A DNA stretch of 64,000 nt from a virus, in the IMG/VR virus record IMGVR_UViG_3300023440_000002, positions 1-64,000 of that record; one strand, given 5' to 3'. Under the pieces are notes generated by a model. That model did no database searches and had not been told where the DNA came from. It saw only the letters and a program-made list of their open reading frames with translations. A program made the position numbers and the translations under genes. Below, in pieces: positions 1-64,000 of the stretch (the first letter of the stretch is position 1; the number at the start of each line of letters is the position of its first letter).

Positions 1-114
1 AAGTGGATGTATCCAGCTGTAGAAGCGCTTAATAGTATTCCAGAAGCGTTTAAGTATGCAACATCAGAGTGGGAAACTATAGTTAAATCTTTAGAAGAAG
101 AATATAGGGATTAA
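1..114 (+). CDS. C-terminal end of a truncated upstream gene
   Basis: An open frame enters from the left edge and ends at TAA 112-114, giving 37 residues ending in SLEEEYRD. Only the C-terminus is visible, so no function can be given. It is followed after 3 bases by the next ATG, and its last codons (AGGGATT) supply that gene's Shine-Dalgarno, so the two are probably co-transcribed head/connector genes. Confidence 0.6.
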   Translation, partial: KWMYPAVEALNSIPEAFKYATSEWETIVKSLEEEYRD

Positions 115-117
115 TCG

Positions 118-1131
118 ATGGGAATAGTAGCGACAGATATATTAATTAAGTCTATGTTAGAGGCGGCCATTGCCGATCTTAGATCTAATGAGTGGATACT
201 GGAAGATATTTTTTCTTCTCTAGCGGATGACCCAATATCCTCCCCTGAAAGCGGATGGAAAGAGGTTAGATCCGCTATAGATTGGTTTCAAAAAACAGAT
301 ATTCCTGTTCTTATGCAGCATCGGGTTGGCGATGCACCAAAAATACCCTGCATTTCTATAGCTTATCAGCCAAGTCGAGAGATGGAAGAAAGAGCTTCAT
401 TGGCTGATGATGGATTTGAGGAGGATTATTTACTCGATGGAAACTCAGGAACAGCCGCTGTCCAAAAAATCACCAACAATTTTACCCCAGATAAGTTCGA
501 CAGTTCGGACGGTTTGTTTATTTTACCTAAAGGGGTTGATACGAGTTCTATGGTTGTTGGTAATTTAATAGTAGCTAAGTCAGGTAAACATTATGATATT
601 ATCCAGATAGTCGGATCAGATCAGGTAAAACTAAAACCTGACATTAATGAAGATTTTACGGATTGTTATGTGGCACCGAAAAGTCGAATATGGAACGTAA
701 AAAGAGAGCAAACTTTTATTAGCGAGTCTTATCAGATTGGATGTCACACTCAAAACGACCCAGCAACCACATATTGGTTATGGCAAATAATCTTCTATTC
801 GTGTTTGAGATATAAAGAGGCTTTCCTGGAAGGTAGAGGTTTTGAATTATCTGGGTTGCAATCTTCCGCACTGGAAAGAAATCAAGAGTTTCAATCTGAG
901 AATGTATTTTCTAAATACGTAACAATTTCAGGTCAAACTTGCGGATCTTGGATAAAATACATAGCACCTAAACTGGAAGGTGTTAAGGTTTCCGTAGAGA
1001 TAGGCGACACTGACGGAGCTTTCGATACAACCATTTACGGAGAGGATGTTAAAAACTGCCCACCTACATGGTCTATGGTTGGCGACCTAGATGAAGATGA
1101 AGATCTAAGTGTTGATGAGGATGAATGTTAA
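118..1131 (+). CDS. putative virion connector/neck protein
   Basis: 337 residues, no signal peptide or membrane segment, and a very acidic C-terminus (GDLDEDEDLSVDEDEC). The Shine-Dalgarno AGGGAT lies about 8 bases before the ATG. It lies upstream of the sheath and tube genes, a common position for head-completion or neck proteins. That role is inferred from position only; I do not recognise the family. Residues near 110 contain LLDGNSGT, a string that recurs in the fibre-like gene at 16278-17225. The end overlaps the start of the Nudix gene by 7 bases. Confidence 0.5.
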   Translation: MGIVATDILIKSMLEAAIADLRSNEWILEDIFSSLADDPISSPESGWKEVRSAIDWFQKTDIPVLMQHRVGDAPKIPCISIAYQPSREMEERASLADDGFEEDYLLDGNSGTAAVQKITNNFTPDKFDSSDGLFILPKGVDTSSMVVGNLIVAKSGKHYDIIQIVGSDQVKLKPDINEDFTDCYVAPKSRIWNVKREQTFISESYQIGCHTQNDPATTYWLWQIIFYSCLRYKEAFLEGRGFELSGLQSSALERNQEFQSENVFSKYVTISGQTCGSWIKYIAPKLEGVKVSVEIGDTDGAFDTTIYGEDVKNCPPTWSMVGDLDEDEDLSVDEDEC

Positions 1132-1529
1132 TGAAAGTTTCTGTTATTGCAATCCATCACCCAGAATTTGATAATTTAATCCTTCACGGCAAAAGAAGAG
1201 ATAATAAAAAATGGACTATCCCTGGCGGAGGGGCGGACGGTGGAGAATCTGCGATTAAGTGCGCCAACAGGGAATTAATGGAAGAAACCGGACTTAAGAT
1301 ACCTAAATTGAAGTATTGGGGTAAAAAGATAATCAAAGGTAAGGATGAAGATATTGAAGTATCTTTATTTGTAGGGAAATGCCCAAAGAGTCTTAATCTT
1401 AAAATAGGTGAAGATCCGGACGAAGAGATGGTTCATTTTAAGTTTTTAGACCCTCTAGTTCATGGAAATTTACACGTACCGATGAATCGAAACATCTTAA
1501 AGGAATATTTGAGTGAAAAAGTTAAATAA
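1125..1529 (+). CDS. Nudix hydrolase
   Basis: 134 residues with a complete Nudix box (G-x5-E-x7-R-E-U-x-E-E-x-G-U): GGADGGE, then seven residues, then RELMEETGL, at about residues 34-57. The box binds the divalent metal and hydrolyses nucleoside diphosphates linked to another moiety; the substrate cannot be read from sequence. The gene overlaps both neighbours (ATG inside the end of the 118 gene, GTG of the next gene inside its own end), so it is translationally coupled into this late cluster. Phage Nudix proteins act on ADP-ribose, capped RNA or damaged nucleotides in known cases. Confidence 0.88.
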   Translation: MLMKVSVIAIHHPEFDNLILHGKRRDNKKWTIPGGGADGGESAIKCANRELMEETGLKIPKLKYWGKKIIKGKDEDIEVSLFVGKCPKSLNLKIGEDPDEEMVHFKFLDPLVHGNLHVPMNRNILKEYLSEKVK

Positions 1530-4500
1530 ATCAAATAATTTCGAACCCCTACATCAAAAAATAAGAGGTATTGCGGACTCTTACGCTGAATCTAAAGGTT
1601 TAAAGCTAACCCACAAAGAGCCTATTATTCCTGTAGATAAAGGCCGTGGTAAAAAAATAGCCGACGCTTACGAGTCTATGAGTCACGAACCTAACAATCG
1701 CGACGTAAAAGAGTCGTACGACGCACTAAATAAAGAGACTGTAGATCAGTACAACCACATAAGAAACAGCGGGGTTGGTTTTTCTCCTATACCTGAAGGA
1801 AGCAGCAATCCATACTCTAATTCAAAAGACATGTTAAGTGATTTACATGAAAATAACCACTTATGGTATTATCCAACATCTTCTGGTTTTGGTAGTTCTG
1901 AGTCCGACAGTGACCACCCCTTACTTCAAAATGTAAAAACGGTTGATGGTGATATGAAAGCTAACGATGTTTTTAGGGCGGTTCATGATTTTTTCGGTCA
2001 CGGCAAAGAAGGTCACCATTTTGGACCTAGTGGGGAAGATGCGGCATGGAAAACACACACACAAATGTACTCACCTTTAGCGCAAAAAGCCTTGTCTTCA
2101 GAAACTAGAGGTCAGAACTCCTGGGTTAATTTTGGAGTGCACGGGGAAGAAAACAGATCTAACCCTAAAAATACAATATATGCAAAACAAAAGGCGGGTA
2201 TTATGCCGGAATGGACGAGAGATATAAGCAAAAAAGAAACCCTTAGGAAGTCATATCATCCGGCAGTTCACGGTGGGAGTCATTTTATATTCAGTACTGA
2301 AAACCCTAAAGTTAAGCCTAAGATCCAGATGACTCCAGAATCTGTAATATCTAAATTAAGAGCTAGTGGTGAAAAAGTAGAAGAAACTCATGGCAGGTAC
2401 GGTTCACCAGAAAAATCAATTATTGTTCATGATCCAAAAAATATAGATCAATTACACAACCTTGCGGCCAATCTAGGTCAAGAATCTGCGATAGTTTCTA
2501 ATGGTGGTGCCCATGAAATGCATTACTATGCAGGAATGCATGCCGGAAAAGTAAGACACGGACAAGGAACTCAAACTTTTGATCAAAAACCTGATGATTT
2601 ATATACGAAAGTTTCCCATCCCGACAACACCCACTCATACTTTCAACATAATTTTGACTGGGATGATAAAAATCTAAAATCAAAACTTGAAAAAAGTAAT
2701 ATATCTGAAGTGGTCGCGTCTGCTTTAGGTGATGTAAATAGAGAAAGGTCGAGCCTTAGAAAATACTACGGTTTGATGTATGGAGACAAAATAGAAAAAC
2801 ACCTAGAAATAAGAACAAAAGATAGAGTTTTTGTTTCTATGGATGGGGACAATATTGGAGCGTCAGTGGAAAGAGCTGCTATGGCTAACGACCTGCAAAC
2901 AATAATGCAGCAATCCAAGATTATCACTGAAGGCCAAAGGATGATACGGCAGTGGGCTAAAGCTCAAGATGCCGACATTTATATTGACGGCGGCGATGAC
3001 ATAGCTTTCACTTTACCTGCTGATGCCGTAGGTTCATTAAATGCTCTCCGTAAACTTTACGGCGAAAAAACTGGATATACCATCACTATTGGGGTCGGCG
3101 ACTCTATTTCGATGGCCGGACATGCTATGCTTTTCGGTAAACTTAGAGGTAAAAATCAAGTTAACCAGTGGAGCCCAGAAATAGACGAAGAATTAGAGAG
3201 GGTTAGTCGTACTTTATCACCTGAAGAAAAAATGCAAGATCATGGGTTGTTAGGTAAAATGGAAGACCTGGAAAAGGCTGTGGCTCCTCCGACCCGACCA
3301 GGTGAAATATCTCCTGATGGGCGGTATGTTAGTAAGCATCATAAAGGTGCTGGAGTTCAAGCTTGGCATTATAACCCTGAAATCTCGAATAGTTATGATA
3401 AGTTCATAGACGAGAATAAAGAGTCTTTTTTAGCTAAGCATCCGCCGGAACACCAAAAGATCGTAGGAGACCTTATAGATTCAGTGAGGGGCGACTTTAA
3501 TAGGCATTTTGTCATAGGGAAGGACCGAAGAGGGAGCACAGATAAGATCAGAGCTAGGCATATTAGAGGGTTAATGATGGGGAATGATAATTATTCATTA
3601 AACGTATCAAGCCCTACATCGTTAAATTTAACCGCCCACGTTCGTCATGGAAGTACACCTAAATCTTCAAGTTGGAATTTTTCTTCAAATAAAGCTCAAG
3701 TTCCTGGAGAAACTGCCGATAAAGGTGTTGTAACTTCTACTGGAGGCCATTATGTCAGCAAAAGTGATAAAGTTATTTCCGGTTCAATCAGCGGCAGGGG
3801 TAAATCCTTGGGATATGACCAGGGATCAATTTATGGAATATCTGAGCTGGTACGGTGTAGAAGATATTACGGAGTCTCAAGAGGAAGCTCAAGCCTTGCT
3901 AAATCATCACAAAATCTAAAATTAGAGCATTATAGTGTCCAACCGAATCTCGACAATATAGATCCTGACCATATGGGTGCGGGAGTTGGCTCTCGAGGCA
4001 GAGAATCTAAATACGGCACCCCAGAACCTAAATTCTCCTTCCATTACCGAGCAGGCACTACACCTGAAAATGTCGTAGTTTCCCAGTCAAAATCTAAATA
4101 TAATCTAGAGTTAGAGCCACATCATAGCATTTATGATATAGGTAAAGATCCTGATGGTATCTATAAAAAACTAAAAGAAGATTCGCAAGGCCGCCAGGTG
4201 AACCCTGGAATAGTTCGAATGGATGAATATCGCCAAGCTATTAAGGATGCTGGCCATTACGGTTTTTATAATTCCAACCATGACTCCCTATCTCACGCTG
4301 TAGCGTTATTCTATAAACACCCAGCAAAAGAAGATACTTCATTTCGCAAAGCCGAAGATCTATACGGCTTACGCAAAAACAGCGAAAGTGTCAAGAAACT
4401 CAAAGAGAAGTACCTTAAACCTGCGGGGTTGTCTTCCGAAGATAAAATCAAAAATATCAAACAATCCTACCTTGGGGTTCCAGAGACTACCAGGCAGAAT

Positions 4501-4899
4501 CACACTCGCCGTATATCTGAAATAAAACGCCAATTTAAAAATAGAAACGAAAACCCCCAAAATGACCCGCTAAAGGTTGGTGCAAAAATAGCAAGACAAA
4601 CAATGAAAAAAGCGAACCCAAAAACCTTAGATTATAGCGCCATAAATCAAATAAAACAAAAACCTTCAGCCCCTAAAACCTTAGACTACGGCAAGATGGC
4701 TCAAATAAAACAAAAACCTTCAGCCCCTAAAACCTTAGACTACGGTAACATGTCACAATCGATACCGACACCTAAAATAACCCCCCCGTCACCTAAAAGA
4801 CCTGAACTTACAACTCCGGTAAGTGATGAGCATAAACAAGCTAAGATGGCAAAATATCTTAGATCTAAACTAAAAAAACCTAATCTAAATTCAGACTAA
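1513..4899 (+). CDS. large multidomain polyvalent-type protein with a Cas10/mCpol-like GGDD palm domain
   Basis: 1128 residues, GTG start behind AAAGGA. Visible parts: (1) residues about 100-215, with VHDFFGH (H158, H163), a downstream FGPSGEDAAW and SETRGQNSWVNFG, a block I recall as shared by large phage polyvalent proteins; (2) residues about 436-550, a palm-type nucleotidyl cyclase/polymerase core with SMDGDNIG (D444, D446), a helix, IDGGDDIAF (GGDD at 493-496), then TIGVG and GKLRGKN, matching the order in GGDEF, Cas10 and mCpol enzymes; (3) about 550-980, unrecognised; (4) a Lys/Pro-rich C-terminus with 2.8 copies of an 18-residue repeat beginning PKTLDY. Both metal-binding acidic motifs of the palm are intact, so activity is plausible. 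Its place among structural genes suggests packaging and injection, which is an inference. Confidence 0.7.
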   Translation: MKKLNKSNNFEPLHQKIRGIADSYAESKGLKLTHKEPIIPVDKGRGKKIADAYESMSHEPNNRDVKESYDALNKETVDQYNHIRNSGVGFSPIPEGSSNPYSNSKDMLSDLHENNHLWYYPTSSGFGSSESDSDHPLLQNVKTVDGDMKANDVFRAVHDFFGHGKEGHHFGPSGEDAAWKTHTQMYSPLAQKALSSETRGQNSWVNFGVHGEENRSNPKNTIYAKQKAGIMPEWTRDISKKETLRKSYHPAVHGGSHFIFSTENPKVKPKIQMTPESVISKLRASGEKVEETHGRYGSPEKSIIVHDPKNIDQLHNLAANLGQESAIVSNGGAHEMHYYAGMHAGKVRHGQGTQTFDQKPDDLYTKVSHPDNTHSYFQHNFDWDDKNLKSKLEKSNISEVVASALGDVNRERSSLRKYYGLMYGDKIEKHLEIRTKDRVFVSMDGDNIGASVERAAMANDLQTIMQQSKIITEGQRMIRQWAKAQDADIYIDGGDDIAFTLPADAVGSLNALRKLYGEKTGYTITIGVGDSISMAGHAMLFGKLRGKNQVNQWSPEIDEELERVSRTLSPEEKMQDHGLLGKMEDLEKAVAPPTRPGEISPDGRYVSKHHKGAGVQAWHYNPEISNSYDKFIDENKESFLAKHPPEHQKIVGDLIDSVRGDFNRHFVIGKDRRGSTDKIRARHIRGLMMGNDNYSLNVSSPTSLNLTAHVRHGSTPKSSSWNFSSNKAQVPGETADKGVVTSTGGHYVSKSDKVISGSISGRGKSLGYDQGSIYGISELVRCRRYYGVSRGSSSLAKSSQNLKLEHYSVQPNLDNIDPDHMGAGVGSRGRESKYGTPEPKFSFHYRAGTTPENVVVSQSKSKYNLELEPHHSIYDIGKDPDGIYKKLKEDSQGRQVNPGIVRMDEYRQAIKDAGHYGFYNSNHDSLSHAVALFYKHPAKEDTSFRKAEDLYGLRKNSESVKKLKEKYLKPAGLSSEDKIKNIKQSYLGVPETTRQNHTRRISEIKRQFKNRNENPQNDPLKVGAKIARQTMKKANPKTLDYSAINQIKQKPSAPKTLDYGKMAQIKQKPSAPKTLDYGNMSQSIPTPKITPPSPKRPELTTPVSDEHKQAKMAKYLRSKLKKPNLNSD
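4618..4755 (+). repeat. 54-bp in-frame tandem repeat
   Basis: About 2.8 copies encoding PKTLDYGKMAQIKQKPSA-like units at the C-terminus of the 1513-4899 protein. Copies 2 and 3 are almost identical in DNA, indicating recent duplication. Confidence 0.85.
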
Positions 4900-4919
4900 A
4901 GTATTCCTTGGAGAGGAAA

Positions 4920-6002
4920 ATGACAAAAATCAAAGATTTAATCAAAAACGAGTTGTGCGAAACTTTTAAACCTAGATTCCAAAGTCTTAATAAGGGGTTA
5001 GGGGTAGCACCGGCTGGTGGTGGAGATGGAATGGGGCCGCCTAAAGCAAAAATGCCTCCTATGATGCCAAAGCAAAAAAAACCAGCAAGTCAAACACCAC
5101 CTACCGCAGCACCGAAAGCTCCGAAGGCACCAACAGCTCCGAAAGCTCCTGGGGCTAGTATGCCAAAAGTAGCTGGAAAGCAAGTTGGGGGAGGGTTCAA
5201 TAAAGAAGAAAAAGGAACATCTCAAGCTAAATTCCACATACATCAAGATGGCCATAAAATAACTGACGAGTCGGAAACCTTAAGCGAAATACACAAAAAA
5301 CACGGTAAAGATATAGAATCTAAGGGTTTTGTTTTAGTTGAAGATAAAGTAAAGAAAAGTGAAATCATAAAATCTGAAGTTATGGGTGGATACCGGCCTG
5401 TATTTTTAGGTAACATTAAAGACTTAGCGAAAACCTCTCCACTTTTAGCTATAGCGTCCGTACCTTATGCATCATTAAGTAAGGCTGGCACCCAACATAT
5501 TATCGCGGGGGTTCACGTACCTAATGAGGTAGCACCTCCTCCAAAATCTAAGAAAGTTAAAGGAAATAAAGATCAAGGGTCAGGTGGGCAAATCACTCAC
5601 AAAGAAGAGATTCCTGCAAATAAGGTAATTAAGCCGGTTGATAGTTTAGAGAAAGACGTAGTTAGTATGACTACTGGTAAAAAGATCAATGCTACTAAAG
5701 AAAGAGTCGAAAACCAAGGAACTCCGGATATTGCAGCTGCTAGAAAAGAAAATATAAAAAGAATGAATAAACCTCCACTTCAAAACAAACAACCGGCTAA
5801 GAATAAAGACCAAGCTATAGCTGATGGTATGAGAGATCGCGAAGAAGAAAGGCGTGAGGGTGTCGCTATGGATGCGAAACATTCAAGTTCGGGCGTTTCT
5901 CATAAGACTTCTGAGAAGAATAAGGCCGACGAACGAAAAAGAAAAAATGCTGACATTATAAGGCGCATGAAGAGTGGCACTTTCAAAGGCCGCCGGTCGT
6001 AA
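4920..6002 (+). CDS. Pro/Ala/Lys-rich protein, probable virion component
   Basis: 360 residues. The ATG at 4920 is preceded directly by GGAGAGG; a TTG 12 bases upstream lies inside that ribosome site and is unlikely. Residues about 40-90 are a low-complexity PPK/PKAPKAP linker. A folded segment follows (LGNIKDLAKTSPLLAIASVPY), and the C-terminal 90 residues are highly charged and Arg/Lys-rich. No known family recognised. It lies between the polyvalent gene and the sheath, so it may be a head-associated or injected protein. Confidence 0.55.
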   Translation: MTKIKDLIKNELCETFKPRFQSLNKGLGVAPAGGGDGMGPPKAKMPPMMPKQKKPASQTPPTAAPKAPKAPTAPKAPGASMPKVAGKQVGGGFNKEEKGTSQAKFHIHQDGHKITDESETLSEIHKKHGKDIESKGFVLVEDKVKKSEIIKSEVMGGYRPVFLGNIKDLAKTSPLLAIASVPYASLSKAGTQHIIAGVHVPNEVAPPPKSKKVKGNKDQGSGGQITHKEEIPANKVIKPVDSLEKDVVSMTTGKKINATKERVENQGTPDIAAARKENIKRMNKPPLQNKQPAKNKDQAIADGMRDREEERREGVAMDAKHSSSGVSHKTSEKNKADERKRKNADIIRRMKSGTFKGRRS

Positions 6003-6014
6003 AACCTAATATAT
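6001..6014 (+). promoter_or_regulatory. candidate late-promoter motif (ACCTAATAT)
   Basis: AAAACCTAATATAT just after a stop codon and 10-25 bases before the next gene. The same ACCTAATATT core recurs upstream of other late genes (6334, 17220, 23418, 33553, 44366, 58685), which suggests a -10-like phage late element. The role is inferred from recurrence. Confidence 0.4.
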
Positions 6015-6027
6015 TGTAAGGATGGTT

Positions 6028-6339
6028 ATGACTAAAAGTCGCAAAAAAAAGAAATCCGAAGATGTTAATAAAGGTGAGGTTACTGATATGGGTTTATCTA
6101 AAAAAGAAAGAGAAGGTCTGGAGATTGTTGGTGAATCCAAGAAAAAAACAGTCAACAAAAAACTTCCTTCTCGTGTTATGCCTCAATTAACATTTGATTC
6201 GTGGTGGATGCAAACCCAAAAAAGACACGGGTTTAAAAATGACATAAAAGAAGTTGTATTTAAGCATTTTAGAGCTAGAGGGTTTCTTGATAGTAAGAAG
6301 TTCGACGACGGCCTTAAAGATTTTGGTATCAAATCCTAA
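6028..6339 (+). CDS. small basic protein of the sheath operon
   Basis: 103 residues with a Lys-rich N-terminus (KSRKKKKSED) and a C-terminal part with WWMQTQKRHGF and FKHFRARGFL. The start at 6028 is preferred because AAGGA sits 6 bases upstream; the ATG at 6022 abuts the ribosome site. No family recognised. It is placed directly before the tail sheath gene. Confidence 0.55.
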   Translation: MTKSRKKKKSEDVNKGEVTDMGLSKKEREGLEIVGESKKKTVNKKLPSRVMPQLTFDSWWMQTQKRHGFKNDIKEVVFKHFRARGFLDSKKFDDGLKDFGIKS

Positions 6340-6342
6340 TAT
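6334..6342 (+). promoter_or_regulatory. candidate late-promoter motif (TCCTAATAT)
   Basis: Second copy of the CCTAATAT element, 24 bases before the sheath ATG and overlapping the preceding stop codon. Confidence 0.4.
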
Positions 6343-6365
6343 ATTTAGGTAGGAGAATATAAACA

Positions 6366-9116
6366 ATGGCACAATCATACACAACAGACGACGGAATAAC
6401 CCTATACGAACCGGGAGCGGTAGTATCGCAAAAGGTAATCGCAGGGCAAGGCGGTATCGCTACCGCAGGTGTAGTTACTTTGATCGGAGAAGCTAACGAA
6501 GGACCTCATTGGTCTGAAGAGGCTGATCTAGACGATAACGTTTTCGGCCCAGATCAGATCGCTGAAGTAACAAGAAAATATGGTAGCGGGAGATTGGTTG
6601 ATGCCTTTAGAGCTGTTATTGCTGCGGCTAATGATCCAGCTATTGTTGGTGCCGTCTCTCTTATTAAGATTGTTAAAACTAACGACTCCGACGAAGCACA
6701 GGCTTTAGTTGAAAGTCAAGGGTTTGGAACTTACGCCACATTAACGGCTAGGCGAGCAGGATCTCCGGGTAATTTAATTAAACATAAGGTTGAAACATCT
6801 CAACCAGAAATAGCTCCTTCTACTGGTGTTATTGCATATACACCATCTAGCTCTTCTATTCCTTTTAAGATTAGAATGAACGGAAAAGACCAAAAAACAA
6901 TCACAGTCGTCGCTTTTACTGATGCGTCAGCTTTAGTTGCTTCAATTGAGGATATTGACAAAGGTATTTTAGCGAACGGAGGGGAAAGAGAAGACCCTCT
7001 AGCTACTCTTTCCGGCATATCTTTAACAGCCGCAGCGCCAGCAAGTGATGAACTAACTGTTACTTTAGCTACTGGTAGTATTTTCGCTCCAGTTCCTGAT
7101 GTTGGCGACACTGTAGTGATCCCTGATTCTGGACAATACGGGGCATCGGCCGCTTCTGCGATTGCGGGAACTGGTAGTGCTAACGTTGGTTCTTATATTG
7201 TTTCGTCTGTAGTGAATACGGCATCAAGTGCCACTTTATCACTAAAAGCTATTAATATTACCGGATCAGCTACTGTAGCTGCTTCAGGTGTTGTTTCAGC
7301 TGGAGAAGATGATATTGTTGTTTTCAAGCCAATAGAAATATCAAACAAAACAGGAGCCGATAGGAAAGTCGCTGACGGACTTACAGTTGACTGGGCTACA
7401 ACAACCAATGACGGAACTAATGCGGTACTAGAAATCACTTCAGGTGAAGATTGGGTTGCACAACCTCAAATAGGCGACACTCTTAAAGTAAGCACTACTT
7501 TTTCTGGATTAACTCCTGGCTTTTACTTTGTAGTGGCTTCAACATCAAAAACTGTATCGGTTGTTAGACTTTCGTCTGGAACCTCAGGATCTACAGCTAC
7601 AGAGACGTCGGTCGCTGCTGGTTTTGTAGTAGAAAAAGTTATTATTGATGGTTTCGGCAAATCGATGGAAATCGACGGAACGGTAAGTGAGATCTTTAAA
7701 ACGTCTGCGGGTGATGCCGTCACTTTTAGTGATTCTGTAATCTACTCTTCTGCCGAATATGAAACAACTACCACTATATCTAAAGGTAACACTGAAGACT
7801 CTTTCGATACTTCAGGGTCGATTGTTATTCATATAGGAACAACCAGAGCTTCAGCTAAGGTTGTTATTGACGACACTAAACTTTCATTCTGGGAAGGCGC
7901 TTCTGTTGCCTTTGAAGCTACTTTTGATCAGTTTAAGACAATGAAAGATCTATCTGACTTTATTAATTCTCAAACTGACTACTCTTCAAGTTTAGGTAGT
8001 GCTAGATTTTCATCTAAAAGTCCTACAGATTTAGACAGAGGTTCTTTTGATATTAGTTCTGTTGGTTGGAAAGTAGGAAGAATCAAAGCTGATGCTGTTG
8101 AGTGGGCTACAGAAGTTAGTCAATCTAGCTTAATTACGGTTCAACTTTCAGGTCAATCTGGATTACCAGAAGAAATCACACCAGAAAAATTCTTATCTGG
8201 CGGAAAAAGAAACGGAACAACCTCTTTGCAGGTAACTCAAGCATTTGATGTTATGGGCGCAGTAGAGACCAACTTTGTTAATACTCTTTTTTCTAAAGAT
8301 GCAAGTGATGATATTGTAGACGGTAAAACTGATTCTAGTTCGACCTACACAATCGACGCTATCAATGCACTAGAAAGAAATCACGTTCTAGCTATGAGTA
8401 AGCTTAAAGCTAAGAAAAACCGAATAGGTTTCGCTTCAAAGTCTGGCACTTTTACCGAACAAAAAGAAGCTGCCGGAGAAGTCGGTTCTTTCCGAATCGG
8501 ATTTGCTATTCAAGATTGTAAATTATCTAACTCTCAAGGTCAAATAGAAACGTACCAACCATGGATGAGCGGCGTTATCGCTTCCGGAATGCAAGCGGCG
8601 GCTGGATATAAAGGTATCGTTAAGAAGTTCGCTAACGTTAACGGTGTGGTTCATACTGACGGGTTTAACGCCAAGTCTAGTACTGACAGAGAGAGTGCAC
8701 TAAAGGCCGGTTTACTCATAATGGAACCGGTAAACACTGGAGGCTTTCGTTGGGTATCAGACCAAACAAGCTATGCGGTGGATAATAATTTTGTTTTCAA
8801 TAGCCTGCAAGCTGTTTATATTTCAGATTTGATGTCTCTAACTTTAATATCTTCCTTTGAAAGGGTTGTTGTAGGTAAGAGTGTTGCTGAAATATCGGCC
8901 GCAGCCGCATTAGGTTTCCTTGAGTCTGAGTTGTTTAACTTCAAAAGACTGAAATGGATAACAGCATCAGACGATGCCCCTAAAGGTTGGAAAAACGCCA
9001 GTATTAAAATACAAGGCGGAGTTATGAGAGTTTCTGTGGAAGTTAAGTTAGCTGGACTTATCTATTTCGTTCCAATCAATCTAGCTATCAGCGAAGTAAC
9101 TCAAGAAGCTGCTTAA
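6366..9116 (+). CDS. tail sheath protein
   Basis: 916 residues; Shine-Dalgarno TAGGAG precedes the ATG. The N-terminus (YEPGAVVSQKVIAGQ, then GVVTLIGEANEGP) and the C-terminal domain ending LAGLIYFVPINLAISEVTQEA follow the pattern of myovirus sheath proteins. Between them is a long Ser/Thr/Val-rich region of probable beta-domains (about 150-600), which makes it longer than most sheaths. A tube-sized gene follows immediately, the usual sheath-tube order. The sheath polymerises around the tube and contracts on infection. Confidence 0.75.
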   Translation: MAQSYTTDDGITLYEPGAVVSQKVIAGQGGIATAGVVTLIGEANEGPHWSEEADLDDNVFGPDQIAEVTRKYGSGRLVDAFRAVIAAANDPAIVGAVSLIKIVKTNDSDEAQALVESQGFGTYATLTARRAGSPGNLIKHKVETSQPEIAPSTGVIAYTPSSSSIPFKIRMNGKDQKTITVVAFTDASALVASIEDIDKGILANGGEREDPLATLSGISLTAAAPASDELTVTLATGSIFAPVPDVGDTVVIPDSGQYGASAASAIAGTGSANVGSYIVSSVVNTASSATLSLKAINITGSATVAASGVVSAGEDDIVVFKPIEISNKTGADRKVADGLTVDWATTTNDGTNAVLEITSGEDWVAQPQIGDTLKVSTTFSGLTPGFYFVVASTSKTVSVVRLSSGTSGSTATETSVAAGFVVEKVIIDGFGKSMEIDGTVSEIFKTSAGDAVTFSDSVIYSSAEYETTTTISKGNTEDSFDTSGSIVIHIGTTRASAKVVIDDTKLSFWEGASVAFEATFDQFKTMKDLSDFINSQTDYSSSLGSARFSSKSPTDLDRGSFDISSVGWKVGRIKADAVEWATEVSQSSLITVQLSGQSGLPEEITPEKFLSGGKRNGTTSLQVTQAFDVMGAVETNFVNTLFSKDASDDIVDGKTDSSSTYTIDAINALERNHVLAMSKLKAKKNRIGFASKSGTFTEQKEAAGEVGSFRIGFAIQDCKLSNSQGQIETYQPWMSGVIASGMQAAAGYKGIVKKFANVNGVVHTDGFNAKSSTDRESALKAGLLIMEPVNTGGFRWVSDQTSYAVDNNFVFNSLQAVYISDLMSLTLISSFERVVVGKSVAEISAAAALGFLESELFNFKRLKWITASDDAPKGWKNASIKIQGGVMRVSVEVKLAGLIYFVPINLAISEVTQEAA

Positions 9117-9132
9117 ATAGGAAGACAAGTAA

Positions 9133-9606
9133 ATGGGAAAAGCAAAAATATTAACAGGTGCCAGAGCCAAAGTTTCAATTAACGGTAATACTGTAGGATT
9201 GTTTGCGAACTGCTCCTGGTCTATCAGACAAGATAAAGCTCCGGCGTACATTCTAGGCAGATATAATCCTGCCGAGATCACACCGACGTCTCAAGAGCCA
9301 GTCTCTTTAAGCTTAACCGGTTATCGAGTTGTTGATGCCGGACCTTACGCTGTAGCTAACGCTACATTACTAAGAGGGCTTCTCGAAGAGGAAGATTTTG
9401 ATGTAACTGTTTCTGACAGGCAAAGCGGTAAGATTATTTTCACTGCGGTTGGTTGTAGAGTTGGTGGTTGGTCATCGGGTGTCGCAGCTAGAGGTGTTAG
9501 TGATATTAGAATCGATATTACTGGTATTAGAGGTGAAGATGAGTACGGAATAGCGCAAGGCGGTGACGACGACATCGGCGGATCTAACTTGGACGACGGA
9601 TCATAA
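9133..9606 (+). CDS. tail tube protein
   Basis: 157 residues. It starts with KAKILTGARAKVSINGNTVG, followed by a central LGRYNPAEITPTSQEPVSLS. This resembles XkdM/FII-type tube proteins, in which a short extended loop (here around the NPAEI segment) is flanked by strands of a beta-barrel. Size, position directly after the sheath and an acidic Gly/Asp tail all fit. It would form the inner tube surrounded by the sheath. Confidence 0.7.
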   Translation: MGKAKILTGARAKVSINGNTVGLFANCSWSIRQDKAPAYILGRYNPAEITPTSQEPVSLSLTGYRVVDAGPYAVANATLLRGLLEEEDFDVTVSDRQSGKIIFTAVGCRVGGWSSGVAARGVSDIRIDITGIRGEDEYGIAQGGDDDIGGSNLDDGS

Positions 9607-9628
9607 TTTTTTAAAAATTTTTAAATGA

Positions 9629-9657
9629 AAAAGAGGGCTTTTTAGCTCTCTTTTTTT
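9629..9657 (+). terminator. rho-independent terminator after the tube gene
   Basis: Stem AAAGAGGGC / GCTCTCTTT (one G-U pair) with a short T/A loop, followed by a run of seven T. It ends the sheath-tube transcript. Confidence 0.8.
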
Positions 9658-9665
9658 GTCTTCCG

Positions 9666-9674
9666 TGCTATAAT
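9666..9674 (+). promoter_or_regulatory. extended -10 promoter for nrdJ
   Basis: TGCTATAAT is a perfect extended -10 (TGnTATAAT) just after the terminator and 77 bases before the nrdJ start. No good -35 is visible. The same TGCTATAAT occurs at 24188-24196. Confidence 0.6.
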
Positions 9675-9750
9675 AGTTATAGGTGGAAGTTAATAATAAC
9701 CTTGAAGGTGTGCCTCACTTTCGTTTTTTTGTTTAATTTGGAGTTGTATT

Positions 9751-11685
9751 TTGTTGTTAAAAAAAGAAGAGCTTATGAAGGATTTTAAGGGTTGGAATTA
9801 TGATGGATGGTCAAACATGGCAAAGGTTGTCTATAAAAGGACATACGCAAGAAAAAAAGAAAAAGGTTCAGATATTTTAGAAGACTGGCCGGACACTTCT
9901 TATAGATCTATTATGGGATCTATCAAGCTGGTCGATAAGAAATTTATTAAGGATGATGAGCAAAAAAAATTATTTAAGTATTACATGGAAAGAAAAGCCA
10001 CCTCAGCCGGTAGGGGGTTGTGGATCGGAGGTACCGATTTTGTTGATAAGGTTGGAGGTGCCGCGTTAAATAATTGCTGGTTTTTAACGGCATCTAATTG
10101 GAATAATTATGTCATATCTCAAGATCTTCTTATGCTAGGAGGAGGTGTAGGTATGAGCGTAGAACATAGATTTGTGTCTAAGCTACCTCCCGTAATAGAC
10201 TCTGATATAGCAATTGAACATAAAGCTACAAATGACGCTGATTTTATTGTCCCTGATTCGAGGGAAGGGTGGTGCAAACTCACTTATAAGGTTTTAGAGT
10301 CTTTTTTCGAAACAGGGGAGAGTTTTACTTTTTCTACAGTGTGTTTGAGAGGTGCAGGGGAGGCAATCTCGGGCTTCGGAGGTACAGCTTCTGGTCCTTT
10401 GCCTTTGGTAAACTTCATAAAAGAATTAACATCTATTTTAACCTCAAGAAAAGGCAAGCATATACGACCTATTGACGCTGCCGATATTTTATGTTCAATT
10501 GCCAATATGGTTGTTGCAGGGAACGTTCGAAGGTCAGCTTTGATGATACTAGGAGACCCTTGGGATAAAGAGTTCCTTACGATTAAGCGTTGGGATATCG
10601 AAGGAAACAGAATACCTTCATATCGATACAGAGCTAATTTTAGCGTCATAGCTGACGACTACTCAGACCTTCACCCTTTGTTTTGGGATTCTTATAATGT
10701 AGGAGAACCTATAGGTATCTTTAACAGGAAAAATGCTCAAAAATATGGAAGGATGGGTGAAGAAAAGCCAGATAGTTGCATTGGTGTCAACCCTTGTGCA
10801 GAGGCTACATTGGAGGAGGGGGAACCTTGTAATCTTTATGAGATTTACCTATCTAGAGTTAAATCAGAACAAGAGTTGGTCGATATTTGTCGATTAGTCA
10901 CTAGAGCTGCAATAAGAACAACCTGCGCTTTTTATCACCATGAAGTAACTCAAAAAGTGATTTCTAAGAATAGGCGTATCGGGATAGGGCTTACAGGTAT
11001 CTTAAATGCCAAACTTTACACTAAAGCGTCATTAGATCTAGCGTACTCTACAGTAAAAAAAGAGGCAGAAATGTATTGCGCTGAGATGGGCATACCTAAT
11101 TGCGTCAGATTAACAGTAATAAAGCCGTCAGGAACTTTAGGTAAATTAGGTGATTGTTTGGAGGGTTGCCATCCCGCCTATAGTCGATACATGATCCAAA
11201 GGATAAGGTTTTCGTCTGATGATGGTTTACTACCCGAACTTAAAGCGGCGGGTCATTATATGGAAATGGAAAAAAACCAGGATGGATCACCTAAACCCGA
11301 ATCTACAGTGGTTGATTTTTATTTAGATAATGGCGAAAATACGCCATGTGCTGATACGGGCTTTAATACAACTAAACAGTTAGATACACTATTGGATCTT
11401 CAAAAGCACTGGGCTGACCAGGCCGTTTCGATAACTGTTTATTATGAAAAAGAAAAGTTAGATGTAATAAAAAAATGGATCAAAGATAACCTAAAAAATA
11501 TAAAATCTATATCGTTTTTGCTGCATCAAGGTCACGGTTTTATTCAAGCACCAAAAGAACCTATAACGAAAGAGAGGTATCAGGAGTTGACACAGCCGGT
11601 AAAGTCGATTAATGTAAGTAATGTAAAAGAGTCATCTGAGCTAGATTCTAGTGACTGTGAAGGCGGAGCTTGTCCTGTAAGGTAG
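9751..11685 (+). CDS. nrdJ: adenosylcobalamin-dependent (class II, monomeric type) ribonucleotide triphosphate reductase
   Basis: 644 residues; TTG start 7 bases after GGAG (an in-frame ATG lies at 9775). It reduces ribonucleotides to deoxyribonucleotides using coenzyme B12, needing no oxygen or small subunit. The cysteine set of the Lactobacillus RTPR family is present with correct spacing: C109 in NNCWFL, C349 in VNPCAE (thiyl site), C360 eleven residues later, and the C-terminal relay pair C636/C641 in CEGGACPVR. It also has IKPSGTLGKLGD. It is about 95 residues shorter than the classic enzyme. With ThyX nearby it supplies dNTPs for phage replication; the host must make or import cobalamin. 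Confidence 0.93.
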   Translation: MLLKKEELMKDFKGWNYDGWSNMAKVVYKRTYARKKEKGSDILEDWPDTSYRSIMGSIKLVDKKFIKDDEQKKLFKYYMERKATSAGRGLWIGGTDFVDKVGGAALNNCWFLTASNWNNYVISQDLLMLGGGVGMSVEHRFVSKLPPVIDSDIAIEHKATNDADFIVPDSREGWCKLTYKVLESFFETGESFTFSTVCLRGAGEAISGFGGTASGPLPLVNFIKELTSILTSRKGKHIRPIDAADILCSIANMVVAGNVRRSALMILGDPWDKEFLTIKRWDIEGNRIPSYRYRANFSVIADDYSDLHPLFWDSYNVGEPIGIFNRKNAQKYGRMGEEKPDSCIGVNPCAEATLEEGEPCNLYEIYLSRVKSEQELVDICRLVTRAAIRTTCAFYHHEVTQKVISKNRRIGIGLTGILNAKLYTKASLDLAYSTVKKEAEMYCAEMGIPNCVRLTVIKPSGTLGKLGDCLEGCHPAYSRYMIQRIRFSSDDGLLPELKAAGHYMEMEKNQDGSPKPESTVVDFYLDNGENTPCADTGFNTTKQLDTLLDLQKHWADQAVSITVYYEKEKLDVIKKWIKDNLKNIKSISFLLHQGHGFIQAPKEPITKERYQELTQPVKSINVSNVKESSELDSSDCEGGACPVR

Positions 11686-11707
11686 TTTTTTATGATCCGT
11701 CTTCTGT

Positions 11708-12085
11708 TTAATTACCCCTGTGCTTGTATTTGTATTTTTTAATAAGAGTTCTCTTTTTCATCTCCCGTAACAGCTCAGGCCAGTTGCGGGAGTTTTCTTT
11801 TGTGGAGTACATTAAAGGTCTCATTATTGATGTTTTGTTTGCGTGTTTTAAGTTTAATGTGCAATGTCCTAGTTCATGATAGATAAGCTCTTTTTGGTGT
11901 CTGAGGGGTATCGAGGTGAAGTGATTGATATTGATAGTTATGTGGTTTGTGTTTAGATTACAGCTGGCGCTGCGGTTTTGGGTGGTTTTTTCTGTGGAAT
12001 ATGTGGTGTAAACCTTAACGTTAAAGTCTTTTTCGAACTGTAATGTAATGGCACTCGCAAGTGCCATTACAGCTAAGAATGTCAA
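11708..12085 (-). CDS. exported HELGHC zinc metalloprotease-like protein
   Basis: 125 residues. TTG start within TTGA, overlapping the upstream stop. A short hydrophobic N-terminus ending ASA looks like a signal peptide. Zinc motif H70-E-L-G-H74-C with a further H81, and a following SIMRPLM that resembles a Met-turn (M88). This is the arrangement of metzincin-like proteases, though the third His is one residue further than in HExxHxxGxxH. A second protein with the same layout is at 21722-22228. Likely periplasmic or secreted; substrate unknown. Confidence 0.6.
   Translation of the reverse strand: MTFLAVMALASAITLQFEKDFNVKVYTTYSTEKTTQNRSASCNLNTNHITININHFTSIPLRHQKELIYHELGHCTLNLKHANKTSIMRPLMYSTKENSRNWPELLREMKKRTLIKKYKYKHRGN
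11762..11801 (+). terminator. terminator of the nrdJ transcript
   Basis: CTCCCGTAAC, an 11-base loop, GTTGCGGGAG, then TTTTCTTTT: a 10-bp stem with one wobble pair. It lies inside the 3' end of the opposing metalloprotease gene. Confidence 0.65.
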
Positions 12086-12468
12086 AGGATTTCAGCCTCT
12101 AACGCCTTAATATAGAAGTTGATTTCGTCATCAAATGCGTAACCCAGAGGCATATTAACCCTCTTTTCTGCTATTTCTCTTTTTCCCTTGATAGCACTTT
12201 TAACTAAGAACGACTGGTCTTTTTTGATTTTCGTTTCTTTCATCCAATCTAATTTTTCATACATTTGACGGGTTGCTTCTACTCTAACATCTCTTATGTC
12301 TTGCAGATCCCCTTCAGGTATTTCGTGTTTTTTCACTTCCCCTCCACGGGTATTTCCACAGTTCAAACCTAATAGATAGAAATCAGATGACTTTTTTTCT
12401 CTAAACCATTTGATGCATTTTTTGTTTACCCAGACACCCCAAAAAACTTGCATATTACCACCCCTCAC
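12082..12468 (-). CDS. hypothetical protein
   Basis: 128 residues beginning MRGGNMQVFWGVWVNKKC, mostly charged helices, no membrane segment. No family recognised. It overlaps both neighbours by a few bases in the minus operon running from 14623 to 11708. Confidence 0.5.
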   Translation of the reverse strand: MRGGNMQVFWGVWVNKKCIKWFREKKSSDFYLLGLNCGNTRGGEVKKHEIPEGDLQDIRDVRVEATRQMYEKLDWMKETKIKKDQSFLVKSAIKGKREIAEKRVNMPLGYAFDDEINFYIKALEAEIL

Positions 12469-12910
12469 TTAGGTCGAGTTCTTCTTCGACAGGGTCTTCT
12501 TTAGGTTCATCTTCCTTCTCAATGACCTTATCGGAAGGTTCCTCGTAAATCTTTAGGTTTTTTAATACATTGCCGGATTTAAGGATCTCGCAAGACTGTA
12601 AGAAAGAAATAAAGACGACATTAATAAGGCCTGCATTGTCATCTTTTTGTTGTAGTTCTAATAGAGGATCATCATAAAAAGAGTGAAATATATCCCACAG
12701 TGTTATCATTTTACCGGAAGAGCAAACACCTCCACCTTTGCCTTTTGTGGTTTTAATGACCCCCCTGCTATTTAGCTTCCTAACCACCCTCTGAAGGCTG
12801 TGATCTTGTATTTCCAGCTTAATACACAACTCTCCTACCGTAGACGGTTTTTCGGTTAATAGGTTGACGAGATTGATAGCTGTGTCGATATCTTTATTGA
12901 ACTTAATCAT
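12455..12910 (-). CDS. Rrf2-like winged-helix regulator
   Basis: 151 residues. Residues 1-75 follow the Rrf2 winged-helix pattern: DIDTAINLVNLLTEKPSTVG, ELCIKLEIQDHSLQRVVRKL, SRGVIKTTKGKGGGV, ITLWDI. The three-cysteine iron-sulfur segment of classic Rrf2 members is not seen, and the C-terminus is acidic. It would bind DNA, possibly controlling this operon or host genes. It overlaps ThyX by an ATGA junction. Confidence 0.6.
   Translation of the reverse strand: MIKFNKDIDTAINLVNLLTEKPSTVGELCIKLEIQDHSLQRVVRKLNSRGVIKTTKGKGGGVCSSGKMITLWDIFHSFYDDPLLELQQKDDNAGLINVVFISFLQSCEILKSGNVLKNLKIYEEPSDKVIEKEDEPKEDPVEEELDLSEGW
12519..12546 (-). promoter_or_regulatory. weak sigma-28-like box inside the Rrf2-like gene
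   Basis: On the minus strand TAAAGATT, a spacer of 12, then TCCGATAA, about 50 bases before the 12468 start. The spacer is one base longer than the sigma-28 optimum and the box lies in coding sequence, so it may be chance. Confidence 0.25.
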
Positions 12911-13821
12911 TGGTTATGGCCCTCTAAGGTGTGCTTGATTAGTGCTTTCGAGGCGACAGGCCATCGACTCTCGATCATTTTAAGTATAGGTTGAGCTATA
13001 AGTTGAACCTCTAATTGAGCATGCGAGTCAAGCCTCAACCCTAAAAAGTGAATCCAGTTTCTTAGGTTTCCCGTCATCCAGAATTCAGTCATAGCATTTT
13101 GCGGCAAAACACCTCTAGCTATCTCTCTTGCTTCGCCGCCATCTATCTTTTTGTTGTAAAGTTCCATAGCGGCACTGTGAAATACTTCAAGGTCTTTATT
13201 AGATCTCTCGATTTCGGATTCGCTCATATCTCCGTCAGAACACTGTTTGCTATTTTTGTGTTGCTTTCTGGCTTTCGGTAAGTAAAACTCAATATTTTCA
13301 GATGTATATCTTCGTGATATTTCATTGTAAGAGAAGGTCCTGTGTCGGTGTATTTGGCTTCTTATGTACATAGGACATTTGATTTTCACACTTAAAGAGC
13401 AGTGCTCGAAAGGGGTTAGGTGTTTATTTTTAGCTAGATAGTTGATCAACTTAATGTCCGAATCTTTCAGTGTTTCTATTGTTTTTCCGAAAGAAACTCT
13501 GGCCGCATTCACTACCGTTACGTCGCTGCCCATACTATCAATAAAAGTCGCCGTTATTTCAGTCATTTTTTTCCCAAATAAAATGTTGTATTTTTTACTT
13601 AACCTAGAACCTTCCATTTTTAATCTAACCCTCTCTACTATGTAGTCGGGCTCCGCATTGAACTCGTTGTTCCACGAACTGAGGGTGCCACTTGAATCAC
13701 CCCTGGTTTCACTTATGAATCCGTAATTTCTCAGTATTTGACTGAACCTTTGATTTGGCCGCTCCGCCACCAAAAAACCTAGCATTTTAACTAACTCATC
13801 ATTAGCTTCTTCTCTGTTCAT
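12907..13821 (-). CDS. thyX: flavin-dependent thymidylate synthase ThyX with an N-terminal extension
   Basis: 304 residues; converts dUMP to dTMP using FAD, NADPH and methylene-tetrahydrofolate. The ThyX signature RHRxxSxxxxSxR is present as RHRTFSYNEISRR at residues 159-171; FEHCSLSVKIKCP precedes it and LRNWIHFLGLR follows. The core occupies about residues 87-304. Residues 1-65 (RFSQILRNYGF, WNNEFNAEPDYI) are not part of ThyX and look like a small phage protein family fused in front. The operon context with NrdJ on the other strand indicates phage dNTP supply. Confidence 0.93.
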   Translation of the reverse strand: MNREEANDELVKMLGFLVAERPNQRFSQILRNYGFISETRGDSSGTLSSWNNEFNAEPDYIVERVRLKMEGSRLSKKYNILFGKKMTEITATFIDSMGSDVTVVNAARVSFGKTIETLKDSDIKLINYLAKNKHLTPFEHCSLSVKIKCPMYIRSQIHRHRTFSYNEISRRYTSENIEFYLPKARKQHKNSKQCSDGDMSESEIERSNKDLEVFHSAAMELYNKKIDGGEAREIARGVLPQNAMTEFWMTGNLRNWIHFLGLRLDSHAQLEVQLIAQPILKMIESRWPVASKALIKHTLEGHNQ

Positions 13822-14153
13822 GCTTCACCTTTTGGGTTACTTAACAGGTCTATTTCTTTGTTGTTCTTTTCTATCATTTTATTGAAATTCTCAACAAAAT
13901 CATTAAACACGACCTTAACAATAGAATTGATAGGCATATTATTTTCTTCTGAAGTTTGTTTGCAAAAATCAAACAGCTGCTCGGCAGCCATGTAAGAGAT
14001 GTCGTCCGAGTTAGAACTAACTGAGACGAAACATCTTTCTCTTTCTTTGTCTAATATTGCTAAGGCTATATGGTTGCCTTTTTCTTTACATAAAGCCACT
14101 AAAAGGCTGACTGCCTCTTTGAGTTGTGGCTGGTCGATCAGATCTTCTTTCAT
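13818..14153 (-). CDS. hypothetical protein
   Basis: 111 residues, soluble, with VSLLVALCKEKGNHIALAILDKE and an acidic helical C-terminus. No family recognised. Its end overlaps the ThyX start by 4 bases (ATGA), so the two are translationally coupled. Confidence 0.5.
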   Translation of the reverse strand: MKEDLIDQPQLKEAVSLLVALCKEKGNHIALAILDKERERCFVSVSSNSDDISYMAAEQLFDFCKQTSEENNMPINSIVKVVFNDFVENFNKMIEKNNKEIDLLSNPKGEA

Positions 14154-14163
14154 TTCAATGCCC

Positions 14164-14406
14164 TTATTTTAAAGAAAATAGTAAAATAACCCCTGGGACG
14201 GACAGCGCGGTTAAAATTAAAACTAAAAAAAGAATATTAAACGCTGTGTCGTCTTTGTTTTGTTTAATTATTTCATAGTCTTCTGGGTTGCGAATGGGAT
14301 CATAATCCCAACCCTGTAAATTATGTACCCCTAAAACATTCCCGCTCTTTTTAAGTCTAATAAAACCTCCATCTTCCAGGTGTTTCAGTAGTTCATGTGC
14401 TTTCAT
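14164..14406 (-). CDS. small C-terminally anchored membrane protein
   Basis: 80 residues: an N-terminal soluble part with GGFIRLKKSGNVLGVHNLQG, then one membrane helix (FNILFLVLILTALSVPGVIL) near the C-terminus. Function unknown. It overlaps the upstream gene by 14 bases. Confidence 0.5.
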   Translation of the reverse strand: MKAHELLKHLEDGGFIRLKKSGNVLGVHNLQGWDYDPIRNPEDYEIIKQNKDDTAFNILFLVLILTALSVPGVILLFSLK

Positions 14407-14623
14407 TTTTTAACCTTCTTTCTTCGTTCCTTTTCTCTTTTTCAAGCCACTCTAACCATAACACACCCTTAGTTAGTTCGTCTAGAGGGTATTTCTTTTT
14501 TTCTATTGTGGAAAGTGGCATCTTTTCCATTATTTCTATGTCTTTAATCATGCGTCCGTGTAGTGCTAGGAGTGTGTCGGCGTCAGGTGTGGATTGAGGT
14601 AACAGTTTCTTCTTCTTTCTCAT
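14393..14623 (-). CDS. hypothetical small charged protein, first gene of the minus operon
   Basis: 76 residues, Lys/Glu-rich with an amphipathic helical centre (LLALHGRMIKDIEIMEKMP). No recognised family. Confidence 0.5.
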   Translation of the reverse strand: MRKKKKLLPQSTPDADTLLALHGRMIKDIEIMEKMPLSTIEKKKYPLDELTKGVLWLEWLEKEKRNEERRLKNEST

Positions 14624-14702
14624 AATCTACCTTTATTTTTAAGGTTAATCATACGACAGTGATGTTAACATAAATTGCTAATATAACCTAATCTTTTATT
14701 TG

Positions 14703-14736
14703 AAAAGCACGGGCTTTTTATGTCTCACGGGAGACA
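14703..14736. other. two tandem small hairpins with identical ACGG loops
   Basis: AAAAGC-ACGG-GCTTTT and TGTCTC-ACGG-GAGACA lie side by side in the 140-base gap between divergent operons, upstream of the 14765 gene. They may be a leader structure or processing site. No U-tract terminator is evident. Confidence 0.4.
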
Positions 14737-14764
14737 ACTGTTTGTTATGACAGAGGAATAAATA

Positions 14765-15613
14765 ATGACTCAGTTTTTTAGTCCTACGTCCGGATTAACG
14801 GAACGTACGTGGCCGTCTGTAATATTGTCGCCTATTTCCGTAAATGGTCATGTTATTTCAGTAACTTCCACTGTCGGTCTTAAAGTTAAGATGACGGTAA
14901 CCCTATCCAAGCCCGGCTTAACCAAGCAACAATTTGAAATAAAAAGAGTATTCGACAGTAAAACCTTAATGGTTGGACCTATCGGTAAAAATATTAAAAA
15001 AGTCAGTGAAGCTGAAGCTTTTGATGGTGGTACGTTATACGCACAAGAGCAGTCTAGAAATAAGCTAGGCGACTCTCCAATACTAAGAGCGGTTTACGAA
15101 GAAGAACCTACCATAGCAATCAGAACCATAGATGTTGCACCTGACGGCTCCTTAATCGGCACCCCTGCCGCCGAAATATCCAAAATAGAACCAGACTCCC
15201 ATTTTACTTACGGAGTCGCTTACGAGCCAACCTCGGTAAGAGATTATATCCCCTCAAAAAAAGTATATCAGGGAAATCTAACTATGTCTATTTCGGGCTC
15301 TTCTATAACCCTAGACGCCCTGTCGGGTTGGATGGTCAATGGAGCTAAGTTTCTAGCTATGGACTCAACAGACACAAACAACATAACAATATTGGATGAG
15401 TTTGAAATAACTAGTGTTTCCGGCACAACATTAACAGTATCTCCCACTCCAGCGTCTAATTTTTCTGGAATAGGTAGAGTGGATGGATCACTAGGCGAAG
15501 CGGTTAAGGTAACTAACTTCAAATACGGATCTGCTTTCGAGATCATAAAGGTTTACATTGGATCGTCCACCGTTAACGCCGACGACATCATAAGGCACAT
15601 AAGAGAAACATGA
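14765..15613 (+). CDS. putative tail fibre/appendage protein
   Basis: 282 residues, Ser/Thr/Val-rich, behind AGAGGAATAA. It has repeated short beta-like stretches (ISVNGHVISVTSTVGLKVK, LDALSGWMVNG, ITSVSGTTLTVSP). It starts a run of five co-oriented genes with ATGA/TAATG overlaps that look like adsorption-apparatus genes. No specific family recognised. Confidence 0.5.
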   Translation: MTQFFSPTSGLTERTWPSVILSPISVNGHVISVTSTVGLKVKMTVTLSKPGLTKQQFEIKRVFDSKTLMVGPIGKNIKKVSEAEAFDGGTLYAQEQSRNKLGDSPILRAVYEEEPTIAIRTIDVAPDGSLIGTPAAEISKIEPDSHFTYGVAYEPTSVRDYIPSKKVYQGNLTMSISGSSITLDALSGWMVNGAKFLAMDSTDTNNITILDEFEITSVSGTTLTVSPTPASNFSGIGRVDGSLGEAVKVTNFKYGSAFEIIKVYIGSSTVNADDIIRHIRET

Positions 15614-16278
15614 ACTGGGCACTACTAATAAAAAAATTCATATCGTTTGGTGTTTTGTTTGGCGGCCCAGCTAAAAAACTTGCTGGTATTAACGATTTCG
15701 CCAACTTAATGGTAGGTGTCTTCACATTTAACCCGACAGGCAATATCGTAACTTTCCCCCAACCATTACCGGTTTGGGCTAAACCTGACAGGTACTTTCG
15801 AGTAACTGATGGAGGAGGAAGTAATAATACTGCATTATTTAAAATAAAAACGATAGACCCTTTAACTAATACGGTAGAGGTTTTCCAGCCAGTTGATTCA
15901 TTTTCTGGCCTGGCCACTCTTGATGGTAGAATATGGGCAATAATCGACAATTCAGCTATAGCGAAAGCCTCATCTACTGGCTCCACAATATTTAACGTAC
16001 ATAACCGAAATTCAACAGGTATTCCTGATGGTTCCGGCATAGCCTTAACTTACGCAGAGCATTACCATGATGAACCAGAAACAGAGCAAGATCAGGGTGA
16101 AATAATATCCCACCTTAGGAATGAGGCTGGGGGTTTAAGTATGGTTACAGATAGTTGCACTAACCAATTGGTGGATGTAGGGCCTTTGGTTGTAATTGAT
16201 AGTGAGGGGGTTGTTGTTAGGGCAAGAACAGATAATCCCGTAAATAGTTGTTATCCACCAGAAGGGAAGTGTTATTAA
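15610..16278 (+). CDS. putative tail appendage protein
   Basis: 222 residues; N-terminal hydrophobic stretch (LLIKKFISFGVLFGGPAKKL), then beta-rich sequence with TGNIVTFPQPLPVW. C-terminal CYPPEGKCY has two cysteines. It overlaps the previous gene by ATGA and the next by TAATG, so the three are coupled. Confidence 0.5.
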   Translation: MNWALLIKKFISFGVLFGGPAKKLAGINDFANLMVGVFTFNPTGNIVTFPQPLPVWAKPDRYFRVTDGGGSNNTALFKIKTIDPLTNTVEVFQPVDSFSGLATLDGRIWAIIDNSAIAKASSTGSTIFNVHNRNSTGIPDGSGIALTYAEHYHDEPETEQDQGEIISHLRNEAGGLSMVTDSCTNQLVDVGPLVVIDSEGVVVRARTDNPVNSCYPPEGKCY

Positions 16279-17225
16279 TGGGATTTCATCATAAAATGAG
16301 GGGTGGCGATTTGCACGCCCCATCTAACGAGCAAGTTCATAATAATTCAGCTACAGTGATAAATAAGATGCAAGTTGTGTCGCTGGATGGGATGGGATTA
16401 ACCAACCCCCAAGTTGTCTTAGCTGACCCTCTAGTTAGATCTAATTTCGGAGTGGCGTCAGAGCAGATAGTTGTTGGCAATTCCGGTACTGTCACTGTTG
16501 TTGGTTTTATGTTGGGTGTTGATACCTCAGCTTGGCCTGATGGAACTGTTCTTTATAGTACTAGTTCCGGTAACTTATCATCCACAGCTTTAGGGTCGCC
16601 GGTAGCTACCGTTATTAGGCAGGACGCTAATTGCGGAGTTTTGTATGTTATTGCCTTGGGAGACCTACTGCTAGACTTTGTTAACCCTTGGTTGTTAGAT
16701 GGAAACTCAGGAACAGACGAAGATATAAACCACATAGGTACCAATGATTACACCGGATTAACAACAAAAACTAACAACCTAAGAAGAGGTTTTGTTGATA
16801 AAGATGGCAGGTTCGCTTTTGGCGATTTAAAACCAGAAAAGTTTATTCACATAAAAGCCCACAGCGATAAACCTGGATCTGGAAATCAAATCGACACCTT
16901 TTCTGTTGATACCTCAGATGCTGCTTTTAATGCGGCATACTCTTTTGTTGTGCCAGATCAAGGGGTTATACAGATTAAGATTAAAGTAAACGCAAGGCAA
17001 GGCGTTACTGATCGAGCTGGGTTCGAAAGGACAGCTTTGTTTTTCAGAGAAGGCGGTACGGCGCAGCTCCAAGGCGGAGTGCAGTCGGATTTTACTTCCA
17101 GGTCAGACCTTCTTTTTGATGTGTCATTTAGTATTATTATGGATACTGTGGTGTTTCAAGTCAAGTCGAGGTCGGCAGATTTCACATCCTGGGTTGGCTC
17201 AGTAAACTTGGATGTTTTAACCTAA
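16278..17225 (+). CDS. putative tail fibre protein with C-terminal receptor-type module
   Basis: 315 residues; ATG in a TAATG overlap behind GAAGGGAAG. The N-terminal half resembles a shaft/attachment domain (VVLADPLVRSNFGVASEQIV, LLDGNSGTDEDIN). The C-terminal 110 residues (VNARQGVTDRAGFERTALFF, then DFTSRSDLLFDVSF) have the same organisation as the C-terminus of the 17271 gene (DAAVYERTAAFKN, then DFTAEDVNSWSSRM), suggesting a shared exchangeable tip domain. Confidence 0.6.
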   Translation: MGFHHKMRGGDLHAPSNEQVHNNSATVINKMQVVSLDGMGLTNPQVVLADPLVRSNFGVASEQIVVGNSGTVTVVGFMLGVDTSAWPDGTVLYSTSSGNLSSTALGSPVATVIRQDANCGVLYVIALGDLLLDFVNPWLLDGNSGTDEDINHIGTNDYTGLTTKTNNLRRGFVDKDGRFAFGDLKPEKFIHIKAHSDKPGSGNQIDTFSVDTSDAAFNAAYSFVVPDQGVIQIKIKVNARQGVTDRAGFERTALFFREGGTAQLQGGVQSDFTSRSDLLFDVSFSIIMDTVVFQVKSRSADFTSWVGSVNLDVLT

Positions 17226-17229
17226 TAAT
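17220..17229 (+). promoter_or_regulatory. candidate late-promoter motif (ACCTAATAAT)
   Basis: Copy of the ACCTAATATT-type element overlapping the stop codon of the upstream gene and 42 bases before the next ATG. Confidence 0.35.
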
Positions 17230-17270
17230 AGATAGTGTATTATTTTTAAAAAAACGGAGAATATAGAAAA

Positions 17271-18593
17271 ATGGCAACAATAGAAAATCAAATCACGGTA
17301 GGTGGTAAATTAATATTAGAGGTCGATTCCGACCCGTCAGCGGCATCAGGAACTCCTGCGCCGGTAGGCTCCGAAGCGATGCTGGAAGGCGGAGGTCCAT
17401 TAGGTACCAACTGGATCAAAGTTGGACCTCTAGATACAGCCTGGGATAAGGTAGTAACAGTATCTGATAATACCATGGTAGATAGCGGCCTTTTCCGTAG
17501 AGTTGCCATGTATGACACTGACCCGAGCGGAACTCACCTAAATGACATCCTTATTCAAAACGGCTTCGATATTGATGTTATCATGGAAGCTCAACTAACC
17601 AGATCTGCGGCCATCACTTACAGTATTCCAAATCCGGGCGACGCTATCACTTCAGCCGACTTTGTGCTGACTGAAGGTATCCAAACAATTAATGGTGATA
17701 AAACATTCAACGAGAATGTTACGATTCAAGGCAACTTGGATGTCAACGGAACATTGACCAGTATTGATACTGTCAACACTACAATCAAAGATGCATTGAT
17801 CACACTAAACAAAGGTGGAGCAGTAGGTTCCGCTAGCAATTCCGGTGTTGAGTTTGAAGAAAACAGTATTATAACTGGATTTATCAAAACTAATGCAGCA
17901 AGAGATGGATTGCTAATTAAATCACCAGCAAGCACTGGAGTCTCGGAAGTTATTGGTACTTCGGCAGATCAGACGTACAACTTCCCGGACGAAGACGGTA
18001 GAATGGTGTTACAATCCTCTGTAGCTTCCGGAGTGGTAAGTCAGATTTCTTCATGGAAAACCGACGAAACGCTTCACAACGCAACAGGTGTTGGAGCAGA
18101 CTCTTTAACTTGGGATTCTTCAAATCAGCGCTTAGGTGTAGGAACTCCATCACCAACAGAAAAATTCCACGTAGCTGCCGGCAATGCTCTTTTTGGTGCC
18201 TCAGTTAAAATTAGACATCAAGATGTGTCCGACTTCAGACAAGAACAAGACGCAACAACAACTACAAACGGGACATATACGTCCGTTAAAACTATAGCTA
18301 TCCCTCTGGATACTGTAGTTATTGTTAAATCTTTTATTACTGGCAGAAAAACTGGCGGGACCGGGAACGGAACTGTAGGTGATGCTGCTGTATATGAAAG
18401 AACTGCGGCATTTAAGAATGTTGGTGGTACTGTCAGCCGTATCAGACAGCAAGCTGACTTTACAGCGGAGGATGTGAATTCTTGGTCATCAAGAATGGTC
18501 GTCTCTGGAGGTAACGCTTCAGTAGAAGTTAGAGGTTCATCTAACAATAATATGAGCTGGGAATCAACAACCGTATTTCAAATCTTAGACTAA
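17271..18593 (+). CDS. tail fibre-like structural protein
   Basis: 440 residues. Domains: N-terminal attachment module (about 1-90, ending KVGPLDTAWDKV) shared with the next gene; a shaft with TINGDKTFNENVTIQGNLDV and LGVGTPSPTEKFHVAAGNAL, patterns common in phage fibre/neck proteins; and the C-terminal tip-like domain shared with the 16278 gene. The ribosome site AACGGAGAA precedes the ATG. Probably a host-recognition or decoration fibre. Confidence 0.65.
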   Translation: MATIENQITVGGKLILEVDSDPSAASGTPAPVGSEAMLEGGGPLGTNWIKVGPLDTAWDKVVTVSDNTMVDSGLFRRVAMYDTDPSGTHLNDILIQNGFDIDVIMEAQLTRSAAITYSIPNPGDAITSADFVLTEGIQTINGDKTFNENVTIQGNLDVNGTLTSIDTVNTTIKDALITLNKGGAVGSASNSGVEFEENSIITGFIKTNAARDGLLIKSPASTGVSEVIGTSADQTYNFPDEDGRMVLQSSVASGVVSQISSWKTDETLHNATGVGADSLTWDSSNQRLGVGTPSPTEKFHVAAGNALFGASVKIRHQDVSDFRQEQDATTTTNGTYTSVKTIAIPLDTVVIVKSFITGRKTGGTGNGTVGDAAVYERTAAFKNVGGTVSRIRQQADFTAEDVNSWSSRMVVSGGNASVEVRGSSNNNMSWESTTVFQILD

Positions 18594-18602
18594 GAGTAAC
18601 TT

Positions 18603-19208
18603 ATGGCACTGCTGGACGAAATAAGTTTAGGTAATATAGCAATCATGGAAGTCGATCAGCCACCTAATACAGGTGGCGGTATCGCCGCTCCAGAGGGTGC
18701 TGTAGCTATTGTTTCGTCGGTAGGTCAAGGAGCTTTTTGGCAAAAGATTGGGCCATTAGATACGGATTGGGTGGTGTTCTTATCAGGAACTGACCCTTCT
18801 AGCTTTAATGGTCGGATTATTAATGTCGGATTTTACAGTGACGATGATTCTTGGGCTAAATGGAGCACTAATCATAACAAAAAAACTGACGAATTACCTT
18901 ATAGAATCCCCTTCGGGTCTAAGCTGATAGGTTACAATTTATCTTTTAAGGGTAATAATGACTCTTTCTATTTAGAGTTCTATAAAAACGGAACACTAAC
19001 AGCAAATAGAGTTTTTCAGCAACAATATAGTAACATTAATCAAGCGGTTAATATCACTATGACACCTATAAGTTTCAGTGCTGGCGATGAATTAGCTCTT
19101 CGGTTTAAAAAAATAAGCGGCAGTGATGTAGATGATGCATATGTAGAGCTGTTTTTTGCTATAGTTGATGATACTGCAATTAATAATACCTGGAATTTAG
19201 GGGTGTAA
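18603..19208 (+). CDS. fibre-associated protein sharing the N-terminal attachment module
   Basis: 201 residues. Residues 1-65 (NIAIMEVDQPP, then QKIGPLDTDW) match the start of the 17271 protein, implying the same docking site on the virion. The rest is a compact beta-rich domain (LSFKGNNDSFYLEFYKNG, FSAGDELALRFKK). It could be an alternative tip or a short fibre. Confidence 0.55.
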   Translation: MALLDEISLGNIAIMEVDQPPNTGGGIAAPEGAVAIVSSVGQGAFWQKIGPLDTDWVVFLSGTDPSSFNGRIINVGFYSDDDSWAKWSTNHNKKTDELPYRIPFGSKLIGYNLSFKGNNDSFYLEFYKNGTLTANRVFQQQYSNINQAVNITMTPISFSAGDELALRFKKISGSDVDDAYVELFFAIVDDTAINNTWNLGV

Positions 19209-19210
19209 TT

Positions 19211-19870
19211 TTGTTTATTTGTGCTTATATGATTGGAGGTGTTGGGGTTAACTTACTAGAATCTTACGGAGTAAGAGACTTAAGTGGGAATCTGCCTTTT
19301 GTAGCTTCTGATGTGGTGCCCGCCAATTACACAGACATAACTTCCATCGACTCATGGGATAAGCACGGATTTCATACCGGAAAAGACTATAAATTCATCC
19401 GAAAAGAAATTGCTATTATTGCCGCAACTACAGGTTGGACAAACCTAACACTAGCCGAAAAAACAACCGTAGTTGACTGGTTCGCTATAGGTAAAACCGA
19501 AAGAGATGAAATCTACACTACAGCACAGCAAATAACACTAGCTGGCGACTTTCACAAACAATCCACACAATCAAGAAAATCTCGATCCGAAACTGTTATG
19601 CTTATTATTTATAATTATTTCGCATGGTCGGAAGTTGAATCTATAGTTAATGTTATCGAACTAGATAATCTATTAGATAAGTATGTTAATTACGGGGTCG
19701 AAGGGACAACTGAAGGTGATGGCGAAGGGTTGTTTGATTATTTCGAGGCAACTGCTGGTACCTCGTTTAGTTCTAGCGGATTAGCTGCTACTTCGTACGT
19801 ACCAGTCACTGGTACACTAGCTGAACTTATAACTACTGTTATGAGTATATTAAGGGGTGGTGAGTACTAA
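19211..19870 (+). CDS. hypothetical appendage-region protein
   Basis: 219 residues; TTG start behind AGGGG. It contains SYGVRDLSGNLPFVASDVVP and a helical middle (IIAATTGWTNLTLAEKTTVV, DWFAIGKTERDEIY), with a possible second domain near the C-terminus. No known family. TAATG overlap with the following coiled-coil gene. Confidence 0.5.
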   Translation: MFICAYMIGGVGVNLLESYGVRDLSGNLPFVASDVVPANYTDITSIDSWDKHGFHTGKDYKFIRKEIAIIAATTGWTNLTLAEKTTVVDWFAIGKTERDEIYTTAQQITLAGDFHKQSTQSRKSRSETVMLIIYNYFAWSEVESIVNVIELDNLLDKYVNYGVEGTTEGDGEGLFDYFEATAGTSFSSSGLAATSYVPVTGTLAELITTVMSILRGGEY

Positions 19871-20316
19871 TGGAAGATGATCAATTCAAAGATCTAGTAA
19901 TAAGAAAGCTAGAAAAAATAGAAGAAAAGCAAGAAACTCGACATGATAAACTACACACTATGATCCACGACGTACGCGACGAGCAAATGAAAAACTCTAT
20001 GGTTTTATCTCAAATGAAGTTAGATATCCCGGAAATCAAAAAAGACCTTTTTGAGCATAAGGAAGGCGTTATTCAAAACCGAACTCGCATTAAAGAACTG
20101 GAAGAGGCAACTAGGGATCAAGAATCGGCAATTAATGAATCTGTTCAAATCTACAAAGACCAGGTTTCTCCGGTGATTAAGCACGTAGAAAACATGCAAG
20201 CTATGCCTGAAAAGATTCGAAGTTTTATAATCAAAACATCTAAGGTTATGGGCGCGATCGCTCTCATTTTGGCCTCAACTGGTTCGATTTTAGCTTACTT
20301 TATGAAATGGTTTTAA
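19870..20316 (+). CDS. coiled-coil protein with C-terminal membrane anchor (possible lysis accessory protein)
   Basis: 148 residues: a long charged helix/coiled coil (about 5-115, KLEKIEEKQETRHDKLHTMI) and one hydrophobic segment at the C-terminus (IALILASTGSILAYF). The layout is like XhlA-type phage lysis proteins, but the match is architectural only. Its 3' end overlaps the opposing metallophosphoesterase gene by 17 bases. Confidence 0.5.
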   Translation: MEDDQFKDLVIRKLEKIEEKQETRHDKLHTMIHDVRDEQMKNSMVLSQMKLDIPEIKKDLFEHKEGVIQNRTRIKELEEATRDQESAINESVQIYKDQVSPVIKHVENMQAMPEKIRSFIIKTSKVMGAIALILASTGSILAYFMKWF

Positions 20317-21043
20317 ATAAAACCTCTACCTTGTTTGTTCCATCACCATTCTTAGTTATTTCAAATGCTTGAGGTTTATTGACTGGTTTGTAGTTCTGAT
20401 TCATAATCGAACTATTGAAGAATGTCGTTTGGCCTTTTATTACGTGTCCATTTTCTTCGTGGATATGTCCAAACATGTGAACTGCCGGCTTAACAATACC
20501 AACCCTTTCCATTAATTCAACACATCCCGTATATCTGTTAATTTTCCTAACGGTACCGCTATGTGTAAACTTCTCTTCAGGAACTGCATCGAGTATCCTG
20601 CGAGGAGGTCCGTGCGTGACGAGTATATCAAGCTTGTCAGGCATCTTAGACCATATTTCGGATGCTTCCTCACCTCTACGGTACATGAAGTGCCAGCGGC
20701 TGAATTTGGGCGTCATAGGTGACCCCCAAATAGTAAACCCGTCAATCTCAATACTTTCATTGAGAAGAAGGTGAACATTAGAGTTACAAGTCCGGCGGAA
20801 ATCTTCTACGTTTTCCTCATCAGTGAAAGTTTTGTCGTGGTTACCGACAGTAAAAACGACATGCTTAAATATTCCGCATTCAACTAGCTCATTACAGTGA
20901 CTGATAAAATCCATGGCTTGATTGTAAGTGCCAGCGGGCGACATATCACCTGAATGAAACATCACATCAAACCCTTGTTCGACTGTCGGATATTTTAAAT
21001 TATAATGACATCCGTGAGTGTCACTGTAATGAGCACATTTCAT
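20300..21043 (-). CDS. calcineurin-like metallophosphoesterase
   Basis: 247 residues with all five motifs in order: SDTHG near the N-terminus, HSGD, VGNHD, LVTHGPP and FGHIHEENG. It would use two metals to cleave phosphoesters; the natural substrate is unknown. Last gene of the sigma-28-driven minus operon 23346-20300. A second, different metallophosphoesterase is at 42061-42714. Confidence 0.88.
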   Translation of the reverse strand: MKCAHYSDTHGCHYNLKYPTVEQGFDVMFHSGDMSPAGTYNQAMDFISHCNELVECGIFKHVVFTVGNHDKTFTDEENVEDFRRTCNSNVHLLLNESIEIDGFTIWGSPMTPKFSRWHFMYRRGEEASEIWSKMPDKLDILVTHGPPRRILDAVPEEKFTHSGTVRKINRYTGCVELMERVGIVKPAVHMFGHIHEENGHVIKGQTTFFNSSIMNQNYKPVNKPQAFEITKNGDGTNKVEVLFKTIS

Positions 21044-21352
21044 TTACTTTTCATCTTTCTTTGGTGTGAAGAAAAAACTTGCAGGAGAGCAAACCATTTC
21101 TGTTCTTTTGTTTTCTGTGCAGTGAGCTTTGCCGCAAAAATCAGTTTCTTTTGTTGGCATTAACCCGAATGGGCCATTTTTTAATGTTATGATATTGCTT
21201 ACCTTTAATGAGCAATCAGACAGTTCAGGGTCAAGAAAAGTAAGTTTGTCTCCTATTTTTACATCCTGATATGACTGTGGTTCGATTTTTGTTGTCGCAC
21301 ATGAAGACATTACGAAGGCCAAGATTCCGGCTAAGATTAAAGTTGATTTCAT
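21044..21352 (-). CDS. small lipoprotein
   Basis: 102 residues with a lipoprotein signal peptide, lipobox VMSSC at C18. The mature part has several Cys (ELSDCSL, DFCGKAHCTE, MVCSP) suggesting disulfides in the periplasm, and IGDKLTFLDPE. No family recognised. It abuts the metallophosphoesterase start. Confidence 0.6.
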   Translation of the reverse strand: MKSTLILAGILAFVMSSCATTKIEPQSYQDVKIGDKLTFLDPELSDCSLKVSNIITLKNGPFGLMPTKETDFCGKAHCTENKRTEMVCSPASFFFTPKKDEK

Positions 21353-21354
21353 AA

Positions 21355-21720
21355 TTAAAGATCCTTAATTTGAATATAGATTGACTCTCCACAGTCAGCA
21401 CAATACTTCCAGTGGGATTCTAGTTCATTTTTACAATTTTTACAATTTTTATCTTTATCGTCATGCCACTCGTCTTTATTGTGAGTGATGATCAAAAAAG
21501 ACGTTACAAGAACTGGAACTAAAACCAGCAGCTGCTTTACCAAAAAAATAGTTGAGTTGGTGCGATAAGCCTCAAAAGCCAGCAAGGAAAACCCGAACGA
21601 CATCAGTAAGTAGGAAACCAAAGATAGGTCTCGAACTTCCTTGTGTTTGTGTATTCGGTACACTTGAAGCCAATAACTTAATGGCAATAGAACTACCGCT
21701 ATCCATGGTATGAATTCCAT
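21355..21720 (-). CDS. PQ-loop (SemiSWEET-like) membrane protein fused to a zinc ribbon
   Basis: 121 residues; start chosen at 21720 because GGAGG lies 5 bases before it. Three membrane segments: FIPWIAVVLLPLSYWLQVYR, LVSYLLMSFGFSLLAFEAYR and FLVKQLLVLVPVLVTSFLII. Helix 1 followed by a basic loop (RIHKHKEVRDLSL) is the pattern of PQ-loop/SemiSWEET half-transporters. The C-terminus is a four-Cys zinc ribbon (C93, C96, C107, C110). Transport substrate unknown. Confidence 0.6.
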   Translation of the reverse strand: MEFIPWIAVVLLPLSYWLQVYRIHKHKEVRDLSLVSYLLMSFGFSLLAFEAYRTNSTIFLVKQLLVLVPVLVTSFLIITHNKDEWHDDKDKNCKNCKNELESHWKYCADCGESIYIQIKDL

Positions 21721-21721
21721 A

Positions 21722-22228
21722 TTAACCTCCGTGATCACTATGACATCTCGTGTTGCTTGATGTCAAGTTAAAAGTACTAACATTACCAGAAAACAGTTCT
21801 TTTCGGTATTTTTCTTTGTCTCTTTTGTAATAGAGGGTGATCATTGATGGGTTCATTAAGCTAGATGGTATTTCACCTTGCTTTACTTCTACGTGATTCC
21901 TAAATAAAATGCAATGACCTAGTTCGTGTAACATCAACACTTCTTTACTGTCTTCAGTGGAATTAAACCAATATTCCTTATCTATAACAATAACAGGTCT
22001 TTTTTCGGCGGCATAAGTGCAGCGTCCCACCTCTGGCAACTCCAAAACTCCAAACTTAACTTCCAATGATGTTATTTTTTGCTTATTGCTTTCCGGCGAT
22101 ATTGCTTCGAATAGGTTGATGTACTTATAGAATTCGGAAGTTTCTAATTCTATACCTTTAGATCCTGTAGTACCTGACGGCTCTACACCGCAACTAATCA
22201 ATAGTAACAATAATAATGACTTAATCAT
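21722..22228 (-). CDS. lipoprotein zinc metalloprotease (HELGHC type)
   Basis: 168 residues. Lipobox LLISC (C13) follows a Leu-rich signal. Zinc motif H101-E-L-G-H105-C, third ligand candidate H112, and Met-turn-like SSLMNP (M125). This is the same arrangement as the smaller 11708-12085 protein, so the phage carries two related exported proteases. Likely anchored in the outer membrane or periplasmic side. Confidence 0.65.
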   Translation of the reverse strand: MIKSLLLLLLISCGVEPSGTTGSKGIELETSEFYKYINLFEAISPESNKQKITSLEVKFGVLELPEVGRCTYAAEKRPVIVIDKEYWFNSTEDSKEVLMLHELGHCILFRNHVEVKQGEIPSSLMNPSMITLYYKRDKEKYRKELFSGNVSTFNLTSSNTRCHSDHGG

Positions 22229-22467
22229 AGCCCTACAACCCTAGCTGAATTATGGTTAGATGTCATGTTTTGGAACTCTTTAATTTTACCTTTAATTGAT
22301 AAAATTAATCTCATTTGATCGTCGGTTAACGCCTTAACAGGTTTACCTCTTTGTGCTGCGTCGTCTGAACTCAAAATAACATTACCTGTTTGGATAAAAT
22401 TAACCCTCATTTGAAGAGCCACTATGATGCCGCCAATGTCTTCTTTGGTTAAGTTAATTTCTACCAC
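22225..22467 (-). CDS. hypothetical small protein
   Basis: 80 residues, GTG start six bases after AGAGG. Helical; contains TKEDIGGIIVALQMRVNFIQ and LTDDQMRLILSIKGKIKEF. ATGA overlap with the lipoprotein gene downstream. Unknown function. Confidence 0.5.
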   Translation of the reverse strand: MVEINLTKEDIGGIIVALQMRVNFIQTGNVILSSDDAAQRGKPVKALTDDQMRLILSIKGKIKEFQNMTSNHNSARVVGL

Positions 22468-22468
22468 G

Positions 22469-22645
22469 TCACACCTCTTTGTTGTGATTAATCATAGATA
22501 TAGCTAATTGAGAGCAAGTCTCAACTCCGTAGAACTGAAATAAGTCTTGTATGAATCCAGGGTTGGTTTTATTTTCGTAAGTGATTACTTTCACCAGCGC
22601 GTCCGGGCATCCACCTGAAAGCTCAATCATCTTTTCTTCAGTCAT
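22469..22645 (-). CDS. small hypothetical protein (58 residues)
   Basis: Fills the gap between its neighbours: ATG at 22645 overlaps the upstream stop (ATGA), and the stop TGA at 22471-22469 abuts the next GTG. Sequence starts MTEEKMIELSGGCPDALVKV and ends SMINHNKEV. The tight coupling on both sides supports it as a real gene. No family recognised. Confidence 0.6.
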   Translation of the reverse strand: MTEEKMIELSGGCPDALVKVITYENKTNPGFIQDLFQFYGVETCSQLAISMINHNKEV

Positions 22646-23346
22646 TTCGATTTCTTTCTTTTTCTGTTAGGTGAACCTTTTGGTGTTTTGAAGCTGTAGC
22701 TGTCGAAACCTTTCTTGAATAACATATCTTCGTCTGAAATACCAACGATATCTATTTCGGTGTTACCTAGAACCCCAGACATATACATATAAACACCCTG
22801 AAATGCTGAATAGGTGTTTTTGATTTTTTGGAAACCGCACTGGTCGAGATTATCGTTAATATTTAGTGTTAGTTTATTGTGTTGTGCTTTTCTTATAGTA
22901 AAGATCGGAGTTTTATGTTTACGAAAAAGGCCATCCAGGTAGCTCAGATCCATACTAAAAAAAGAATTAATATATCTTCCAGTTGCGTTACGGCTATTTA
23001 TGCCCATCCATCTCCGTTTATTGGTTTTTGCGACCACTTTGCCTATTTTTTTTAGGTGGTCAATATACTCATCAGCTTTGTAGAAAAAATACTTACTAGT
23101 CTTATCTTTAAAGATAACCAGAGGGTATATTTTGCCGCAAAAACCAACCACCATAAACTCTATGGTGATATCGCCTTCAGCTTCCGAAACATCTACGTTG
23201 TTTTTTACGTGAGAGATCCCATAACTAACACTGTCATATTTAAGCTCGACTTCAGATTTCACCCTATGGTAGACGCAAGTTTTATCGACGCCGTAAGCTG
23301 CGCCGGAATCATAGTAATCTCTGAATTTACTGTCAATAAGCAACAT
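22642..23346 (-). CDS. hypothetical protein, first gene of a sigma-28-type operon
   Basis: 234 residues, ATG behind AAGAGG. Mixed alpha/beta sequence with FMVVGFCGKIYPLVIF and KNTYSAFQGVYMYMSGVLGN; basic C-terminus (PKGSPNRKRKKSK). No family recognised. It starts about 28 bases downstream of a canonical sigma-28 box on the same strand. Confidence 0.5.
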   Translation of the reverse strand: MLLIDSKFRDYYDSGAAYGVDKTCVYHRVKSEVELKYDSVSYGISHVKNNVDVSEAEGDITIEFMVVGFCGKIYPLVIFKDKTSKYFFYKADEYIDHLKKIGKVVAKTNKRRWMGINSRNATGRYINSFFSMDLSYLDGLFRKHKTPIFTIRKAQHNKLTLNINDNLDQCGFQKIKNTYSAFQGVYMYMSGVLGNTEIDIVGISDEDMLFKKGFDSYSFKTPKGSPNRKRKKSK

Positions 23347-23373
23347 ATACCTCTTGCGTTAGTGTCATATAAC

Positions 23374-23400
23374 TTATCGGTTTTTTTTCACAAAACTTTA
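23374..23400 (-). promoter_or_regulatory. sigma-28 (FliA)-type promoter P6
   Basis: On the minus strand TAAAGTTT-N11-ACCGATAA, 15 of 16 positions matching the FliA consensus. It drives the 23346-20300 operon and lies back to back with the late motif of the holin-like gene. Confidence 0.75.
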
Positions 23401-23417
23401 GCTGTTTTTGTGAAAAA

Positions 23418-23427
23418 ACCTAATATT
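23418..23427 (+). promoter_or_regulatory. candidate late-promoter motif (ACCTAATATT)
   Basis: The element is only 6 bases upstream of the holin-like ATG, so if it is a -10 the mRNA would have almost no leader. Confidence 0.4.
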
Positions 23428-23433
23428 CTTATT

Positions 23434-23760
23434 ATGGGTAAATTATGGGAAAAATGGTGTAAAGAGGGATTAAGATGGCCGTATCTTCACGATCCGGTTA
23501 GCAAGAAACCCTCAGTTACTTTACTGTTTCCGTACATTACGTTCGTTATTGCGGCTATATCTACGATATTATTGCATTTTTGGCCTTCCTTACTGTTAGC
23601 TACCGGAACTTCCATTATTTTCTGGGCAATGGCTACTGTATTTTACATGCTGCGAAAACTATCGAAAGCTAAGTTTAGTTTAGAGTCCAGGTCTTTCGAG
23701 TTAGACTCTGGTTCTTCGACCGAAGAACCAGAAATAAGCCCCGACGATCTTACTGGTTAA
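23434..23760 (+). CDS. putative holin
   Basis: 108 residues; the first ATG downstream of the intergenic promoters. It has two membrane helices (VTLLFPYITFVIAAISTILL and LLLATGTSIIFWAMATVFYM) separated by a short HFWP turn, and a polar acidic C-terminal tail. N-terminal WCKEGLRWPYLHDPVSKKPS is a pattern I recall from small phage holin-like proteins. It would permeabilise the inner membrane at lysis. No ribosome site is visible. The open frame extends further upstream, but that part is antisense to the 22642 gene. Confidence 0.6.
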   Translation: MGKLWEKWCKEGLRWPYLHDPVSKKPSVTLLFPYITFVIAAISTILLHFWPSLLLATGTSIIFWAMATVFYMLRKLSKAKFSLESRSFELDSGSSTEEPEISPDDLTG

Positions 23761-24145
23761 GATTTAAATCTAAAACTAAAACCCCACCCTCCACTTTCTT
23801 TACTGCCTTAATCATAGTCTTCTTATGAAAAGAAATATCAATGAATTCATCATCTCCTTCTATTATGATGGGCTTATCTGTAGGGTTGGTTAAAACTATC
23901 GTAATATAGTCCCCCGACCGATAAATCCCATTAATTAGCGCTCCCGCCATAGCGATTTTTTCGCTTAGTTCGCCCGTCAACCTGAGATCAAAAGTGAAAT
24001 TATCTAAAGGGTTAACCTTGAAATCAACAACAACATCAGTGGTTTCCCTTGGCGAAAGCGTCAATTCCTGATCTATCATTAAAGGAAGTGAGGTAAATGC
24101 CCCTTTTATTTGGTTATTCTCTTCAACTAAAATTAATTCTCTCAT
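23750..24145 (-). CDS. small beta-rich protein, dUTPase-like fold possible
   Basis: 131 residues; the ATG at 24145 follows GGAGAG. The C-terminal half (ALINGIYRSGDYITIVLTNP, then IIIEGDDEFIDISFHKK) resembles the trimeric dUTPase/dCTP-deaminase jelly-roll order, but the conserved catalytic motifs are not convincing. It could be a degenerate or structural member. Convergent with the holin-like gene (11-base overlap). Confidence 0.4.
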   Translation of the reverse strand: MRELILVEENNQIKGAFTSLPLMIDQELTLSPRETTDVVVDFKVNPLDNFTFDLRLTGELSEKIAMAGALINGIYRSGDYITIVLTNPTDKPIIIEGDDEFIDISFHKKTMIKAVKKVEGGVLVLDLNLNQ

Positions 24146-24187
24146 CGTTCTCTCCAAAAAAATAATACAAGCAATTAACTATAATTA

Positions 24188-24196
24188 TGCTATAAT
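24188..24196 (+). promoter_or_regulatory. extended -10 promoter of the tail-assembly genes
   Basis: TGCTATAAT, identical to the nrdJ promoter core, 36 bases before the ATG at 24232. Confidence 0.6.
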
Positions 24197-24231
24197 AAAA
24201 ATAGACAAAGATCAACCCTAAGGAGAAAAAA

Positions 24232-24624
24232 ATGCAAACAAGTAAAGTAATCAGCCTAAGCATCGTTGGTGATAAAACCGGAAGGGTTTATACCGGAGAG
24301 TTTACAGTTAAAACCGTACTATCCCAGAGGGATGAATTTAAGGCTGATTTGGTTCGCCGCCAAGTGTTAGGTCCAAGTCCTGATGGTACTCCTCCTGCCG
24401 CAAAACTGCAATGGGACGCTTACGTTATCGGCCAAGTTCAAGCCCGATCTCTCGAATCACCTCAGTTTTGGGAAGATTCTGATGGAGGGTTAGATATAGC
24501 TGATTCTAACGTAATAACAGAGGTTTATGACGCCATGCTTAAAGCCGAAGAAGAGCTGGTTAAGGAAATCAAAGAAGAAGCCGACAAGGCATACGAAAAA
24601 CTCAACAAGAAGAAAAAAGACTAA
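24232..24624 (+). CDS. tail assembly chaperone-like protein (first frame)
   Basis: 130 residues behind AAGGAG, just before the tape-measure pair. N-terminal beta-strands (SKVISLSIVGDKTGRVYTGE), Lys/Glu helical C-terminus. The position (upstream of the tape measure) and an overlapping second frame fit the gpG/gpGT chaperone pair. The last codons run AAG AAG AAA AAA GAC TAA, a lysine A-stretch that could permit -1 slippage into the next frame. Confidence 0.55.
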   Translation: MQTSKVISLSIVGDKTGRVYTGEFTVKTVLSQRDEFKADLVRRQVLGPSPDGTPPAAKLQWDAYVIGQVQARSLESPQFWEDSDGGLDIADSNVITEVYDAMLKAEEELVKEIKEEADKAYEKLNKKKKD

Positions 24625-25082
24625 TGGCTAATCTTGACATTATCCAGGTTCAAATTATAGCTATGAGTTCTGTGGAAAACCCGACATGGAAGTCGCAGTA
24701 CCGTAGTATTTGTCGCTGGTTCTCTAGAGAATTCTCTACCCCTATAGATGTCGTAGAGAATGATCTGGATGTCGTTTACGTCTTAACTCACTATTATGAA
24801 TCATCTTTTTCTCAACTAAAAGAAAGCGGATCTGAAGATTCCAACACCAAATACGAAGAAATTAAAGATGAGTTGTTGTTGAGTAGAATGCCGGAATCTG
24901 CCGTATTGGCGGCTGAGGCGGAAGATGACGACTGGGAAGCTGAAATGCAGGCTGAAATCGCCGAATCTCTAAGAAAACAAAAGGAAAAAGAAGAGGTTGA
25001 GAAGAAAGAGGTAGATACCGCAGAAGAGCTAAAAGACCCTAATCTTAACGATGAACTGGAGTTTACAGTGCAAGGTGAATAG
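24624..25082 (+). CDS. tail assembly chaperone-like protein (second frame)
   Basis: 152 residues in the -1 frame relative to the previous gene; ATG in a TAATG overlap with only an A-rich upstream region as ribosome site. Acidic C-terminus (LRKQKEKEEVEKKEVDTAEE). It may be made alone or as a -1 fusion to the upstream protein, as gpGT of lambda-like tails. Confidence 0.55.
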   Translation: MANLDIIQVQIIAMSSVENPTWKSQYRSICRWFSREFSTPIDVVENDLDVVYVLTHYYESSFSQLKESGSEDSNTKYEEIKDELLLSRMPESAVLAAEAEDDDWEAEMQAEIAESLRKQKEKEEVEKKEVDTAEELKDPNLNDELEFTVQGE

Positions 25083-25125
25083 TAAACCCAACCCTCCTTT
25101 GTAGCGCAAAAAAAACAGGTGAAAC

Positions 25126-27435
25126 ATGACATTAAAAATTAATTTCGAATCAGACATTAAAGGGTTTGAACGAGTCCAAAAAGCGCTAGAAGCCCAAGAA
25201 AAAGTATTAAATCAGAATGCCGACGCTGTAGACAGAATGGCCAAAGCCCAAGCGGGACTTTCAGGTCAAGCTATGGATGTTAAAGGGATGGAATCCCTTA
25301 AAGGTTCAGAAAAACAAATTAAAAACCTGGCTGAGGCGCTAGATCATTTATCCAGCAAGAGATCCGGAATAAAGGGTTTTATGGGTATGTTTTCCGAGTT
25401 TGGGTCGGAAATAAAGAAACTTAACGCTGATTCGTCAGTTAAAATATTCAAAACCATGAACACTCAAATCGACGCACTTAAAAATAACATGCGTGGAACA
25501 TCTTCTTTGATGAAAGATTTGAGGCAAGAAATTGACACGGCTAATGCTGAAGGTCGAGGAGTGGAAGCTTCTAAGAAAACAAAACAACTTGACGATTTAA
25601 GTGTTAAGCAGCAAACCGAAGGGGATATGCTACAAAAACTCCAGCAGTCTGCTTTATGGAGAAAGCCTTTCGCGGGCGGAGTGGGTCAGCCACCTGGCGG
25701 AAGCGGCGGAATGGAAGGGTTTCTCGGAGGAGGAACCTCAATGCAGCGACTAGCTACTATCGCAGGTACGATGGCTGTGGCCGCAAAAGCAATGCAAAAG
25801 ATATCTCAGTTTGCAGTCGCGGTTAATGAAAGTAAAGATAGAGGCGAAATAGCGACATTTAATCGGGAAGTAAGTATTGCATCAAACGCTACGCAAGGGA
25901 ATATAGGTAGAAAGTTCTTACTAGATAGAGGTTTAGGTAGAGAATCCGAACTTCTAAAAGAAGGTACTGGTTTTTGGGACAGTGCGGATATGGGCTTTAG
26001 ACAGCTATTTAATCCTTCAAAATCCGGCGAAGAAATATTAAATGAAAAGCTCAATGAAAAATCTAAACTGGACGCAAAGAAAATAAAAGGTCTTAATGAT
26101 GCGGCCACGTTCGAATTAGGGTTAGCTATGGACCCTACAGTAAATTCGGCGTCACTGCAATACGGGGACGATACCGTCAGGAAATTCCTCAAAAACATGG
26201 CAAAGAAAGGGATAACAGTAGAGGAATCAAAACAGTCACTAACTGACCTGTCCAACTTAGGTATTCTTGATCAGGTTGAAGGTGAAGCTTTATTGGCTAG
26301 AGATCCATCTGAACTTATGATGGATCGAAAAGGGGCTAGCGAGTTCCGAAGAAAGGTCGCTTTCGATATGAAATCAAAAGGGCTTACATCAAAAGAGGCT
26401 GTCGCTAGGTACGAAGAAGATCTAGGTAGATTTCGAAAAGGTATAGGCGGAGATGACGTTCCTGTAGGGGTCATGACAGAATTAACTAGTTTTGCACAAG
26501 GTATTCAGTCTGGTATTGTCGGCCGTGAATCCAACTTAGACAACCTGGCAGCTCCAGCTCAAATGGCACAGGCAGCTATAGCAGGGACTACCGACCTAAA
26601 CGCCCAAGAGCAGGCTACCGTCGCCACAACCACGCAGTCAAACCTGCAAAAATCTATCGGCAGTCCGATGAGCGCTATGGGTATGGCTTCTGATTTTGCC
26701 TTAATCCGACTGGGGGTTAGAAATAAAATGGATCGTGCTGCAATAGCTAATCTCCTAGAAAAAGGCGACAGCGAAACTGCGGCCAAGTTGGCGGCTAAGT
26801 TGTCCGGCAAGAGTGTGGAAGAGGTGAAGGCGGCTTTGAACTTAGCAGTTAAGACAACGAGAGATCTGCAAGATCGAGTTTCAGGTTCAACCCCAGAAAG
26901 TGCCGCTATATATAAAGAACTAGGTTTAGGTGGTCGTACGCAATTCATGCTAACTGGAGAAACCACTGGGGCTATGGCTACCGACGAGGCTGACAGTGCT
27001 AGGCGGGGAGCTAACTTATTTGGCGGCGAAACGGAAGGCGATTTCGGACCACAACAAAAAGAGAGACTTCCTAGAACTGTAAGAAGGGAAACTACAGGTC
27101 GAGAGATTAGAGGTTCCAGAGCTAGAGATCAAGAGTCGGTTTACTTAGAAGCTAATAAGCTGGTAGCTGATGCGCTAGGGGAGGATATAAAAAATGTCCT
27201 AACTTCCGTTATATCTGGCGGGTACCTAGAAATGGGGTTGAAACTAAAAGAATCTATTGGTAGCATTAACGATAGCAAGCCAACTCAATCAAGGAATCCT
27301 TCCCCTGGAAGACCTTCTCCTGTGATGGGTGGACAAAAAGAAAAAGAAGACACAGTAGAACTAAACAACTCTAATGATGACACACCCAGCTCGATAGATG
27401 ATTTTATGAGCCCTGACGTAGGTGGACGTCTATGA
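25126..27435 (+). CDS. tape measure protein
   Basis: 769 residues, largely helical, starting KINFESDIKGFERVQKALEA. A central hydrophobic/Ala-rich patch (LATIAGTMAVAAKAMQKISQ) follows a Gly-rich linker (GGVGQPPGGSGGMEG). It follows the chaperone pair and precedes hub genes, the standard tape-measure position. It sets tail length and helps DNA passage; 769 residues implies a relatively short tail. Confidence 0.7.
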   Translation: MTLKINFESDIKGFERVQKALEAQEKVLNQNADAVDRMAKAQAGLSGQAMDVKGMESLKGSEKQIKNLAEALDHLSSKRSGIKGFMGMFSEFGSEIKKLNADSSVKIFKTMNTQIDALKNNMRGTSSLMKDLRQEIDTANAEGRGVEASKKTKQLDDLSVKQQTEGDMLQKLQQSALWRKPFAGGVGQPPGGSGGMEGFLGGGTSMQRLATIAGTMAVAAKAMQKISQFAVAVNESKDRGEIATFNREVSIASNATQGNIGRKFLLDRGLGRESELLKEGTGFWDSADMGFRQLFNPSKSGEEILNEKLNEKSKLDAKKIKGLNDAATFELGLAMDPTVNSASLQYGDDTVRKFLKNMAKKGITVEESKQSLTDLSNLGILDQVEGEALLARDPSELMMDRKGASEFRRKVAFDMKSKGLTSKEAVARYEEDLGRFRKGIGGDDVPVGVMTELTSFAQGIQSGIVGRESNLDNLAAPAQMAQAAIAGTTDLNAQEQATVATTTQSNLQKSIGSPMSAMGMASDFALIRLGVRNKMDRAAIANLLEKGDSETAAKLAAKLSGKSVEEVKAALNLAVKTTRDLQDRVSGSTPESAAIYKELGLGGRTQFMLTGETTGAMATDEADSARRGANLFGGETEGDFGPQQKERLPRTVRRETTGREIRGSRARDQESVYLEANKLVADALGEDIKNVLTSVISGGYLEMGLKLKESIGSINDSKPTQSRNPSPGRPSPVMGGQKEKEDTVELNNSNDDTPSSIDDFMSPDVGGRL

Positions 27436-29501
27436 GTCGCCCGTCGCCGACAAGAATAGTAACAGCTAATACGCCCGATAATATGGGAGGATCTAATCAA
27501 AGGTCCTCGGGATGGGTTGTGGCTATTGTGGCTTATAATAACCCAGCCAGCATGTCGGATGAAGGCAATCACGAAACCAATATGATTGTTATCCAGAATG
27601 ATGCGATCGGGGTAAACATAAACAACCCTAAAGGCTCTTTCGGAAAAATGTGTTCTTTATCTCTTAAATCGACGGATATCTGGTATCCTGGCCGGGTATC
27701 TCCCGGTGACTGGGTTGCGGTGTGGATGCATGACAATGAAGAAGATTTAGAAAGGGTAACTAAAAAAGTTGAGGCTTTACGTTTAGGTCAAAGTGTCGGC
27801 AATTCTTTATGTAACGACAGATCGGGCTTAAAGTTCGTCGGGCGGGTTACGGGGGTTACGCATAATGACACAGTGTCACCTGAGGGTCAAAGGGTTACTA
27901 ATCAAAGTATAAGTGCCCAGGCATTCATAGAGTTCGCCACCAGCGTTTATTATACGGCATCCATCAAACCTTTCGTAAGTGACGCACAAAACACCCCTGG
28001 GGCTAGTGGAGGCACATCTCAAAATGTAGGCGCAGTTATTGAAAATATTCAATTTGGCGGACTAGATGATGTACTTAAAAATATAGCAAATAAATACAAA
28101 GACATATATGCCAGAGGGGATTCAGAGTTTACCCCTGATATCATAATAACGCTGTTTTTTATTATCATTATGGGTATATCAAAAAACAAAACCAAAGAAA
28201 CTTTCGGAGTAGAAGGAACTTTCAATAACGGAATCCACATACCCTCAAGAATAGCTAGGCTTTTTAATAAGCCAAAAGCCACTAAAGTGTGGCAAATTAT
28301 GAACGTACTGATAGGTGTGCAGGATTTCATACAAAGGTCTGGTGCTTGGTATAAATCATTCGAACCTGTTATTGAAAAGAAGGAACTTGACGTGTTCCGT
28401 CGGTCGCCGGTTAGATGTAAAGGTTTTGTTCCCTTTCAGCCGGCACTGTGGGATAACGTGTCGATGTGGTCTATTCTAAGCAAATACCTTAATCCGGTCA
28501 GTAATGAAATGTACACAGCACTTAAGATTAACCGAGAAGGCCGAATTGTCCCTACATTAACTGTAAGAGAGAAGCCATTCAGTACCGGACTTTTCCATAA
28601 AATAAGCGATACTGGTGTTGGGAGTGGAGGTAAACTAGAAACAACCGTAGTTGACCCTGCACCTCCCGCTTTCGATTTCGAGTCGGCGACGTCCGATAAA
28701 AAGACAAGTAAAGCGTTAGATACCTATCAAAATAAAATTAAAGAGTTCAACAAGACGGTAAAGATCAATGACGTAATAAGGAATTCGCTTAAGTCAAGAA
28801 CTTTATTCGGAAAGCTTCCTAGATGGCTAATAAGCGAAAGTGTAGTTAGATCATTCAGTTATAGCTCCAATGAAGCAGCTAGGATTAATTTTGTTCAGGT
28901 TTGGGGTAGAGATTCTGGAGCTGTCTTTACTGGATCTCAGGTATCTCATCAGACTTTTACGCAGCAACAGTTCAATAACGGCAATTTCTATATCGACCAG
29001 CAAGACATATCTCGTAACGGACTAAGGGCTTATATTGTTACGTCGGAATACGACACCTATTTTAATTCCCAGACAGAAGGGTTTGCTAAGTTGTGGGCTA
29101 AGCTTAATGCGGACTGGTTATTTAACGGCCAACTTAAAGCTAGTGGTAGTATTAGGGTGGATGGGGTAGTTGACCCTATATGCGAGGGAGATAACTTAGA
29201 ATTTAGAGGTATCTTGTTTCACATCGACTCAGTTAATCACCAAGGCTCACTTTCACCTGAAGGTAGAAGGCAATGGATTACGACAGTAAATTTATCTAAT
29301 GGTATTATCGCAAGCAGCTTAAATGACCCAGAAAATGGAATTCCTAAATACCCAGCACACAGAAGATCGAACAGAGATGAGTTGGGGCAAAGTGTAATAC
29401 CTGGCTATACTGAAATACAAAGAAGAATAGGCGATAAAAGCAAAGGCCCTTTAGGTGACAGCCTTAAAGCTCCTGGTTCACCTAACTCGAAGGGCTTTTA
29501 A
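27432..29501 (+). CDS. baseplate hub-like protein
   Basis: 689 residues, ATGA overlap with the tape measure. Contains PGRVSPGDWVAVWM, SPVRCKGFVPFQPALWDNVS and FRGILFHIDSVNHQGSLSPE, reminiscent of gp27/gpD-type hub proteins that sit between tube and spike. The spike gene follows. The assignment rests mainly on order and size. Confidence 0.55.
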   Translation: MSRPSPTRIVTANTPDNMGGSNQRSSGWVVAIVAYNNPASMSDEGNHETNMIVIQNDAIGVNINNPKGSFGKMCSLSLKSTDIWYPGRVSPGDWVAVWMHDNEEDLERVTKKVEALRLGQSVGNSLCNDRSGLKFVGRVTGVTHNDTVSPEGQRVTNQSISAQAFIEFATSVYYTASIKPFVSDAQNTPGASGGTSQNVGAVIENIQFGGLDDVLKNIANKYKDIYARGDSEFTPDIIITLFFIIIMGISKNKTKETFGVEGTFNNGIHIPSRIARLFNKPKATKVWQIMNVLIGVQDFIQRSGAWYKSFEPVIEKKELDVFRRSPVRCKGFVPFQPALWDNVSMWSILSKYLNPVSNEMYTALKINREGRIVPTLTVREKPFSTGLFHKISDTGVGSGGKLETTVVDPAPPAFDFESATSDKKTSKALDTYQNKIKEFNKTVKINDVIRNSLKSRTLFGKLPRWLISESVVRSFSYSSNEAARINFVQVWGRDSGAVFTGSQVSHQTFTQQQFNNGNFYIDQQDISRNGLRAYIVTSEYDTYFNSQTEGFAKLWAKLNADWLFNGQLKASGSIRVDGVVDPICEGDNLEFRGILFHIDSVNHQGSLSPEGRRQWITTVNLSNGIIASSLNDPENGIPKYPAHRRSNRDELGQSVIPGYTEIQRRIGDKSKGPLGDSLKAPGSPNSKGF

Positions 29502-30340
29502 TGATAACTAGCGGTATATATTTAGGCACAATAACAGAAGCTTATAATCCAGAACATGAATCAAATGAATCTGCTGGGTATCAGTATATTTACGAGGTCG
29601 TGGTCGCTACCGATAAGTTTTCTTATTTGCCAGTGCGTTGCGTTAAGATGGACGCAATGGCCGGCGGGGTATTTAATTACGAAGACATCATCTTAGGTGT
29701 AGGTCAGCAAGTATTTATAGCTTTCCCTTTTTCTGATACATCTAGGGGTGTTATATTAGGAGGAAGTCGCGAAGAGGCCGAATCTCAATTTATCGACGAA
29801 GGTTCCGGCATTCGGTGGAAGATGCGCTTTAATGAAATCGACCAAAGCATATCCTATAAAGGGGTGTGGACTTTAGGTCACGTATCGAAAAACAAAACGA
29901 AAGGTCCTTCTTATTATTTAGATGACAAGTCAATCCTAATAGATGACGGGGGTGTTTCTGGGGATGGAAGCGAATCTCAGTTCATTAAGCTTGACGCAGA
30001 AAACAACAAAATAGAAATAAGTTCAGGTGAGTGGACTGTTACTGTGGCGAAAGGCGCTACGCTTAATGTTGATGGCGATGTTAATCTCACTTGCGACAAT
30101 GCGGTGGTTGATGCGAAAAGCTCAGTTTCAGTTAAAACAAAAGCGGCTGACGTTTCAATCGAGTCGGGCGTTAACATAAATATAAAAGCAAAGGGTGTCG
30201 CCAACGTAGAGGCTACCCAAATAAGACACAACTCTAATGGCGTACCGCTAGACGGAGTATTAACAATGACAACACAACCTACGTGTTATGTCACGGGAAT
30301 CCCATTTAAGGGTTCCACCACAGTATTAGCAGGTAAATAA
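29501..30340 (+). CDS. baseplate spike protein (gpV/gp5-like)
   Basis: 279 residues. N-terminal OB-like part (YEVVVATDKFSYLPVRCVKM, then GVGQQVFIAFPFSDTSRGVI) as in gpV-type spikes, then a C-terminal run of short repeats ending in D/N/K-x-V-N/S (NVDGDVNLTCDNAVVDAKSS) typical of a trimeric beta-helix needle. ATG overlaps the hub gene stop. It would puncture the outer membrane. Confidence 0.7.
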   Translation: MITSGIYLGTITEAYNPEHESNESAGYQYIYEVVVATDKFSYLPVRCVKMDAMAGGVFNYEDIILGVGQQVFIAFPFSDTSRGVILGGSREEAESQFIDEGSGIRWKMRFNEIDQSISYKGVWTLGHVSKNKTKGPSYYLDDKSILIDDGGVSGDGSESQFIKLDAENNKIEISSGEWTVTVAKGATLNVDGDVNLTCDNAVVDAKSSVSVKTKAADVSIESGVNINIKAKGVANVEATQIRHNSNGVPLDGVLTMTTQPTCYVTGIPFKGSTTVLAGK

Positions 30341-30341
30341 T

Positions 30342-32951
30342 ATGGGATTAGGTCCAAGCAGTAACCCACAAGACGTATTCGCGGCAGGCAACCCAGTAAC
30401 TCAAGGTGGAGGTCAAGTACAAGATCCTCGTCAGTTCTGGCAAGCAAAGAGCAGTCAAATGAACCTACTGAAAAAAGTAGGTGATGATTTTGTAATAGAC
30501 GGTCTGTTCTTTAATTGGATGAACCTGGAAGCTGGAGACGCTTGGCAGCAATTCCCTTACCAGTTCGAAATACACGACGGAAAGGAACCTCTCAAGACGC
30601 TAAGTATGCCGCTAGCACCTCAGTCTATATCGATTAGCGTACCTGCGGCTACGACCACTACGGTAACCATGAGAGGAATCACTGAAGAGCACAACGACGC
30701 ACCTCTTAGGCATATAACCATATCAGGAACTACCGGCATTATGCCTGGCGAAACTCAAACCCTGTCTAAAACTGGACCTAACAGTTTATTAGAGTATGCT
30801 TTCGCTAATACAATCCAAGCAGCTAATAGGGTTAAATCAACGGCAGAAAAATTCTCAAAAGTAGTTGACAATCTTGGTGTAGGAGGTCGATCTTTAAATA
30901 GTCCGCTAGCTAATCAAGAAAACATAACATCTAACAGTATAAGCAACGCATATAACGCTATTCATAATATGAGTCGTTTTTTTGATATGTATTTGGCAGC
31001 AAAAAAGAAAGGTATCAAACAACTCTTCCTTTCTTTTTACATGCACAAAGACCGAATGTATTATGATTGCACACTTAATAACTATTCGATCAGGAAAGTC
31101 GCCGGCTCAATGGAATACCAATACACGGTATCATTAACTGCCTGGCGACGTAGAGATCAGCCGGTCGGTAATAAACCCGCCGAACCTATCACTAGAAATT
31201 CTGCTTCGGCTGATGCCTTAAATAACGTATTCGCCGGTATTAATCAGGCATTATCTCTTGCTGTAAAAGCTATGAATGAGATAGCTGGAATACTGAAAGG
31301 TATTAGTAAGGATTTCGAAACAGTAGTTTTGGGTCCCATTAAGCGAGTAGCTTTACTTTTCAAATCAATTATAAATGTAGCTATGACCATAATGGACTTC
31401 CCTAATGCAATACAAAACCTGGCTAAAACTAGCATTAAATCTGCATTCAGAGGTATTGGAGAGAATAATTCAAAAACTTCTGAATTGGAAACCCTTAATC
31501 AGGAAATTAAAAATAAAAACCTTAATTCTACGGCTCCTGACGCTCAACCTGGAGCTTACTCTGAACTGGTTATTCCAAGTAGTATAGCTAGAGATGAAAG
31601 TGGGTCTACGGCAGACCTATCAGAAGATAAAAACAAAGAAATATCCGACCCTTTTGATGCAATGTTTAGGGACCCGCAAGAGTTCGCTAATGTGTTCGAT
31701 TTTTTCAAGCTAGATGAGTTGGAACTAGGAGAAGGCATACAGGCTTTAATCGACGACGAAATAGCCAAAGCCTTAGCTTTAACGTCTGATGATGTTAAGT
31801 TAATCAGAGAAGACTTCGAAAGTTTTATCTCTAACTATTCTGAAACCGTAGGCGGCGGCGATTCCACGTACAACCGAATAAACAACAAAGGTACAATCAA
31901 GACAGTAACGAAAAAACTAAGTGTAGAAGATATTCGGGTTTTAAGTATGTTTAATGATACACTTACGGCACTGGATTCGACAATTATCTTCTTACAAGAA
32001 CAGGAAGGCTCCACAGAGGATGACTACGCTAGCTATTTTGCAGATCAAGCTAGATCTTACGGTATTGATTTCGCCGAAAATACATCAAAATTCTACGTAC
32101 CTTTCGAGTTTGGGTCAACACTAGAAACAATGGCCTACAAATACTTGGGAGATGACAGTAGGTGGATAGAGATTGCGGCAATTAACGCCCTCAAGGCTCC
32201 TTATGTTGATGAGGAAGGGGATTACGTAGACTTCCTAGCTTCTGGCGCTGGAAACTCATTCTCGCTCAGCTCAATAACTAATTTATATATCGGCCAGGTG
32301 GTTGAGTTGTCATCCGACACTCAAAGACCTGAACCTAGAACTATAATAGCTATCGATCAGGTCAGCGCGGTAGAGTCTATAATCTCAATAAAAGGAGAAG
32401 GGGATCTAGCTAAATTCACTACGGCCGATAATGCAAAAATGAGATTTTTCTTACCTAACACAACAAACTCGAATCAATTAATAGCAATCCCATCAAAGGT
32501 TGCAGTTAATATCCCTGGTGTGGTAAGGTTAAATCCGGACAAGGAAGATTTAGATTTAATATCCTTAACCGCTAAAGCTGATTTTATGTTGAATTTCAAC
32601 AAACTTAATACTGCGGACATAGCTTTCACAGGGGCAGACGTTAAGGTTTCTAGGGGGATGACCAACCTAATTCAGGCCGCGAACGTAAAAATACTAACAC
32701 AGAGAGGGGATTTATTGTATGATCCAACATTCGGCAATCCGATAGAGGTCGGATCTAGTACGGCCAATATCGACATCACCGATACCATCAGGCAGCTATC
32801 TCAAATGTTCGAACAGGACCCTAGATTCCAAAGTGTGAAGGCGGGTAAGGTTGTCAAAAAAGGTAATGCTATTATCGTTGATTTGATTTTAGGTGTGCAA
32901 AACTCGCAAGCTTATTTGCCGTTTTCCGCCGCAATACCGGTTTCGGCCTAG
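30342..32951 (+). CDS. baseplate wedge fusion: gp53/LysM-like plus gp25-like domains
   Basis: 869 residues. Middle: FVPFEFGSTLETMAYKYLGD followed by DSRWIEIAAINALKAPYV, the LysM-like pattern of baseplate wedge proteins (about 585-620). C-terminal about 770-869: RGMTNLIQAANVKILTQRGD, LLYDPTFGNPI, a gp25/GpW-like wedge initiator. N-terminal 1-280 is a separate beta domain. A natural fusion of wedge components that are separate genes in T4. Confidence 0.65.
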   Translation: MGLGPSSNPQDVFAAGNPVTQGGGQVQDPRQFWQAKSSQMNLLKKVGDDFVIDGLFFNWMNLEAGDAWQQFPYQFEIHDGKEPLKTLSMPLAPQSISISVPAATTTTVTMRGITEEHNDAPLRHITISGTTGIMPGETQTLSKTGPNSLLEYAFANTIQAANRVKSTAEKFSKVVDNLGVGGRSLNSPLANQENITSNSISNAYNAIHNMSRFFDMYLAAKKKGIKQLFLSFYMHKDRMYYDCTLNNYSIRKVAGSMEYQYTVSLTAWRRRDQPVGNKPAEPITRNSASADALNNVFAGINQALSLAVKAMNEIAGILKGISKDFETVVLGPIKRVALLFKSIINVAMTIMDFPNAIQNLAKTSIKSAFRGIGENNSKTSELETLNQEIKNKNLNSTAPDAQPGAYSELVIPSSIARDESGSTADLSEDKNKEISDPFDAMFRDPQEFANVFDFFKLDELELGEGIQALIDDEIAKALALTSDDVKLIREDFESFISNYSETVGGGDSTYNRINNKGTIKTVTKKLSVEDIRVLSMFNDTLTALDSTIIFLQEQEGSTEDDYASYFADQARSYGIDFAENTSKFYVPFEFGSTLETMAYKYLGDDSRWIEIAAINALKAPYVDEEGDYVDFLASGAGNSFSLSSITNLYIGQVVELSSDTQRPEPRTIIAIDQVSAVESIISIKGEGDLAKFTTADNAKMRFFLPNTTNSNQLIAIPSKVAVNIPGVVRLNPDKEDLDLISLTAKADFMLNFNKLNTADIAFTGADVKVSRGMTNLIQAANVKILTQRGDLLYDPTFGNPIEVGSSTANIDITDTIRQLSQMFEQDPRFQSVKAGKVVKKGNAIIVDLILGVQNSQAYLPFSAAIPVSA

Positions 32952-32953
32952 TT

Positions 32954-33550
32954 ATGCCAATGGATGAAGGTCTTTTGACCAAAAACATATTAAATAACAT
33001 AAGGTTAAACATGAAAACCTTAGACCCTAGAGCTGAACCTCAAAAGTTCCAGGAAGAGCTAGCGGCGGCGGTAGCCAAAGGGTCAATTAACACCCTAAAA
33101 ACACTACAAACTATCGGTGTAGGGAACGTAGCTATTGGCATTAGCGGGGTTGGACTAATAACGGACGGAAACCTAATGGCAATGGTCGCCATTAATGCAA
33201 TGAAGGGATTCACTGGTGGTGGAGGGATAGCTTTGTCGAAAATAATGGAAGCTTTACTTTTACCGATTTCTTTGCATTTATCGGCAAACACAGAAGTGTT
33301 TAGCGTGTCCGGTTTTGGGGGGCAAGGTGCACCTCCTGTAGGTGGAGTACCTTTCGTATTTGAGTCGGCGATATTCTCGGAGCTGTCAATAGAAACTCAA
33401 ACAAACATGAACAAATCTGACCAAGGGAAGTTGTTTATCAAGGCGATATCATTAGGTTTAAGCGCTGGGATCAGTGCGGGCACTCCGGCTTTTATACCTA
33501 TGGGTTCAACCCCTCCACCGCCTGGTCCGCTTATTGGCAACTTCAGATAA
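32954..33550 (+). CDS. baseplate-region structural protein
   Basis: 198 residues, Gly/Ala-rich with helices (TLDPRAEPQKFQEELAAAVA) and a Pro-rich C-terminus (TPPPPGPLIGNFR). Resembles small proteins found before baseplate J genes; no precise family recognised. It starts 3 bases after the previous stop. Confidence 0.5.
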   Translation: MPMDEGLLTKNILNNIRLNMKTLDPRAEPQKFQEELAAAVAKGSINTLKTLQTIGVGNVAIGISGVGLITDGNLMAMVAINAMKGFTGGGGIALSKIMEALLLPISLHLSANTEVFSVSGFGGQGAPPVGGVPFVFESAIFSELSIETQTNMNKSDQGKLFIKAISLGLSAGISAGTPAFIPMGSTPPPPGPLIGNFR

Positions 33551-33552
33551 AA

Positions 33553-33562
33553 ACCTAATATT
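33553..33562 (+). promoter_or_regulatory. candidate late-promoter motif (ACCTAATATT)
   Basis: Exact copy of the element, 35 bases before the baseplate J ATG and just after a stop codon. Confidence 0.45.
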
Positions 33563-33595
33563 AATAACACGAAAATAGCTAATTAAGGAAACATA

Positions 33596-36500
33596 ATGGC
33601 TAACCTACCAGAATTAAGATCCAGAGAAAAAATAATTGGCGACCTTATCGATGGCTTCCTAGCTAGAGTTAAGGACGTAAACGACTTAAATAGAGGGTCG
33701 GTCATTAGCCAGTTTTTTCATGCTATTGGTCAATCAAACTTTAAGGCGGCCGCTGATGTCATATCTATGATCGACGCTTTGTCGGTTGATAGGGCAGAAG
33801 GTGAAGCTCTACAAAGATTAGCGGCTGATGCCAACGTAACGATCAGCTCTGGTACTTTTTCAGCTGGACGGGTCAGTATTCAAGATATTAGTTTTGCTAA
33901 GGTTTCTACTAATGTGTTCGCCGGGCAACCCGCTCCAGTGGCAGGATCAACAAAAATGTTTGTTGTTGATGCGTCAAAGATGAACACTAGTGGCGGTAAG
34001 ATTTACATCGGAAGGGGTACCCCTAACGTAGAAGGTCCATTAACTTTCACTACCGTACAGGCAGAAGCGGGTGGCGCATACTGGTCTATCACCTTAGATG
34101 TCGCAAGCCCTACAACTAAATTCCATAATATCGGTGAAGAGATTGTGGTTTCTCAAGGCCAAAACCGCAAAATCAACTCAGGTACGGTAGTTAAAACTCC
34201 GTCAGGTTCAGGTGTAAGTTCTGTTAATTTCAAAACAGTTTCGCCGGCAACTATCGCCGACGGGGAAACAAAAGTAGACGATGTGCCTGTTGTGGCTGAA
34301 GTTTTAGGAACAAAAGGTAATGTTCCTAGGGGTGCTATCCGCGAAGCTATAGGTTTGTCATTTTCAGCTATCGTATTTAACGACAACGCATTCGTAACCG
34401 GAACACCTCCGGACGACGAAACGACTATCAGAGATAAAATAAAGAGCGCTGAGCAAGCTAAATCAAAAGGTACTGAGCAGGCCATCAAAGCTTCTGCTAT
34501 TGGTGTCTCATCAACTGACGACCTTAAAAAGGTTATATCTTCTAGTGTATTAAGAAAAGCTGACTCTTCGTCGGCTTTGATTTTCGATGACGGATCAGGG
34601 TACGAACCTATCTTTTCTGGGATAGGATTAGAACAGATTATAGATGACGCCTTAGGCGGTGAAAGAGAACTTCAATTAAGACAGAGACCTGTAGCTGAAG
34701 CTCGAGTTAAGTCAATAGAGCTTGCCCCATTTAGAATACCAGAAAACTATGCCCTTTCGGTTGACGTGCAAGGTGTAACAACTACGCACACTTTCGTAGC
34801 CGGAGATTTCAGAGTAAAAGAGTCGGCTACAGCATTCGAAACAATTGCATCCATCAATGGTAATCCGAACATTAACTTTAATGCCGCAACATCAGATAGC
34901 GCAAGTAAAATAGTACTTTACCCTAGAGATCCATCTAAAAACGATATAACAGTTAAAAGACTTTCATCTAATGACGCTAACGACTTCTTAGGCTTACAAA
35001 CAACCACCCAATACACCTTACTGCTTTACAAGAACGATAAGATATTATTCCAAGATGGGCTTCCGGCTAACGTAACAACTCGACTTAAATCGGCATGGTC
35101 TACGTCAATCACTGAAGGCGACACTCTTGTTTTTTCAGTAGATGGAACACCTCCTTTAGAAGTTGCATTCACAAAAGAGATATTTCAAGAATTCGACCTT
35201 TCAGCTACCGTAAATGCTTTTACTGATATTGAAATCTGGGTTAAGGTTTTTAATCGACTTATGTCTGGAGTGGTAACCACTTCAAGCGGCGAAGAAATTG
35301 TAATGACTTCAGCTAGAGGAAAGAATAACTCAGCTGCGGTGCAAATCATCGGAGGCACATTAAAAGACAAGATCTTCGAGACCGGTATTGCTATTGAAGC
35401 TTTCGGTAGAGAATCAGACTACACCCTCAACAGACAAACAGGACAAATAGGTCTATCAGTTGGATTAAGTTCGGGTGACAAAGTGACGGCCGGGTCTTCT
35501 TTCACTAGAGCTAATATTACAACCACTCAACTTCCGGACGGGACAAGTTCCGCAGGTAACATATGGATGGTCGTTGATGGTGGAGTAAAGTATATTCCAT
35601 CAGGGTTGGAAGGCAACACCCTAACAACATTCTCTAAATCTGGATCTAAAATAACAATTGAATCAACAAACCCCAACCTAGACCCTGTAGCTTATGATGG
35701 AGTTTCCGTAGGTGACTGGGTGGTTGTGTGGCCAGAACAAACAGACTTAGCAAACTTCCCTTCTTTGTTTTCGTTCCAAGGTTTTTGGAGAGTAGAAAGC
35801 GTAGAAAGAGGGAAAATCGTAGTAGATGACGGCAATACCGTACGTAGTGTGCCAGGAACAGAAACGATCCCGACCGACCGCATAACTATACTTCAATCTA
35901 AAGCTCCGGTCCAAAAACTGAGTTTCGGAGTTAATCCGCTATCTGGGTTCGTACAAGAAATCGAAGATAATATTGAAGGTGTCACAGCTGATGTTATTGG
36001 ATCTACAATCAGAATATCTACCATATCCGCTGGATCTAATGGGGAACTAACCATAGTTGCCGCAGACTCAGAAGGTAAAGCTATCGGCATCGCAGTAAAC
36101 GAAATAGAGTCAAATATTCCATCACAAAAAGGGTTTGTGGTAACAGAAGACTCAGAAGTCGGGATGCCAAGCTTTACTTATTCAGAATTAGGAAGCTACA
36201 TCTCTGACACTCAATTCTCCGAACCTAAGTATGATGAGATAGGTGGAACTACAGATGATTTCGTAGAGATCCTTAATAGATACGACATAACATCAAACCC
36301 AGAACAACTAAGGGAGTTGTTAGATCCTAACAAGTCACGTAGGATGTTTGTAAGAAAATATGATCCAACAACCGACATACTGGAAATGCAAACAAAAGAG
36401 TTCAGTAAGGATGACTCTTCAGTACTAAAAGAGCTGGACAGGTATTTCCTTAGAACTTCTTATCAGTTCGACTCTACAGATACGGCTACGGCTATCGTTG

Positions 36501-39500
36501 ATGGCGACGTAACAACAAAAATATTCGGATTACCTGTAGCAAGAAAAGTTACTGTTAATAATCACTCAAGCCCTTCACTTAACGACTTTAGCGCCGACGA
36601 TGGAGAAAGCTCGCTAGAACTAAAAGACACGTCGTCTTTTTCTGGGTTTAACTTTAATGACTGGAAAGCTTGGCGGCAATCATCTGCCCTGCTTACTGAT
36701 GGCAGCACTTACAGCGTAAGAATAAAATCAGCCGATTACGGCCCGGCCGGTGACACTATAAGATCTGGTTTTGTTTACCCTACAAGTCTAGATCAAGATT
36801 CGCTAGATTTAATCATTAATAACGCAGAGATGATTGATGTTGGTGTTGTTTTACCTGTAACAACGGCTAGGGTACCTAATTGGGACGGAACTAGCTCATT
36901 CACTACGGACGTAACTCCTCTATCTTTAAGTAGAGATAAGGTAACATATCAATGGAGAGTGGGCGTTGAACCTAATTTTTTATCAGGAGGTGGAGGTGCC
37001 TCTTTAGTTGTTGGTGATGTAGCTATAATAAGCAAATCTTCTGACTTCTTAAAAGAAAACAAAGAGATAGAGGCTAAAGTTACAGATATATCTACTAACT
37101 CTTTCTCTATAGAGATTCCTTCTGGTATTAGCATTTCAGATAACATCAGTATAGATCAATCACAAAACATCGGCGGACTATATTCTATTACGACATCCAC
37201 CCCCCACCTTGTAAATCAAGGTGACCGTGTAGGTGTGTGGGATACTCAATTAATTGATGGAGTTAACGCTCCCATAGATGGTTCGTATTTTGCTACTGTT
37301 GTAAGCCCAAACACGTTCACCGTCAATCTTCCACCTTCCGTCCCTGGCGGTGAAATATTATCAGCCATTCACTCTGCAAATATTGTTGTTTGTACTTCAA
37401 GCCTACCTCATGGGTTAAGCGAAGGGAACGTTATAATTGTCGGAGGTTTTAGCACAGGAAACTATAACGGACTATCAATTATTCAGAGTGTATTATCACC
37501 TACCCAATTTTCTTATGTTAGAGATGGATCATCATCTAGCGTGATAAATGGAAGATTTGATTATCAGTCTTACGGGTCTGGCGTTTCCATATCGGCATTA
37601 ACTTTAAATCTCGTATCTGGCGTGGTAACAGTGGTATCTTCCGCAACTCACGGATTAATACAAGGTGATATTGTCAGCATAGATAGCTCATCTGTAGTGG
37701 CTTATAATTCTAGCGTAACATATGCAGTTGGTGATGTTGTATCATTTTCAGGTAACAATTACGAATCATTAGTTTCCAGCAACACAGGTAATACACCAAA
37801 CATATCACCATCAGATTGGAGCGTATCATCTATAGATTTAAACGGTATATATATTGTTTCTGTTGTAGACTCTACAACTCAGTTTAAATACAGCCACTAC
37901 CATACAGTAGGATCAATATCGTCTACGGGAGGGTCAATATCCAACCAAGCACCAAAAGGTAGACTAGCTCGATCTGTAGGTGACTCGGCCGCAGCATTAG
38001 CTTTTGCAGAAGTTGGGACTACATCTCAGGAGGTGGTAGATTACATAACAGAAAATAAATCAGATTTACTACAAGCTTCTATTGAGTTGCCATACGACGG
38101 GACAGAAATTATAAACACATCAACCAAAGAAAAAAACCTAAGTCCGGGTTTTCATTTTGGTATAGCCGTATCACTAACAACCATTAAAGCTTCCAGGAAA
38201 ATAACACTAAATGTTAATTCCTTTGTAGAGAGTGGTTCAACAGTATCATTAAAATCAACAAATGCACCTCAATATGACGGAACTTATTCTGTTTTTTCAC
38301 AAAAACAAGATGGAGCTGAGTATAAATTAACACTACAGTCCAATATATTATCACCAATAACGTCTACAACTATTTTAGTGTCAGGCACATACCAAGGGGT
38401 AACTGATTATGTTGCTTTACGTGATGGGGAAAACTCTATAAACATTACGGATCTTGATTCATCGGCCACCTTCCCTCAGTTCCAGCTCAAAAAAGACTGG
38501 TCTTTGATACCTACAGTAGGAGAAGAAATAAGGCTAGTTGCGACAAACACAAAACAACTTAACGAATTCTGGAACCGACTAGTGGTTACCGGCATTAGCA
38601 ATGTAGCAGAGGTGGAAAACTCAGAGTACGGAAGGCAGCTTCAAATAACTACCAATCAGTTCGGGTCGGAAGGTTCAATTCAGTTCACTGGAGGTACAGC
38701 GAATAATTCGAGCGTTGCTATTGTGGGTTCAGGTTCGGAACTAGCAGGTAAAGTAGGGGTATTTAAAATACCTTACGAGCTAAGGCGAGGTTTAAGCAGG
38801 AAGTCTTGGGTCAAGATGGAACAAACTGTCAGACTTAACAAGATTCTCGGGTTTGAAGGAAGCACAACACTTAACGTCTATTCTACTGGATTAGAAATAA
38901 CTGGCGGAACAGATGGGTCATTTCAAACAAAAAGAGCCACAAGTCACGACGAAACATCTATCTTTAAAGTGGAAAAGCACGGTAAGTTCACAGCATTCAT
39001 CAACATAGGAGGTCAGAACATAGGTCTTGATGTTGGAGGTGTTAAGGAAGGTGATTGGGTTCGAACAACTAATACGTCAGCCTTAGCTTATGATGTGCTG
39101 CAAGATTATGCGGCAGGTGATAGAGTTCTGTTTGCAGGGCTAAACTGGACAGCTGTTAGAGTGAATGGGGTATCATCTACCACGGTAAACCCAATACCTA
39201 GCGATATTTGGGACATAGATACAGATTATGCACAAAATTCCACTGTTACGTACAAAGGAAAGGCTTACATTCAATCATCCGCAACAGTAACTGTCGGCCA
39301 ATACCCTGACAGTGCAGCTTCTAACTGGAACCTGATTTGGGAAGTGCGTGAGTGGCAGGGTGGTAACACTGGAATATATAAAGTGGTTCGTGTTTTCGGT
39401 TCTGATTCATTTTGGGTAGAGAATGATAATTCCATTGAAGGTATGATCACTTTAGGTGATATTAATAACTTAACGTTCTATAGTCACGACTCGGTAATGC

Positions 39501-40291
39501 CTAATGATGTTTTGGTTATATCTGGCAATAAGCTAGGAACAGCCAACGCAGGTCGTTATGTTGTTAGGGATGAAACGTTCGGGTCGGCTTATCTTTTTCC
39601 TACAAGTACGAGAATATTCACCGATCCTATCCCAGTAGCTACCGGATCTGTCGCTTTAGGTGATTCAGTTAATCAGGTGAACGTCGAAGAGCAAAACCCT
39701 GTCCGGATATGGAAGCGCATATTAGCTGTAGGTCCAGCTGAAACAGGTTTAGCTAACATAATAGTGGACTCTCCAAACCTACTTAATCGATTCTCCTCCT
39801 CAAATGCGGCATTCATTGAAGCTCAAGGTAAAATTGGATACGATACGGTACCGGCTTTCGGTATTGATGCCTATAAGAGTTTCGGTGGTCTGATTAAAGC
39901 CCTCAATCGGGTCATATATGGCGACCCTACGTCTCCCGCAGAGTTTCCTGGAACAAGAGCTGCCGGAACAGACATCGGCATCAGAGAGGCTATTATCAAG
40001 CGAATTAAGGTATCTCTAGGTGTTAGGGTTAGGACTGGCATTTCCTTCTCTGATATTCGAGAGTCTATCAAGGCGGCAGTTGCTGGGTATGTCAACAACC
40101 TAGGCGTAGGCGAACAAGTGGCTATGTCAAAAATATTAGAAGCAGCTTCGAAGGTTGGGGGTGTCGCTTCAGTGGTGATAACTTCGCCAGACTATAACGT
40201 CAGCGCTGATCAGATAGCGGTAGGAGCACAAGAAAGAGCCCAAATCATAGATCCATCATTCGATGTAACTATTTCTATACTTGGATCTTAA
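33596..40291 (+). CDS. giant baseplate J-like protein with embedded carbohydrate-binding-like modules
   Basis: 2231 residues behind AAGGAAAC. The N-terminal 300 residues (LIDGFLARVKDVNDLNRGSV, ADVISMIDALSVDRAEGEAL, TPPDDETTIRDKIKSAEQAK) and the C-terminus (FSDIRESIKAAVAGYVNNLG) are the usual J-protein ends; ordinary J proteins are 300-600 residues. The insert contains repeated HGLxxGDxV beta modules (about 1190-1370) and chitin-binding-type-3-like motifs with Y-x-x-GD-x-V...G-x-x-Y/W (about 1370-1400, 1830-1900). It probably displays receptor- or polysaccharide-binding domains on the baseplate wedge. Confidence 0.65.
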   Translation: MANLPELRSREKIIGDLIDGFLARVKDVNDLNRGSVISQFFHAIGQSNFKAAADVISMIDALSVDRAEGEALQRLAADANVTISSGTFSAGRVSIQDISFAKVSTNVFAGQPAPVAGSTKMFVVDASKMNTSGGKIYIGRGTPNVEGPLTFTTVQAEAGGAYWSITLDVASPTTKFHNIGEEIVVSQGQNRKINSGTVVKTPSGSGVSSVNFKTVSPATIADGETKVDDVPVVAEVLGTKGNVPRGAIREAIGLSFSAIVFNDNAFVTGTPPDDETTIRDKIKSAEQAKSKGTEQAIKASAIGVSSTDDLKKVISSSVLRKADSSSALIFDDGSGYEPIFSGIGLEQIIDDALGGERELQLRQRPVAEARVKSIELAPFRIPENYALSVDVQGVTTTHTFVAGDFRVKESATAFETIASINGNPNINFNAATSDSASKIVLYPRDPSKNDITVKRLSSNDANDFLGLQTTTQYTLLLYKNDKILFQDGLPANVTTRLKSAWSTSITEGDTLVFSVDGTPPLEVAFTKEIFQEFDLSATVNAFTDIEIWVKVFNRLMSGVVTTSSGEEIVMTSARGKNNSAAVQIIGGTLKDKIFETGIAIEAFGRESDYTLNRQTGQIGLSVGLSSGDKVTAGSSFTRANITTTQLPDGTSSAGNIWMVVDGGVKYIPSGLEGNTLTTFSKSGSKITIESTNPNLDPVAYDGVSVGDWVVVWPEQTDLANFPSLFSFQGFWRVESVERGKIVVDDGNTVRSVPGTETIPTDRITILQSKAPVQKLSFGVNPLSGFVQEIEDNIEGVTADVIGSTIRISTISAGSNGELTIVAADSEGKAIGIAVNEIESNIPSQKGFVVTEDSEVGMPSFTYSELGSYISDTQFSEPKYDEIGGTTDDFVEILNRYDITSNPEQLRELLDPNKSRRMFVRKYDPTTDILEMQTKEFSKDDSSVLKELDRYFLRTSYQFDSTDTATAIVDGDVTTKIFGLPVARKVTVNNHSSPSLNDFSADDGESSLELKDTSSFSGFNFNDWKAWRQSSALLTDGSTYSVRIKSADYGPAGDTIRSGFVYPTSLDQDSLDLIINNAEMIDVGVVLPVTTARVPNWDGTSSFTTDVTPLSLSRDKVTYQWRVGVEPNFLSGGGGASLVVGDVAIISKSSDFLKENKEIEAKVTDISTNSFSIEIPSGISISDNISIDQSQNIGGLYSITTSTPHLVNQGDRVGVWDTQLIDGVNAPIDGSYFATVVSPNTFTVNLPPSVPGGEILSAIHSANIVVCTSSLPHGLSEGNVIIVGGFSTGNYNGLSIIQSVLSPTQFSYVRDGSSSSVINGRFDYQSYGSGVSISALTLNLVSGVVTVVSSATHGLIQGDIVSIDSSSVVAYNSSVTYAVGDVVSFSGNNYESLVSSNTGNTPNISPSDWSVSSIDLNGIYIVSVVDSTTQFKYSHYHTVGSISSTGGSISNQAPKGRLARSVGDSAAALAFAEVGTTSQEVVDYITENKSDLLQASIELPYDGTEIINTSTKEKNLSPGFHFGIAVSLTTIKASRKITLNVNSFVESGSTVSLKSTNAPQYDGTYSVFSQKQDGAEYKLTLQSNILSPITSTTILVSGTYQGVTDYVALRDGENSINITDLDSSATFPQFQLKKDWSLIPTVGEEIRLVATNTKQLNEFWNRLVVTGISNVAEVENSEYGRQLQITTNQFGSEGSIQFTGGTANNSSVAIVGSGSELAGKVGVFKIPYELRRGLSRKSWVKMEQTVRLNKILGFEGSTTLNVYSTGLEITGGTDGSFQTKRATSHDETSIFKVEKHGKFTAFINIGGQNIGLDVGGVKEGDWVRTTNTSALAYDVLQDYAAGDRVLFAGLNWTAVRVNGVSSTTVNPIPSDIWDIDTDYAQNSTVTYKGKAYIQSSATVTVGQYPDSAASNWNLIWEVREWQGGNTGIYKVVRVFGSDSFWVENDNSIEGMITLGDINNLTFYSHDSVMPNDVLVISGNKLGTANAGRYVVRDETFGSAYLFPTSTRIFTDPIPVATGSVALGDSVNQVNVEEQNPVRIWKRILAVGPAETGLANIIVDSPNLLNRFSSSNAAFIEAQGKIGYDTVPAFGIDAYKSFGGLIKALNRVIYGDPTSPAEFPGTRAAGTDIGIREAIIKRIKVSLGVRVRTGISFSDIRESIKAAVAGYVNNLGVGEQVAMSKILEAASKVGGVASVVITSPDYNVSADQIAVGAQERAQIIDPSFDVTISILGS

Positions 40292-40345
40292 AGCATGGTA
40301 TGCTTTACAGGGATAAATAAACTTAACTAAAAGGATAAAGGGAAA

Positions 40346-40774
40346 ATGGCAAAATCTAAAGAAGAAAAGGAAGCTATCAAGGCGGCCAAGAAAGCAACAA
40401 AAGCAAAGAAAGAGCTTGAAATAGGGCACAGTGATGGAGCTAGTATTAAGAAGGAAACAGAAGAAGAAACCCCAGTGGTAGAAGAAGAAACCCCAGTGGT
40501 AGAAGAAGAAACCCCAGTGGTAGAAGAAGAAACCCCAGCTGAAAAAATAAGGTCGGGAATCAGAAAAAAAGAGACCCTTAAGATTGGAGATCACGTACTT
40601 ACTTCTGTAGAGGACGATAAGTGTCGGGGGGCGGTAGAGCTTTTTCTTCACACTAAAGGTAAGAAATTTAGAGGTCATACCTTAACTCAGGAAAAATTAG
40701 ACATTCTTATGAGTGATGGAGATTTCCTTAAGAAGCTCGGATACCTAAGACAGCACGTTAAGCCGAGAAAATAA
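40346..40774 (+). CDS. charged protein with EEETPVV repeats
   Basis: 142 residues: Lys/Ala-rich helix, then about 3.5 copies of EEETPVV (residues about 40-65), then a compact C-terminal domain (LKIGDHVLTSVEDDKCRGAV, KLGYLRQHVKPRK). Last gene of the baseplate cluster; possibly a structural accessory protein. Confidence 0.5.
   Translation: MAKSKEEKEAIKAAKKATKAKKELEIGHSDGASIKKETEEETPVVEEETPVVEEETPVVEEETPAEKIRSGIRKKETLKIGDHVLTSVEDDKCRGAVELFLHTKGKKFRGHTLTQEKLDILMSDGDFLKKLGYLRQHVKPRK
40460..40534 (+). repeat. 21-bp in-frame tandem repeat
   Basis: About 3.5 near-perfect copies of a 21-base unit encoding EEETPVV. Confidence 0.85.
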
Positions 40775-40794
40775 AATCAACAATTAAGTCAGTA

Positions 40795-40833
40795 ATTACA
40801 ATGCCTAGGGGTTAAATTCCTAGGCATTGTAAT
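40795..40833. terminator. 15-bp perfect hairpin, probable terminator
   Basis: ATTACAATGCCTAGG, 9-base loop, CCTAGGCATTGTAAT, then ATTTAAG. Very stable, between the baseplate cluster and the next promoter. There is no proper T-run, so it may also be a processing or insulating element. Confidence 0.55.
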
Positions 40834-40841
40834 ATTTAAGC

Positions 40842-40868
40842 TAAAGTTATCCGCTATTCAGCCGATAA
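40842..40868 (+). promoter_or_regulatory. sigma-28 (FliA)-type promoter P1
   Basis: TAAAGTTA-N11-GCCGATAA, 15 of 16 consensus positions, 44 bases before the ATG at 40912. Confidence 0.75.
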
Positions 40869-40911
40869 GTAATATGTAACAAGGAAACACTAACAACAAA
40901 AAGGGCGAAAT

Positions 40912-41076
40912 ATGACACACAAAATAGTAAAGCTAGAGTCTGTTTTTGTAAAGTTTCCTGATAGGTGCGCTAAAGCTTGGGCTAAAGGTCGAAGATTGAC
41001 AGCTAAAGACATCGAAGAGGAGTTACTTAAGATATCTGAAGAGATAGCTAGGACTGCAAAAAAATGCCGACGTTAA
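40912..41076 (+). CDS. small hypothetical protein (54 residues)
   Basis: First gene after P1, with AAGGG in front. Helical: VKLESVFVKFPDRC, then DIEEELLKISEEIARTAKKC. Its last codons overlap the start of the zinc-ribbon gene. Function unknown. Confidence 0.55.
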   Translation: MTHKIVKLESVFVKFPDRCAKAWAKGRRLTAKDIEEELLKISEEIARTAKKCRR

Positions 41077-41303
41077 GCTTTTTTTTATGCCTATCTTGTG
41101 ATTATCGGTGGGTAAAAGATTGTGGGTATTCCGGGAAGTGTGATCTTTGCGGTAATTTGTACGTTAAATGGACAAACTATAAAGGTGGTATTTATGACTG
41201 CAACAGAAAAGAAGTCAATAATCAAAAAAATACAGAAGCTTCTAAGTCTAGCAGGATCAGAAAACGAAAACGAAGCAGAGCTAGCCGCCGCCGCAGCAAG
41301 TAA
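41064..41303 (+). CDS. small zinc-ribbon protein overlapping the next gene
   Basis: 79 residues with CLSC and CDLC knuckles 13-16 residues apart, consistent with one zinc ion. The C-terminal third is read from the +1 frame of the next gene and is very basic (SRIRKRKRSRASRRRSK). The 110-base overlap is unusual. The zinc-ribbon half is probably real; whether the basic tail matters is open. Confidence 0.45.
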   Translation: MPTLSFFLCLSCDYRWVKDCGYSGKCDLCGNLYVKWTNYKGGIYDCNRKEVNNQKNTEASKSSRIRKRKRSRASRRRSK

Positions 41304-41880
41304 AATGATAACCCAACATAACCTGTCAACTCAAGAAGTTGAAATGGATCAATCATACGAAAACGCCGAAGTGGTAGAAAAAAATAGATTATCCCAAGAA
41401 GATAAGTGGGTTTTGCCGATCATCAAAGCTTTTTTCTTTGTTAGTCCTATGATTTGCAGTAGGGTTGCAGGGTATAACAACAAAACTGGTAATGTTCGCA
41501 GGACTCATACTATTAAGTTTGTTGGTGAAGAGGTTAATGTTGCCGTAGCTAAAGAACTATATATCTTTTTGGTTCGAGAGTACAAGATTTTATTTACCAG
41601 TTATAGGATTAAAACTGGATGTAAACTAAGCAGTAGAGATTCCTATTATGACGGATTGACTTTCGGATTAACTAAAAAACTAAAAGAAGTAAGATCAGCA
41701 ACTGAAAGTGAAACAGGACTAGTTGTTTTGGAAGACCCTAAATTAAAAGACTTTGTTAAAGAACTTTACCCAACAGCAAAAAAAACAACCAGAAAAGCTA
41801 ACTTGAATGACCGTAAAGCCCAAAGTCAAGGGGTGACGGATGGAAAAACTATCAACTTAAATAAAAACATTAACAGTTGA
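41194..41880 (+). CDS. DUF2786-type protein
   Basis: 228 residues; ATG behind AAAGGTGG. N-terminal IIKKIQKLLSLAGSENENEA followed by ELAAAAASKMITQHNLS is the DUF2786 helical motif common in phage and host accessory proteins. The rest (WVLPIIKAFFFVSPMICSR, DSYYDGLTFGLTKKLKE) matches the usual downstream part of such proteins. Biochemical function unknown. Part of the P1 operon. Confidence 0.7.
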   Translation: MTATEKKSIIKKIQKLLSLAGSENENEAELAAAAASKMITQHNLSTQEVEMDQSYENAEVVEKNRLSQEDKWVLPIIKAFFFVSPMICSRVAGYNNKTGNVRRTHTIKFVGEEVNVAVAKELYIFLVREYKILFTSYRIKTGCKLSSRDSYYDGLTFGLTKKLKEVRSATESETGLVVLEDPKLKDFVKELYPTAKKTTRKANLNDRKAQSQGVTDGKTINLNKNINS

Positions 41881-41907
41881 CACCTAACTAAAAGAAAGGG
41901 TAGTGTT

Positions 41908-42060
41908 ATGGGCGAGATAATTAAACTTTTTAAAGATAAAAAGATCTCACACACAAAAAACAGTGAATTTAAAGACAAGGTGGAGAAAATTAAAGCTTCA
42001 TTACAAAGAATTCAAAAATTAATGGAAGTTCTGCGGGAACACCAAAAAAAGGAAACCTAA
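41908..42060 (+). CDS. small helical protein (50 residues)
   Basis: MGEIIKLFKDKKISH, then a continuous charged helix to KKET. The stop TAA directly abuts the ATG of the next gene. AAAGGG lies upstream. Unknown function. Confidence 0.5.
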   Translation: MGEIIKLFKDKKISHTKNSEFKDKVEKIKASLQRIQKLMEVLREHQKKET

Positions 42061-42714
42061 ATGAAAAACACCAAAAAGAAGATTTTTTTCTATTCCGACC
42101 CTCATTATGGGCACGATAACGTAATCGGTTTCTGCAAAAACAGAAAATACAACACAATCGAAGAAATGAATGAGGATTACATTAAAAAATACAACCAAAT
42201 GGTACCTGAAGATGGGGTTGTGTTTTGGTTAGGCGATTGTTTTTTTAAGACAAGTAAGGACAACGCAAAAAACATAATGGATCAGCTTAACGGAACTAAG
42301 GTTTTGATTAGGGGGAATCACGATTGGGGTGTTAATGCTATGTATAAATTGGGTTTTTCTGCGGTGGTAGAATACGCTGAAATGTATATTTCTGGTTTGC
42401 CCGTAAAATTAAAGCATTTTCCTAGCAAGTATACTTCCAGCAAGATCAAAAACTGGCTTAAGTTTAATAAGTTGACTAGGTGGCTATCAAGGGTTTTGCC
42501 TGTCAAGCCTATCTATATTCCTAGGTATTTCAATAGGTTTCCAGAGCAGGACGGGAAATGGTTACTTCATGGTCACACCCACTCTACGGATAAGGTCGAT
42601 TACAAACACAAAATGATTCATGTGGGCGTCGATGCTTGGGGCGGACGTCCCGTACCTTTTAGTAGTATAGAGTCAATCATAAACAGAACAATAACACAAA
42701 AAAAGAAAGATTAA
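42061..42714 (+). CDS. phage-type metallophosphoesterase
   Basis: 217 residues with SDPHYGHDN, WLGDCFF, IRGNHDWG and LLHGHTHS: the DxH-GD-GNHD-GHxH set of calcineurin-like phosphoesterases. The C-terminal HVGVDAWGGRPVPFSSI is typical of this phage/host subfamily. Distinct from the 20300 enzyme. Last gene of the P1 operon. Confidence 0.88.
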   Translation: MKNTKKKIFFYSDPHYGHDNVIGFCKNRKYNTIEEMNEDYIKKYNQMVPEDGVVFWLGDCFFKTSKDNAKNIMDQLNGTKVLIRGNHDWGVNAMYKLGFSAVVEYAEMYISGLPVKLKHFPSKYTSSKIKNWLKFNKLTRWLSRVLPVKPIYIPRYFNRFPEQDGKWLLHGHTHSTDKVDYKHKMIHVGVDAWGGRPVPFSSIESIINRTITQKKKD

Positions 42715-42840
42715 AGCACACTCAAGGTTTCAAAGGCTTAACGGTAGGTTTAACTACGACAGAAGCCCCTCTTCGAGTTGATGGGTGTATTATTTTCATA
42801 GTTGAGTCCTAAAAAAAAGTGGTTATTTATTATATTAGGC

Positions 42841-42867
42841 TAAAGTTTTTCATCAAACGACCGATAA
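42841..42867 (+). promoter_or_regulatory. sigma-28 (FliA)-type promoter P2
   Basis: TAAAGTTT-N11-ACCGATAA, 15 of 16 consensus positions, 37 bases before the 42904 gene. Its upstream flank TATTAGGC is shared with promoter P4. Confidence 0.8.
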
Positions 42868-42903
42868 GGTTAATAACAATAACGCTTCAAAGGAGATAGC
42901 GAG

Positions 42904-43797
42904 ATGGCAGAACTAAAAGAGAAGTTAACGGCATTAACAAAAGATCAAGAAGGGGCTATGGAGGGGTACAAAGACGAAGGTTGTCGTATCGGTCTTACTC
43001 TTGAAGATAACAAAACCGACCCAAAAAGAGTTCATGATATTATGAATCAGTTAAGGGTTTCTTGTGGTTTTGAAGAAGCCGAAGATTTTGTTTACCTTGA
43101 TAGCCCTAAGGCGGCTGTTTCAGGGTATGAAGAGTGTAATGTGCATAATTGTATGTACGGGTATCATGACATCAACTGGATTCAACACTACATGTTCTTT
43201 AAGAAAGAAACTGAGATTGAAGTTGACGATCGGATTGATCTTATGTTGGAGTTAGCGGAAACAGCTGGCTGGATGTGGATGACACCTAAACTGAATATTA
43301 TCACCAAAAGACCGGTTAAGTTAAACATGATCAAAAAAAGCAACAACATTAAGGTTATGCATAACTACAACGGAAAAGCTGTCGAGTTTGCTGACGGTTA
43401 CGGGGTTTATATGATTAATGGGGTTCAAATCCCAAAAGATCTAACTTACTTGGTCGATATGCCGGCCGAAGAGATAGACATCAAAACTGTCCTTGATATT
43501 AAAAACACCGAAATTAGAACAGAATTCCTAAAAAAGGTCGGTATCGAAAAGGCTTTTGATTCTCTATCTAAAACAAAACTAGACGAAAAGGAGATGGAAA
43601 TTGGTGGAACTTACGAGTTGTTTTCTGTTCAATTAGGTGAAGTTACTCGCATTTACCTAAGAGGTGAGTGCCCAAGCAATCAAGAACCTTTCTTTGAAGG
43701 TTGCCATCCGGACTGCAAAACAGTAGAGCAGGCTTTGAATTTCCGTAACGGGTTCAAACTTAACCTTAAGTTTAATGCACCACTAAACTTAACCTAA
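42904..43797 (+). CDS. DUF6745-like accessory protein
   Basis: 297 residues, AAGGAG ribosome site. AETAGWMWMTPKLNIITKRP, then FADGYGVYMINGVQIPKDLT and IKNTEIRTEFLKKVGIEKAF follow a pattern I recall as DUF6745: W-rich segment, P-V-K-L, DGxxVY, N-x-E-x-R. The same family often neighbours the GDVLL-type protein found next here. Function unknown. Confidence 0.5.
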   Translation: MAELKEKLTALTKDQEGAMEGYKDEGCRIGLTLEDNKTDPKRVHDIMNQLRVSCGFEEAEDFVYLDSPKAAVSGYEECNVHNCMYGYHDINWIQHYMFFKKETEIEVDDRIDLMLELAETAGWMWMTPKLNIITKRPVKLNMIKKSNNIKVMHNYNGKAVEFADGYGVYMINGVQIPKDLTYLVDMPAEEIDIKTVLDIKNTEIRTEFLKKVGIEKAFDSLSKTKLDEKEMEIGGTYELFSVQLGEVTRIYLRGECPSNQEPFFEGCHPDCKTVEQALNFRNGFKLNLKFNAPLNLT

Positions 43798-43810
43798 AAG
43801 CCTAATAAAA

Positions 43811-43848
43811 AAAAAGAGGATGCTGAGGCACACCCTCTTTTTTTTAAA
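43811..43848 (+). terminator. rho-independent terminator
   Basis: AAGAGG-a-TGC-tgag-GCA-ca-CCCTCTT followed by a T-run. Confidence 0.75.
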
Positions 43849-43852
43849 AAAA

Positions 43853-43881
43853 CACTTGAAACTTAATATTAATTGTAGTAG
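43853..43881 (+). promoter_or_regulatory. possible sigma-70 promoter
   Basis: TTGAAA, 17 bases, TAGACT; about 40 bases before the 43927 gene. Confidence 0.4.
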
Positions 43882-43926
43882 ACTAACCAACGAAAAGAGC
43901 AATTAAGCTCAAAAGGAGAAATGTAT

Positions 43927-44307
43927 ATGCAGTACTACCAGCAAGGTGACGTTTTGCTAAAGAAGGTTTCAGTCCTTCCAAAGGAAGCAAAAAAGATTAA
44001 AGGGAAGGTTCTTCAAGAATCTGAGATTACAGGCCATCACCATCATTTTAAGGGTAACGCAGCGGTTGATCTATATCAAACCCTCGAAACTCCAACTAAT
44101 GATAAAACCATCACACCGAACTTTGGCAAATTCATCATTGTTAAAGAAATGTCAGATCTTTTCCACGGAAAAGGCTTTGACGCCACCCCTGCGGCACTAA
44201 ACCGAGGCGACCATGACGCAATCTCTATTCCACCTGGAATTTACGAGATCGATATCGTTAGAGAGTACGACTTTGACGCAAATGAGGTTTCTCGAGTGGT
44301 CGATTAA
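43927..44307 (+). CDS. GDVLL-type phage accessory protein
   Basis: 126 residues; start at 43927 chosen because AGGAG lies 8 bases upstream (the ATG at 43921 is too close). QGDVLLKKVSVLPKEAKKIK, TGHHHHFKG and HDAISIPPGIYEIDIVREYD form a conserved pattern of a widespread phage family of unknown function. The histidine cluster could bind metal. Confidence 0.6.
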   Translation: MQYYQQGDVLLKKVSVLPKEAKKIKGKVLQESEITGHHHHFKGNAAVDLYQTLETPTNDKTITPNFGKFIIVKEMSDLFHGKGFDATPAALNRGDHDAISIPPGIYEIDIVREYDFDANEVSRVVD

Positions 44308-44316
44308 TCGACCACT
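44295..44316. other. 22-bp perfect palindrome spanning a stop codon
   Basis: AGTGGTCGATT mirrored exactly as AATCGACCACT, at the end of the 43927 gene. It may be an operator, a hairpin that stabilises the 3' end, or both. Confidence 0.6.
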
Positions 44317-44317
44317 T

Positions 44318-44354
44318 AAAGGGGTGTCATTTTTACATGACACCCCTTTTTTTT
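44318..44354 (+). terminator. strong rho-independent terminator
   Basis: AAAGGGGTGTCAT, 6-base loop, ATGACACCCCTTT and a T-run: a 13-bp stem. Confidence 0.9.
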
Positions 44355-44365
44355 ATAGCAAAAAA

Positions 44366-44375
44366 ACCTAATATT
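44366..44375 (+). promoter_or_regulatory. candidate late-promoter motif (ACCTAATATT)
   Basis: Exact copy, directly after a terminator and 22 bases before the 44398 gene. Confidence 0.45.
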
Positions 44376-44397
44376 ATAAGCAAAGAGAGGTAACTGA

Positions 44398-44607
44398 TTG
44401 ATATGTTTGAACTGTAAATTAGGTTATATGACCAGGCATCATGAACAACCATTTGGTGTGAATGAGTGGGTTAAGTGTTCGTTATGTTCATACTGTTGCA
44501 AAGGAAGTACGGATGATAGTTGTTATAAAAAAAAGCACCTTAGCCGAAATGAAGAAAAGAATCCAGAGATTAGAAACCCTCCACTTGAAAGCAGTAGAAA
44601 GAGCTGA
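44398..44607 (+). CDS. small zinc-ribbon protein overlapping the next gene
   Basis: 69 residues, TTG start after AGAGG. CLNC, then CSLC after 22 residues, plus further Cys. The C-terminal third overlaps the following gene by 95 bases in another frame. This is the same architecture (zinc ribbon read into the next gene) as at 41064-41303. Confidence 0.45.
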   Translation: MICLNCKLGYMTRHHEQPFGVNEWVKCSLCSYCCKGSTDDSCYKKKHLSRNEEKNPEIRNPPLESSRKS

Positions 44608-44749
44608 AAAAGCAATTAAAGACCTCGAAAAAGCAACTAAAAAAAAGAAACCTGAGTGCTCACACACTTTTAACCCAAAATGGGAATCACACATTGGACC
44701 AGCCCCTTGCTTGAAGTGCGGCCATGTAGTGTACCAAACGGACATCTAA
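44513..44749 (+). CDS. coiled-coil plus zinc-binding small protein
   Basis: 78 residues; ATG 7 bases after AAGGA. Helix MKKRIQRLETLHLKAVERAE, then ECSHTF and APCLKCGHV, a possible zinc site. TAATG overlap with the next gene. Confidence 0.5.
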   Translation: MIVVIKKSTLAEMKKRIQRLETLHLKAVERAEKAIKDLEKATKKKKPECSHTFNPKWESHIGPAPCLKCGHVVYQTDI

Positions 44750-45171
44750 TGACTTTACTAGTAGACCTACAAAACTTAACGATTGGCACACAGACGAAGC
44801 AGATCGACGCTAATGATTCATACATGGAACATGCCGGACCGGTAGACTTCCGTTCGTTCATGGAATCAAAAGCAAGAAAAGGCGAAACTTCCGCCATGTT
44901 CCACTTAGAAAAGGAAGGTAATGCCAGAATAAGAAAGGCAGGTTACCAGTCTCTCAGTGGTCAAATAGGCACCTTAAGACCAGAACCTGGTCGAGGACTG
45001 ATAAGTCGTAATGGGGTAGGGTGGCTTTATATGAACCTGTCCACTTTAAATGAAACACAATTCAAAGCAGAGGTGCAAGATTTTATAGATTATCTAGAAT
45101 CAGAGGGTATCGTAATAACATCAGAGATAGTAGGTACTTCCATGGCGGACATTGGGGTTTCTTGGGCTTAG
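44749..45171 (+). CDS. hypothetical protein
   Basis: 140 residues starting MTLLVDLQNLTIGTQTKQID; Gly/Pro-rich centre (GTLRPEPGRGLISRNGVGWL) and an acidic helix near the end. TAATG coupling to the previous gene. No family recognised. Confidence 0.45.
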   Translation: MTLLVDLQNLTIGTQTKQIDANDSYMEHAGPVDFRSFMESKARKGETSAMFHLEKEGNARIRKAGYQSLSGQIGTLRPEPGRGLISRNGVGWLYMNLSTLNETQFKAEVQDFIDYLESEGIVITSEIVGTSMADIGVSWA

Positions 45172-45186
45172 CTCGCAAAACTTAAC

Positions 45187-45213
45187 TAAAGTTTTTCAGC
45201 AAAGATCCGATAG
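45187..45213 (+). promoter_or_regulatory. sigma-28 (FliA)-type promoter P3 of array A
   Basis: TAAAGTTT-N11-TCCGATAG, 14 of 16 consensus positions, 47 bases before the first unit. The leader (GGTGTATGTAAA, then a unit tail at 45229-45270) resembles the degenerate units at 52706 and 52993. Confidence 0.75.
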
Positions 45214-45259
45214 GGTGTATGTAAATGGCAAGTAGCTAACCCAATAAGGGAAAACCTAG

Positions 45260-45421
45260 ATGGAAACTAAATCTATTGCAAGTAAGGTTCACAGGAAGGT
45301 TCACGAGCAGATTCGCTGGCAGGTTTTCGGGCAGATTAACTGGGAGATTAGCAACCAGGTTGCCGATCAAATAATCAATCCAATAATCAATCCAATAAGG
45401 GATGATCTAAATGGAAACTAA
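45260..45421 (+). CDS. QVxx unit A1
   Basis: 53 residues. Head METKSIASKV; short core; tail with duplicated INPI (DQIINPIINPIRDDLNGN). Ribosome site AAGGGA is in the leader's orphan tail. Overlaps A2 by 11 bases. Confidence 0.65.
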   Translation: METKSIASKVHRKVHEQIRWQVFGQINWEISNQVADQIINPIINPIRDDLNGN

Positions 45422-45602
45422 AGATATTACAAAAGATGTTCGCCAGCAGGTTTACGAGCAGGTTCGCCAGGAGGTTTACGAGCAGGTTAACCGGCAGGTT
45501 CGCTGGAAGGTTGACGAGCAGATTCACTGGCAAATTCGAGATCAGGTTTACCGGCAGGTTCGCTGGCAGATTAACTGGCAGATTAGCGATCAGGTTAACT
45601 GA
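45411..45602 (+). CDS. QVxx unit A2, tail lost by a nonsense codon
   Basis: 63 residues. About 12 tetrads such as QVYE, QVRQ, QVNR, QIHW. A TGA stands where a variable-slot TGG (Trp) is expected; in-frame tail codons continue to 45644. Confidence 0.6.
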   Translation: METKDITKDVRQQVYEQVRQEVYEQVNRQVRWKVDEQIHWQIRDQVYRQVRWQINWQISDQVN

Positions 45603-45633
45603 CAAATAACTGAACCAATAAAGGATAACCTAG

Positions 45634-45759
45634 ATGAAAGCTAAAGATATCACAAAAGAGGTTTACCGGCAGGTTCGCTGGCCGATTCTCGAGCAGGTTG
45701 CCGATCAAATAATCAATCCAATAATCAATCCAATAAGGGAAAACCTAAATGGAAGCTAA
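45634..45759 (+). CDS. QVxx unit A3, short
   Basis: 41 residues: head MKAKDITKEV, only three to four tetrads, tail DQIINPIINPIRENLNGS. Shows that tetrad number varies widely between units. Confidence 0.6.
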   Translation: MKAKDITKEVYRQVRWPILEQVADQIINPIINPIRENLNGS

Positions 45760-45919
45760 AGTTATTACAAATATAACCGATAAGATTTACAGTCAGGTTC
45801 TCAACCAGGTTAGCGACCGGATTCACGAGCAGCTTTACTGGGAGATTTACGGGCAGGTCCACGACCAGGTTCTCGGGCAAATATCTGACCCAATAGAGGA
45901 AAACCTAGATGGAAGCTAA
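45749..45919 (+). CDS. QVxx unit A4, head contains a sigma-28 box
   Basis: 56 residues starting MEAKVITNITDKIYSQVLNQ. Codons 3-11 spell TAAAGTTA-N11-ACCGATAA. Tail QISDPIEENLDGS. Confidence 0.65.
   Translation: MEAKVITNITDKIYSQVLNQVSDRIHEQLYWEIYGQVHDQVLGQISDPIEENLDGS
45757..45783 (+). promoter_or_regulatory. sigma-28 box inside unit A4
   Basis: TAAAGTTA-N11-ACCGATAA within the coding head; 14 of 16 consensus positions. Confidence 0.5.
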
Positions 45920-46094
45920 AGTTATTACTAATAATATTTACGACCAGGTTCGCCAGAAGATTAAACAGCAGATTTTCGAGCAAGTTTATTGGCAAGTTAG
46001 CTTGCAGGTTCGCTGGTATATTAGCGATCAGATTAACCAGCAGGTTCGCGAGCAAATAGCCACCCCAATAAGGGAAAATCTAAGTGGAAACTGA
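45909..46094 (+). CDS. QVxx unit A5
   Basis: 61 residues; head MEAKVITNNIY, tail QIATPIRENLSGN. The next unit uses GTG because the tail codon is AGT instead of AAT or GAT. Confidence 0.65.
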   Translation: MEAKVITNNIYDQVRQKIKQQIFEQVYWQVSLQVRWYISDQINQQVREQIATPIRENLSGN

Positions 46095-46197
46095 AGATAT
46101 TACAAAAGAGGTTCGCCGGCATATTGTCAAGCAGATTAACTTGCAGGTTCGCGATCAAGTAACTAATCCAATATGGACTGATCTAAATGGAAACTAA
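46084..46197 (+). CDS. QVxx unit A6, shortest, GTG start
   Basis: 37 residues: head (V)ETEDITKEV, about four tetrads, tail QVTNPIWTDLNGN. Confidence 0.55.
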   Translation: METEDITKEVRRHIVKQINLQVRDQVTNPIWTDLNGN

Positions 46198-46393
46198 AGA
46201 CGTTACAAATACAGCCGATCAGTCCCGCCGGCAGGTTCGCTGGAAGGTTGCCGATCAGGTTTTCGACCAGGTTAATGATCAGGTTAATGATCAGGTTTAC
46301 TGGCAGATTAACTGGGAGATTAGCAACCAGGTTGCCGATCAAATAATCAATCCAATAATCAATCCAATAAGGGATGATCTAAATGGAAACTAA
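46187..46393 (+). CDS. QVxx unit A7
   Basis: 68 residues; head METKDVTNTADQS, tail INPIINPIRDDLNGN. Nearly identical to A11. Confidence 0.65.
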   Translation: METKDVTNTADQSRRQVRWKVADQVFDQVNDQVNDQVYWQINWEISNQVADQIINPIINPIRDDLNGN

Positions 46394-46568
46394 AGATATT
46401 ACTAATGAGGTTCGCCAGCAGGTTTACTGGGAGATTCACAGTCAGGTTAACTGGCATGTTCGCAACCAGGTTCGCAACCAGGTTCGCCGGAAGGTTTTCT
46501 CGCAGATTTACGAGCAGGTTTTCGGGCAAATAACTAACCCAATAAAGGAAGATCTAGATGGAAACTGA
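46383..46568 (+). CDS. QVxx unit A8
   Basis: 61 residues; head METKDITNEV, eleven tetrads, tail QITNPIKEDLDGN. A typical full unit. Confidence 0.65.
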   Translation: METKDITNEVRQQVYWEIHSQVNWHVRNQVRNQVRRKVFSQIYEQVFGQITNPIKEDLDGN

Positions 46569-46728
46569 AGATGTTACAGATAAGATTTACTATCGAATTA
46601 CCGGACAGGTCCGCAATCAGGTTGAGTGGCAGGTTCGCAGGCAGGTTCGTGACCAGATTATTGACCAGATTTACGACCAGATTGACGAACAAATAGTTAT
46701 CCCAATAAAGGAAAATCTAAATGACTGA
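46558..46728 (+). CDS. QVxx unit A9
   Basis: 56 residues; head METEDVTDKIY. The tail QIVIPIKENLND lacks the last residue pair because the next head is ATGACTGAAG; overlap 8 bases. Confidence 0.65.
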   Translation: METEDVTDKIYYRITGQVRNQVEWQVRRQVRDQIIDQIYDQIDEQIVIPIKENLND

Positions 46729-46933
46729 AGCTAAAGTTATTAAAAATAAGATTTACCGGCAGATTCGCGGCCAGATTTGCCGGCAGATTAACCGGCAGAT
46801 TCGCTGGCAGACTCGCAGTCAGATTTGCCGGCAGATTAACTGGGATATTCGCGATCAGGTTCGCATTCAGATTTACGATCAGGCTAATGATCAAATATTT
46901 AATCCAATAAGGGATGATCTAAATGGAAACTAA
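46721..46933 (+). CDS. QVxx unit A10
   Basis: 70 residues; head MTEAKVIKNKIY, Ile- and Arg-rich tetrads (QICR, QINR, QIRW), tail QIFNPIRDDLNGN. Confidence 0.65.
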   Translation: MTEAKVIKNKIYRQIRGQICRQINRQIRWQTRSQICRQINWDIRDQVRIQIYDQANDQIFNPIRDDLNGN

Positions 46934-47129
46934 AGATATTACAAATACAGCCGATCAGTCCCGCCGGCAGGTTCGCTGGAAGGTTGCCGATCAGATTTTC
47001 GACCAGGTTAATGATCAGGTTTACTGGCAGGTTTTCGGGCAGATTAACTGGGAGATTAGCAACCAGGTTGCCGATCAAATAATCAATCCAATAATCAATC
47101 CAATAAGGGATGACCTAAATGGAAACTAA
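46923..47129 (+). CDS. QVxx unit A11
   Basis: 68 residues; near-duplicate of A7, with one tetrad exchanged (QVFG added, QVND lost). Confidence 0.65.
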   Translation: METKDITNTADQSRRQVRWKVADQIFDQVNDQVYWQVFGQINWEISNQVADQIINPIINPIRDDLNGN

Positions 47130-47292
47130 AGATATTGCAAAAGAGATTCACGAGCAGGTTTACGAGCAGGTTTGCGACCAGGTTAGCGAGCAGGTTCGCC
47201 GGCAGGTTCGCCGGCAGGTTTACTGTCAGATTGGCGACCAGACTTACTGGCAAGTAACTAACCCAATAAGGGATGACCTAAATGGAAACTGA
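47119..47292 (+). CDS. QVxx unit A12
   Basis: 57 residues; head METKDIAKEI, one off-pattern tetrad (QTYW), tail QVTNPIRDDLNGN. Confidence 0.65.
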   Translation: METKDIAKEIHEQVYEQVCDQVSEQVRRQVRRQVYCQIGDQTYWQVTNPIRDDLNGN

Positions 47293-47461
47293 AGATATTG
47301 CAAAAGAGATTCACGAGCAGGTTGGCGAGCAGATTCGCCGGCAACTTTACGAGCAGGTTAACCGGCAGGTTCGCTGGAAGGTTGACGAGCAGATTTACTG
47401 GAAGGTTCGCTGGCAGATTCTCAACCAGGTTTCCGAGCAAATTACCAATCAGATTATCTGA
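47282..47461 (+). CDS. QVxx unit A13, last of array A, tail lost
   Basis: 59 residues; head METEDIAKEI. It ends at TGA in a variable slot (QII then stop); the tail codons (NPIRDNP) remain in frame to 47494. The next gene begins 23 bases later. Confidence 0.6.
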   Translation: METEDIAKEIHEQVGEQIRRQLYEQVNRQVRWKVDEQIYWKVRWQILNQVSEQITNQII

Positions 47462-47516
47462 CAGATTCAAAACCCAATAAGGGATAACCCCTAAATAAAC
47501 TAAGAAAGGAACTATT

Positions 47517-47738
47517 ATGGCAAAGCAAGAATCAACACCGTGGGATGACCTAGAAGGAAGATTGGTCAACTACAAAAAACTACACCAGAAGAAAGCCACC
47601 GGACCACTCAAGGAAGAACTGGCTAAGGCAAAAACCCTAACTCAAGCTAGAAAGGTACTCTTCGGAGAAAAGAAGAAAAGAATCAATTGCTCTAATTGCT
47701 CACACAAAGTTTGTGTTTGCGGGAAAACTTCCCGTTGA
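47517..47738 (+). CDS. small protein with C-terminal Cys cluster
   Basis: 73 residues behind AAGGAAC. Helical middle (KEELAKAKTLTQARKVLFGE), then CSNCSHKVCVCG, a likely zinc site. First gene after array A, probably co-transcribed. Confidence 0.5.
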   Translation: MAKQESTPWDDLEGRLVNYKKLHQKKATGPLKEELAKAKTLTQARKVLFGEKKKRINCSNCSHKVCVCGKTSR

Positions 47739-47920
47739 TTTTCGCAGTGAAGGTCAAAATAGAATCATTTGACTCGAGGTTTACTGAAATAACCCAAGAC
47801 CTTTATTTCAGTAAACCTCCTAGTGAACAAGAAATAACCAAAGAGGCTTCTATTGACCCGCAAGTAAAGTGGTCATACATCGTAAAAAGAGTAATCATAA
47901 TCAACAATGAAGGTATTTAA
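47735..47920 (+). CDS. small hypothetical protein
   Basis: 61 residues if it starts at the TTG of a TTGA overlap (47735); GTG 47747 or TTG 47696 are alternatives. Contains KVKIESFDSRFTEITQDLYF. Unknown. Confidence 0.4.
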   Translation: MIFAVKVKIESFDSRFTEITQDLYFSKPPSEQEITKEASIDPQVKWSYIVKRVIIINNEGI

Positions 47921-48161
47921 CTTAATATTATGGCTTAAGGGATTGTTCTCTAAAAAGGGTATATCACACACTATTATGAAACCCCAAGGATTTAACGCCC
48001 TTAAGCCTAGCACCCCATCTAATTGCATTTATTGCGAAAACCAATGGGAAGAATTCGACCAGCATTCTTATGAAAGATGCAGTAAATGCTTCGATCTAAC
48101 CAACCTCCACCCAAGCAAAGTAACTTTAAAGAACAATAAAATCACCATTAACTTCGAGTAA
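47907..48161 (+). CDS. small zinc-ribbon protein
   Basis: 84 residues; ATG overlaps the previous gene by 14 bases. CIYC and CSKC knuckles 17 residues apart suggest a zinc ribbon; the C-terminus TLKNNKITINFE looks like strands. Confidence 0.5.
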   Translation: MKVFNLILWLKGLFSKKGISHTIMKPQGFNALKPSTPSNCIYCENQWEEFDQHSYERCSKCFDLTNLHPSKVTLKNNKITINFE

Positions 48162-48165
48162 ACCC

Positions 48166-50391
48166 ATGACTAAATACGAACAATTCAGACAATACATCGC
48201 CCAATTCCTCCAAGGCCCTAACGTAGAAGCGATACTTAATAGTTTAGCAGACGATTCAACTAAACTAGAAAACCTATCGAGATCCGTAACAGACCAGCTA
48301 ACCATATCGACAGCCTCAAGTGTTTACTTAGATAAAAGACTAGCTGACAAAGGAATAACTCGCCCACCAGAACTAGGCATGTCTGACATATCATTCCGTA
48401 AGATGGGAATACAAATAACTGCGGCTAAGCAACTAACTGGATTAATCCATACGATACTGGGCACTTTCTATGGTGAAGAAGCAGTAAGGGCTAACCTGAA
48501 GAATACTAAGACAGGACCTTACAACCTAGAAGAAGGAATGGAACTAGAGTTCGAACTAGAGGATGGTATTACTAGGGTGGTATCATTCAAAAACACAGAC
48601 TTCATAAACATCAACCAAGCTACGGCATCAGAGGTAGCATCAGTAATAACACGATTCATAAGAACACAGAACTTAGGAGCTTTTGCTAGTACAGTAAAGG
48701 ACTTAAACACAGGCTTAGAGTTCATAAAGTTGTTCGGTGGAGCTGCGGGGCCATACTCAACAGTGACAGTCACAGGAGGCGAAGCTAATACAATCCTGCA
48801 ATTTCCTAATATTAGAGGAACCGAGCTGTTAGTTAATGATACAGCATGGGAGATTACCCGTACCGTAGGCAGCACATTACGGTTCAGATGGGCAGGCAAT
48901 TCCAAACCGGCATTAGACTTGATATTTCCAACCGACCGCGTAATGATTTACGGGCAAAGTTTTGAGTCTATTGGACTGGCCGGAACTTTTATTGTCTCAA
49001 ACGTACGACCTCCACTGATCGGCCCAGACCTAGACGCAGGGTGGTTCGAGATAGAAGTCCCTGCTTTCAGTGGCTTACGTTCTACTCAGCCTGGCACAAC
49101 ACCCCCAACTAACGTACCACCCGACACTATCTATTCTTATACCATAGTTCAAGCCAACTGGGAAGAGCTAATGTTCATGAAGCCAGTCAAAGCTTTACCT
49201 AACCGCCAGGTGCGTTACGCCTTAGGTTGGGAGCCTAGAGGTGATTTGCTGCGAATTTATATGCCGGCAACAACTGGTATTGTCTCTAGGGGGATTGAAG
49301 GTGCAGCACACTTACATTCGCTTTACGAGGACGGTAATCTGGATGGGGCTTTCGGCTCTGTTACGGATCTTGACTCCGCAGTGGAAGTTATCTCAGATCG
49401 CATTATACGATACCGCCAACTAGGTTACGATAATCACGCTACGGGAGGAGTATTGTCTTGGGGTGGTAATGACTACGAAATCGATTATGTCCGGCGTGAG
49501 CAATTCACCTCTACCGTATTTTTGAATGAGCCCCACGGATTGCCGGTAGTGCAAGATTCTTTCGGGCGCGACGTTTCTTTGGAAGTGGTATCTGTTGTGG
49601 TGGATATTATGCAGACAGACGATTTAGAATTCAAATCCCCCTATATGGTTGACCTAGGTAAGAACTACACCGTCAGGTCTGAGTTTGTTACTTCTCGCGC
49701 TAAGGTGTTTGCGGGTTCCACCCTGTCCACTTTGGATGTGGATGGTATTTTACCTAATGAGCCAGGGGTATTATTGTTCGACTTAAACACCGACAAAGAA
49801 GAAGGCCCTATTCGTTATGTTGGGGTTCAGGCTCAAAACGCCCCTAACGTGGTGAATATAGTGACTATTTCCCAAAACGGGCTGAATGTTACCATTACCA
49901 CAGATGCTCCTCACGGCGCTACTAGTGGCAGCAACATAGTAATATCAGGTACAACTTTCTTTGATGGGGTGTATCCCGTAGTGGGCGTACCTAACCCGAC
50001 TACCATCCAAGCGATTTCCACTGTCGTCCAGGTGGAGAATGAGGTTGGGGTAGGTAGCTTGTCTGTTGTGGTGGATAATGTTCGGTCTACGTTGCTGCTC
50101 GACCCTAGCAATGAATTCAAGTTTGATCATGAAATAGGAGCTGACTTAACTTTGATGTCTTCTAGGAATGCCTACCAGCCTGCCTTAGATGGCTCAGATT
50201 ACCCGTTCTACGTTACTGGGGTAGCTGAGGGTAGAGTTTTCGCTGCGGACGTCATAGAGGCTATTACGGCGTTAGGGATTAATATCGAAATATTGATCGT
50301 CTACCCAAGCGATAAAGGCCTAGGCAACGAAGGAGGTTCAGATGGTAATGAAACCCCTGTGTCAGATAAAGTTACGGTTTGGGGTGTTTAA
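48166..50391 (+). CDS. baseplate/appendage-like structural protein between the two arrays
   Basis: 741 residues. N-terminal helices (IAQFLQGPNVEAILNSLADD), then beta-rich domains including an HGxxxGxxVxI module (APHGATSGSNIVISG), the type also seen in the 33596 baseplate protein. The C-terminus is acidic and Gly-rich. It is separated from the main tail cluster by 8 kb of accessory genes and is flanked by the inverted QVxx arrays. Its 3' end overlaps the last minus-strand unit by 20 bases. A host-range or adsorption function is possible. Confidence 0.55.
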   Translation: MTKYEQFRQYIAQFLQGPNVEAILNSLADDSTKLENLSRSVTDQLTISTASSVYLDKRLADKGITRPPELGMSDISFRKMGIQITAAKQLTGLIHTILGTFYGEEAVRANLKNTKTGPYNLEEGMELEFELEDGITRVVSFKNTDFININQATASEVASVITRFIRTQNLGAFASTVKDLNTGLEFIKLFGGAAGPYSTVTVTGGEANTILQFPNIRGTELLVNDTAWEITRTVGSTLRFRWAGNSKPALDLIFPTDRVMIYGQSFESIGLAGTFIVSNVRPPLIGPDLDAGWFEIEVPAFSGLRSTQPGTTPPTNVPPDTIYSYTIVQANWEELMFMKPVKALPNRQVRYALGWEPRGDLLRIYMPATTGIVSRGIEGAAHLHSLYEDGNLDGAFGSVTDLDSAVEVISDRIIRYRQLGYDNHATGGVLSWGGNDYEIDYVRREQFTSTVFLNEPHGLPVVQDSFGRDVSLEVVSVVVDIMQTDDLEFKSPYMVDLGKNYTVRSEFVTSRAKVFAGSTLSTLDVDGILPNEPGVLLFDLNTDKEEGPIRYVGVQAQNAPNVVNIVTISQNGLNVTITTDAPHGATSGSNIVISGTTFFDGVYPVVGVPNPTTIQAISTVVQVENEVGVGSLSVVVDNVRSTLLLDPSNEFKFDHEIGADLTLMSSRNAYQPALDGSDYPFYVTGVAEGRVFAADVIEAITALGINIEILIVYPSDKGLGNEGGSDGNETPVSDKVTVWGV

Positions 50392-50551
50392 GATCTCCCC
50401 TTATCAGGTTAGCTACTTGCCAGCTAACCTGCCAGTGAACCCGGTTGCTAGTCTGACGTTGAATATGCCAGTAAACCTGTCCGCTAACCTGCTCGTAAAC
50501 CTGCCGGTAAATCTGCTCGCGAATCTTATTAGCAATATCATTAGTTTTCAT
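50372..50551 (-). CDS. QVxx unit B1 (last of array B)
   Basis: 59 residues; head MKTNDIANKI. The tail is altered (QVANLIRGDLKHPKP) because it runs into the end of the opposing 48166 gene. Confidence 0.6.
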   Translation of the reverse strand: MKTNDIANKIREQIYRQVYEQVSGQVYWHIQRQTSNRVHWQVSWQVANLIRGDLKHPKP

Positions 50552-50738
50552 CGATATCATCCTTTATTTGGTTAGCTACTTGCCAGCTAATCTGCTCGAG
50601 AATCGGCCAGCGAACCTGCCTTCTAATCTTATTGCTAACCTGCCAGCGGACCTGCCAGTGAACCTGCCAGATAACCTGCCAGTAAATCTGCTCGCGAACC
50701 TGCTGGCGAATCTCTTTTGCAATATCATTAGTTTCCAC
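50541..50738 (-). CDS. QVxx unit B2
   Basis: 65 residues, GTG start; head METNDIAKEI, tail QVANQIKDDIDEN. Confidence 0.6.
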   Translation of the reverse strand: METNDIAKEIRQQVREQIYWQVIWQVHWQVRWQVSNKIRRQVRWPILEQISWQVANQIKDDIDEN

Positions 50739-50901
50739 TTAGGTCGCTCCATATTGGATCAGTTATTTGCAGGCGAACCTGCTCGCAAGCCTGCCGGTGA
50801 ACCTGCCATCCAACCTGCCAGCTAACCTGCTCGATAACCTGCTCGAGAATCTGCTCGTAAATCTGCTCGCGAATCTTACTTGTAATATCATTAGTTTCCA
50901 T
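50728..50901 (-). CDS. QVxx unit B3
   Basis: 57 residues; head METNDITSKI, tail QITDPIWSDLSGN. Confidence 0.65.
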   Translation of the reverse strand: METNDITSKIREQIYEQILEQVIEQVSWQVGWQVHRQACEQVRLQITDPIWSDLSGN

Positions 50902-51088
50902 TCAGATTATCCCTTATTGGGTTGGCTATTTGCTGGCCAACTTGGTCGATAATCCGGTCGCTAACCTGCCGGTAAACCTGCTCGATAACCTTCCAGTAAA
51001 CCTGGTCGTCAATCTGCTCGAGAATATGCCAGCAAACCTGATCGTAAACCTCCTGGCGAATCTCTTTTGCAATATCATTAGTTTCCAC
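50891..51088 (-). CDS. QVxx unit B4
   Basis: 65 residues, GTG start; Asp-rich tetrads (QIDD, RIID), tail QIANPIRDNLNGN. Confidence 0.65.
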   Translation of the reverse strand: METNDIAKEIRQEVYDQVCWHILEQIDDQVYWKVIEQVYRQVSDRIIDQVGQQIANPIRDNLNGN

Positions 51089-51272
51089 TTAGGTCGCTCC
51101 ATATTGGGTTGGCTATTTGCTCTTGAACCTGCCAGTAAACCTGGTCGTTAACCTTCCAGTAAACCTGTCCGCTAACCTGCTCGTAAACCTGTCGGTAAAT
51201 CTGCTCGCGAACCTGATCGATAACCTGCCCTCGAACCTGCTGGCGAATCTCTTTTGCAATATCTTCAGTCAT
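51078..51272 (-). CDS. QVxx unit B5
   Basis: 64 residues; start at 51272 (MTEDIAKEI) 8 bases after AAGGA; tail QIANPIWSDLSGN. Confidence 0.65.
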   Translation of the reverse strand: MTEDIAKEIRQQVRGQVIDQVREQIYRQVYEQVSGQVYWKVNDQVYWQVQEQIANPIWSDLSGN

Positions 51273-51399
51273 ATAGATCATCCTTGATTGGATTAGCTAC
51301 TTGCAGGCGAACCTGCTCGTAAACCCGCCAGTTAATCTGGTCGTCAATATGGCCGTAAATCTTCCAGCGAATTTCTTTTGTAATACCTTTAGCTTTCAT
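51265..51399 (-). CDS. QVxx unit B6, short
   Basis: 44 residues; head MKAKGITKEI, tail QVANPIKDDLYD. Confidence 0.6.
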   Translation of the reverse strand: MKAKGITKEIRWKIYGHIDDQINWRVYEQVRLQVANPIKDDLYD

Positions 51400-51574
51400 T
51401 AAGGTTATCCTTTATTGGGTTAGCTATTTGATCGAAAACCTGGTCGATAACCTGCCCGCTAACCTGGTCGTCAATCTGCTCGAGAATATGCCAATAAGCC
51501 TGGTCGTTAACCTGCCCCAGAACCTGCTGGCGAACCTGCCAACGAACCTCATTAGTAATAACTTTAGCTTTCAT
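51389..51574 (-). CDS. QVxx unit B7
   Basis: 61 residues; head MKAKVITNEV, tail QIANPIKDNLNES. Confidence 0.65.
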   Translation of the reverse strand: MKAKVITNEVRWQVRQQVLGQVNDQAYWHILEQIDDQVSGQVIDQVFDQIANPIKDNLNES

Positions 51575-51722
51575 CTAGGTCGCTCCATATTGGATCAGTT
51601 ATTTGCAGGCGAACCTGGTCTCGAATCTCCCAGTGAACCTGCTCGATAACCTGCAAGTTAATTTGCTTGACAATATGCAGGTAAGCCTTCCAGCTAATCT
51701 CTTTTGCAATATCTTCAGTCAT
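51564..51722 (-). CDS. QVxx unit B8
   Basis: 52 residues; head MTEDIAKEI, includes AYLHIVKQINLQV, a block shared with A6, B15 and B26; tail QITDPIWSDLDES. Confidence 0.65.
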   Translation of the reverse strand: MTEDIAKEISWKAYLHIVKQINLQVIEQVHWEIRDQVRLQITDPIWSDLDES

Positions 51723-51906
51723 TTAGGTTTTCCTTTATTGGGTTAGTTATTTGCCAGCTAACCTGCTCGAGAATCTGCCAATTAACCTGCTCGATAACCT
51801 GCCAGTAAACCTGTTCGATAACCTGCCGGCGGATCTGGTTGCGAACCTGCCCGCTAACCTGGTCGTCAATCTGACAGTAAACTTGCCAGCTAATATCTTC
51901 AGTCAT
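51715..51906 (-). CDS. QVxx unit B9
   Basis: 63 residues; shortened head MTEDI, tail QITNPIKENLND. Confidence 0.65.
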   Translation of the reverse strand: MTEDISWQVYCQIDDQVSGQVRNQIRRQVIEQVYWQVIEQVNWQILEQVSWQITNPIKENLND

Positions 51907-52081
51907 TTAGGTTATCCTTTATTGGGTCAGATATTTGATCATGAACCTGCCATCCAATCTGCCATCCAATCTGCCGGAAAACCTGCCAGTAAACCTGTCG
52001 GCGAACCTTCCAGAGAGCTTGGTCGTTAACCTGATCATTAACCTGCCGGTGAACATCTTTTGCAATATCTTCAGTTTCCAT
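51899..52081 (-). CDS. QVxx unit B10
   Basis: 60 residues; head METEDIAKDV, tail QISDPIKDNLND. Confidence 0.65.
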   Translation of the reverse strand: METEDIAKDVHRQVNDQVNDQALWKVRRQVYWQVFRQIGWQIGWQVHDQISDPIKDNLND

Positions 52082-52232
52082 TTAGGTTATCCTTTATTGG
52101 GTCAGATATTTGATCATGAACCTGCCATCCAATCTGCCATCCAATCTGCCGGAGAGCCTGGTCGTTAATCTGCCAGTAAATCTGTTGGTGAATCTGCTGG
52201 TGAATCTCATTAGTAATATCTTTAGCTTTCAT
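52071..52232 (-). CDS. QVxx unit B11
   Basis: 53 residues; head MKAKDITNEI, mostly Ile tetrads, tail QISDPIKDNLNGN. Confidence 0.65.
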   Translation of the reverse strand: MKAKDITNEIHQQIHQQIYWQINDQALRQIGWQIGWQVHDQISDPIKDNLNGN

Positions 52233-52383
52233 CTAGGTCTTCCCATATTGGATTAGCTATTTGCTCGAAAACCTGCTCGTAAACCTGCCGGCGAACCTGG
52301 TCGTAAACCTGCCCGCGAATCTGCCAGTAAATCTCCCAGTAAACCTGCCAGTTAACCTCTTTTGTGATATCTTCAGATTCCAT
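52222..52383 (-). CDS. QVxx unit B12
   Basis: 53 residues; head MESEDITKEV, tail QIANPIWEDLDES. Its core is largely repeated in B13. Confidence 0.65.
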   Translation of the reverse strand: MESEDITKEVNWQVYWEIYWQIRGQVYDQVRRQVYEQVFEQIANPIWEDLDES

Positions 52384-52594
52384 TTAGATCTACCTTTATT
52401 GGGGTGGCTATTTGATTGCGAACCTGCTCGTAAACCTGCCGGCGAACCTGGTCGCAAACCTGCCCGCGAATCTGCCAGTAAATCTCCCAGTAAACCTGAT
52501 CATTAATCTGCCAGTGAAGCTTCCAGTGAACCTGGCCGTTAATCTGCTCTCGAACCTGCTGGCGAATCTCATTAGTAATATCTTCAGCTTTCAT
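52373..52594 (-). CDS. QVxx unit B13
   Basis: 73 residues; head MKAEDITNEI, tail QIATPIKVDLNGI. The second half of the core is nearly identical to B12. Confidence 0.65.
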   Translation of the reverse strand: MKAEDITNEIRQQVREQINGQVHWKLHWQINDQVYWEIYWQIRGQVCDQVRRQVYEQVRNQIATPIKVDLNGI

Positions 52595-52706
52595 CTAGGT
52601 CATCCATTATTGGGGTGGCTATTTGATTGCGAACCTGGTCGCTAACCTGCCGACCTTACTTTACATAAACCTTATCGGTTATGTCTGTAATAACTTTAGC
52701 TTTCAC
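52584..52706 (-). pseudogene. degenerate unit B14 with sigma-28 box
   Basis: GTG start, MKAKVITDITDKVYVK then an in-frame TAA; the remaining codons still spell RQVSDQVRNQIATPIMDDL. The head is a sigma-28 box, so the unit may now serve as a promoter. Confidence 0.7.
52672..52698 (-). promoter_or_regulatory. sigma-28 box in degenerate unit B14
   Basis: TAAAGTTA-N11-ACCGATAA on the minus strand, followed by GGTTTATGTAAAG as in unit B16. Confidence 0.55.
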
Positions 52707-52881
52707 TTAGGTCTCCACCTATTAGGTTACGAACCTGCCGGCGAACCTGCCAGTGAACCGGCAGGTTAATTTGCTCGACAATATGCAAGTAAGTCTTCCA
52801 GCTAGTCTGCTGGTTAACCTGCTGATGGATCTTCCAGTGAATCTGCCGGCGAATCTCTTTTGTAGTATCTTTAGTTTCCAT
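52696..52881 (-). CDS. QVxx unit B15
   Basis: 61 residues; head METKDTTKEI, tail QVRNLIGGDLSES. Confidence 0.6.
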   Translation of the reverse strand: METKDTTKEIRRQIHWKIHQQVNQQTSWKTYLHIVEQINLPVHWQVRRQVRNLIGGDLSES

Positions 52882-52993
52882 TGAGATTTTCCTTTATTGG
52901 GTCAGTTATTTGATTGCGAGCTTGATCGTCAATTTGCCGACCTTACTTTACATAAACCTTATCGGCTATATCTGTAATAACTTTAGTTTCCAT
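52871..52993 (-). pseudogene. degenerate unit B16 with sigma-28 box
   Basis: METKVITDIADKVYVK then in-frame TAA, with tail codons RQIDDQARNQITDPIKENL still in frame. Same structure as B14, implying duplication after decay or a conserved promoter form. Confidence 0.7.
52959..52985 (-). promoter_or_regulatory. sigma-28 box in degenerate unit B16
   Basis: TAAAGTTA-N11-GCCGATAA, 15 of 16 consensus positions. Confidence 0.6.
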
Positions 52994-53168
52994 GCAGATC
53001 TTCCCTTATTGGTTCAGTTATTTGCCCATGAACCTGGTCGTGAACTTGCCAGTTAATTTGATCGAGAATCTGGCCGTGAACCTGGTCGCCAATCTGCTGA
53101 TAAACACCCCGGCTAATCTGATCATTAATCTGCTGGTGAATCTTACCTATAATATCTTCAGTTTTCAT
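52983..53168 (-). CDS. QVxx unit B17
   Basis: 61 residues; head MKTEDIIGKI, tail QITEPIREDLHGN. Confidence 0.65.
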   Translation of the reverse strand: MKTEDIIGKIHQQINDQISRGVYQQIGDQVHGQILDQINWQVHDQVHGQITEPIREDLHGN

Positions 53169-53343
53169 TAAGATCTTCCCATATTGGGTCAGTTATTTGC
53201 AGGCGAACCTCCCAGTAAGTCTGGTCGCCAATCTGCCAGTAAACCTGCCGGCGAACCTGCTCGAGAACATGGCCGCGAATCTGATGGTAAATCTCCCAAT
53301 CAACCTGCCAGTGAATCTTACTTGTAATATCTTTAGTTTTCAT
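53158..53343 (-). CDS. QVxx unit B18
   Basis: 61 residues; head MKTKDITSKI, tail QITDPIWEDLNEN. Confidence 0.65.
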   Translation of the reverse strand: MKTKDITSKIHWQVDWEIYHQIRGHVLEQVRRQVYWQIGDQTYWEVRLQITDPIWEDLNEN

Positions 53344-53506
53344 TTAGGTCTACCTTTATTGGAGAGGTTGTTTGCCAGCGAACCTGCATATCAACCTGAT
53401 CTAGAATCTGCCGCTGAATCTGCCAGCGAACCTGATAGTGAACCTGATCTCGAATTTGCCAGTAAATCTGCCAGTTAACCTCTTTTGTAATATCTTTAGT
53501 TTTCAT
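53333..53506 (-). CDS. QVxx unit B19
   Basis: 57 residues; start at 53506 (MKTKDITKEV) 8 bases after AAAGGA; tail QTTSPIKVDLNEN. Confidence 0.65.
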   Translation of the reverse strand: MKTKDITKEVNWQIYWQIRDQVHYQVRWQIQRQILDQVDMQVRWQTTSPIKVDLNEN

Positions 53507-53789
53507 CGAGGTCATCCTTTATTGGGTCGGATATTTGATTGTAAACCTGATTGTGAACCTGATCTAGAATCTGCCAGTAAGCCTGCCAGTAAGTCTGCCC
53601 GCTAGCCTGGCCTTTAATACGCTCGAGAATCTGGCCGTGAACCTCCCAGTGAACCTGATCGTAAATATGCCCGCTAGCCTGCTGGCCAACCTGATTGGTA
53701 ATTTGATCGTCAACCTGCTCGTCAACCTGCCAGTAAATCTGTTGACTAATCTGATTATGTACCTTGTCGGCTATATCTTTAGTTTTCAT
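53496..53789 (-). CDS. QVxx unit B20, longest
   Basis: 97 residues with about 20 tetrads; head MKTKDIADKV, tail QISDPIKDDLDEN. Probably two cores fused. Confidence 0.65.
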   Translation of the reverse strand: MKTKDIADKVHNQISQQIYWQVDEQVDDQITNQVGQQASGHIYDQVHWEVHGQILERIKGQASGQTYWQAYWQILDQVHNQVYNQISDPIKDDLDEN

Positions 53790-53988
53790 TTAGGTCATCC
53801 TTTATTGGGTTAGCTACTTGCTGGTGAACCTGCTCGTGAACCCGCCAGTAAACCTCCTCGTAAGTCTCCTCGTAAACCTCCCAATAAACACAATCGTAAA
53901 GATGCTTGCTAACCTTATCGAGAATCTGATTGCGAACCTGCCAGTGAATCTCATCGTGAATCTTACCTGTAATACCATCAGCTTCCAT
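53779..53988 (-). CDS. QVxx unit B21
   Basis: 69 residues; Glu-rich core (EVYEETYEEVYWRV), tail QVANPIKDDLNEN. Confidence 0.65.
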   Translation of the reverse strand: MEADGITGKIHDEIHWQVRNQILDKVSKHLYDCVYWEVYEETYEEVYWRVHEQVHQQVANPIKDDLNEN

Positions 53989-54151
53989 CTAAGTCTTCCT
54001 TTATTGGGATGGTTATTTGCCAGCGAATCTGATCGCGAACATGCCAGTTAACCTTCCAGCGAACCTGCTCGAGAATCTCCCAGTCAACCTGCTCGCTAAC
54101 CTTCCAGCGAATCTGACTGTAAATCTTACTTGCTATATCTTCAATTTTCAT
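53978..54151 (-). CDS. QVxx unit B22
   Basis: 57 residues; head MKIEDIASKI, tail QITIPIKEDLDGS. Confidence 0.65.
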   Translation of the reverse strand: MKIEDIASKIYSQIRWKVSEQVDWEILEQVRWKVNWHVRDQIRWQITIPIKEDLDGS

Positions 54152-54362
54152 TTAGGTCATCCTTTATTGGGTCGGATATTTGATTGTAAGCCTGCTCGTG
54201 AACATGCTGGCGAACCTGCCGGTTAACCTGCTCGTAAACCTCCCAGCTAACCTGGTCGCAAATCTGCTCGAAAACCTGGTCGCGAATCTCCCAGTGAATA
54301 CCCCAATGAACCTGGTCGTAAACCTGCGAGCGAACATCTTTTGTAATATCTTTAGTTTTCAT
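54141..54362 (-). CDS. QVxx unit B23
   Basis: 73 residues; start at 54362 (MKTKDITKDV) after AAAGGA; tail QISDPIKDDLNEN. Confidence 0.65.
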   Translation of the reverse strand: MKTKDITKDVRSQVYDQVHWGIHWEIRDQVFEQICDQVSWEVYEQVNRQVRQHVHEQAYNQISDPIKDDLNEN

Positions 54363-54537
54363 CGAGGTCATCCTTTATTGGAGAGGTTGTTTGCCGGCGA
54401 ACCTTACCGTGAATCAGCCAATTAACCTGTTCGCGAATCTGACTGTAAACCTGCCAGTGAACCTGCTCGTAAATCTGCCAGTGAGCGTGACTGACAATTC
54501 GATTGTGAATTTTGTCGGCTATATCTTTAGTTTTCAT
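54352..54537 (-). CDS. QVxx unit B24
   Basis: 61 residues; head MKTKDIADKI, tail QTTSPIKDDLDEN. Confidence 0.65.
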   Translation of the reverse strand: MKTKDIADKIHNRIVSHAHWQIYEQVHWQVYSQIREQVNWLIHGKVRRQTTSPIKDDLDEN

Positions 54538-54712
54538 CGAGGTCATCCTTTATTGGGTTAGCTACTTGCTCGTGAACCTGATTGTGAACCTGATCTAGAA
54601 TCTGCTCGCTAATCTGCTTGCGAACCTCCCAGTAAGCCTCCCAGCGAATACCCCAATGAACCTGGTCGTAAACCTGCTTATAAACCTTATTTGCGGCAAT
54701 TTTAGCTTCCAT
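54527..54712 (-). CDS. QVxx unit B25
   Basis: 61 residues; head MEAKIAANKVY shared with B29; tail QVANPIKDDLDEN. Confidence 0.65.
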   Translation of the reverse strand: MEAKIAANKVYKQVYDQVHWGIRWEAYWEVRKQISEQILDQVHNQVHEQVANPIKDDLDEN

Positions 54713-54875
54713 TTAGTTCATCCCTTATTGGGTTGGCTATTTGATTTCGAATTTGCCTATGAATCTGCTTGCGAACCTCCCAGTAAACCTCCCAGCGAAC
54801 CTGCAAGTTAATCTGCTTGACAATATGCAGGTAAACCTCCCAGCTAATCTCTTTTGTAATATCATTAGTTTCCAT
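54702..54875 (-). CDS. QVxx unit B26
   Basis: 57 residues; head METNDITKEI, HIVKQINLQV block, tail QIANPIRDELNGS. Confidence 0.65.
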   Translation of the reverse strand: METNDITKEISWEVYLHIVKQINLQVRWEVYWEVRKQIHRQIRNQIANPIRDELNGS

Positions 54876-55038
54876 CTAGATCTTCCTTTATTGGGTTAAG
54901 TATTTGATCACGAATCTGCCAGTTAACCCTCGAGTAAGCCCTCCAATAAACCAAATAATCAACCTGCTCGCGAACTTGCCAGTAAATCTTCCGGTAAACC
55001 TGCTGGCGAATCTCATTAGTAATATCTTCAATTTCCAT
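54865..55038 (-). CDS. QVxx unit B27
   Basis: 57 residues; less regular core (DYLVYWRAYSRV), tail QILNPIKEDLDGN. Confidence 0.65.
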   Translation of the reverse strand: MEIEDITNEIRQQVYRKIYWQVREQVDYLVYWRAYSRVNWQIRDQILNPIKEDLDGN

Positions 55039-55213
55039 TTAGGTCTTCCCATATTGGATCAACTCCTTGCTCACGAACTTGAGCGTAAATCTGCCAGTAA
55101 ATCTGCCAGCGAACCTTCCGGTTAACTTTCTCGTGAATATGATTGATAGTCTGCCGGCGAATCTGCTGGCGAACCTGGTCGTGAATCTCTTTTGTAATAT
55201 CTTCAGTTTCCAT
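55028..55213 (-). CDS. QVxx unit B28
   Basis: 61 residues; head METEDITKEI, tail QGVDPIWEDLNGN. Confidence 0.65.
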   Translation of the reverse strand: METEDITKEIHDQVRQQIRRQTINHIHEKVNRKVRWQIYWQIYAQVREQGVDPIWEDLNGN

Positions 55214-55388
55214 TTAGGTCATTCCTTATTGGGTCGATTATCTGTACGTGAACCTGCCAGCGAACATGCAAGCGAACATGCTCGAGAATCTTCCAGTAGG
55301 GGTTCCGGCCAACCTGATCAACGACCTGCTCTCGAACCTGGTCGTAAACCTGCTTATAAACCTTATTTGCGGCAACTTTAGCTTTCAT
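55203..55388 (-). CDS. QVxx unit B29
   Basis: 61 residues; head MKAKVAANKVY, tail QIIDPIRNDLNGN. Confidence 0.65.
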   Translation of the reverse strand: MKAKVAANKVYKQVYDQVREQVVDQVGRNPYWKILEHVRLHVRWQVHVQIIDPIRNDLNGN

Positions 55389-55560
55389 TTAGATCTTCCT
55401 TTATTGGGATAACTATTTGCCCGCGAATTTGATCGTTAATCTGCTCGTTAATCTGTTCGCGAACCTGCCCTCGAACCTGCCAATAAGTCTGCCAGTCAAC
55501 CTTCCAACTAATCTCGCTACACACCTTATCGGTTATACCTGTAATAACTTTAGCTTTCAT
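55378..55560 (-). CDS. QVxx unit B30, first unit after the ClpP-like gene
   Basis: 60 residues; head MKAKVITGITDKV contains an intact sigma-28 box; tail QIVIPIKEDLNES. Its ribosome site lies at the end of the protease gene (AATAAAGGAAGATC). Confidence 0.65.
   Translation of the reverse strand: MKAKVITGITDKVCSEISWKVDWQTYWQVRGQVREQINEQINDQIRGQIVIPIKEDLNES
55526..55552 (-). promoter_or_regulatory. sigma-28 box inside unit B30
   Basis: TAAAGTTA-N11-ACCGATAA on the minus strand in an open unit. Confidence 0.5.
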
Positions 55561-55572
55561 TTAGATCTTCCT

Positions 55573-56115
55573 TTATTCGCTCAAATACACAGCACCATCA
55601 ACAAAACCCGGAGCTATCTTGTCCAGGTACTCTCTATTCATATAGGTTTGGTTCTTGATTAGTTCTTTATAATTCGGAGGGTTAAATATCTTATTGATCT
55701 CTTTATGAATAAAAACATTATCTTTAATTGTCTTTTTAGAATCTTCCATTGTTACAATACATCGAGACGGACAATAATAATACAAGTTATGCATCATCAT
55801 TGTTGCTTTTGGCGTTAAGTGCCTGGTATCACACAAGGTTGAAATATAAAAGGCCATACTTAGGGCTTTCTTAATCAGGCAATGAACTTTAAACCCTCTC
55901 TTTTTAATGTCCTGAATTGAAGCCCCTAGCTGAAAAAAAGGCGTAACCGGCCCTCCAGGACTGTCAATTGTTAAATAAACATCCCGATGGGTCAACCTAA
56001 TATAAACTGCCAACGCAGATGCCGACATAGAATCGGTAAGCTTTAGTTTAGATACTTCACTAGCTGAAACCTGACTAGGCAACAGGATCATTAAAATTAA
56101 AAGTAAGTATTTCAT
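55573..56115 (-). CDS. secreted ClpP-like serine protease embedded in array B
   Basis: 180 residues. Sec signal peptide (KYLLLILMILLPSQVSASE, cleavage likely after ASA). ClpP/crotonase-type fold signals: YLTIDSPGGPV (SPGG 52-55, oxyanion loop), KKALSMAFYIS with nucleophile S86, and TPKATMMMHN with H109, in the same order as ClpP. An exported monomeric ClpP-like protein is unusual; SppA-like peptidases are the nearest exported relatives. It lies between a unit head (56130-56192) and a unit-tail ribosome site, so it looks like cargo inserted in a QVxx unit. Confidence 0.75.
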   Translation of the reverse strand: MKYLLLILMILLPSQVSASEVSKLKLTDSMSASALAVYIRLTHRDVYLTIDSPGGPVTPFFQLGASIQDIKKRGFKVHCLIKKALSMAFYISTLCDTRHLTPKATMMMHNLYYYCPSRCIVTMEDSKKTIKDNVFIHKEINKIFNPPNYKELIKNQTYMNREYLDKIAPGFVDGAVYLSE

Positions 56116-56129
56116 ATTGTTCCTTTCTG

Positions 56130-56192
56130 TTAGGGTTTAATCTCTATTCCATTAACCTTATCGGCTATATCTGCAATATCTTTAGTTTCCAT
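56130..56192 (-). pseudogene. orphan unit head upstream of the protease
   Basis: METKDIADIADKVNGIEIKP then stop, followed by AAAGGA and the protease ATG. Core and tail are missing. Confidence 0.65.
56158..56184 (-). promoter_or_regulatory. sigma-28 box driving the ClpP-like gene
   Basis: TAAAGATA-N11-GCCGATAA on the minus strand, about 43 bases before the protease start. Confidence 0.55.
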
Positions 56193-56355
56193 TTAGATCT
56201 ACCTTTATTGGTTCAGTTATTTGCTGGTCAACCTGGTCGCAAACCTGCCAGTGAATATGCCAGTCAACCTGCCAGCGAATCTCCCAGTGAGCCTGGTCAT
56301 TAATCTGACGGTCAACCTCCTGACGAATCTTTTTTGTAATATCTTTAGTTTCCAT
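56182..56355 (-). CDS. QVxx unit B31
   Basis: 57 residues; head METKDITKKI, tail QITEPIKVDLNGN. Confidence 0.65.
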   Translation of the reverse strand: METKDITKKIRQEVDRQINDQAHWEIRWQVDWHIHWQVCDQVDQQITEPIKVDLNGN

Positions 56356-56542
56356 TTAGGTCTTCCTTTATTGGGAGGGTTATTCGGTCGTCAATCTTTA
56401 AGTGGATCTCCCAGAGAACCTCCCGGCGAATCTTCCGACTAATCTGCTCATCAACCTGCTCATCAACCTGCTTATAAGTTTGGTTGTCAATCTGCAAGCG
56501 AACCTGCTCGATAACCTCATTAGTGATATCTTTAGTTTTCAT
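56345..56542 (-). CDS. QVxx unit B32
   Basis: 65 residues; head MKTKDITNEV, tail RITLPIKEDLNGN. Most of the core is shared with B35. Confidence 0.65.
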   Translation of the reverse strand: MKTKDITNEVIEQVRLQIDNQTYKQVDEQVDEQISRKIRREVLWEIHLKIDDRITLPIKEDLNGN

Positions 56543-56705
56543 CTAGGTTTTCCTTTATTGGGTTAGCTACTTGCTCGTGAACCTGCTCGTCAACATTCCA
56601 GTAAATCTCCCGGCTCACCCCCCTGTCAACCTGCCGGTTAATCTGCCAATAAACCTGATCGCTAATCTCCCGACGAATTTTATTACCAGTATCTTCAGCT
56701 TTCAT
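56532..56705 (-). CDS. QVxx unit B33
   Basis: 57 residues; head MKAEDTGNKI, tail QVANPIKENLDEN. Confidence 0.65.
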   Translation of the reverse strand: MKAEDTGNKIRREISDQVYWQINRQVDRGVSREIYWNVDEQVHEQVANPIKENLDEN

Positions 56706-56868
56706 CTAGATCATCCTTTATTGGGTTAGCTACTTGCTCGTGAACCCGCCAGTAAACCTGCCTGTGAACCTTCCAGCGAACCTGCCCTCTAGCCTGCCAA
56801 TTAATCTGTTTGTGAACCTTCCAGCGAACCTGCTCGTCAAACTCTTTTGTAATATCTTTAGCTTCCAT
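56695..56868 (-). CDS. QVxx unit B34
   Basis: 57 residues; head MEAKDITKEF, tail QVANPIKDDLDES. Confidence 0.65.
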   Translation of the reverse strand: MEAKDITKEFDEQVRWKVHKQINWQARGQVRWKVHRQVYWRVHEQVANPIKDDLDES

Positions 56869-57043
56869 CTAGGTCTTCCTTTATTGGGAGGGTTATTTGC
56901 TCGTCAATCTTTAAGTGGATCTCCCAGAGAACCTCCCGGCGAATCTTCCGACTAACCTGCCAACAAACCTGCTCATCAACCTGCTTATAAGTTTGGTTGT
57001 CAATCTGCAAGCGAACTTTATTACCAATATCTTTAGCTTCCAT
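56858..57043 (-). CDS. QVxx unit B35
   Basis: 61 residues; head MEAKDIGNKV, tail QITLPIKEDLDGS; near-duplicate of B32. Confidence 0.65.
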   Translation of the reverse strand: MEAKDIGNKVRLQIDNQTYKQVDEQVCWQVSRKIRREVLWEIHLKIDEQITLPIKEDLDGS

Positions 57044-57218
57044 CTAGGTCTTCCTTTATTGGGTCGAATACTTGATTGTAAACCTGGTCGTGAACCTGTC
57101 GGCGAACCTGTCGGTGAACCTGCCATCCAACCTGCCGGAGAACCTGACAGTTAGCCTGCCAGCTAACCTGCCAGCTAACCTGCCAGCTAACCTTTTTTAT
57201 AATACCTTTAGTTTCCAT
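57033..57218 (-). CDS. QVxx unit B36
   Basis: 61 residues; head METKGIIKKV; contains ANCQVLRQVGWQV shared with B39. Confidence 0.65.
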   Translation of the reverse strand: METKGIIKKVSWQVSWQVSWQANCQVLRQVGWQVHRQVRRQVHDQVYNQVFDPIKEDLDGS

Positions 57219-57405
57219 CTAGGTCTTCCTTTATTGGATTAGTTATTTGCTCGAAAACCTGGTCGCAAACCTGCCCGCGAATCTGCCAGTAAATCTCCCA
57301 GTAAAACTGATCATCAATCTGCCAGTGAACCTGGCCGCGAATCTGCCAGTAAACCTGGTCGTCAACCTCCCGACGAATCTTTTTTATAATACCTTTAGTT
57401 TCCAT
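57208..57405 (-). CDS. QVxx unit B37
   Basis: 65 residues; head METKGIIKKI, tail QITNPIKEDLDGN. Confidence 0.65.
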   Translation of the reverse strand: METKGIIKKIRREVDDQVYWQIRGQVHWQIDDQFYWEIYWQIRGQVCDQVFEQITNPIKEDLDGN

Positions 57406-57568
57406 CTAGGTCTTCCCTTATTGGATTGGTTATTTGACCGAAAACCTGCAAGAGAGCATGCAAGCGAACATGCAAGCGAACCTTCCAATAAATCTGCCAG
57501 TCATCCTGCCAGTTAACCTGCTCGAGAATCTGGTCGCGAATCTCTTTTATAGTATCACTAGCTTCCAT
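57395..57568 (-). CDS. QVxx unit B38
   Basis: 57 residues; head MEASDTIKEI, irregular core (RLHVRLHALLQV), tail QITNPIREDLDGN. Confidence 0.65.
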   Translation of the reverse strand: MEASDTIKEIRDQILEQVNWQDDWQIYWKVRLHVRLHALLQVFGQITNPIREDLDGN

Positions 57569-57767
57569 CTAGGTTTTCCTTTATTGGGTCGGTTATTTGC
57601 TCGAAAACCTGGTCGTAAACCTGTCGGCGAATATGCCGGCGAACCTGCCATTCAATCTGCCCTCGAACCTGCCATCCAACCTGCCGGAGAACCTGACAGT
57701 TAGCCTGCCAGCTAACCTGCCCGCGAACCTGTTCGATAACCTCTTTTGCAATATCTTTAGCTTCCAT
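57558..57767 (-). CDS. QVxx unit B39
   Basis: 69 residues; head MEAKDIAKEV, tail QITDPIKENLDGS. Confidence 0.65.
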   Translation of the reverse strand: MEAKDIAKEVIEQVRGQVSWQANCQVLRQVGWQVRGQIEWQVRRHIRRQVYDQVFEQITDPIKENLDGS

Positions 57768-57945
57768 TTAGGTCTACCATTATTGGGTTAGTTATTTGTG
57801 TGCGGATTTTACTGTAAGTACTCCAGCTGACCTGCATGTTAACTTCTTTTCGAGCGTTCCAATCAAAAACACTGCAAGCGGGTAGATTAGACAGATTAGC
57901 AATCTCATCAGTAATACCCAACCGTAAATCAATTATGTCTGTCAT
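57757..57945 (-). CDS. divergent family member B40
   Basis: 62 residues: MTDIIDLRLGITDEIANLSN, a non-repetitive middle with SVFDWNARKEVNMQVSW, and a family tail QITNPIMVDLNGS. The tetrad core is nearly absent. It looks like the non-repetitive ancestor or a hybrid. Confidence 0.65.
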   Translation of the reverse strand: MTDIIDLRLGITDEIANLSNLPACSVFDWNARKEVNMQVSWSTYSKIRTQITNPIMVDLNGS

Positions 57946-58120
57946 CGAGATCTCCCTTTATTGAAGCCATCACCTGCAAGCGGACCTCCAAGTGAATTGC
58001 AAAAGTGGTTTGTTGGTAAATGTAACTCCGAACATTAAACCTAAAGAGATCTGGGGAGTTACGTGTGCATTGACTTAGAAGGTCGATGGCTATCTTATGT
58101 TGAATATCAAGGACTTTCAT
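57929..58120 (-). CDS. divergent family member B41
   Basis: 63 residues: MKVLDIQHKIAIDLLSQCTR, then FNVRSYIYQQTTFAIHLEVR and tail QVMASIKGDLDDRHN. Conserved head/tail spacing but no QVxx core; most upstream member of the array. Confidence 0.6.
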   Translation of the reverse strand: MKVLDIQHKIAIDLLSQCTRNSPDLFRFNVRSYIYQQTTFAIHLEVRLQVMASIKGDLDDRHN

Positions 58121-58329
58121 TTCATACCCTCTAGAAACTCAACTATATCTTCAATATCCAAGTATGAGTTGTAATGGTTAAGCACTTCCACGTCATTATG
58201 GTCCTTATCTATCAACATAAATTTCGTTGATAGGCCGTGAGTGTCGCCTTCCAAATTAACCCCTAAGTACATGTCATATTTAGCATATAATGCCCTTAGT
58301 TCTTCGCAAAACCCTTTAACCTTATTCAC
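58117..58329 (-). CDS. small phage protein
   Basis: 70 residues: VKGFCEELRALYAKYDMYLG, then a strand-like middle and IVEFLEGMK. A pattern common in small phage accessory proteins, function unknown. ATGA overlap with B41. Confidence 0.55.
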   Translation of the reverse strand: MNKVKGFCEELRALYAKYDMYLGVNLEGDTHGLSTKFMLIDKDHNDVEVLNHYNSYLDIEDIVEFLEGMK

Positions 58330-58606
58330 TACTAGCTCCTTTAACCATCTCTATGATTAAATCATATATTCCTTTACTTTTAAAGTATTTAATTTCGAAA
58401 GACATTAACCCGCCAATAGACCGTATTTGATGCACAGCTTCCGACACCTCACAGCAATCCTCATAAAGGGTTGATTCATCTTCTTCGTACATCTGCCTCT
58501 GCAAGAATTCTTTCGTTATGCAGCTGCTGGTGGACATATCAACGTCCATATGGGCGTAAGACTGGATAATGATATCCTTTATTAGTTCGTTTCGTTTTGC
58601 TGTCAA
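58322..58606 (-). CDS. small helical protein, first gene of the array B operon
   Basis: 94 residues, TTG start 7 bases after AAGGAG. Helical and acidic (RQMYEEDESTLYEDCCEVSE). About 50 bases downstream of P4. Unknown function. Confidence 0.55.
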   Translation of the reverse strand: MTAKRNELIKDIIIQSYAHMDVDMSTSSCITKEFLQRQMYEEDESTLYEDCCEVSEAVHQIRSIGGLMSFEIKYFKSKGIYDLIIEMVKGASSE

Positions 58607-58657
58607 AACTGTGCTCCTTCATTGCGGGTGATTACGCGGGTTCGCCGCCTAAAGGGT

Positions 58658-58684
58658 TTATCGGTTGACTTGCGAAAAACTTTA
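58658..58684 (-). promoter_or_regulatory. sigma-28 (FliA)-type promoter P4 of the array B operon
   Basis: TAAAGTTT-N11-ACCGATAA, 15 of 16 consensus positions, minus strand; flank TATTAGGC as in P2. Confidence 0.8.
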
Positions 58685-58694
58685 GCCTAATATT
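58685..58694 (+). promoter_or_regulatory. candidate late-promoter motif (GCCTAATATT)
   Basis: Directly back to back with P4, directed towards the 58741 gene and the ADP-ribosyltransferase-like gene. Confidence 0.4.
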
Positions 58695-58740
58695 AACATA
58701 GAAGAAAGTGAGTTGTTTTGCTAATTTAAAGGCCATATAT

Positions 58741-58857
58741 ATGTGTAAAGACGAAGAGTTAGAAGAACTCAAAAAAGATATAGCTGAAAACAGCCGCCAG
58801 TTAGACTCTGATGTCGAAAGAGTTATCTACGAAAACCTGTCAGAGGTTTTCGCCTAA
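58741..58857 (+). CDS. small acidic helical protein (38 residues)
   Basis: MCKDEELEELKKDIAENSRQ continuing to LSEVFA. A weak AAAGG lies upstream. It precedes the ADP-ribosyltransferase-like gene by 28 bases in the same transcript. Function unknown. Confidence 0.45.
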   Translation: MCKDEELEELKKDIAENSRQLDSDVERVIYENLSEVFA

Positions 58858-58885
58858 TCGATTCCCGCCGTAAGAGAGGTTAAAG

Positions 58886-60346
58886 TTGAAGAAAATACTA
58901 TCAAAATTGCAAATAAAACAAAAGCTTACCTCTTTAGCTGGCAAAGCCAAAGAAAAGATAGATCGCACCTCCCTCGGCAACCCTAGTGATAACTTATACA
59001 GTGAAATCAAGAGCTTACGTAATATGCAAAGAAAAGGTGCCCGTATGGGTAAGTCGGAAGCCGCTAAGCTACTTAAAGGTTCTTTGCAGCGACGTAACCC
59101 TTTCAATCCCGAAAACGTAGACCCGGACGAAAGGTACGACGTTAAAAGTTGGACTGACAGTTACGGCGACAGAGCTGACATTCCTCAAATGCAACCGGAA
59201 GCGAAACAGCGCGGCATGCATAAACTACACGGACTCACCCAGTCAAGGCAAAACGAATCAGGTGAAATGGAGTTCTTACTCCACAGGGGTATGAACCATG
59301 ATGAGCACGAAGCTATACAAACTTACGGCACCGGGGATAGTACCAGCTCTTGGACTCCTCATGTCGGAATAGCCCAAGACTTCGCCTCGCATTATCAAGA
59401 TCAATTCGACCCCCCATCTAAGGTTGTATCGGCCTGGATACCTGAATCTCAAATCCATCATATCCCAAACACCATCGGAGGAAAGAGGTACCCTGAAGGT
59501 AATATTTCTAACTCTAACCATAGCCACGAACAAGAAGTTATAGTTAAACCTCACAGATTCAATACGGTAGATTACCAGCAACCCGACAGCGACGACACGA
59601 TAAACTCAAGAATAAGTGCGAGAGGTAAAAATCTCACGAACTTTAGGTCTTACGCTAAACGCCGACTGGGAAAGAAGGAGGAACTAGAAAAGGGATCTTT
59701 GCAGCGCCGCAACCCTTTCAACCCAATAAAAGATGTTTCACCTAAAGACCGGCGAGACGTAGAAAAATGGCATAGAGGTGTAGGGGAGAGGTCGGACAGG
59801 GATTCTGCTCCAAGTAAAATTCCGGAAAACGCCACAAAGCGCGGCATGCATAAACTACATGGACTTACCCAGTCAAGGCAAAACGAATCGGGCGAACGAG
59901 AGTTCCTGCTCCATAGAGGTGCTGGCGCTCAAGAATCCGGATGGCTAAACAGCTCTAAGGTTCTTAGCGGACATTCGAGCTGGACTCCTAAGTATAAAGT
60001 GGCAGAACGATTTGCTAGTATGAACCCCCACGCAAAGGGCAATGTTTTTAGTGCGTGGATTCCTGAATCTCAAATAGCTGGAACACCTAATGCGATTGGG
60101 GAAGCTGGGTATTCTATAAAGCAAGATCACCACCTCCCCAAAGAAACCCCAGCCAAAATGATGAGGCCTGCATATTTTAGCAGCGAACAAGAAGTCATAG
60201 TTAAACCCCACAAGTTCAATATAGTAGACCATCAACACCCCGACGACCAAGAAACCTCCCTTAACTCCAGAGTAAACCTAAGAGGGTCAGGTTCGGACAG
60301 CTTCAAGGATTATGCCGAAAGGATCATCAGGAGGAGACAAAAATGA
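58886..60346 (+). CDS. protein with two ADP-ribosyltransferase-like domains
   Basis: 486 residues, TTG start 8 bases after GAGAGG. After a helical N-terminus, two copies of a module: MHKLHGLTQSRQN, FLLHRG, SSWTP, VSAWIPESQI/FSAWIPESQI, EQEVIVKP. These give the R-S-E triad of mono-ADP-ribosyltransferases: R134 / S154-S155 / E215-x-E217 and R344 / S364-S365 / E434-x-E436. Both copies keep all residues, and the ExE form is typical of arginine-modifying enzymes. A basic linker (KRRLGKKEELEKGSLQRRNP) separates them. It may be injected with the DNA, as T4 Alt is; that is inference. Confidence 0.7.
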   Translation: MKKILSKLQIKQKLTSLAGKAKEKIDRTSLGNPSDNLYSEIKSLRNMQRKGARMGKSEAAKLLKGSLQRRNPFNPENVDPDERYDVKSWTDSYGDRADIPQMQPEAKQRGMHKLHGLTQSRQNESGEMEFLLHRGMNHDEHEAIQTYGTGDSTSSWTPHVGIAQDFASHYQDQFDPPSKVVSAWIPESQIHHIPNTIGGKRYPEGNISNSNHSHEQEVIVKPHRFNTVDYQQPDSDDTINSRISARGKNLTNFRSYAKRRLGKKEELEKGSLQRRNPFNPIKDVSPKDRRDVEKWHRGVGERSDRDSAPSKIPENATKRGMHKLHGLTQSRQNESGEREFLLHRGAGAQESGWLNSSKVLSGHSSWTPKYKVAERFASMNPHAKGNVFSAWIPESQIAGTPNAIGEAGYSIKQDHHLPKETPAKMMRPAYFSSEQEVIVKPHKFNIVDHQHPDDQETSLNSRVNLRGSGSDSFKDYAERIIRRRQK

Positions 60347-60609
60347 CAAACAAAGATTACTCCCTTTATGGGTTGCTAGATAAGTACTATGAAGCTAAGC
60401 GCACTTATTACCGTACCGGCAAATGCAGCATAACCGACCAGGAATACGACGCGCTAGAGGCATCTATCAAAACAATCCACGGCGAAAACACAACTATAGA
60501 GTTCGGCACCGTCGGTTATGACTCAGAAAAACACGACAAGATAAAACAGCTATTCAAACAACAAAAAGAACTATTCCGTTCTACATTTAATGGTAACAAT
60601 AATGATTAA
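60343..60609 (+). CDS. small protein like domain Ia of NAD-dependent DNA ligase
   Basis: 88 residues; ATGA overlap with the ADP-ribosyltransferase-like gene. LLDKYYEAKRTYYRTGKCSI then TDQEYDALEASI matches the Y-x9-ISDxEYDxL pattern of ligase domain Ia, which binds the NMN half of NAD. There is no adenylation domain. It could bind NAD/NMN in connection with its neighbour; inference. Confidence 0.55.
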   Translation: MTNKDYSLYGLLDKYYEAKRTYYRTGKCSITDQEYDALEASIKTIHGENTTIEFGTVGYDSEKHDKIKQLFKQQKELFRSTFNGNNND

Positions 60610-61039
60610 GCAACCCTTAATGGTCCCTACAGGGGAAAGCGAATATACCTTAGTTGAAGACTATAGTTACACCTGGGTTGCCATGGGTAACGACGGGAAA
60701 ATTAAAGAGCAGGTGATGGTAGTGCCAAAATACCACAAATCTGACGGTGCTAGTGTTCCTCGGTTTTTATGGTCTATTACTGGGATTCGACCTGATGGGC
60801 TAAACAGAGCTGCGGCGTTAATTCATGATTTCATTTATGAAAATAAAGGGGTTATGCCAAAACAATCCCATTTTGTGATAAAAAAAGATCGATGGGTTGA
60901 AGCTGACCACAAATGGACAAGAAAGGAAGCCGACAGGATCTTCTGTCGGCTCTTAAGGCAGGCCGGTGTCGGCAAGGTGAAAAGGCGCATGGCCTTTATA
61001 GCAGTGAGGGTTGGGGGGTATTTTTCATGGAAGGAATAA
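60602..61039 (+). CDS. DUF1353-type protein
   Basis: 145 residues (ATG 60590 is an alternative start). VVPKYHKSDGASVPRFLWSI, GLNRAAALIHDFIYENKG and EADRIFCRLLRQAGVGKVKR match the DUF1353 order (DGASVPR, AAxxHDxxY, ADxxFxxxL). Common in phages, sometimes near lysis or tail genes; function unknown. Confidence 0.7.
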   Translation: MIKQPLMVPTGESEYTLVEDYSYTWVAMGNDGKIKEQVMVVPKYHKSDGASVPRFLWSITGIRPDGLNRAAALIHDFIYENKGVMPKQSHFVIKKDRWVEADHKWTRKEADRIFCRLLRQAGVGKVKRRMAFIAVRVGGYFSWKE

Positions 61040-61041
61040 CT

Positions 61042-61254
61042 TTATTTTGTCCAATTTTCATAGTGTCTTGTTGGGTTGTGGGGGATATCAGTTCTTCTGA
61101 TTGAATCCATAGCGCGAACGATTTTGTTTGCCGGTTGAACACTGCGAATTACTCCCTCATATCTAACTGTGACTTCAGAGCCACCTTTAATGTCTTTTAT
61201 TTTAATTATGTAGTTAATATTAATCCACACCCCTACTTTTATCTCTAGCATCAT
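61042..61254 (-). CDS. small beta-rich hypothetical protein
   Basis: 70 residues: VGVWININYIIKIKDIKGGS, then VTVRYEGVIRSV. Possibly an SH3-like or OB-like fold. ATGA overlap with the upstream gene. Confidence 0.5.
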   Translation of the reverse strand: MMLEIKVGVWININYIIKIKDIKGGSEVTVRYEGVIRSVQPANKIVRAMDSIRRTDIPHNPTRHYENWTK

Positions 61255-61514
61255 AACTCTACCTCCTTAAACCCATTAAAGTTTTCGGCGTATTCATCTA
61301 AAGCTAGCTCAGCTTTGAGTTTGTCTTGCTTACTTAAACCTTCCGGAAGTCCAACTTCCAAAAAACTAAAACCCGACATAGGAAACCCTCTATTGCCGTC
61401 TGCGTCAGCCCCATAGTTTGGGTCACTCCAGTATTCAATTATAGCAGACAGCTCGTGCTCTTCGCCTTTCTCGTCTGCCCAGTCAACATAAATAACTACC
61501 GTTTCGTTTTTCAT
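61251..61514 (-). CDS. small hypothetical protein
   Basis: 87 residues, acidic; ETVVIYVDWADEKGEEHELS then IEYWSDPNYG. No family recognised. Confidence 0.5.
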   Translation of the reverse strand: MKNETVVIYVDWADEKGEEHELSAIIEYWSDPNYGADADGNRGFPMSGFSFLEVGLPEGLSKQDKLKAELALDEYAENFNGFKEVEL

Positions 61515-61523
61515 TTCTCCACC

Positions 61524-62192
61524 TTAATGTAAAGTTTCTTTGTTTACCTTGAAGTTGACACTAATTGCCTTAGATCCCTCATCAATCAGCCTCATCAGAG
61601 ATTCAGGTGATGTTGAAATATTAATTACATTGGAATAAGCAGTAGTGTTCTTGTTCGCTAAACAAAGGTCGCAAAAATCCGTAAGTTTCGAGGTTTGGCT
61701 TTTGTTGAGTGCCCTTATTTTGTTTTGACCTATAATTGCGACATCTACGGTTGTCGCTTTTACGAAATTGTCGATATTTATAGGTTCGTTAGATTCTAGT
61801 TTTGCTCGCTCTACGTCAGCCATCATAACGCAAGCCCCTTTTGGGTGAATAAGCCACTGAACTCTACCTTCAGTTTTTAGGGCTACCTCATCACTTAATT
61901 TCATTTCTTCTAGCATTAGGTTGGCTGCCAAATCTTCTGATGTAGCAGACTTATTAATCAAACTAGACCATAAACCCTTCTTTCCATACCTTTCGAAAAA
62001 ATCAACCTGAAGGTTGGCTCTTTGTTTTTGTTCTAGGGTTAACCCCTTAATGATTTTGGTAGCTCTTTTCAGCACATCGTTTTTTTTGATCTCTTTAGAT
62101 GCATTAAGGATATTTCTTTTTTGCTCTTCTGTGCATCCTTCAAGCACCTTATCTAATTCGTCTTTATTTAAAACTATCGTCTCATCTTTCAT
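61524..62192 (-). CDS. hypothetical protein
   Basis: 222 residues; ATG at 62192 follows AAGGG. Helical N-terminus (LEGCTEEQKRNILNASKEIK), then a mixed domain with GRVQWLIHPKGACVMMADVE. No family recognised. Confidence 0.5.
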   Translation of the reverse strand: MKDETIVLNKDELDKVLEGCTEEQKRNILNASKEIKKNDVLKRATKIIKGLTLEQKQRANLQVDFFERYGKKGLWSSLINKSATSEDLAANLMLEEMKLSDEVALKTEGRVQWLIHPKGACVMMADVERAKLESNEPINIDNFVKATTVDVAIIGQNKIRALNKSQTSKLTDFCDLCLANKNTTAYSNVINISTSPESLMRLIDEGSKAISVNFKVNKETLH

Positions 62193-62209
62193 GGTAAACC
62201 CTTCCCGGA

Positions 62210-62422
62210 TTATGATTTGCTGCAACAGTCGCCTGCTTGCTGGTATGTGTAGTATTTAAGTTCGCACTCTTTGCATTGATGGTTTTTTGGTTGAGCTTTT
62301 CCGTCCGAGATAGTGTATTTGTATGGCACATTGCTCATTTTAAGCATCTGCACCAGATCTTCTGCGTGCTCTCTTTCGTCGAATTGCTCGGTTCGACCTT
62401 GAAATATAACTAAATGAGGCAT
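62210..62422 (-). CDS. small Cys-rich protein
   Basis: 70 residues: VIFQGRTEQFDEREHAEDLV, VPYKYTISDG, then CKECELKYYTYQQAGDCC, a possible zinc site. Unknown function. Confidence 0.5.
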   Translation of the reverse strand: MPHLVIFQGRTEQFDEREHAEDLVQMLKMSNVPYKYTISDGKAQPKNHQCKECELKYYTYQQAGDCCSKS

Positions 62423-62444
62423 CTTAATTCCTTCTTCAATTACC

Positions 62445-62472
62445 TTATCGGTTGTTTTTGGCTAAATCTTTA
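62445..62472 (-). promoter_or_regulatory. possible sigma-28-like promoter
   Basis: TAAAGATT-N12-ACCGATAA on the minus strand, about 25 bases before the 62422 start; the spacer is one base too long. Confidence 0.35.
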
Positions 62473-62921
62473 GCTTTAGTTGCGCTTTTCCAAAAAATTA
62501 TAATAGCTTCTTTGTCTGCCAGTAAAAAAGAGGTGTAATGACTCCTATAAACCGACTCTAGATTCAACAGGGCTTTATCTGTTATGTTGACGTACTCCTC
62601 TTCTGGAATCGTATCAAGCATATAAGCCAACATACTTCCGGCTTTATATGTATCTATCGTCGCCCCGCTAGACCATTTGCCGGTTAAGGTAGCTCTTGAG
62701 TATAAAGCTATAAGCCGGCTAAATCTAGCCCCTTCGGTTTTTGCTTTTCTGGTTTTGTTTGTTTTAGTTTTAAGCTTATCGACTAGTTCGTCGTAAGTGA
62801 AATTAAAGAAAATGTCCGTTACTTCACCTAATTCGGTGACCACTGGAGAATCCACAGGCGCTTCCAAGCTAAGAATATCCCCTTTTCTTAGTGTTACTTT
62901 TCTTCCTTCTGTTGCTTTCAT
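62445..62921 (-). CDS. hypothetical protein
   Basis: 158 residues; starts TEGRKVTLRKGDILSLEAPV, then a helical part (LVDKLKTKTNKTRKAKTEGA). Its ATG lies in the 66-bp repeat shared with 63766-63831. Confidence 0.5.
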   Translation of the reverse strand: MKATEGRKVTLRKGDILSLEAPVDSPVVTELGEVTDIFFNFTYDELVDKLKTKTNKTRKAKTEGARFSRLIALYSRATLTGKWSSGATIDTYKAGSMLAYMLDTIPEEEYVNITDKALLNLESVYRSHYTSFLLADKEAIIIFWKSATKAKDLAKNNR

Positions 62922-62984
62922 GGCTAATCTCCGTAAACTGACGAACTACTGAAGAAAAAATCCCGCATCTTTTCTTTTTCGGTT
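62919..62984. repeat. 66-bp direct repeat, copy 1
   Basis: One mismatch to 63766-63831. Encodes the C-terminal EKEKMRDFFFSSSSVYGD of the upstream gene plus the start codon of the next. Confidence 0.9.
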
Positions 62985-63286
62985 GGTTCGTTTTCTGACT
63001 CTGTGAAGCCCTCTACGGCTTGGAACTGACTGGAATCAGCTCTTCTTATTAAGTCCATAAAGGTCGAATAAGTTACTTCTGGTTTGGGGCATGTCGAAAA
63101 ATAATCATCGATGTTTCGACTTATTATGTCGAAACCTTCATCGGCCGCATTGACTTCTAGCCAAGCCCCCAAAGAAGGAGCTATCACTCTAACGTGATCT
63201 AAATCTTTCGTTAGTTCTTTAATTTGACCTATTCTTTCTGGCGCTGACAAAACAGACAGCCAAACCTTGCATTCTTTCATTTTCAT
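62924..63286 (-). CDS. hypothetical protein with shared C-terminal SSSSVYGD tag
   Basis: 120 residues; KECKVWLSVLSAPERIGQIK and VRVIAPSLGAWLEVNAADEG. The last 18 residues are identical to those of the truncated gene at 63771-64000 and could be a docking tag. Unknown function. Confidence 0.5.
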   Translation of the reverse strand: MKMKECKVWLSVLSAPERIGQIKELTKDLDHVRVIAPSLGAWLEVNAADEGFDIISRNIDDYFSTCPKPEVTYSTFMDLIRRADSSQFQAVEGFTESENEPTEKEKMRDFFFSSSSVYGD

Positions 63287-63480
63287 TGTCCGTTTACCAT
63301 CCCAATCACAATCATAGCTAAAAGGTTCATCTCAATCAAAACAAAAACAATAATCAGAGTAGCTCCGATATCTTCCAGTAGCTTTACCATTTTAGGGTTA
63401 TCTTCCTTTCGAGCTTTAACCCAAAGACGAGATAACATATAGAGACATATTACGATGATAATAAAAACTATAAACATCAC
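63283..63480 (-). CDS. small membrane protein
   Basis: 65 residues, two membrane helices (MFIVFIIIVICLYMLSRLWV and IGATLIIVFVLIEMNLLAMI) with a charged loop. Directly downstream of P5. Possibly holin-like or an inner-membrane effector. Confidence 0.55.
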   Translation of the reverse strand: MMFIVFIIIVICLYMLSRLWVKARKEDNPKMVKLLEDIGATLIIVFVLIEMNLLAMIVIGMVNGQ

Positions 63481-63496
63481 TAACTCCTTATTGTTC

Positions 63497-63524
63497 TTAT
63501 CGGGTGTTCGGTGAGAAAACTTTA
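63497..63524 (-). promoter_or_regulatory. sigma-28 (FliA)-type promoter P5
   Basis: TAAAGTTT-N12-CCCGATAA on the minus strand, 17 bases before the 63480 gene. Confidence 0.65.
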
Positions 63525-63534
63525 GCTAAAAACT

Positions 63535-63768
63535 TCAAGATTGTTCTTTTATCCATTTAGCTAGGTTTTCATAGGCGAACTGTAACGCTTTTTTGTGTGA
63601 TCTTGCCACGCCTTCAATATGATGAACCCTACCGAAAGGGGTTTCTACGCATGCTGTTACGTATCCTTTTTCTGGTACATCTTGAATAAACCAGGTGACG
63701 GTATCAAATGCGTCACCGTCTCGATCTTTAATTGATTCTAAATCTTCTGATAGTGTTGTTGTTCTCAT
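63535..63768 (-). CDS. small hypothetical protein
   Basis: 77 residues: FDTVTWFIQDVPEKGYVTAC, then FGRVHHIEGVARSHKKALQF; alpha/beta. Unknown. Confidence 0.5.
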   Translation of the reverse strand: MRTTTLSEDLESIKDRDGDAFDTVTWFIQDVPEKGYVTACVETPFGRVHHIEGVARSHKKALQFAYENLAKWIKEQS

Positions 63769-63831
63769 GGTTAATCTCCGTAAACTGACGAACTACTGAA
63801 GAAAAAATCCCGCATCTTTTCTTTTTCGGTT
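63766..63831. repeat. 66-bp direct repeat, copy 2
   Basis: Copy of 62919-62984; spans the end of one gene and the start codon of the next in the same way. Confidence 0.9.
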
Positions 63832-64000
63832 CGCTCTTCTTTTTTTGGCATTCTAGGCGTAATAGGCGTGGTGGGTTCATATGTGACAGTTCTGGCTTCG
63901 GCAATCTCCTTCGTTAGCCCTCCCTTATCTACCACCATATAACCTGAAATGTCAATATTTGACGAATTAATAAACTCGGCAACAATATGACCATTATCAG
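63771..64000 (-). CDS. C-terminal part of a gene running off the window
   Basis: 76 visible residues beginning within DNGHIVAEFINSSNIDISGY, a Pro/Thr linker (YEPTTPITPRMPKKEE) and the C-terminal tag EKEKMRDFFFSSSSVYGD shared with 62924-63286. Confidence 0.6.
   Translation of the reverse strand, partial: DNGHIVAEFINSSNIDISGYMVVDKGGLTKEIAEARTVTYEPTTPITPRMPKKEERTEKEKMRDFFFSSSSVYGD

Follow-up and report, generated by a model that had tools for sequence, protein, structure and literature searches.

The DNA analysed here (the window) comprises 64,000 bases from a virus record with a length of 108,381 bases and carries genes of a contractile-tail phage. Its relevant features are listed in Table 1. 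Two arrays of mini-genes, both located in the tail region, cover approximately 9.2 kb, that is about 14% of the window and not a fifth of it, as had been estimated in the preliminary description. They are split by a 741-aa gene of the baseplate region and by a ClpP-like gene. The arrays are oppositely oriented and flank the 741-aa gene (window 45260–57945), which could be inverted by recombination from one array to the other. Upstream of array 1, at a distance of 1–2 kb and on the same strand, lie a DUF6745 gene (PF20530, 44.4 bits against a curated cut-off of 27) and a gene whose product belongs to phrog_27831, both by its match in PHROGs and by its conserved G, H, H and G columns. Outside this region, a 1128-aa protein encoded near the head genes (1513–4899, +) contains a minimal CRISPR polymerase domain (mCpol, PF18182, E 1.4e-13), and a 486-aa protein (58886–60346, +) made of two similar halves (GSLQRRNPFNP...FLLHRG...SSWTP) has no match in NCBIfam or Pfam.

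Table 1. Features of the mini-gene locus, in window coordinates.
Feature	Position	Strand	Evidence
DUF6745 protein, 297 aa, lacking a tetrad insert	42904..43797	+	Pfam PF20530 E 1.5e-11, iterated HMM
phrog_27831-type protein, 128 aa, conserved DUF6745 partner	43921..44307	+	PHROGs E 4e-10; profile A5 E 1.1e-31 (the window protein is itself a row of A5)
Array 1, 13 overlapping Q-[VI]-x-x mini-genes	45260..47461	+	Exact unit calls
741-aa gene between the arrays; a relative adjoins a baseplate J-like gene in phage Mx1	48166..50391	+	
Array 2, 38 mini-genes, broken up by remnants and the ClpP-like gene	50372..57945	-	Exact unit calls
Remnant unit, in-frame TAA	52584..52706	-	Sequence
Remnant unit, in-frame TAA	52871..52993	-	Sequence; 73-aa query match contains one TAA
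ClpP-like protease gene within array 2; its end is the Shine-Dalgarno of the next unit	55573..56115	-	Pfam PF00574 E 1.1e-5, sequence
Head-only remnant, immediately before the ClpP-like gene	56130..56192	-	Sequence
Diverged first unit, head MKVLDIQHKI, tail ASIKGDLDDRHN	57929..58120	-	ORF list, sequence

The arrays of overlapping Q-[VI]-x-x mini-genes proposed in the preliminary description were confirmed as 51 intact, gene-like units with exact ends, 13 of them on the + strand and 38 on the - strand. Together with one diverged unit and three remnants, all on the - strand, this number agrees with the earlier count of about 54. Most units consist of a METKDIT-like head, whole tetrads and a PIKEDLDGN-like tail. 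As the length of 33 of the 45 units with a canonical tail is 1 mod 4, length appears to change mostly by whole tetrads. In two units of the + strand (45411–45602 and 47282–47461) a TGA directly precedes the tail. A single 73-aa unit used as query matched 52 places at E≤1e-3 across the 108,381-base record, and 515 tetrads were counted. Gln and Val/Ile, previously described as fixed, do form the prevailing pattern, but K, E, H or R also occur at position 1 of the tetrad, and A or T sometimes at position 2.

At nearly all junctions the ATG of a unit overlaps the stop of the preceding one by exactly 11 nt (8 or 5 nt at a few). For 45 of the 51 units, a Shine-Dalgarno-like AAGG, AGGA or AGGG is located within the tail DNA of the preceding unit, the codons of that tail (e.g., AAAGGAAGA) thus doubling as Shine-Dalgarno for the unit that follows. 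Overlap and in-tail Shine-Dalgarno together are the layout of a putative translationally coupled polycistron, and with such coupled starts and stops one transcript could yield the whole set of units. An Rfam scan of the array region gave no match, and promoter and terminator scans found no more sites in it than in shuffled sequences.

Inside any one array, the codons used for Q and V are nearly uniform, which is the pattern expected from recent amplification. Between arrays the codons change (CAG GTT in the window; CAA GTC, CAG GTC or CAG GTA elsewhere) and the residues are kept; hence it is the protein that is under selection in the long term. At the variable positions of the tetrad (x1 and x2) the situation is different. 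The three codon bases of x1 have entropies of 1.91, 1.75 and 0.96 bits, the mostly silent base being the least variable. The diversified repertoire that had been suggested is supported. Among the two-fold NNY codons, 85% of those at x1 end in C, compared with 44% in other window genes (p 2e-41). CAG accounts for 306 of 370 Q codons within the array units and for 128 of 445 in the other genes. Different units, mostly non-adjacent ones, have exact segments of 36–64 nt in common, some of which are displaced against each other by multiples of 12 nt. The simplest history would be that recombination amplifies and shuffles the units, and that variants differing at x1 and x2 are retained.

Two other origins of the repeats were considered. 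A neutral or selfish expansion, in which slippage multiplies 12-bp repeats within open frames and their products do little, would be in line with the near-perfect 12-mers within arrays, with a codon use unlike that of other genes and with the presence of remnants and premature stops. We consider it improbable: start, Shine-Dalgarno and stop are preserved across about 50 units, Q and V are maintained by different codons in different lineages, and the arrays are strongly associated with one gene pair (see below). The second origin is a DGR, in which a retroelement would rewrite the adenines of the x codons. DGRs and the window arrays have in common a fixed frame with highly variable codons, and most window codons at x1 are NNC, the form that a change of AAC to NNC would produce. 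Unlike in DGRs, no reverse transcriptase (PF00078) was found in 10 array-bearing records, in a search that detected the control; the Q codon hardly ever loses its adenine (base-2 entropy 0.16), and x1 is NNG or NNT in other lineages. No reverse transcriptase gene was detected in the window phage. With neither the enzyme nor the adenine-specific substitution pattern being present, a DGR was disfavoured as extremely unlikely, and the variation fits recombination among repeats.

Viral contigs were then scanned for runs of five tetrads. Similar mini-gene arrays are present in at least about a dozen other records, the array-bearing relatives recovered in this way being a lower bound. Heads and tails vary among phages (MKSVHKQ..., MNSVKDQ..., MIAMNGKRIENVW...), but starts that overlap the preceding stop are seen repeatedly. 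A clear in-tail Shine-Dalgarno is present in the window and in part of the other arrays, but not in every one. In one record (L264), two near-identical copies of a gene (7049–7246 and 7698–7892, +) show a unit-like head (MKSVHKQIWDQ) fused to a non-repeat domain. Searches with other approaches were negative: tblastn of a window unit against INPHARED gave no match, Pfam and PHROGs searches with the units gave weak matches only, and searches for related loci with the unit alignment, the 741-aa gene and the phrog_27831 protein of the window gave no confirmed relatives. A pattern scan of genome contigs returned mostly simple repeats and no recognisable mini-gene array. With PADLOC defence models, neither of the two window partners was matched, and the matches of inserts or units were low-complexity stretches. 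These HMM- and BLAST-type searches, which the preliminary description had proposed, thus matched no characterised family (Pfam, PHROGs, INPHARED, PADLOC), and to that extent its statement that the pattern belongs to no known phage family holds; it had not foreseen that mini-genes occur in many other viral contigs, that tetrads also form an insert of DUF6745 proteins, or that the window has a DUF6745 gene and its partner directly upstream of the arrays. Judged from the sequences, the window arrays are a case of a shared module and not a one-off.

The five-tetrad scan also revealed long tetrad runs inside the DUF6745 proteins of other phages. In several of these fused inserts, 1–3 of each 12 bases vary, and x1 is mostly W, R, G or E. 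The mini-gene units themselves do not match PF20530; what they have in common with DUF6745 is only the repeat of the insert. Around DUF6745 genes, the sole broadly recurrent neighbour is a phrog_27831-type protein of approximately 117 aa, the other large neighbour clusters consisting of shadow frames that belong to the repeats or to DUF6745. In a sample of 37 contigs picked by homology to one phrog_27831 protein, regardless of tetrads, DUF6745 was found nearby in 35, mini-genes in 27 and a tetrad insert in two. Mini-genes and a DUF6745 tetrad insert did not occur together in any of the 37, nor in any of all the records examined, and in insert-bearing records the tetrad DNA is in one place, the DUF6745 gene, among the matches listed. 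This exclusivity of tetrads in cis (insert) or in trans (mini-genes) has a p of 0.08 in the 37-contig sample alone and of 3e-10 when pooled with tetrad-selected records, counts of the latter test having been entered by hand from differently selected sets; both values are optimistic because several contigs are near-identical. In three array-bearing records (G003, G010 and G013), perhaps incomplete, no DUF6745 was seen. Taken together, the mini-genes look like a detached and multiplied DUF6745 insert.

Several variants of the DUF6745 protein were recorded. The Mycobacterium prophage prophiGD102-1 (gene 38, Q-L-x-x) has the same tetrad pattern and x1/x2 letters as the window units and, as in the window, a phrog_27831-type neighbour, but its repeats lie inside one protein, whereas the window has about 50 separate genes and an insert-free DUF6745. 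Inserts with Q-L-x-x tetrads (L299, 3182–4627, Mycobacterium prophage) and S-L-x-S tetrads (L298, 4359–5636, Manatee Spring phage) were observed, as well as a tetrad-containing protein with a TIGR02996 domain at its N-terminus (L081, 1754–3241, +) and a protein with a long non-tetrad insert (L337, 4813–6804, +).

The locus was also compared between sister phages, as had been proposed. The dN/dS values of DUF6745 and phrog_27831 are 0.05–0.11, and those of syntenic units 0.41–1.35. Within units, Q/V codons have a pN/pS of 0.42 and x codons one of 1.44, which does not exceed 1 significantly (p 0.27). In one sister pair, the stretch containing both partner genes can be aligned gap-free (88% identity), while colinearity is lost in the adjacent array. 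Both the rates and the lost colinearity lead to the conclusion that arrays turn over much faster than the partner genes.

Structure prediction of a single unit, likewise proposed earlier, was performed with AlphaFold2. One window unit was predicted as a single continuous helix (pLDDT 89.9, pTM 0.49), helix predictions on low-complexity sequence being weak evidence. A DUF6745 protein was predicted with a confident core and an insert that is helical at low confidence; this model had no match in the PDB with Foldseek at E≤0.001, and sequence-profile searches of the PDB with DUF6745 or the units gave nothing significant. As the repeat has a period of four residues and a helix turn takes 3.6, V would spiral around such a helix. 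A helical unit would also suit a structural role, in which rods, fibres or condensates are built from tetrad proteins by polymerisation or co-condensation, DUF6745 being a possible centre. What counts would then be how many units there are and how long they are, and x1/x2 diversity would be tolerated without selection. The repeats are indeed very regular, numerous and of variable length, and long tetrad runs exist inside DUF6745. Uniform fibres, however, have no need of such x1/x2 diversity, and the x bases are more variable than the silent ones; we regard assembly as rather unlikely.

DUF6745 and its partner occur in phages, actinobacteria and Deinococcus, DUF6745 being present in cyanobacteria as well. 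The N-terminal part of the DUF6745 protein from Deinococcus is LRR-like. On plasmids of Deinococcus and Streptomyces (L295 and L296), DUF6745 and a phrog_27831 relative lie beside genes of the STM4011–4015 families. This vicinity would fit units that serve as precursor-like or decoy substrates, either resembling multi-copy precursor peptides or mimicking substrates of host STM4011–4015 enzymes. Families of precursor peptides such as the prochlorosins comprise numerous small paralogues whose ends are constant and whose cores vary, as is the case with the window units. Unlike the generally known precursor peptides, the units have a strict four-residue core; no modifying enzyme was seen in the window phage, where the radical SAM class was searched for, and the bacterial link comprises two loci only. 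A phage-encoded radical SAM pathway was rejected for the window phage, in which no such gene was detected, and substrates of this kind are on the whole quite unlikely. Two radical SAM genes (3032–3559 and 98473–98979) were observed in the array-bearing record G003.

The closest cultured relative of the phage backbone is Myxococcus phage Mx1 (OR576727), which supplies the sole match of the window tail sheath in the phage collection (38% identity). Unlike the window phage, Mx1, with a complete genome, has no DUF6745, phrog_27831 or tetrads; the tetrad pattern is likewise absent from the records of tail-sheath relatives, most of which are fragments. The absence of the module from Mx1 fits an accessory cassette.

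The data establish the gene-like architecture of the units, protein-level constraint on Q and V, diversification of x1 and x2, fast array turnover and the association with DUF6745 and phrog_27831. The explanation that we favour, still tentatively, is that the arrays constitute multigene families encoding short Q-[VI]-x-x repeat proteins within an accessory module that also contains DUF6745 and the phrog_27831-type protein, with tetrads supplied in cis or in trans, and that they form a recombination-shuffled repertoire acting with DUF6745. The units would be translated into proteins that take the shape of extended rods, for the most part helical. As tetrads are fused to DUF6745 in some phages and encoded by separate genes beside it in others, a joint function is suggested, and by this gene-fusion argument the units would act in trans with DUF6745. 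The x1 and x2 residues would provide the contact surface for a variable partner, most likely a factor of the host or of a rival phage. New variants could be generated by unequal recombination, both among the 12-bp repeats and at the near-identical junctions of units. It is possible, but somewhat doubtful, that DUF6745, phrog_27831 and the tetrads make up a novel type of system in phages (and bacteria), in which short repeat proteins carry recombination-written variable residues used by DUF6745 and the arrays are a trans-acting repertoire against changing host or rival factors.

The open literature on DUF6745, phage tetrapeptide repeats, STM4011–4013 and TIGR02996 held nothing relevant, and in the libraries and open papers searched (subscription literature being outside the scope) there was no description of mini-gene arrays or of DUF6745 function. 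The DUF6745 insert is already contained in deposited records, hence the repeat as such is not new; tetrads as a multi-gene repertoire appear to be new. The results point to an undescribed, fast-diversifying phage module. A repertoire this large, its cis and trans forms and its protein-level conservation across diverse phages have no counterpart in the sources searched. The arrays provide a first handle on DUF6745 and its phrog_27831-type partner. If the variable positions are contact residues, the arrays would enable phages to maintain small binders as a large and shuffled set without the need for a reverse transcriptase.
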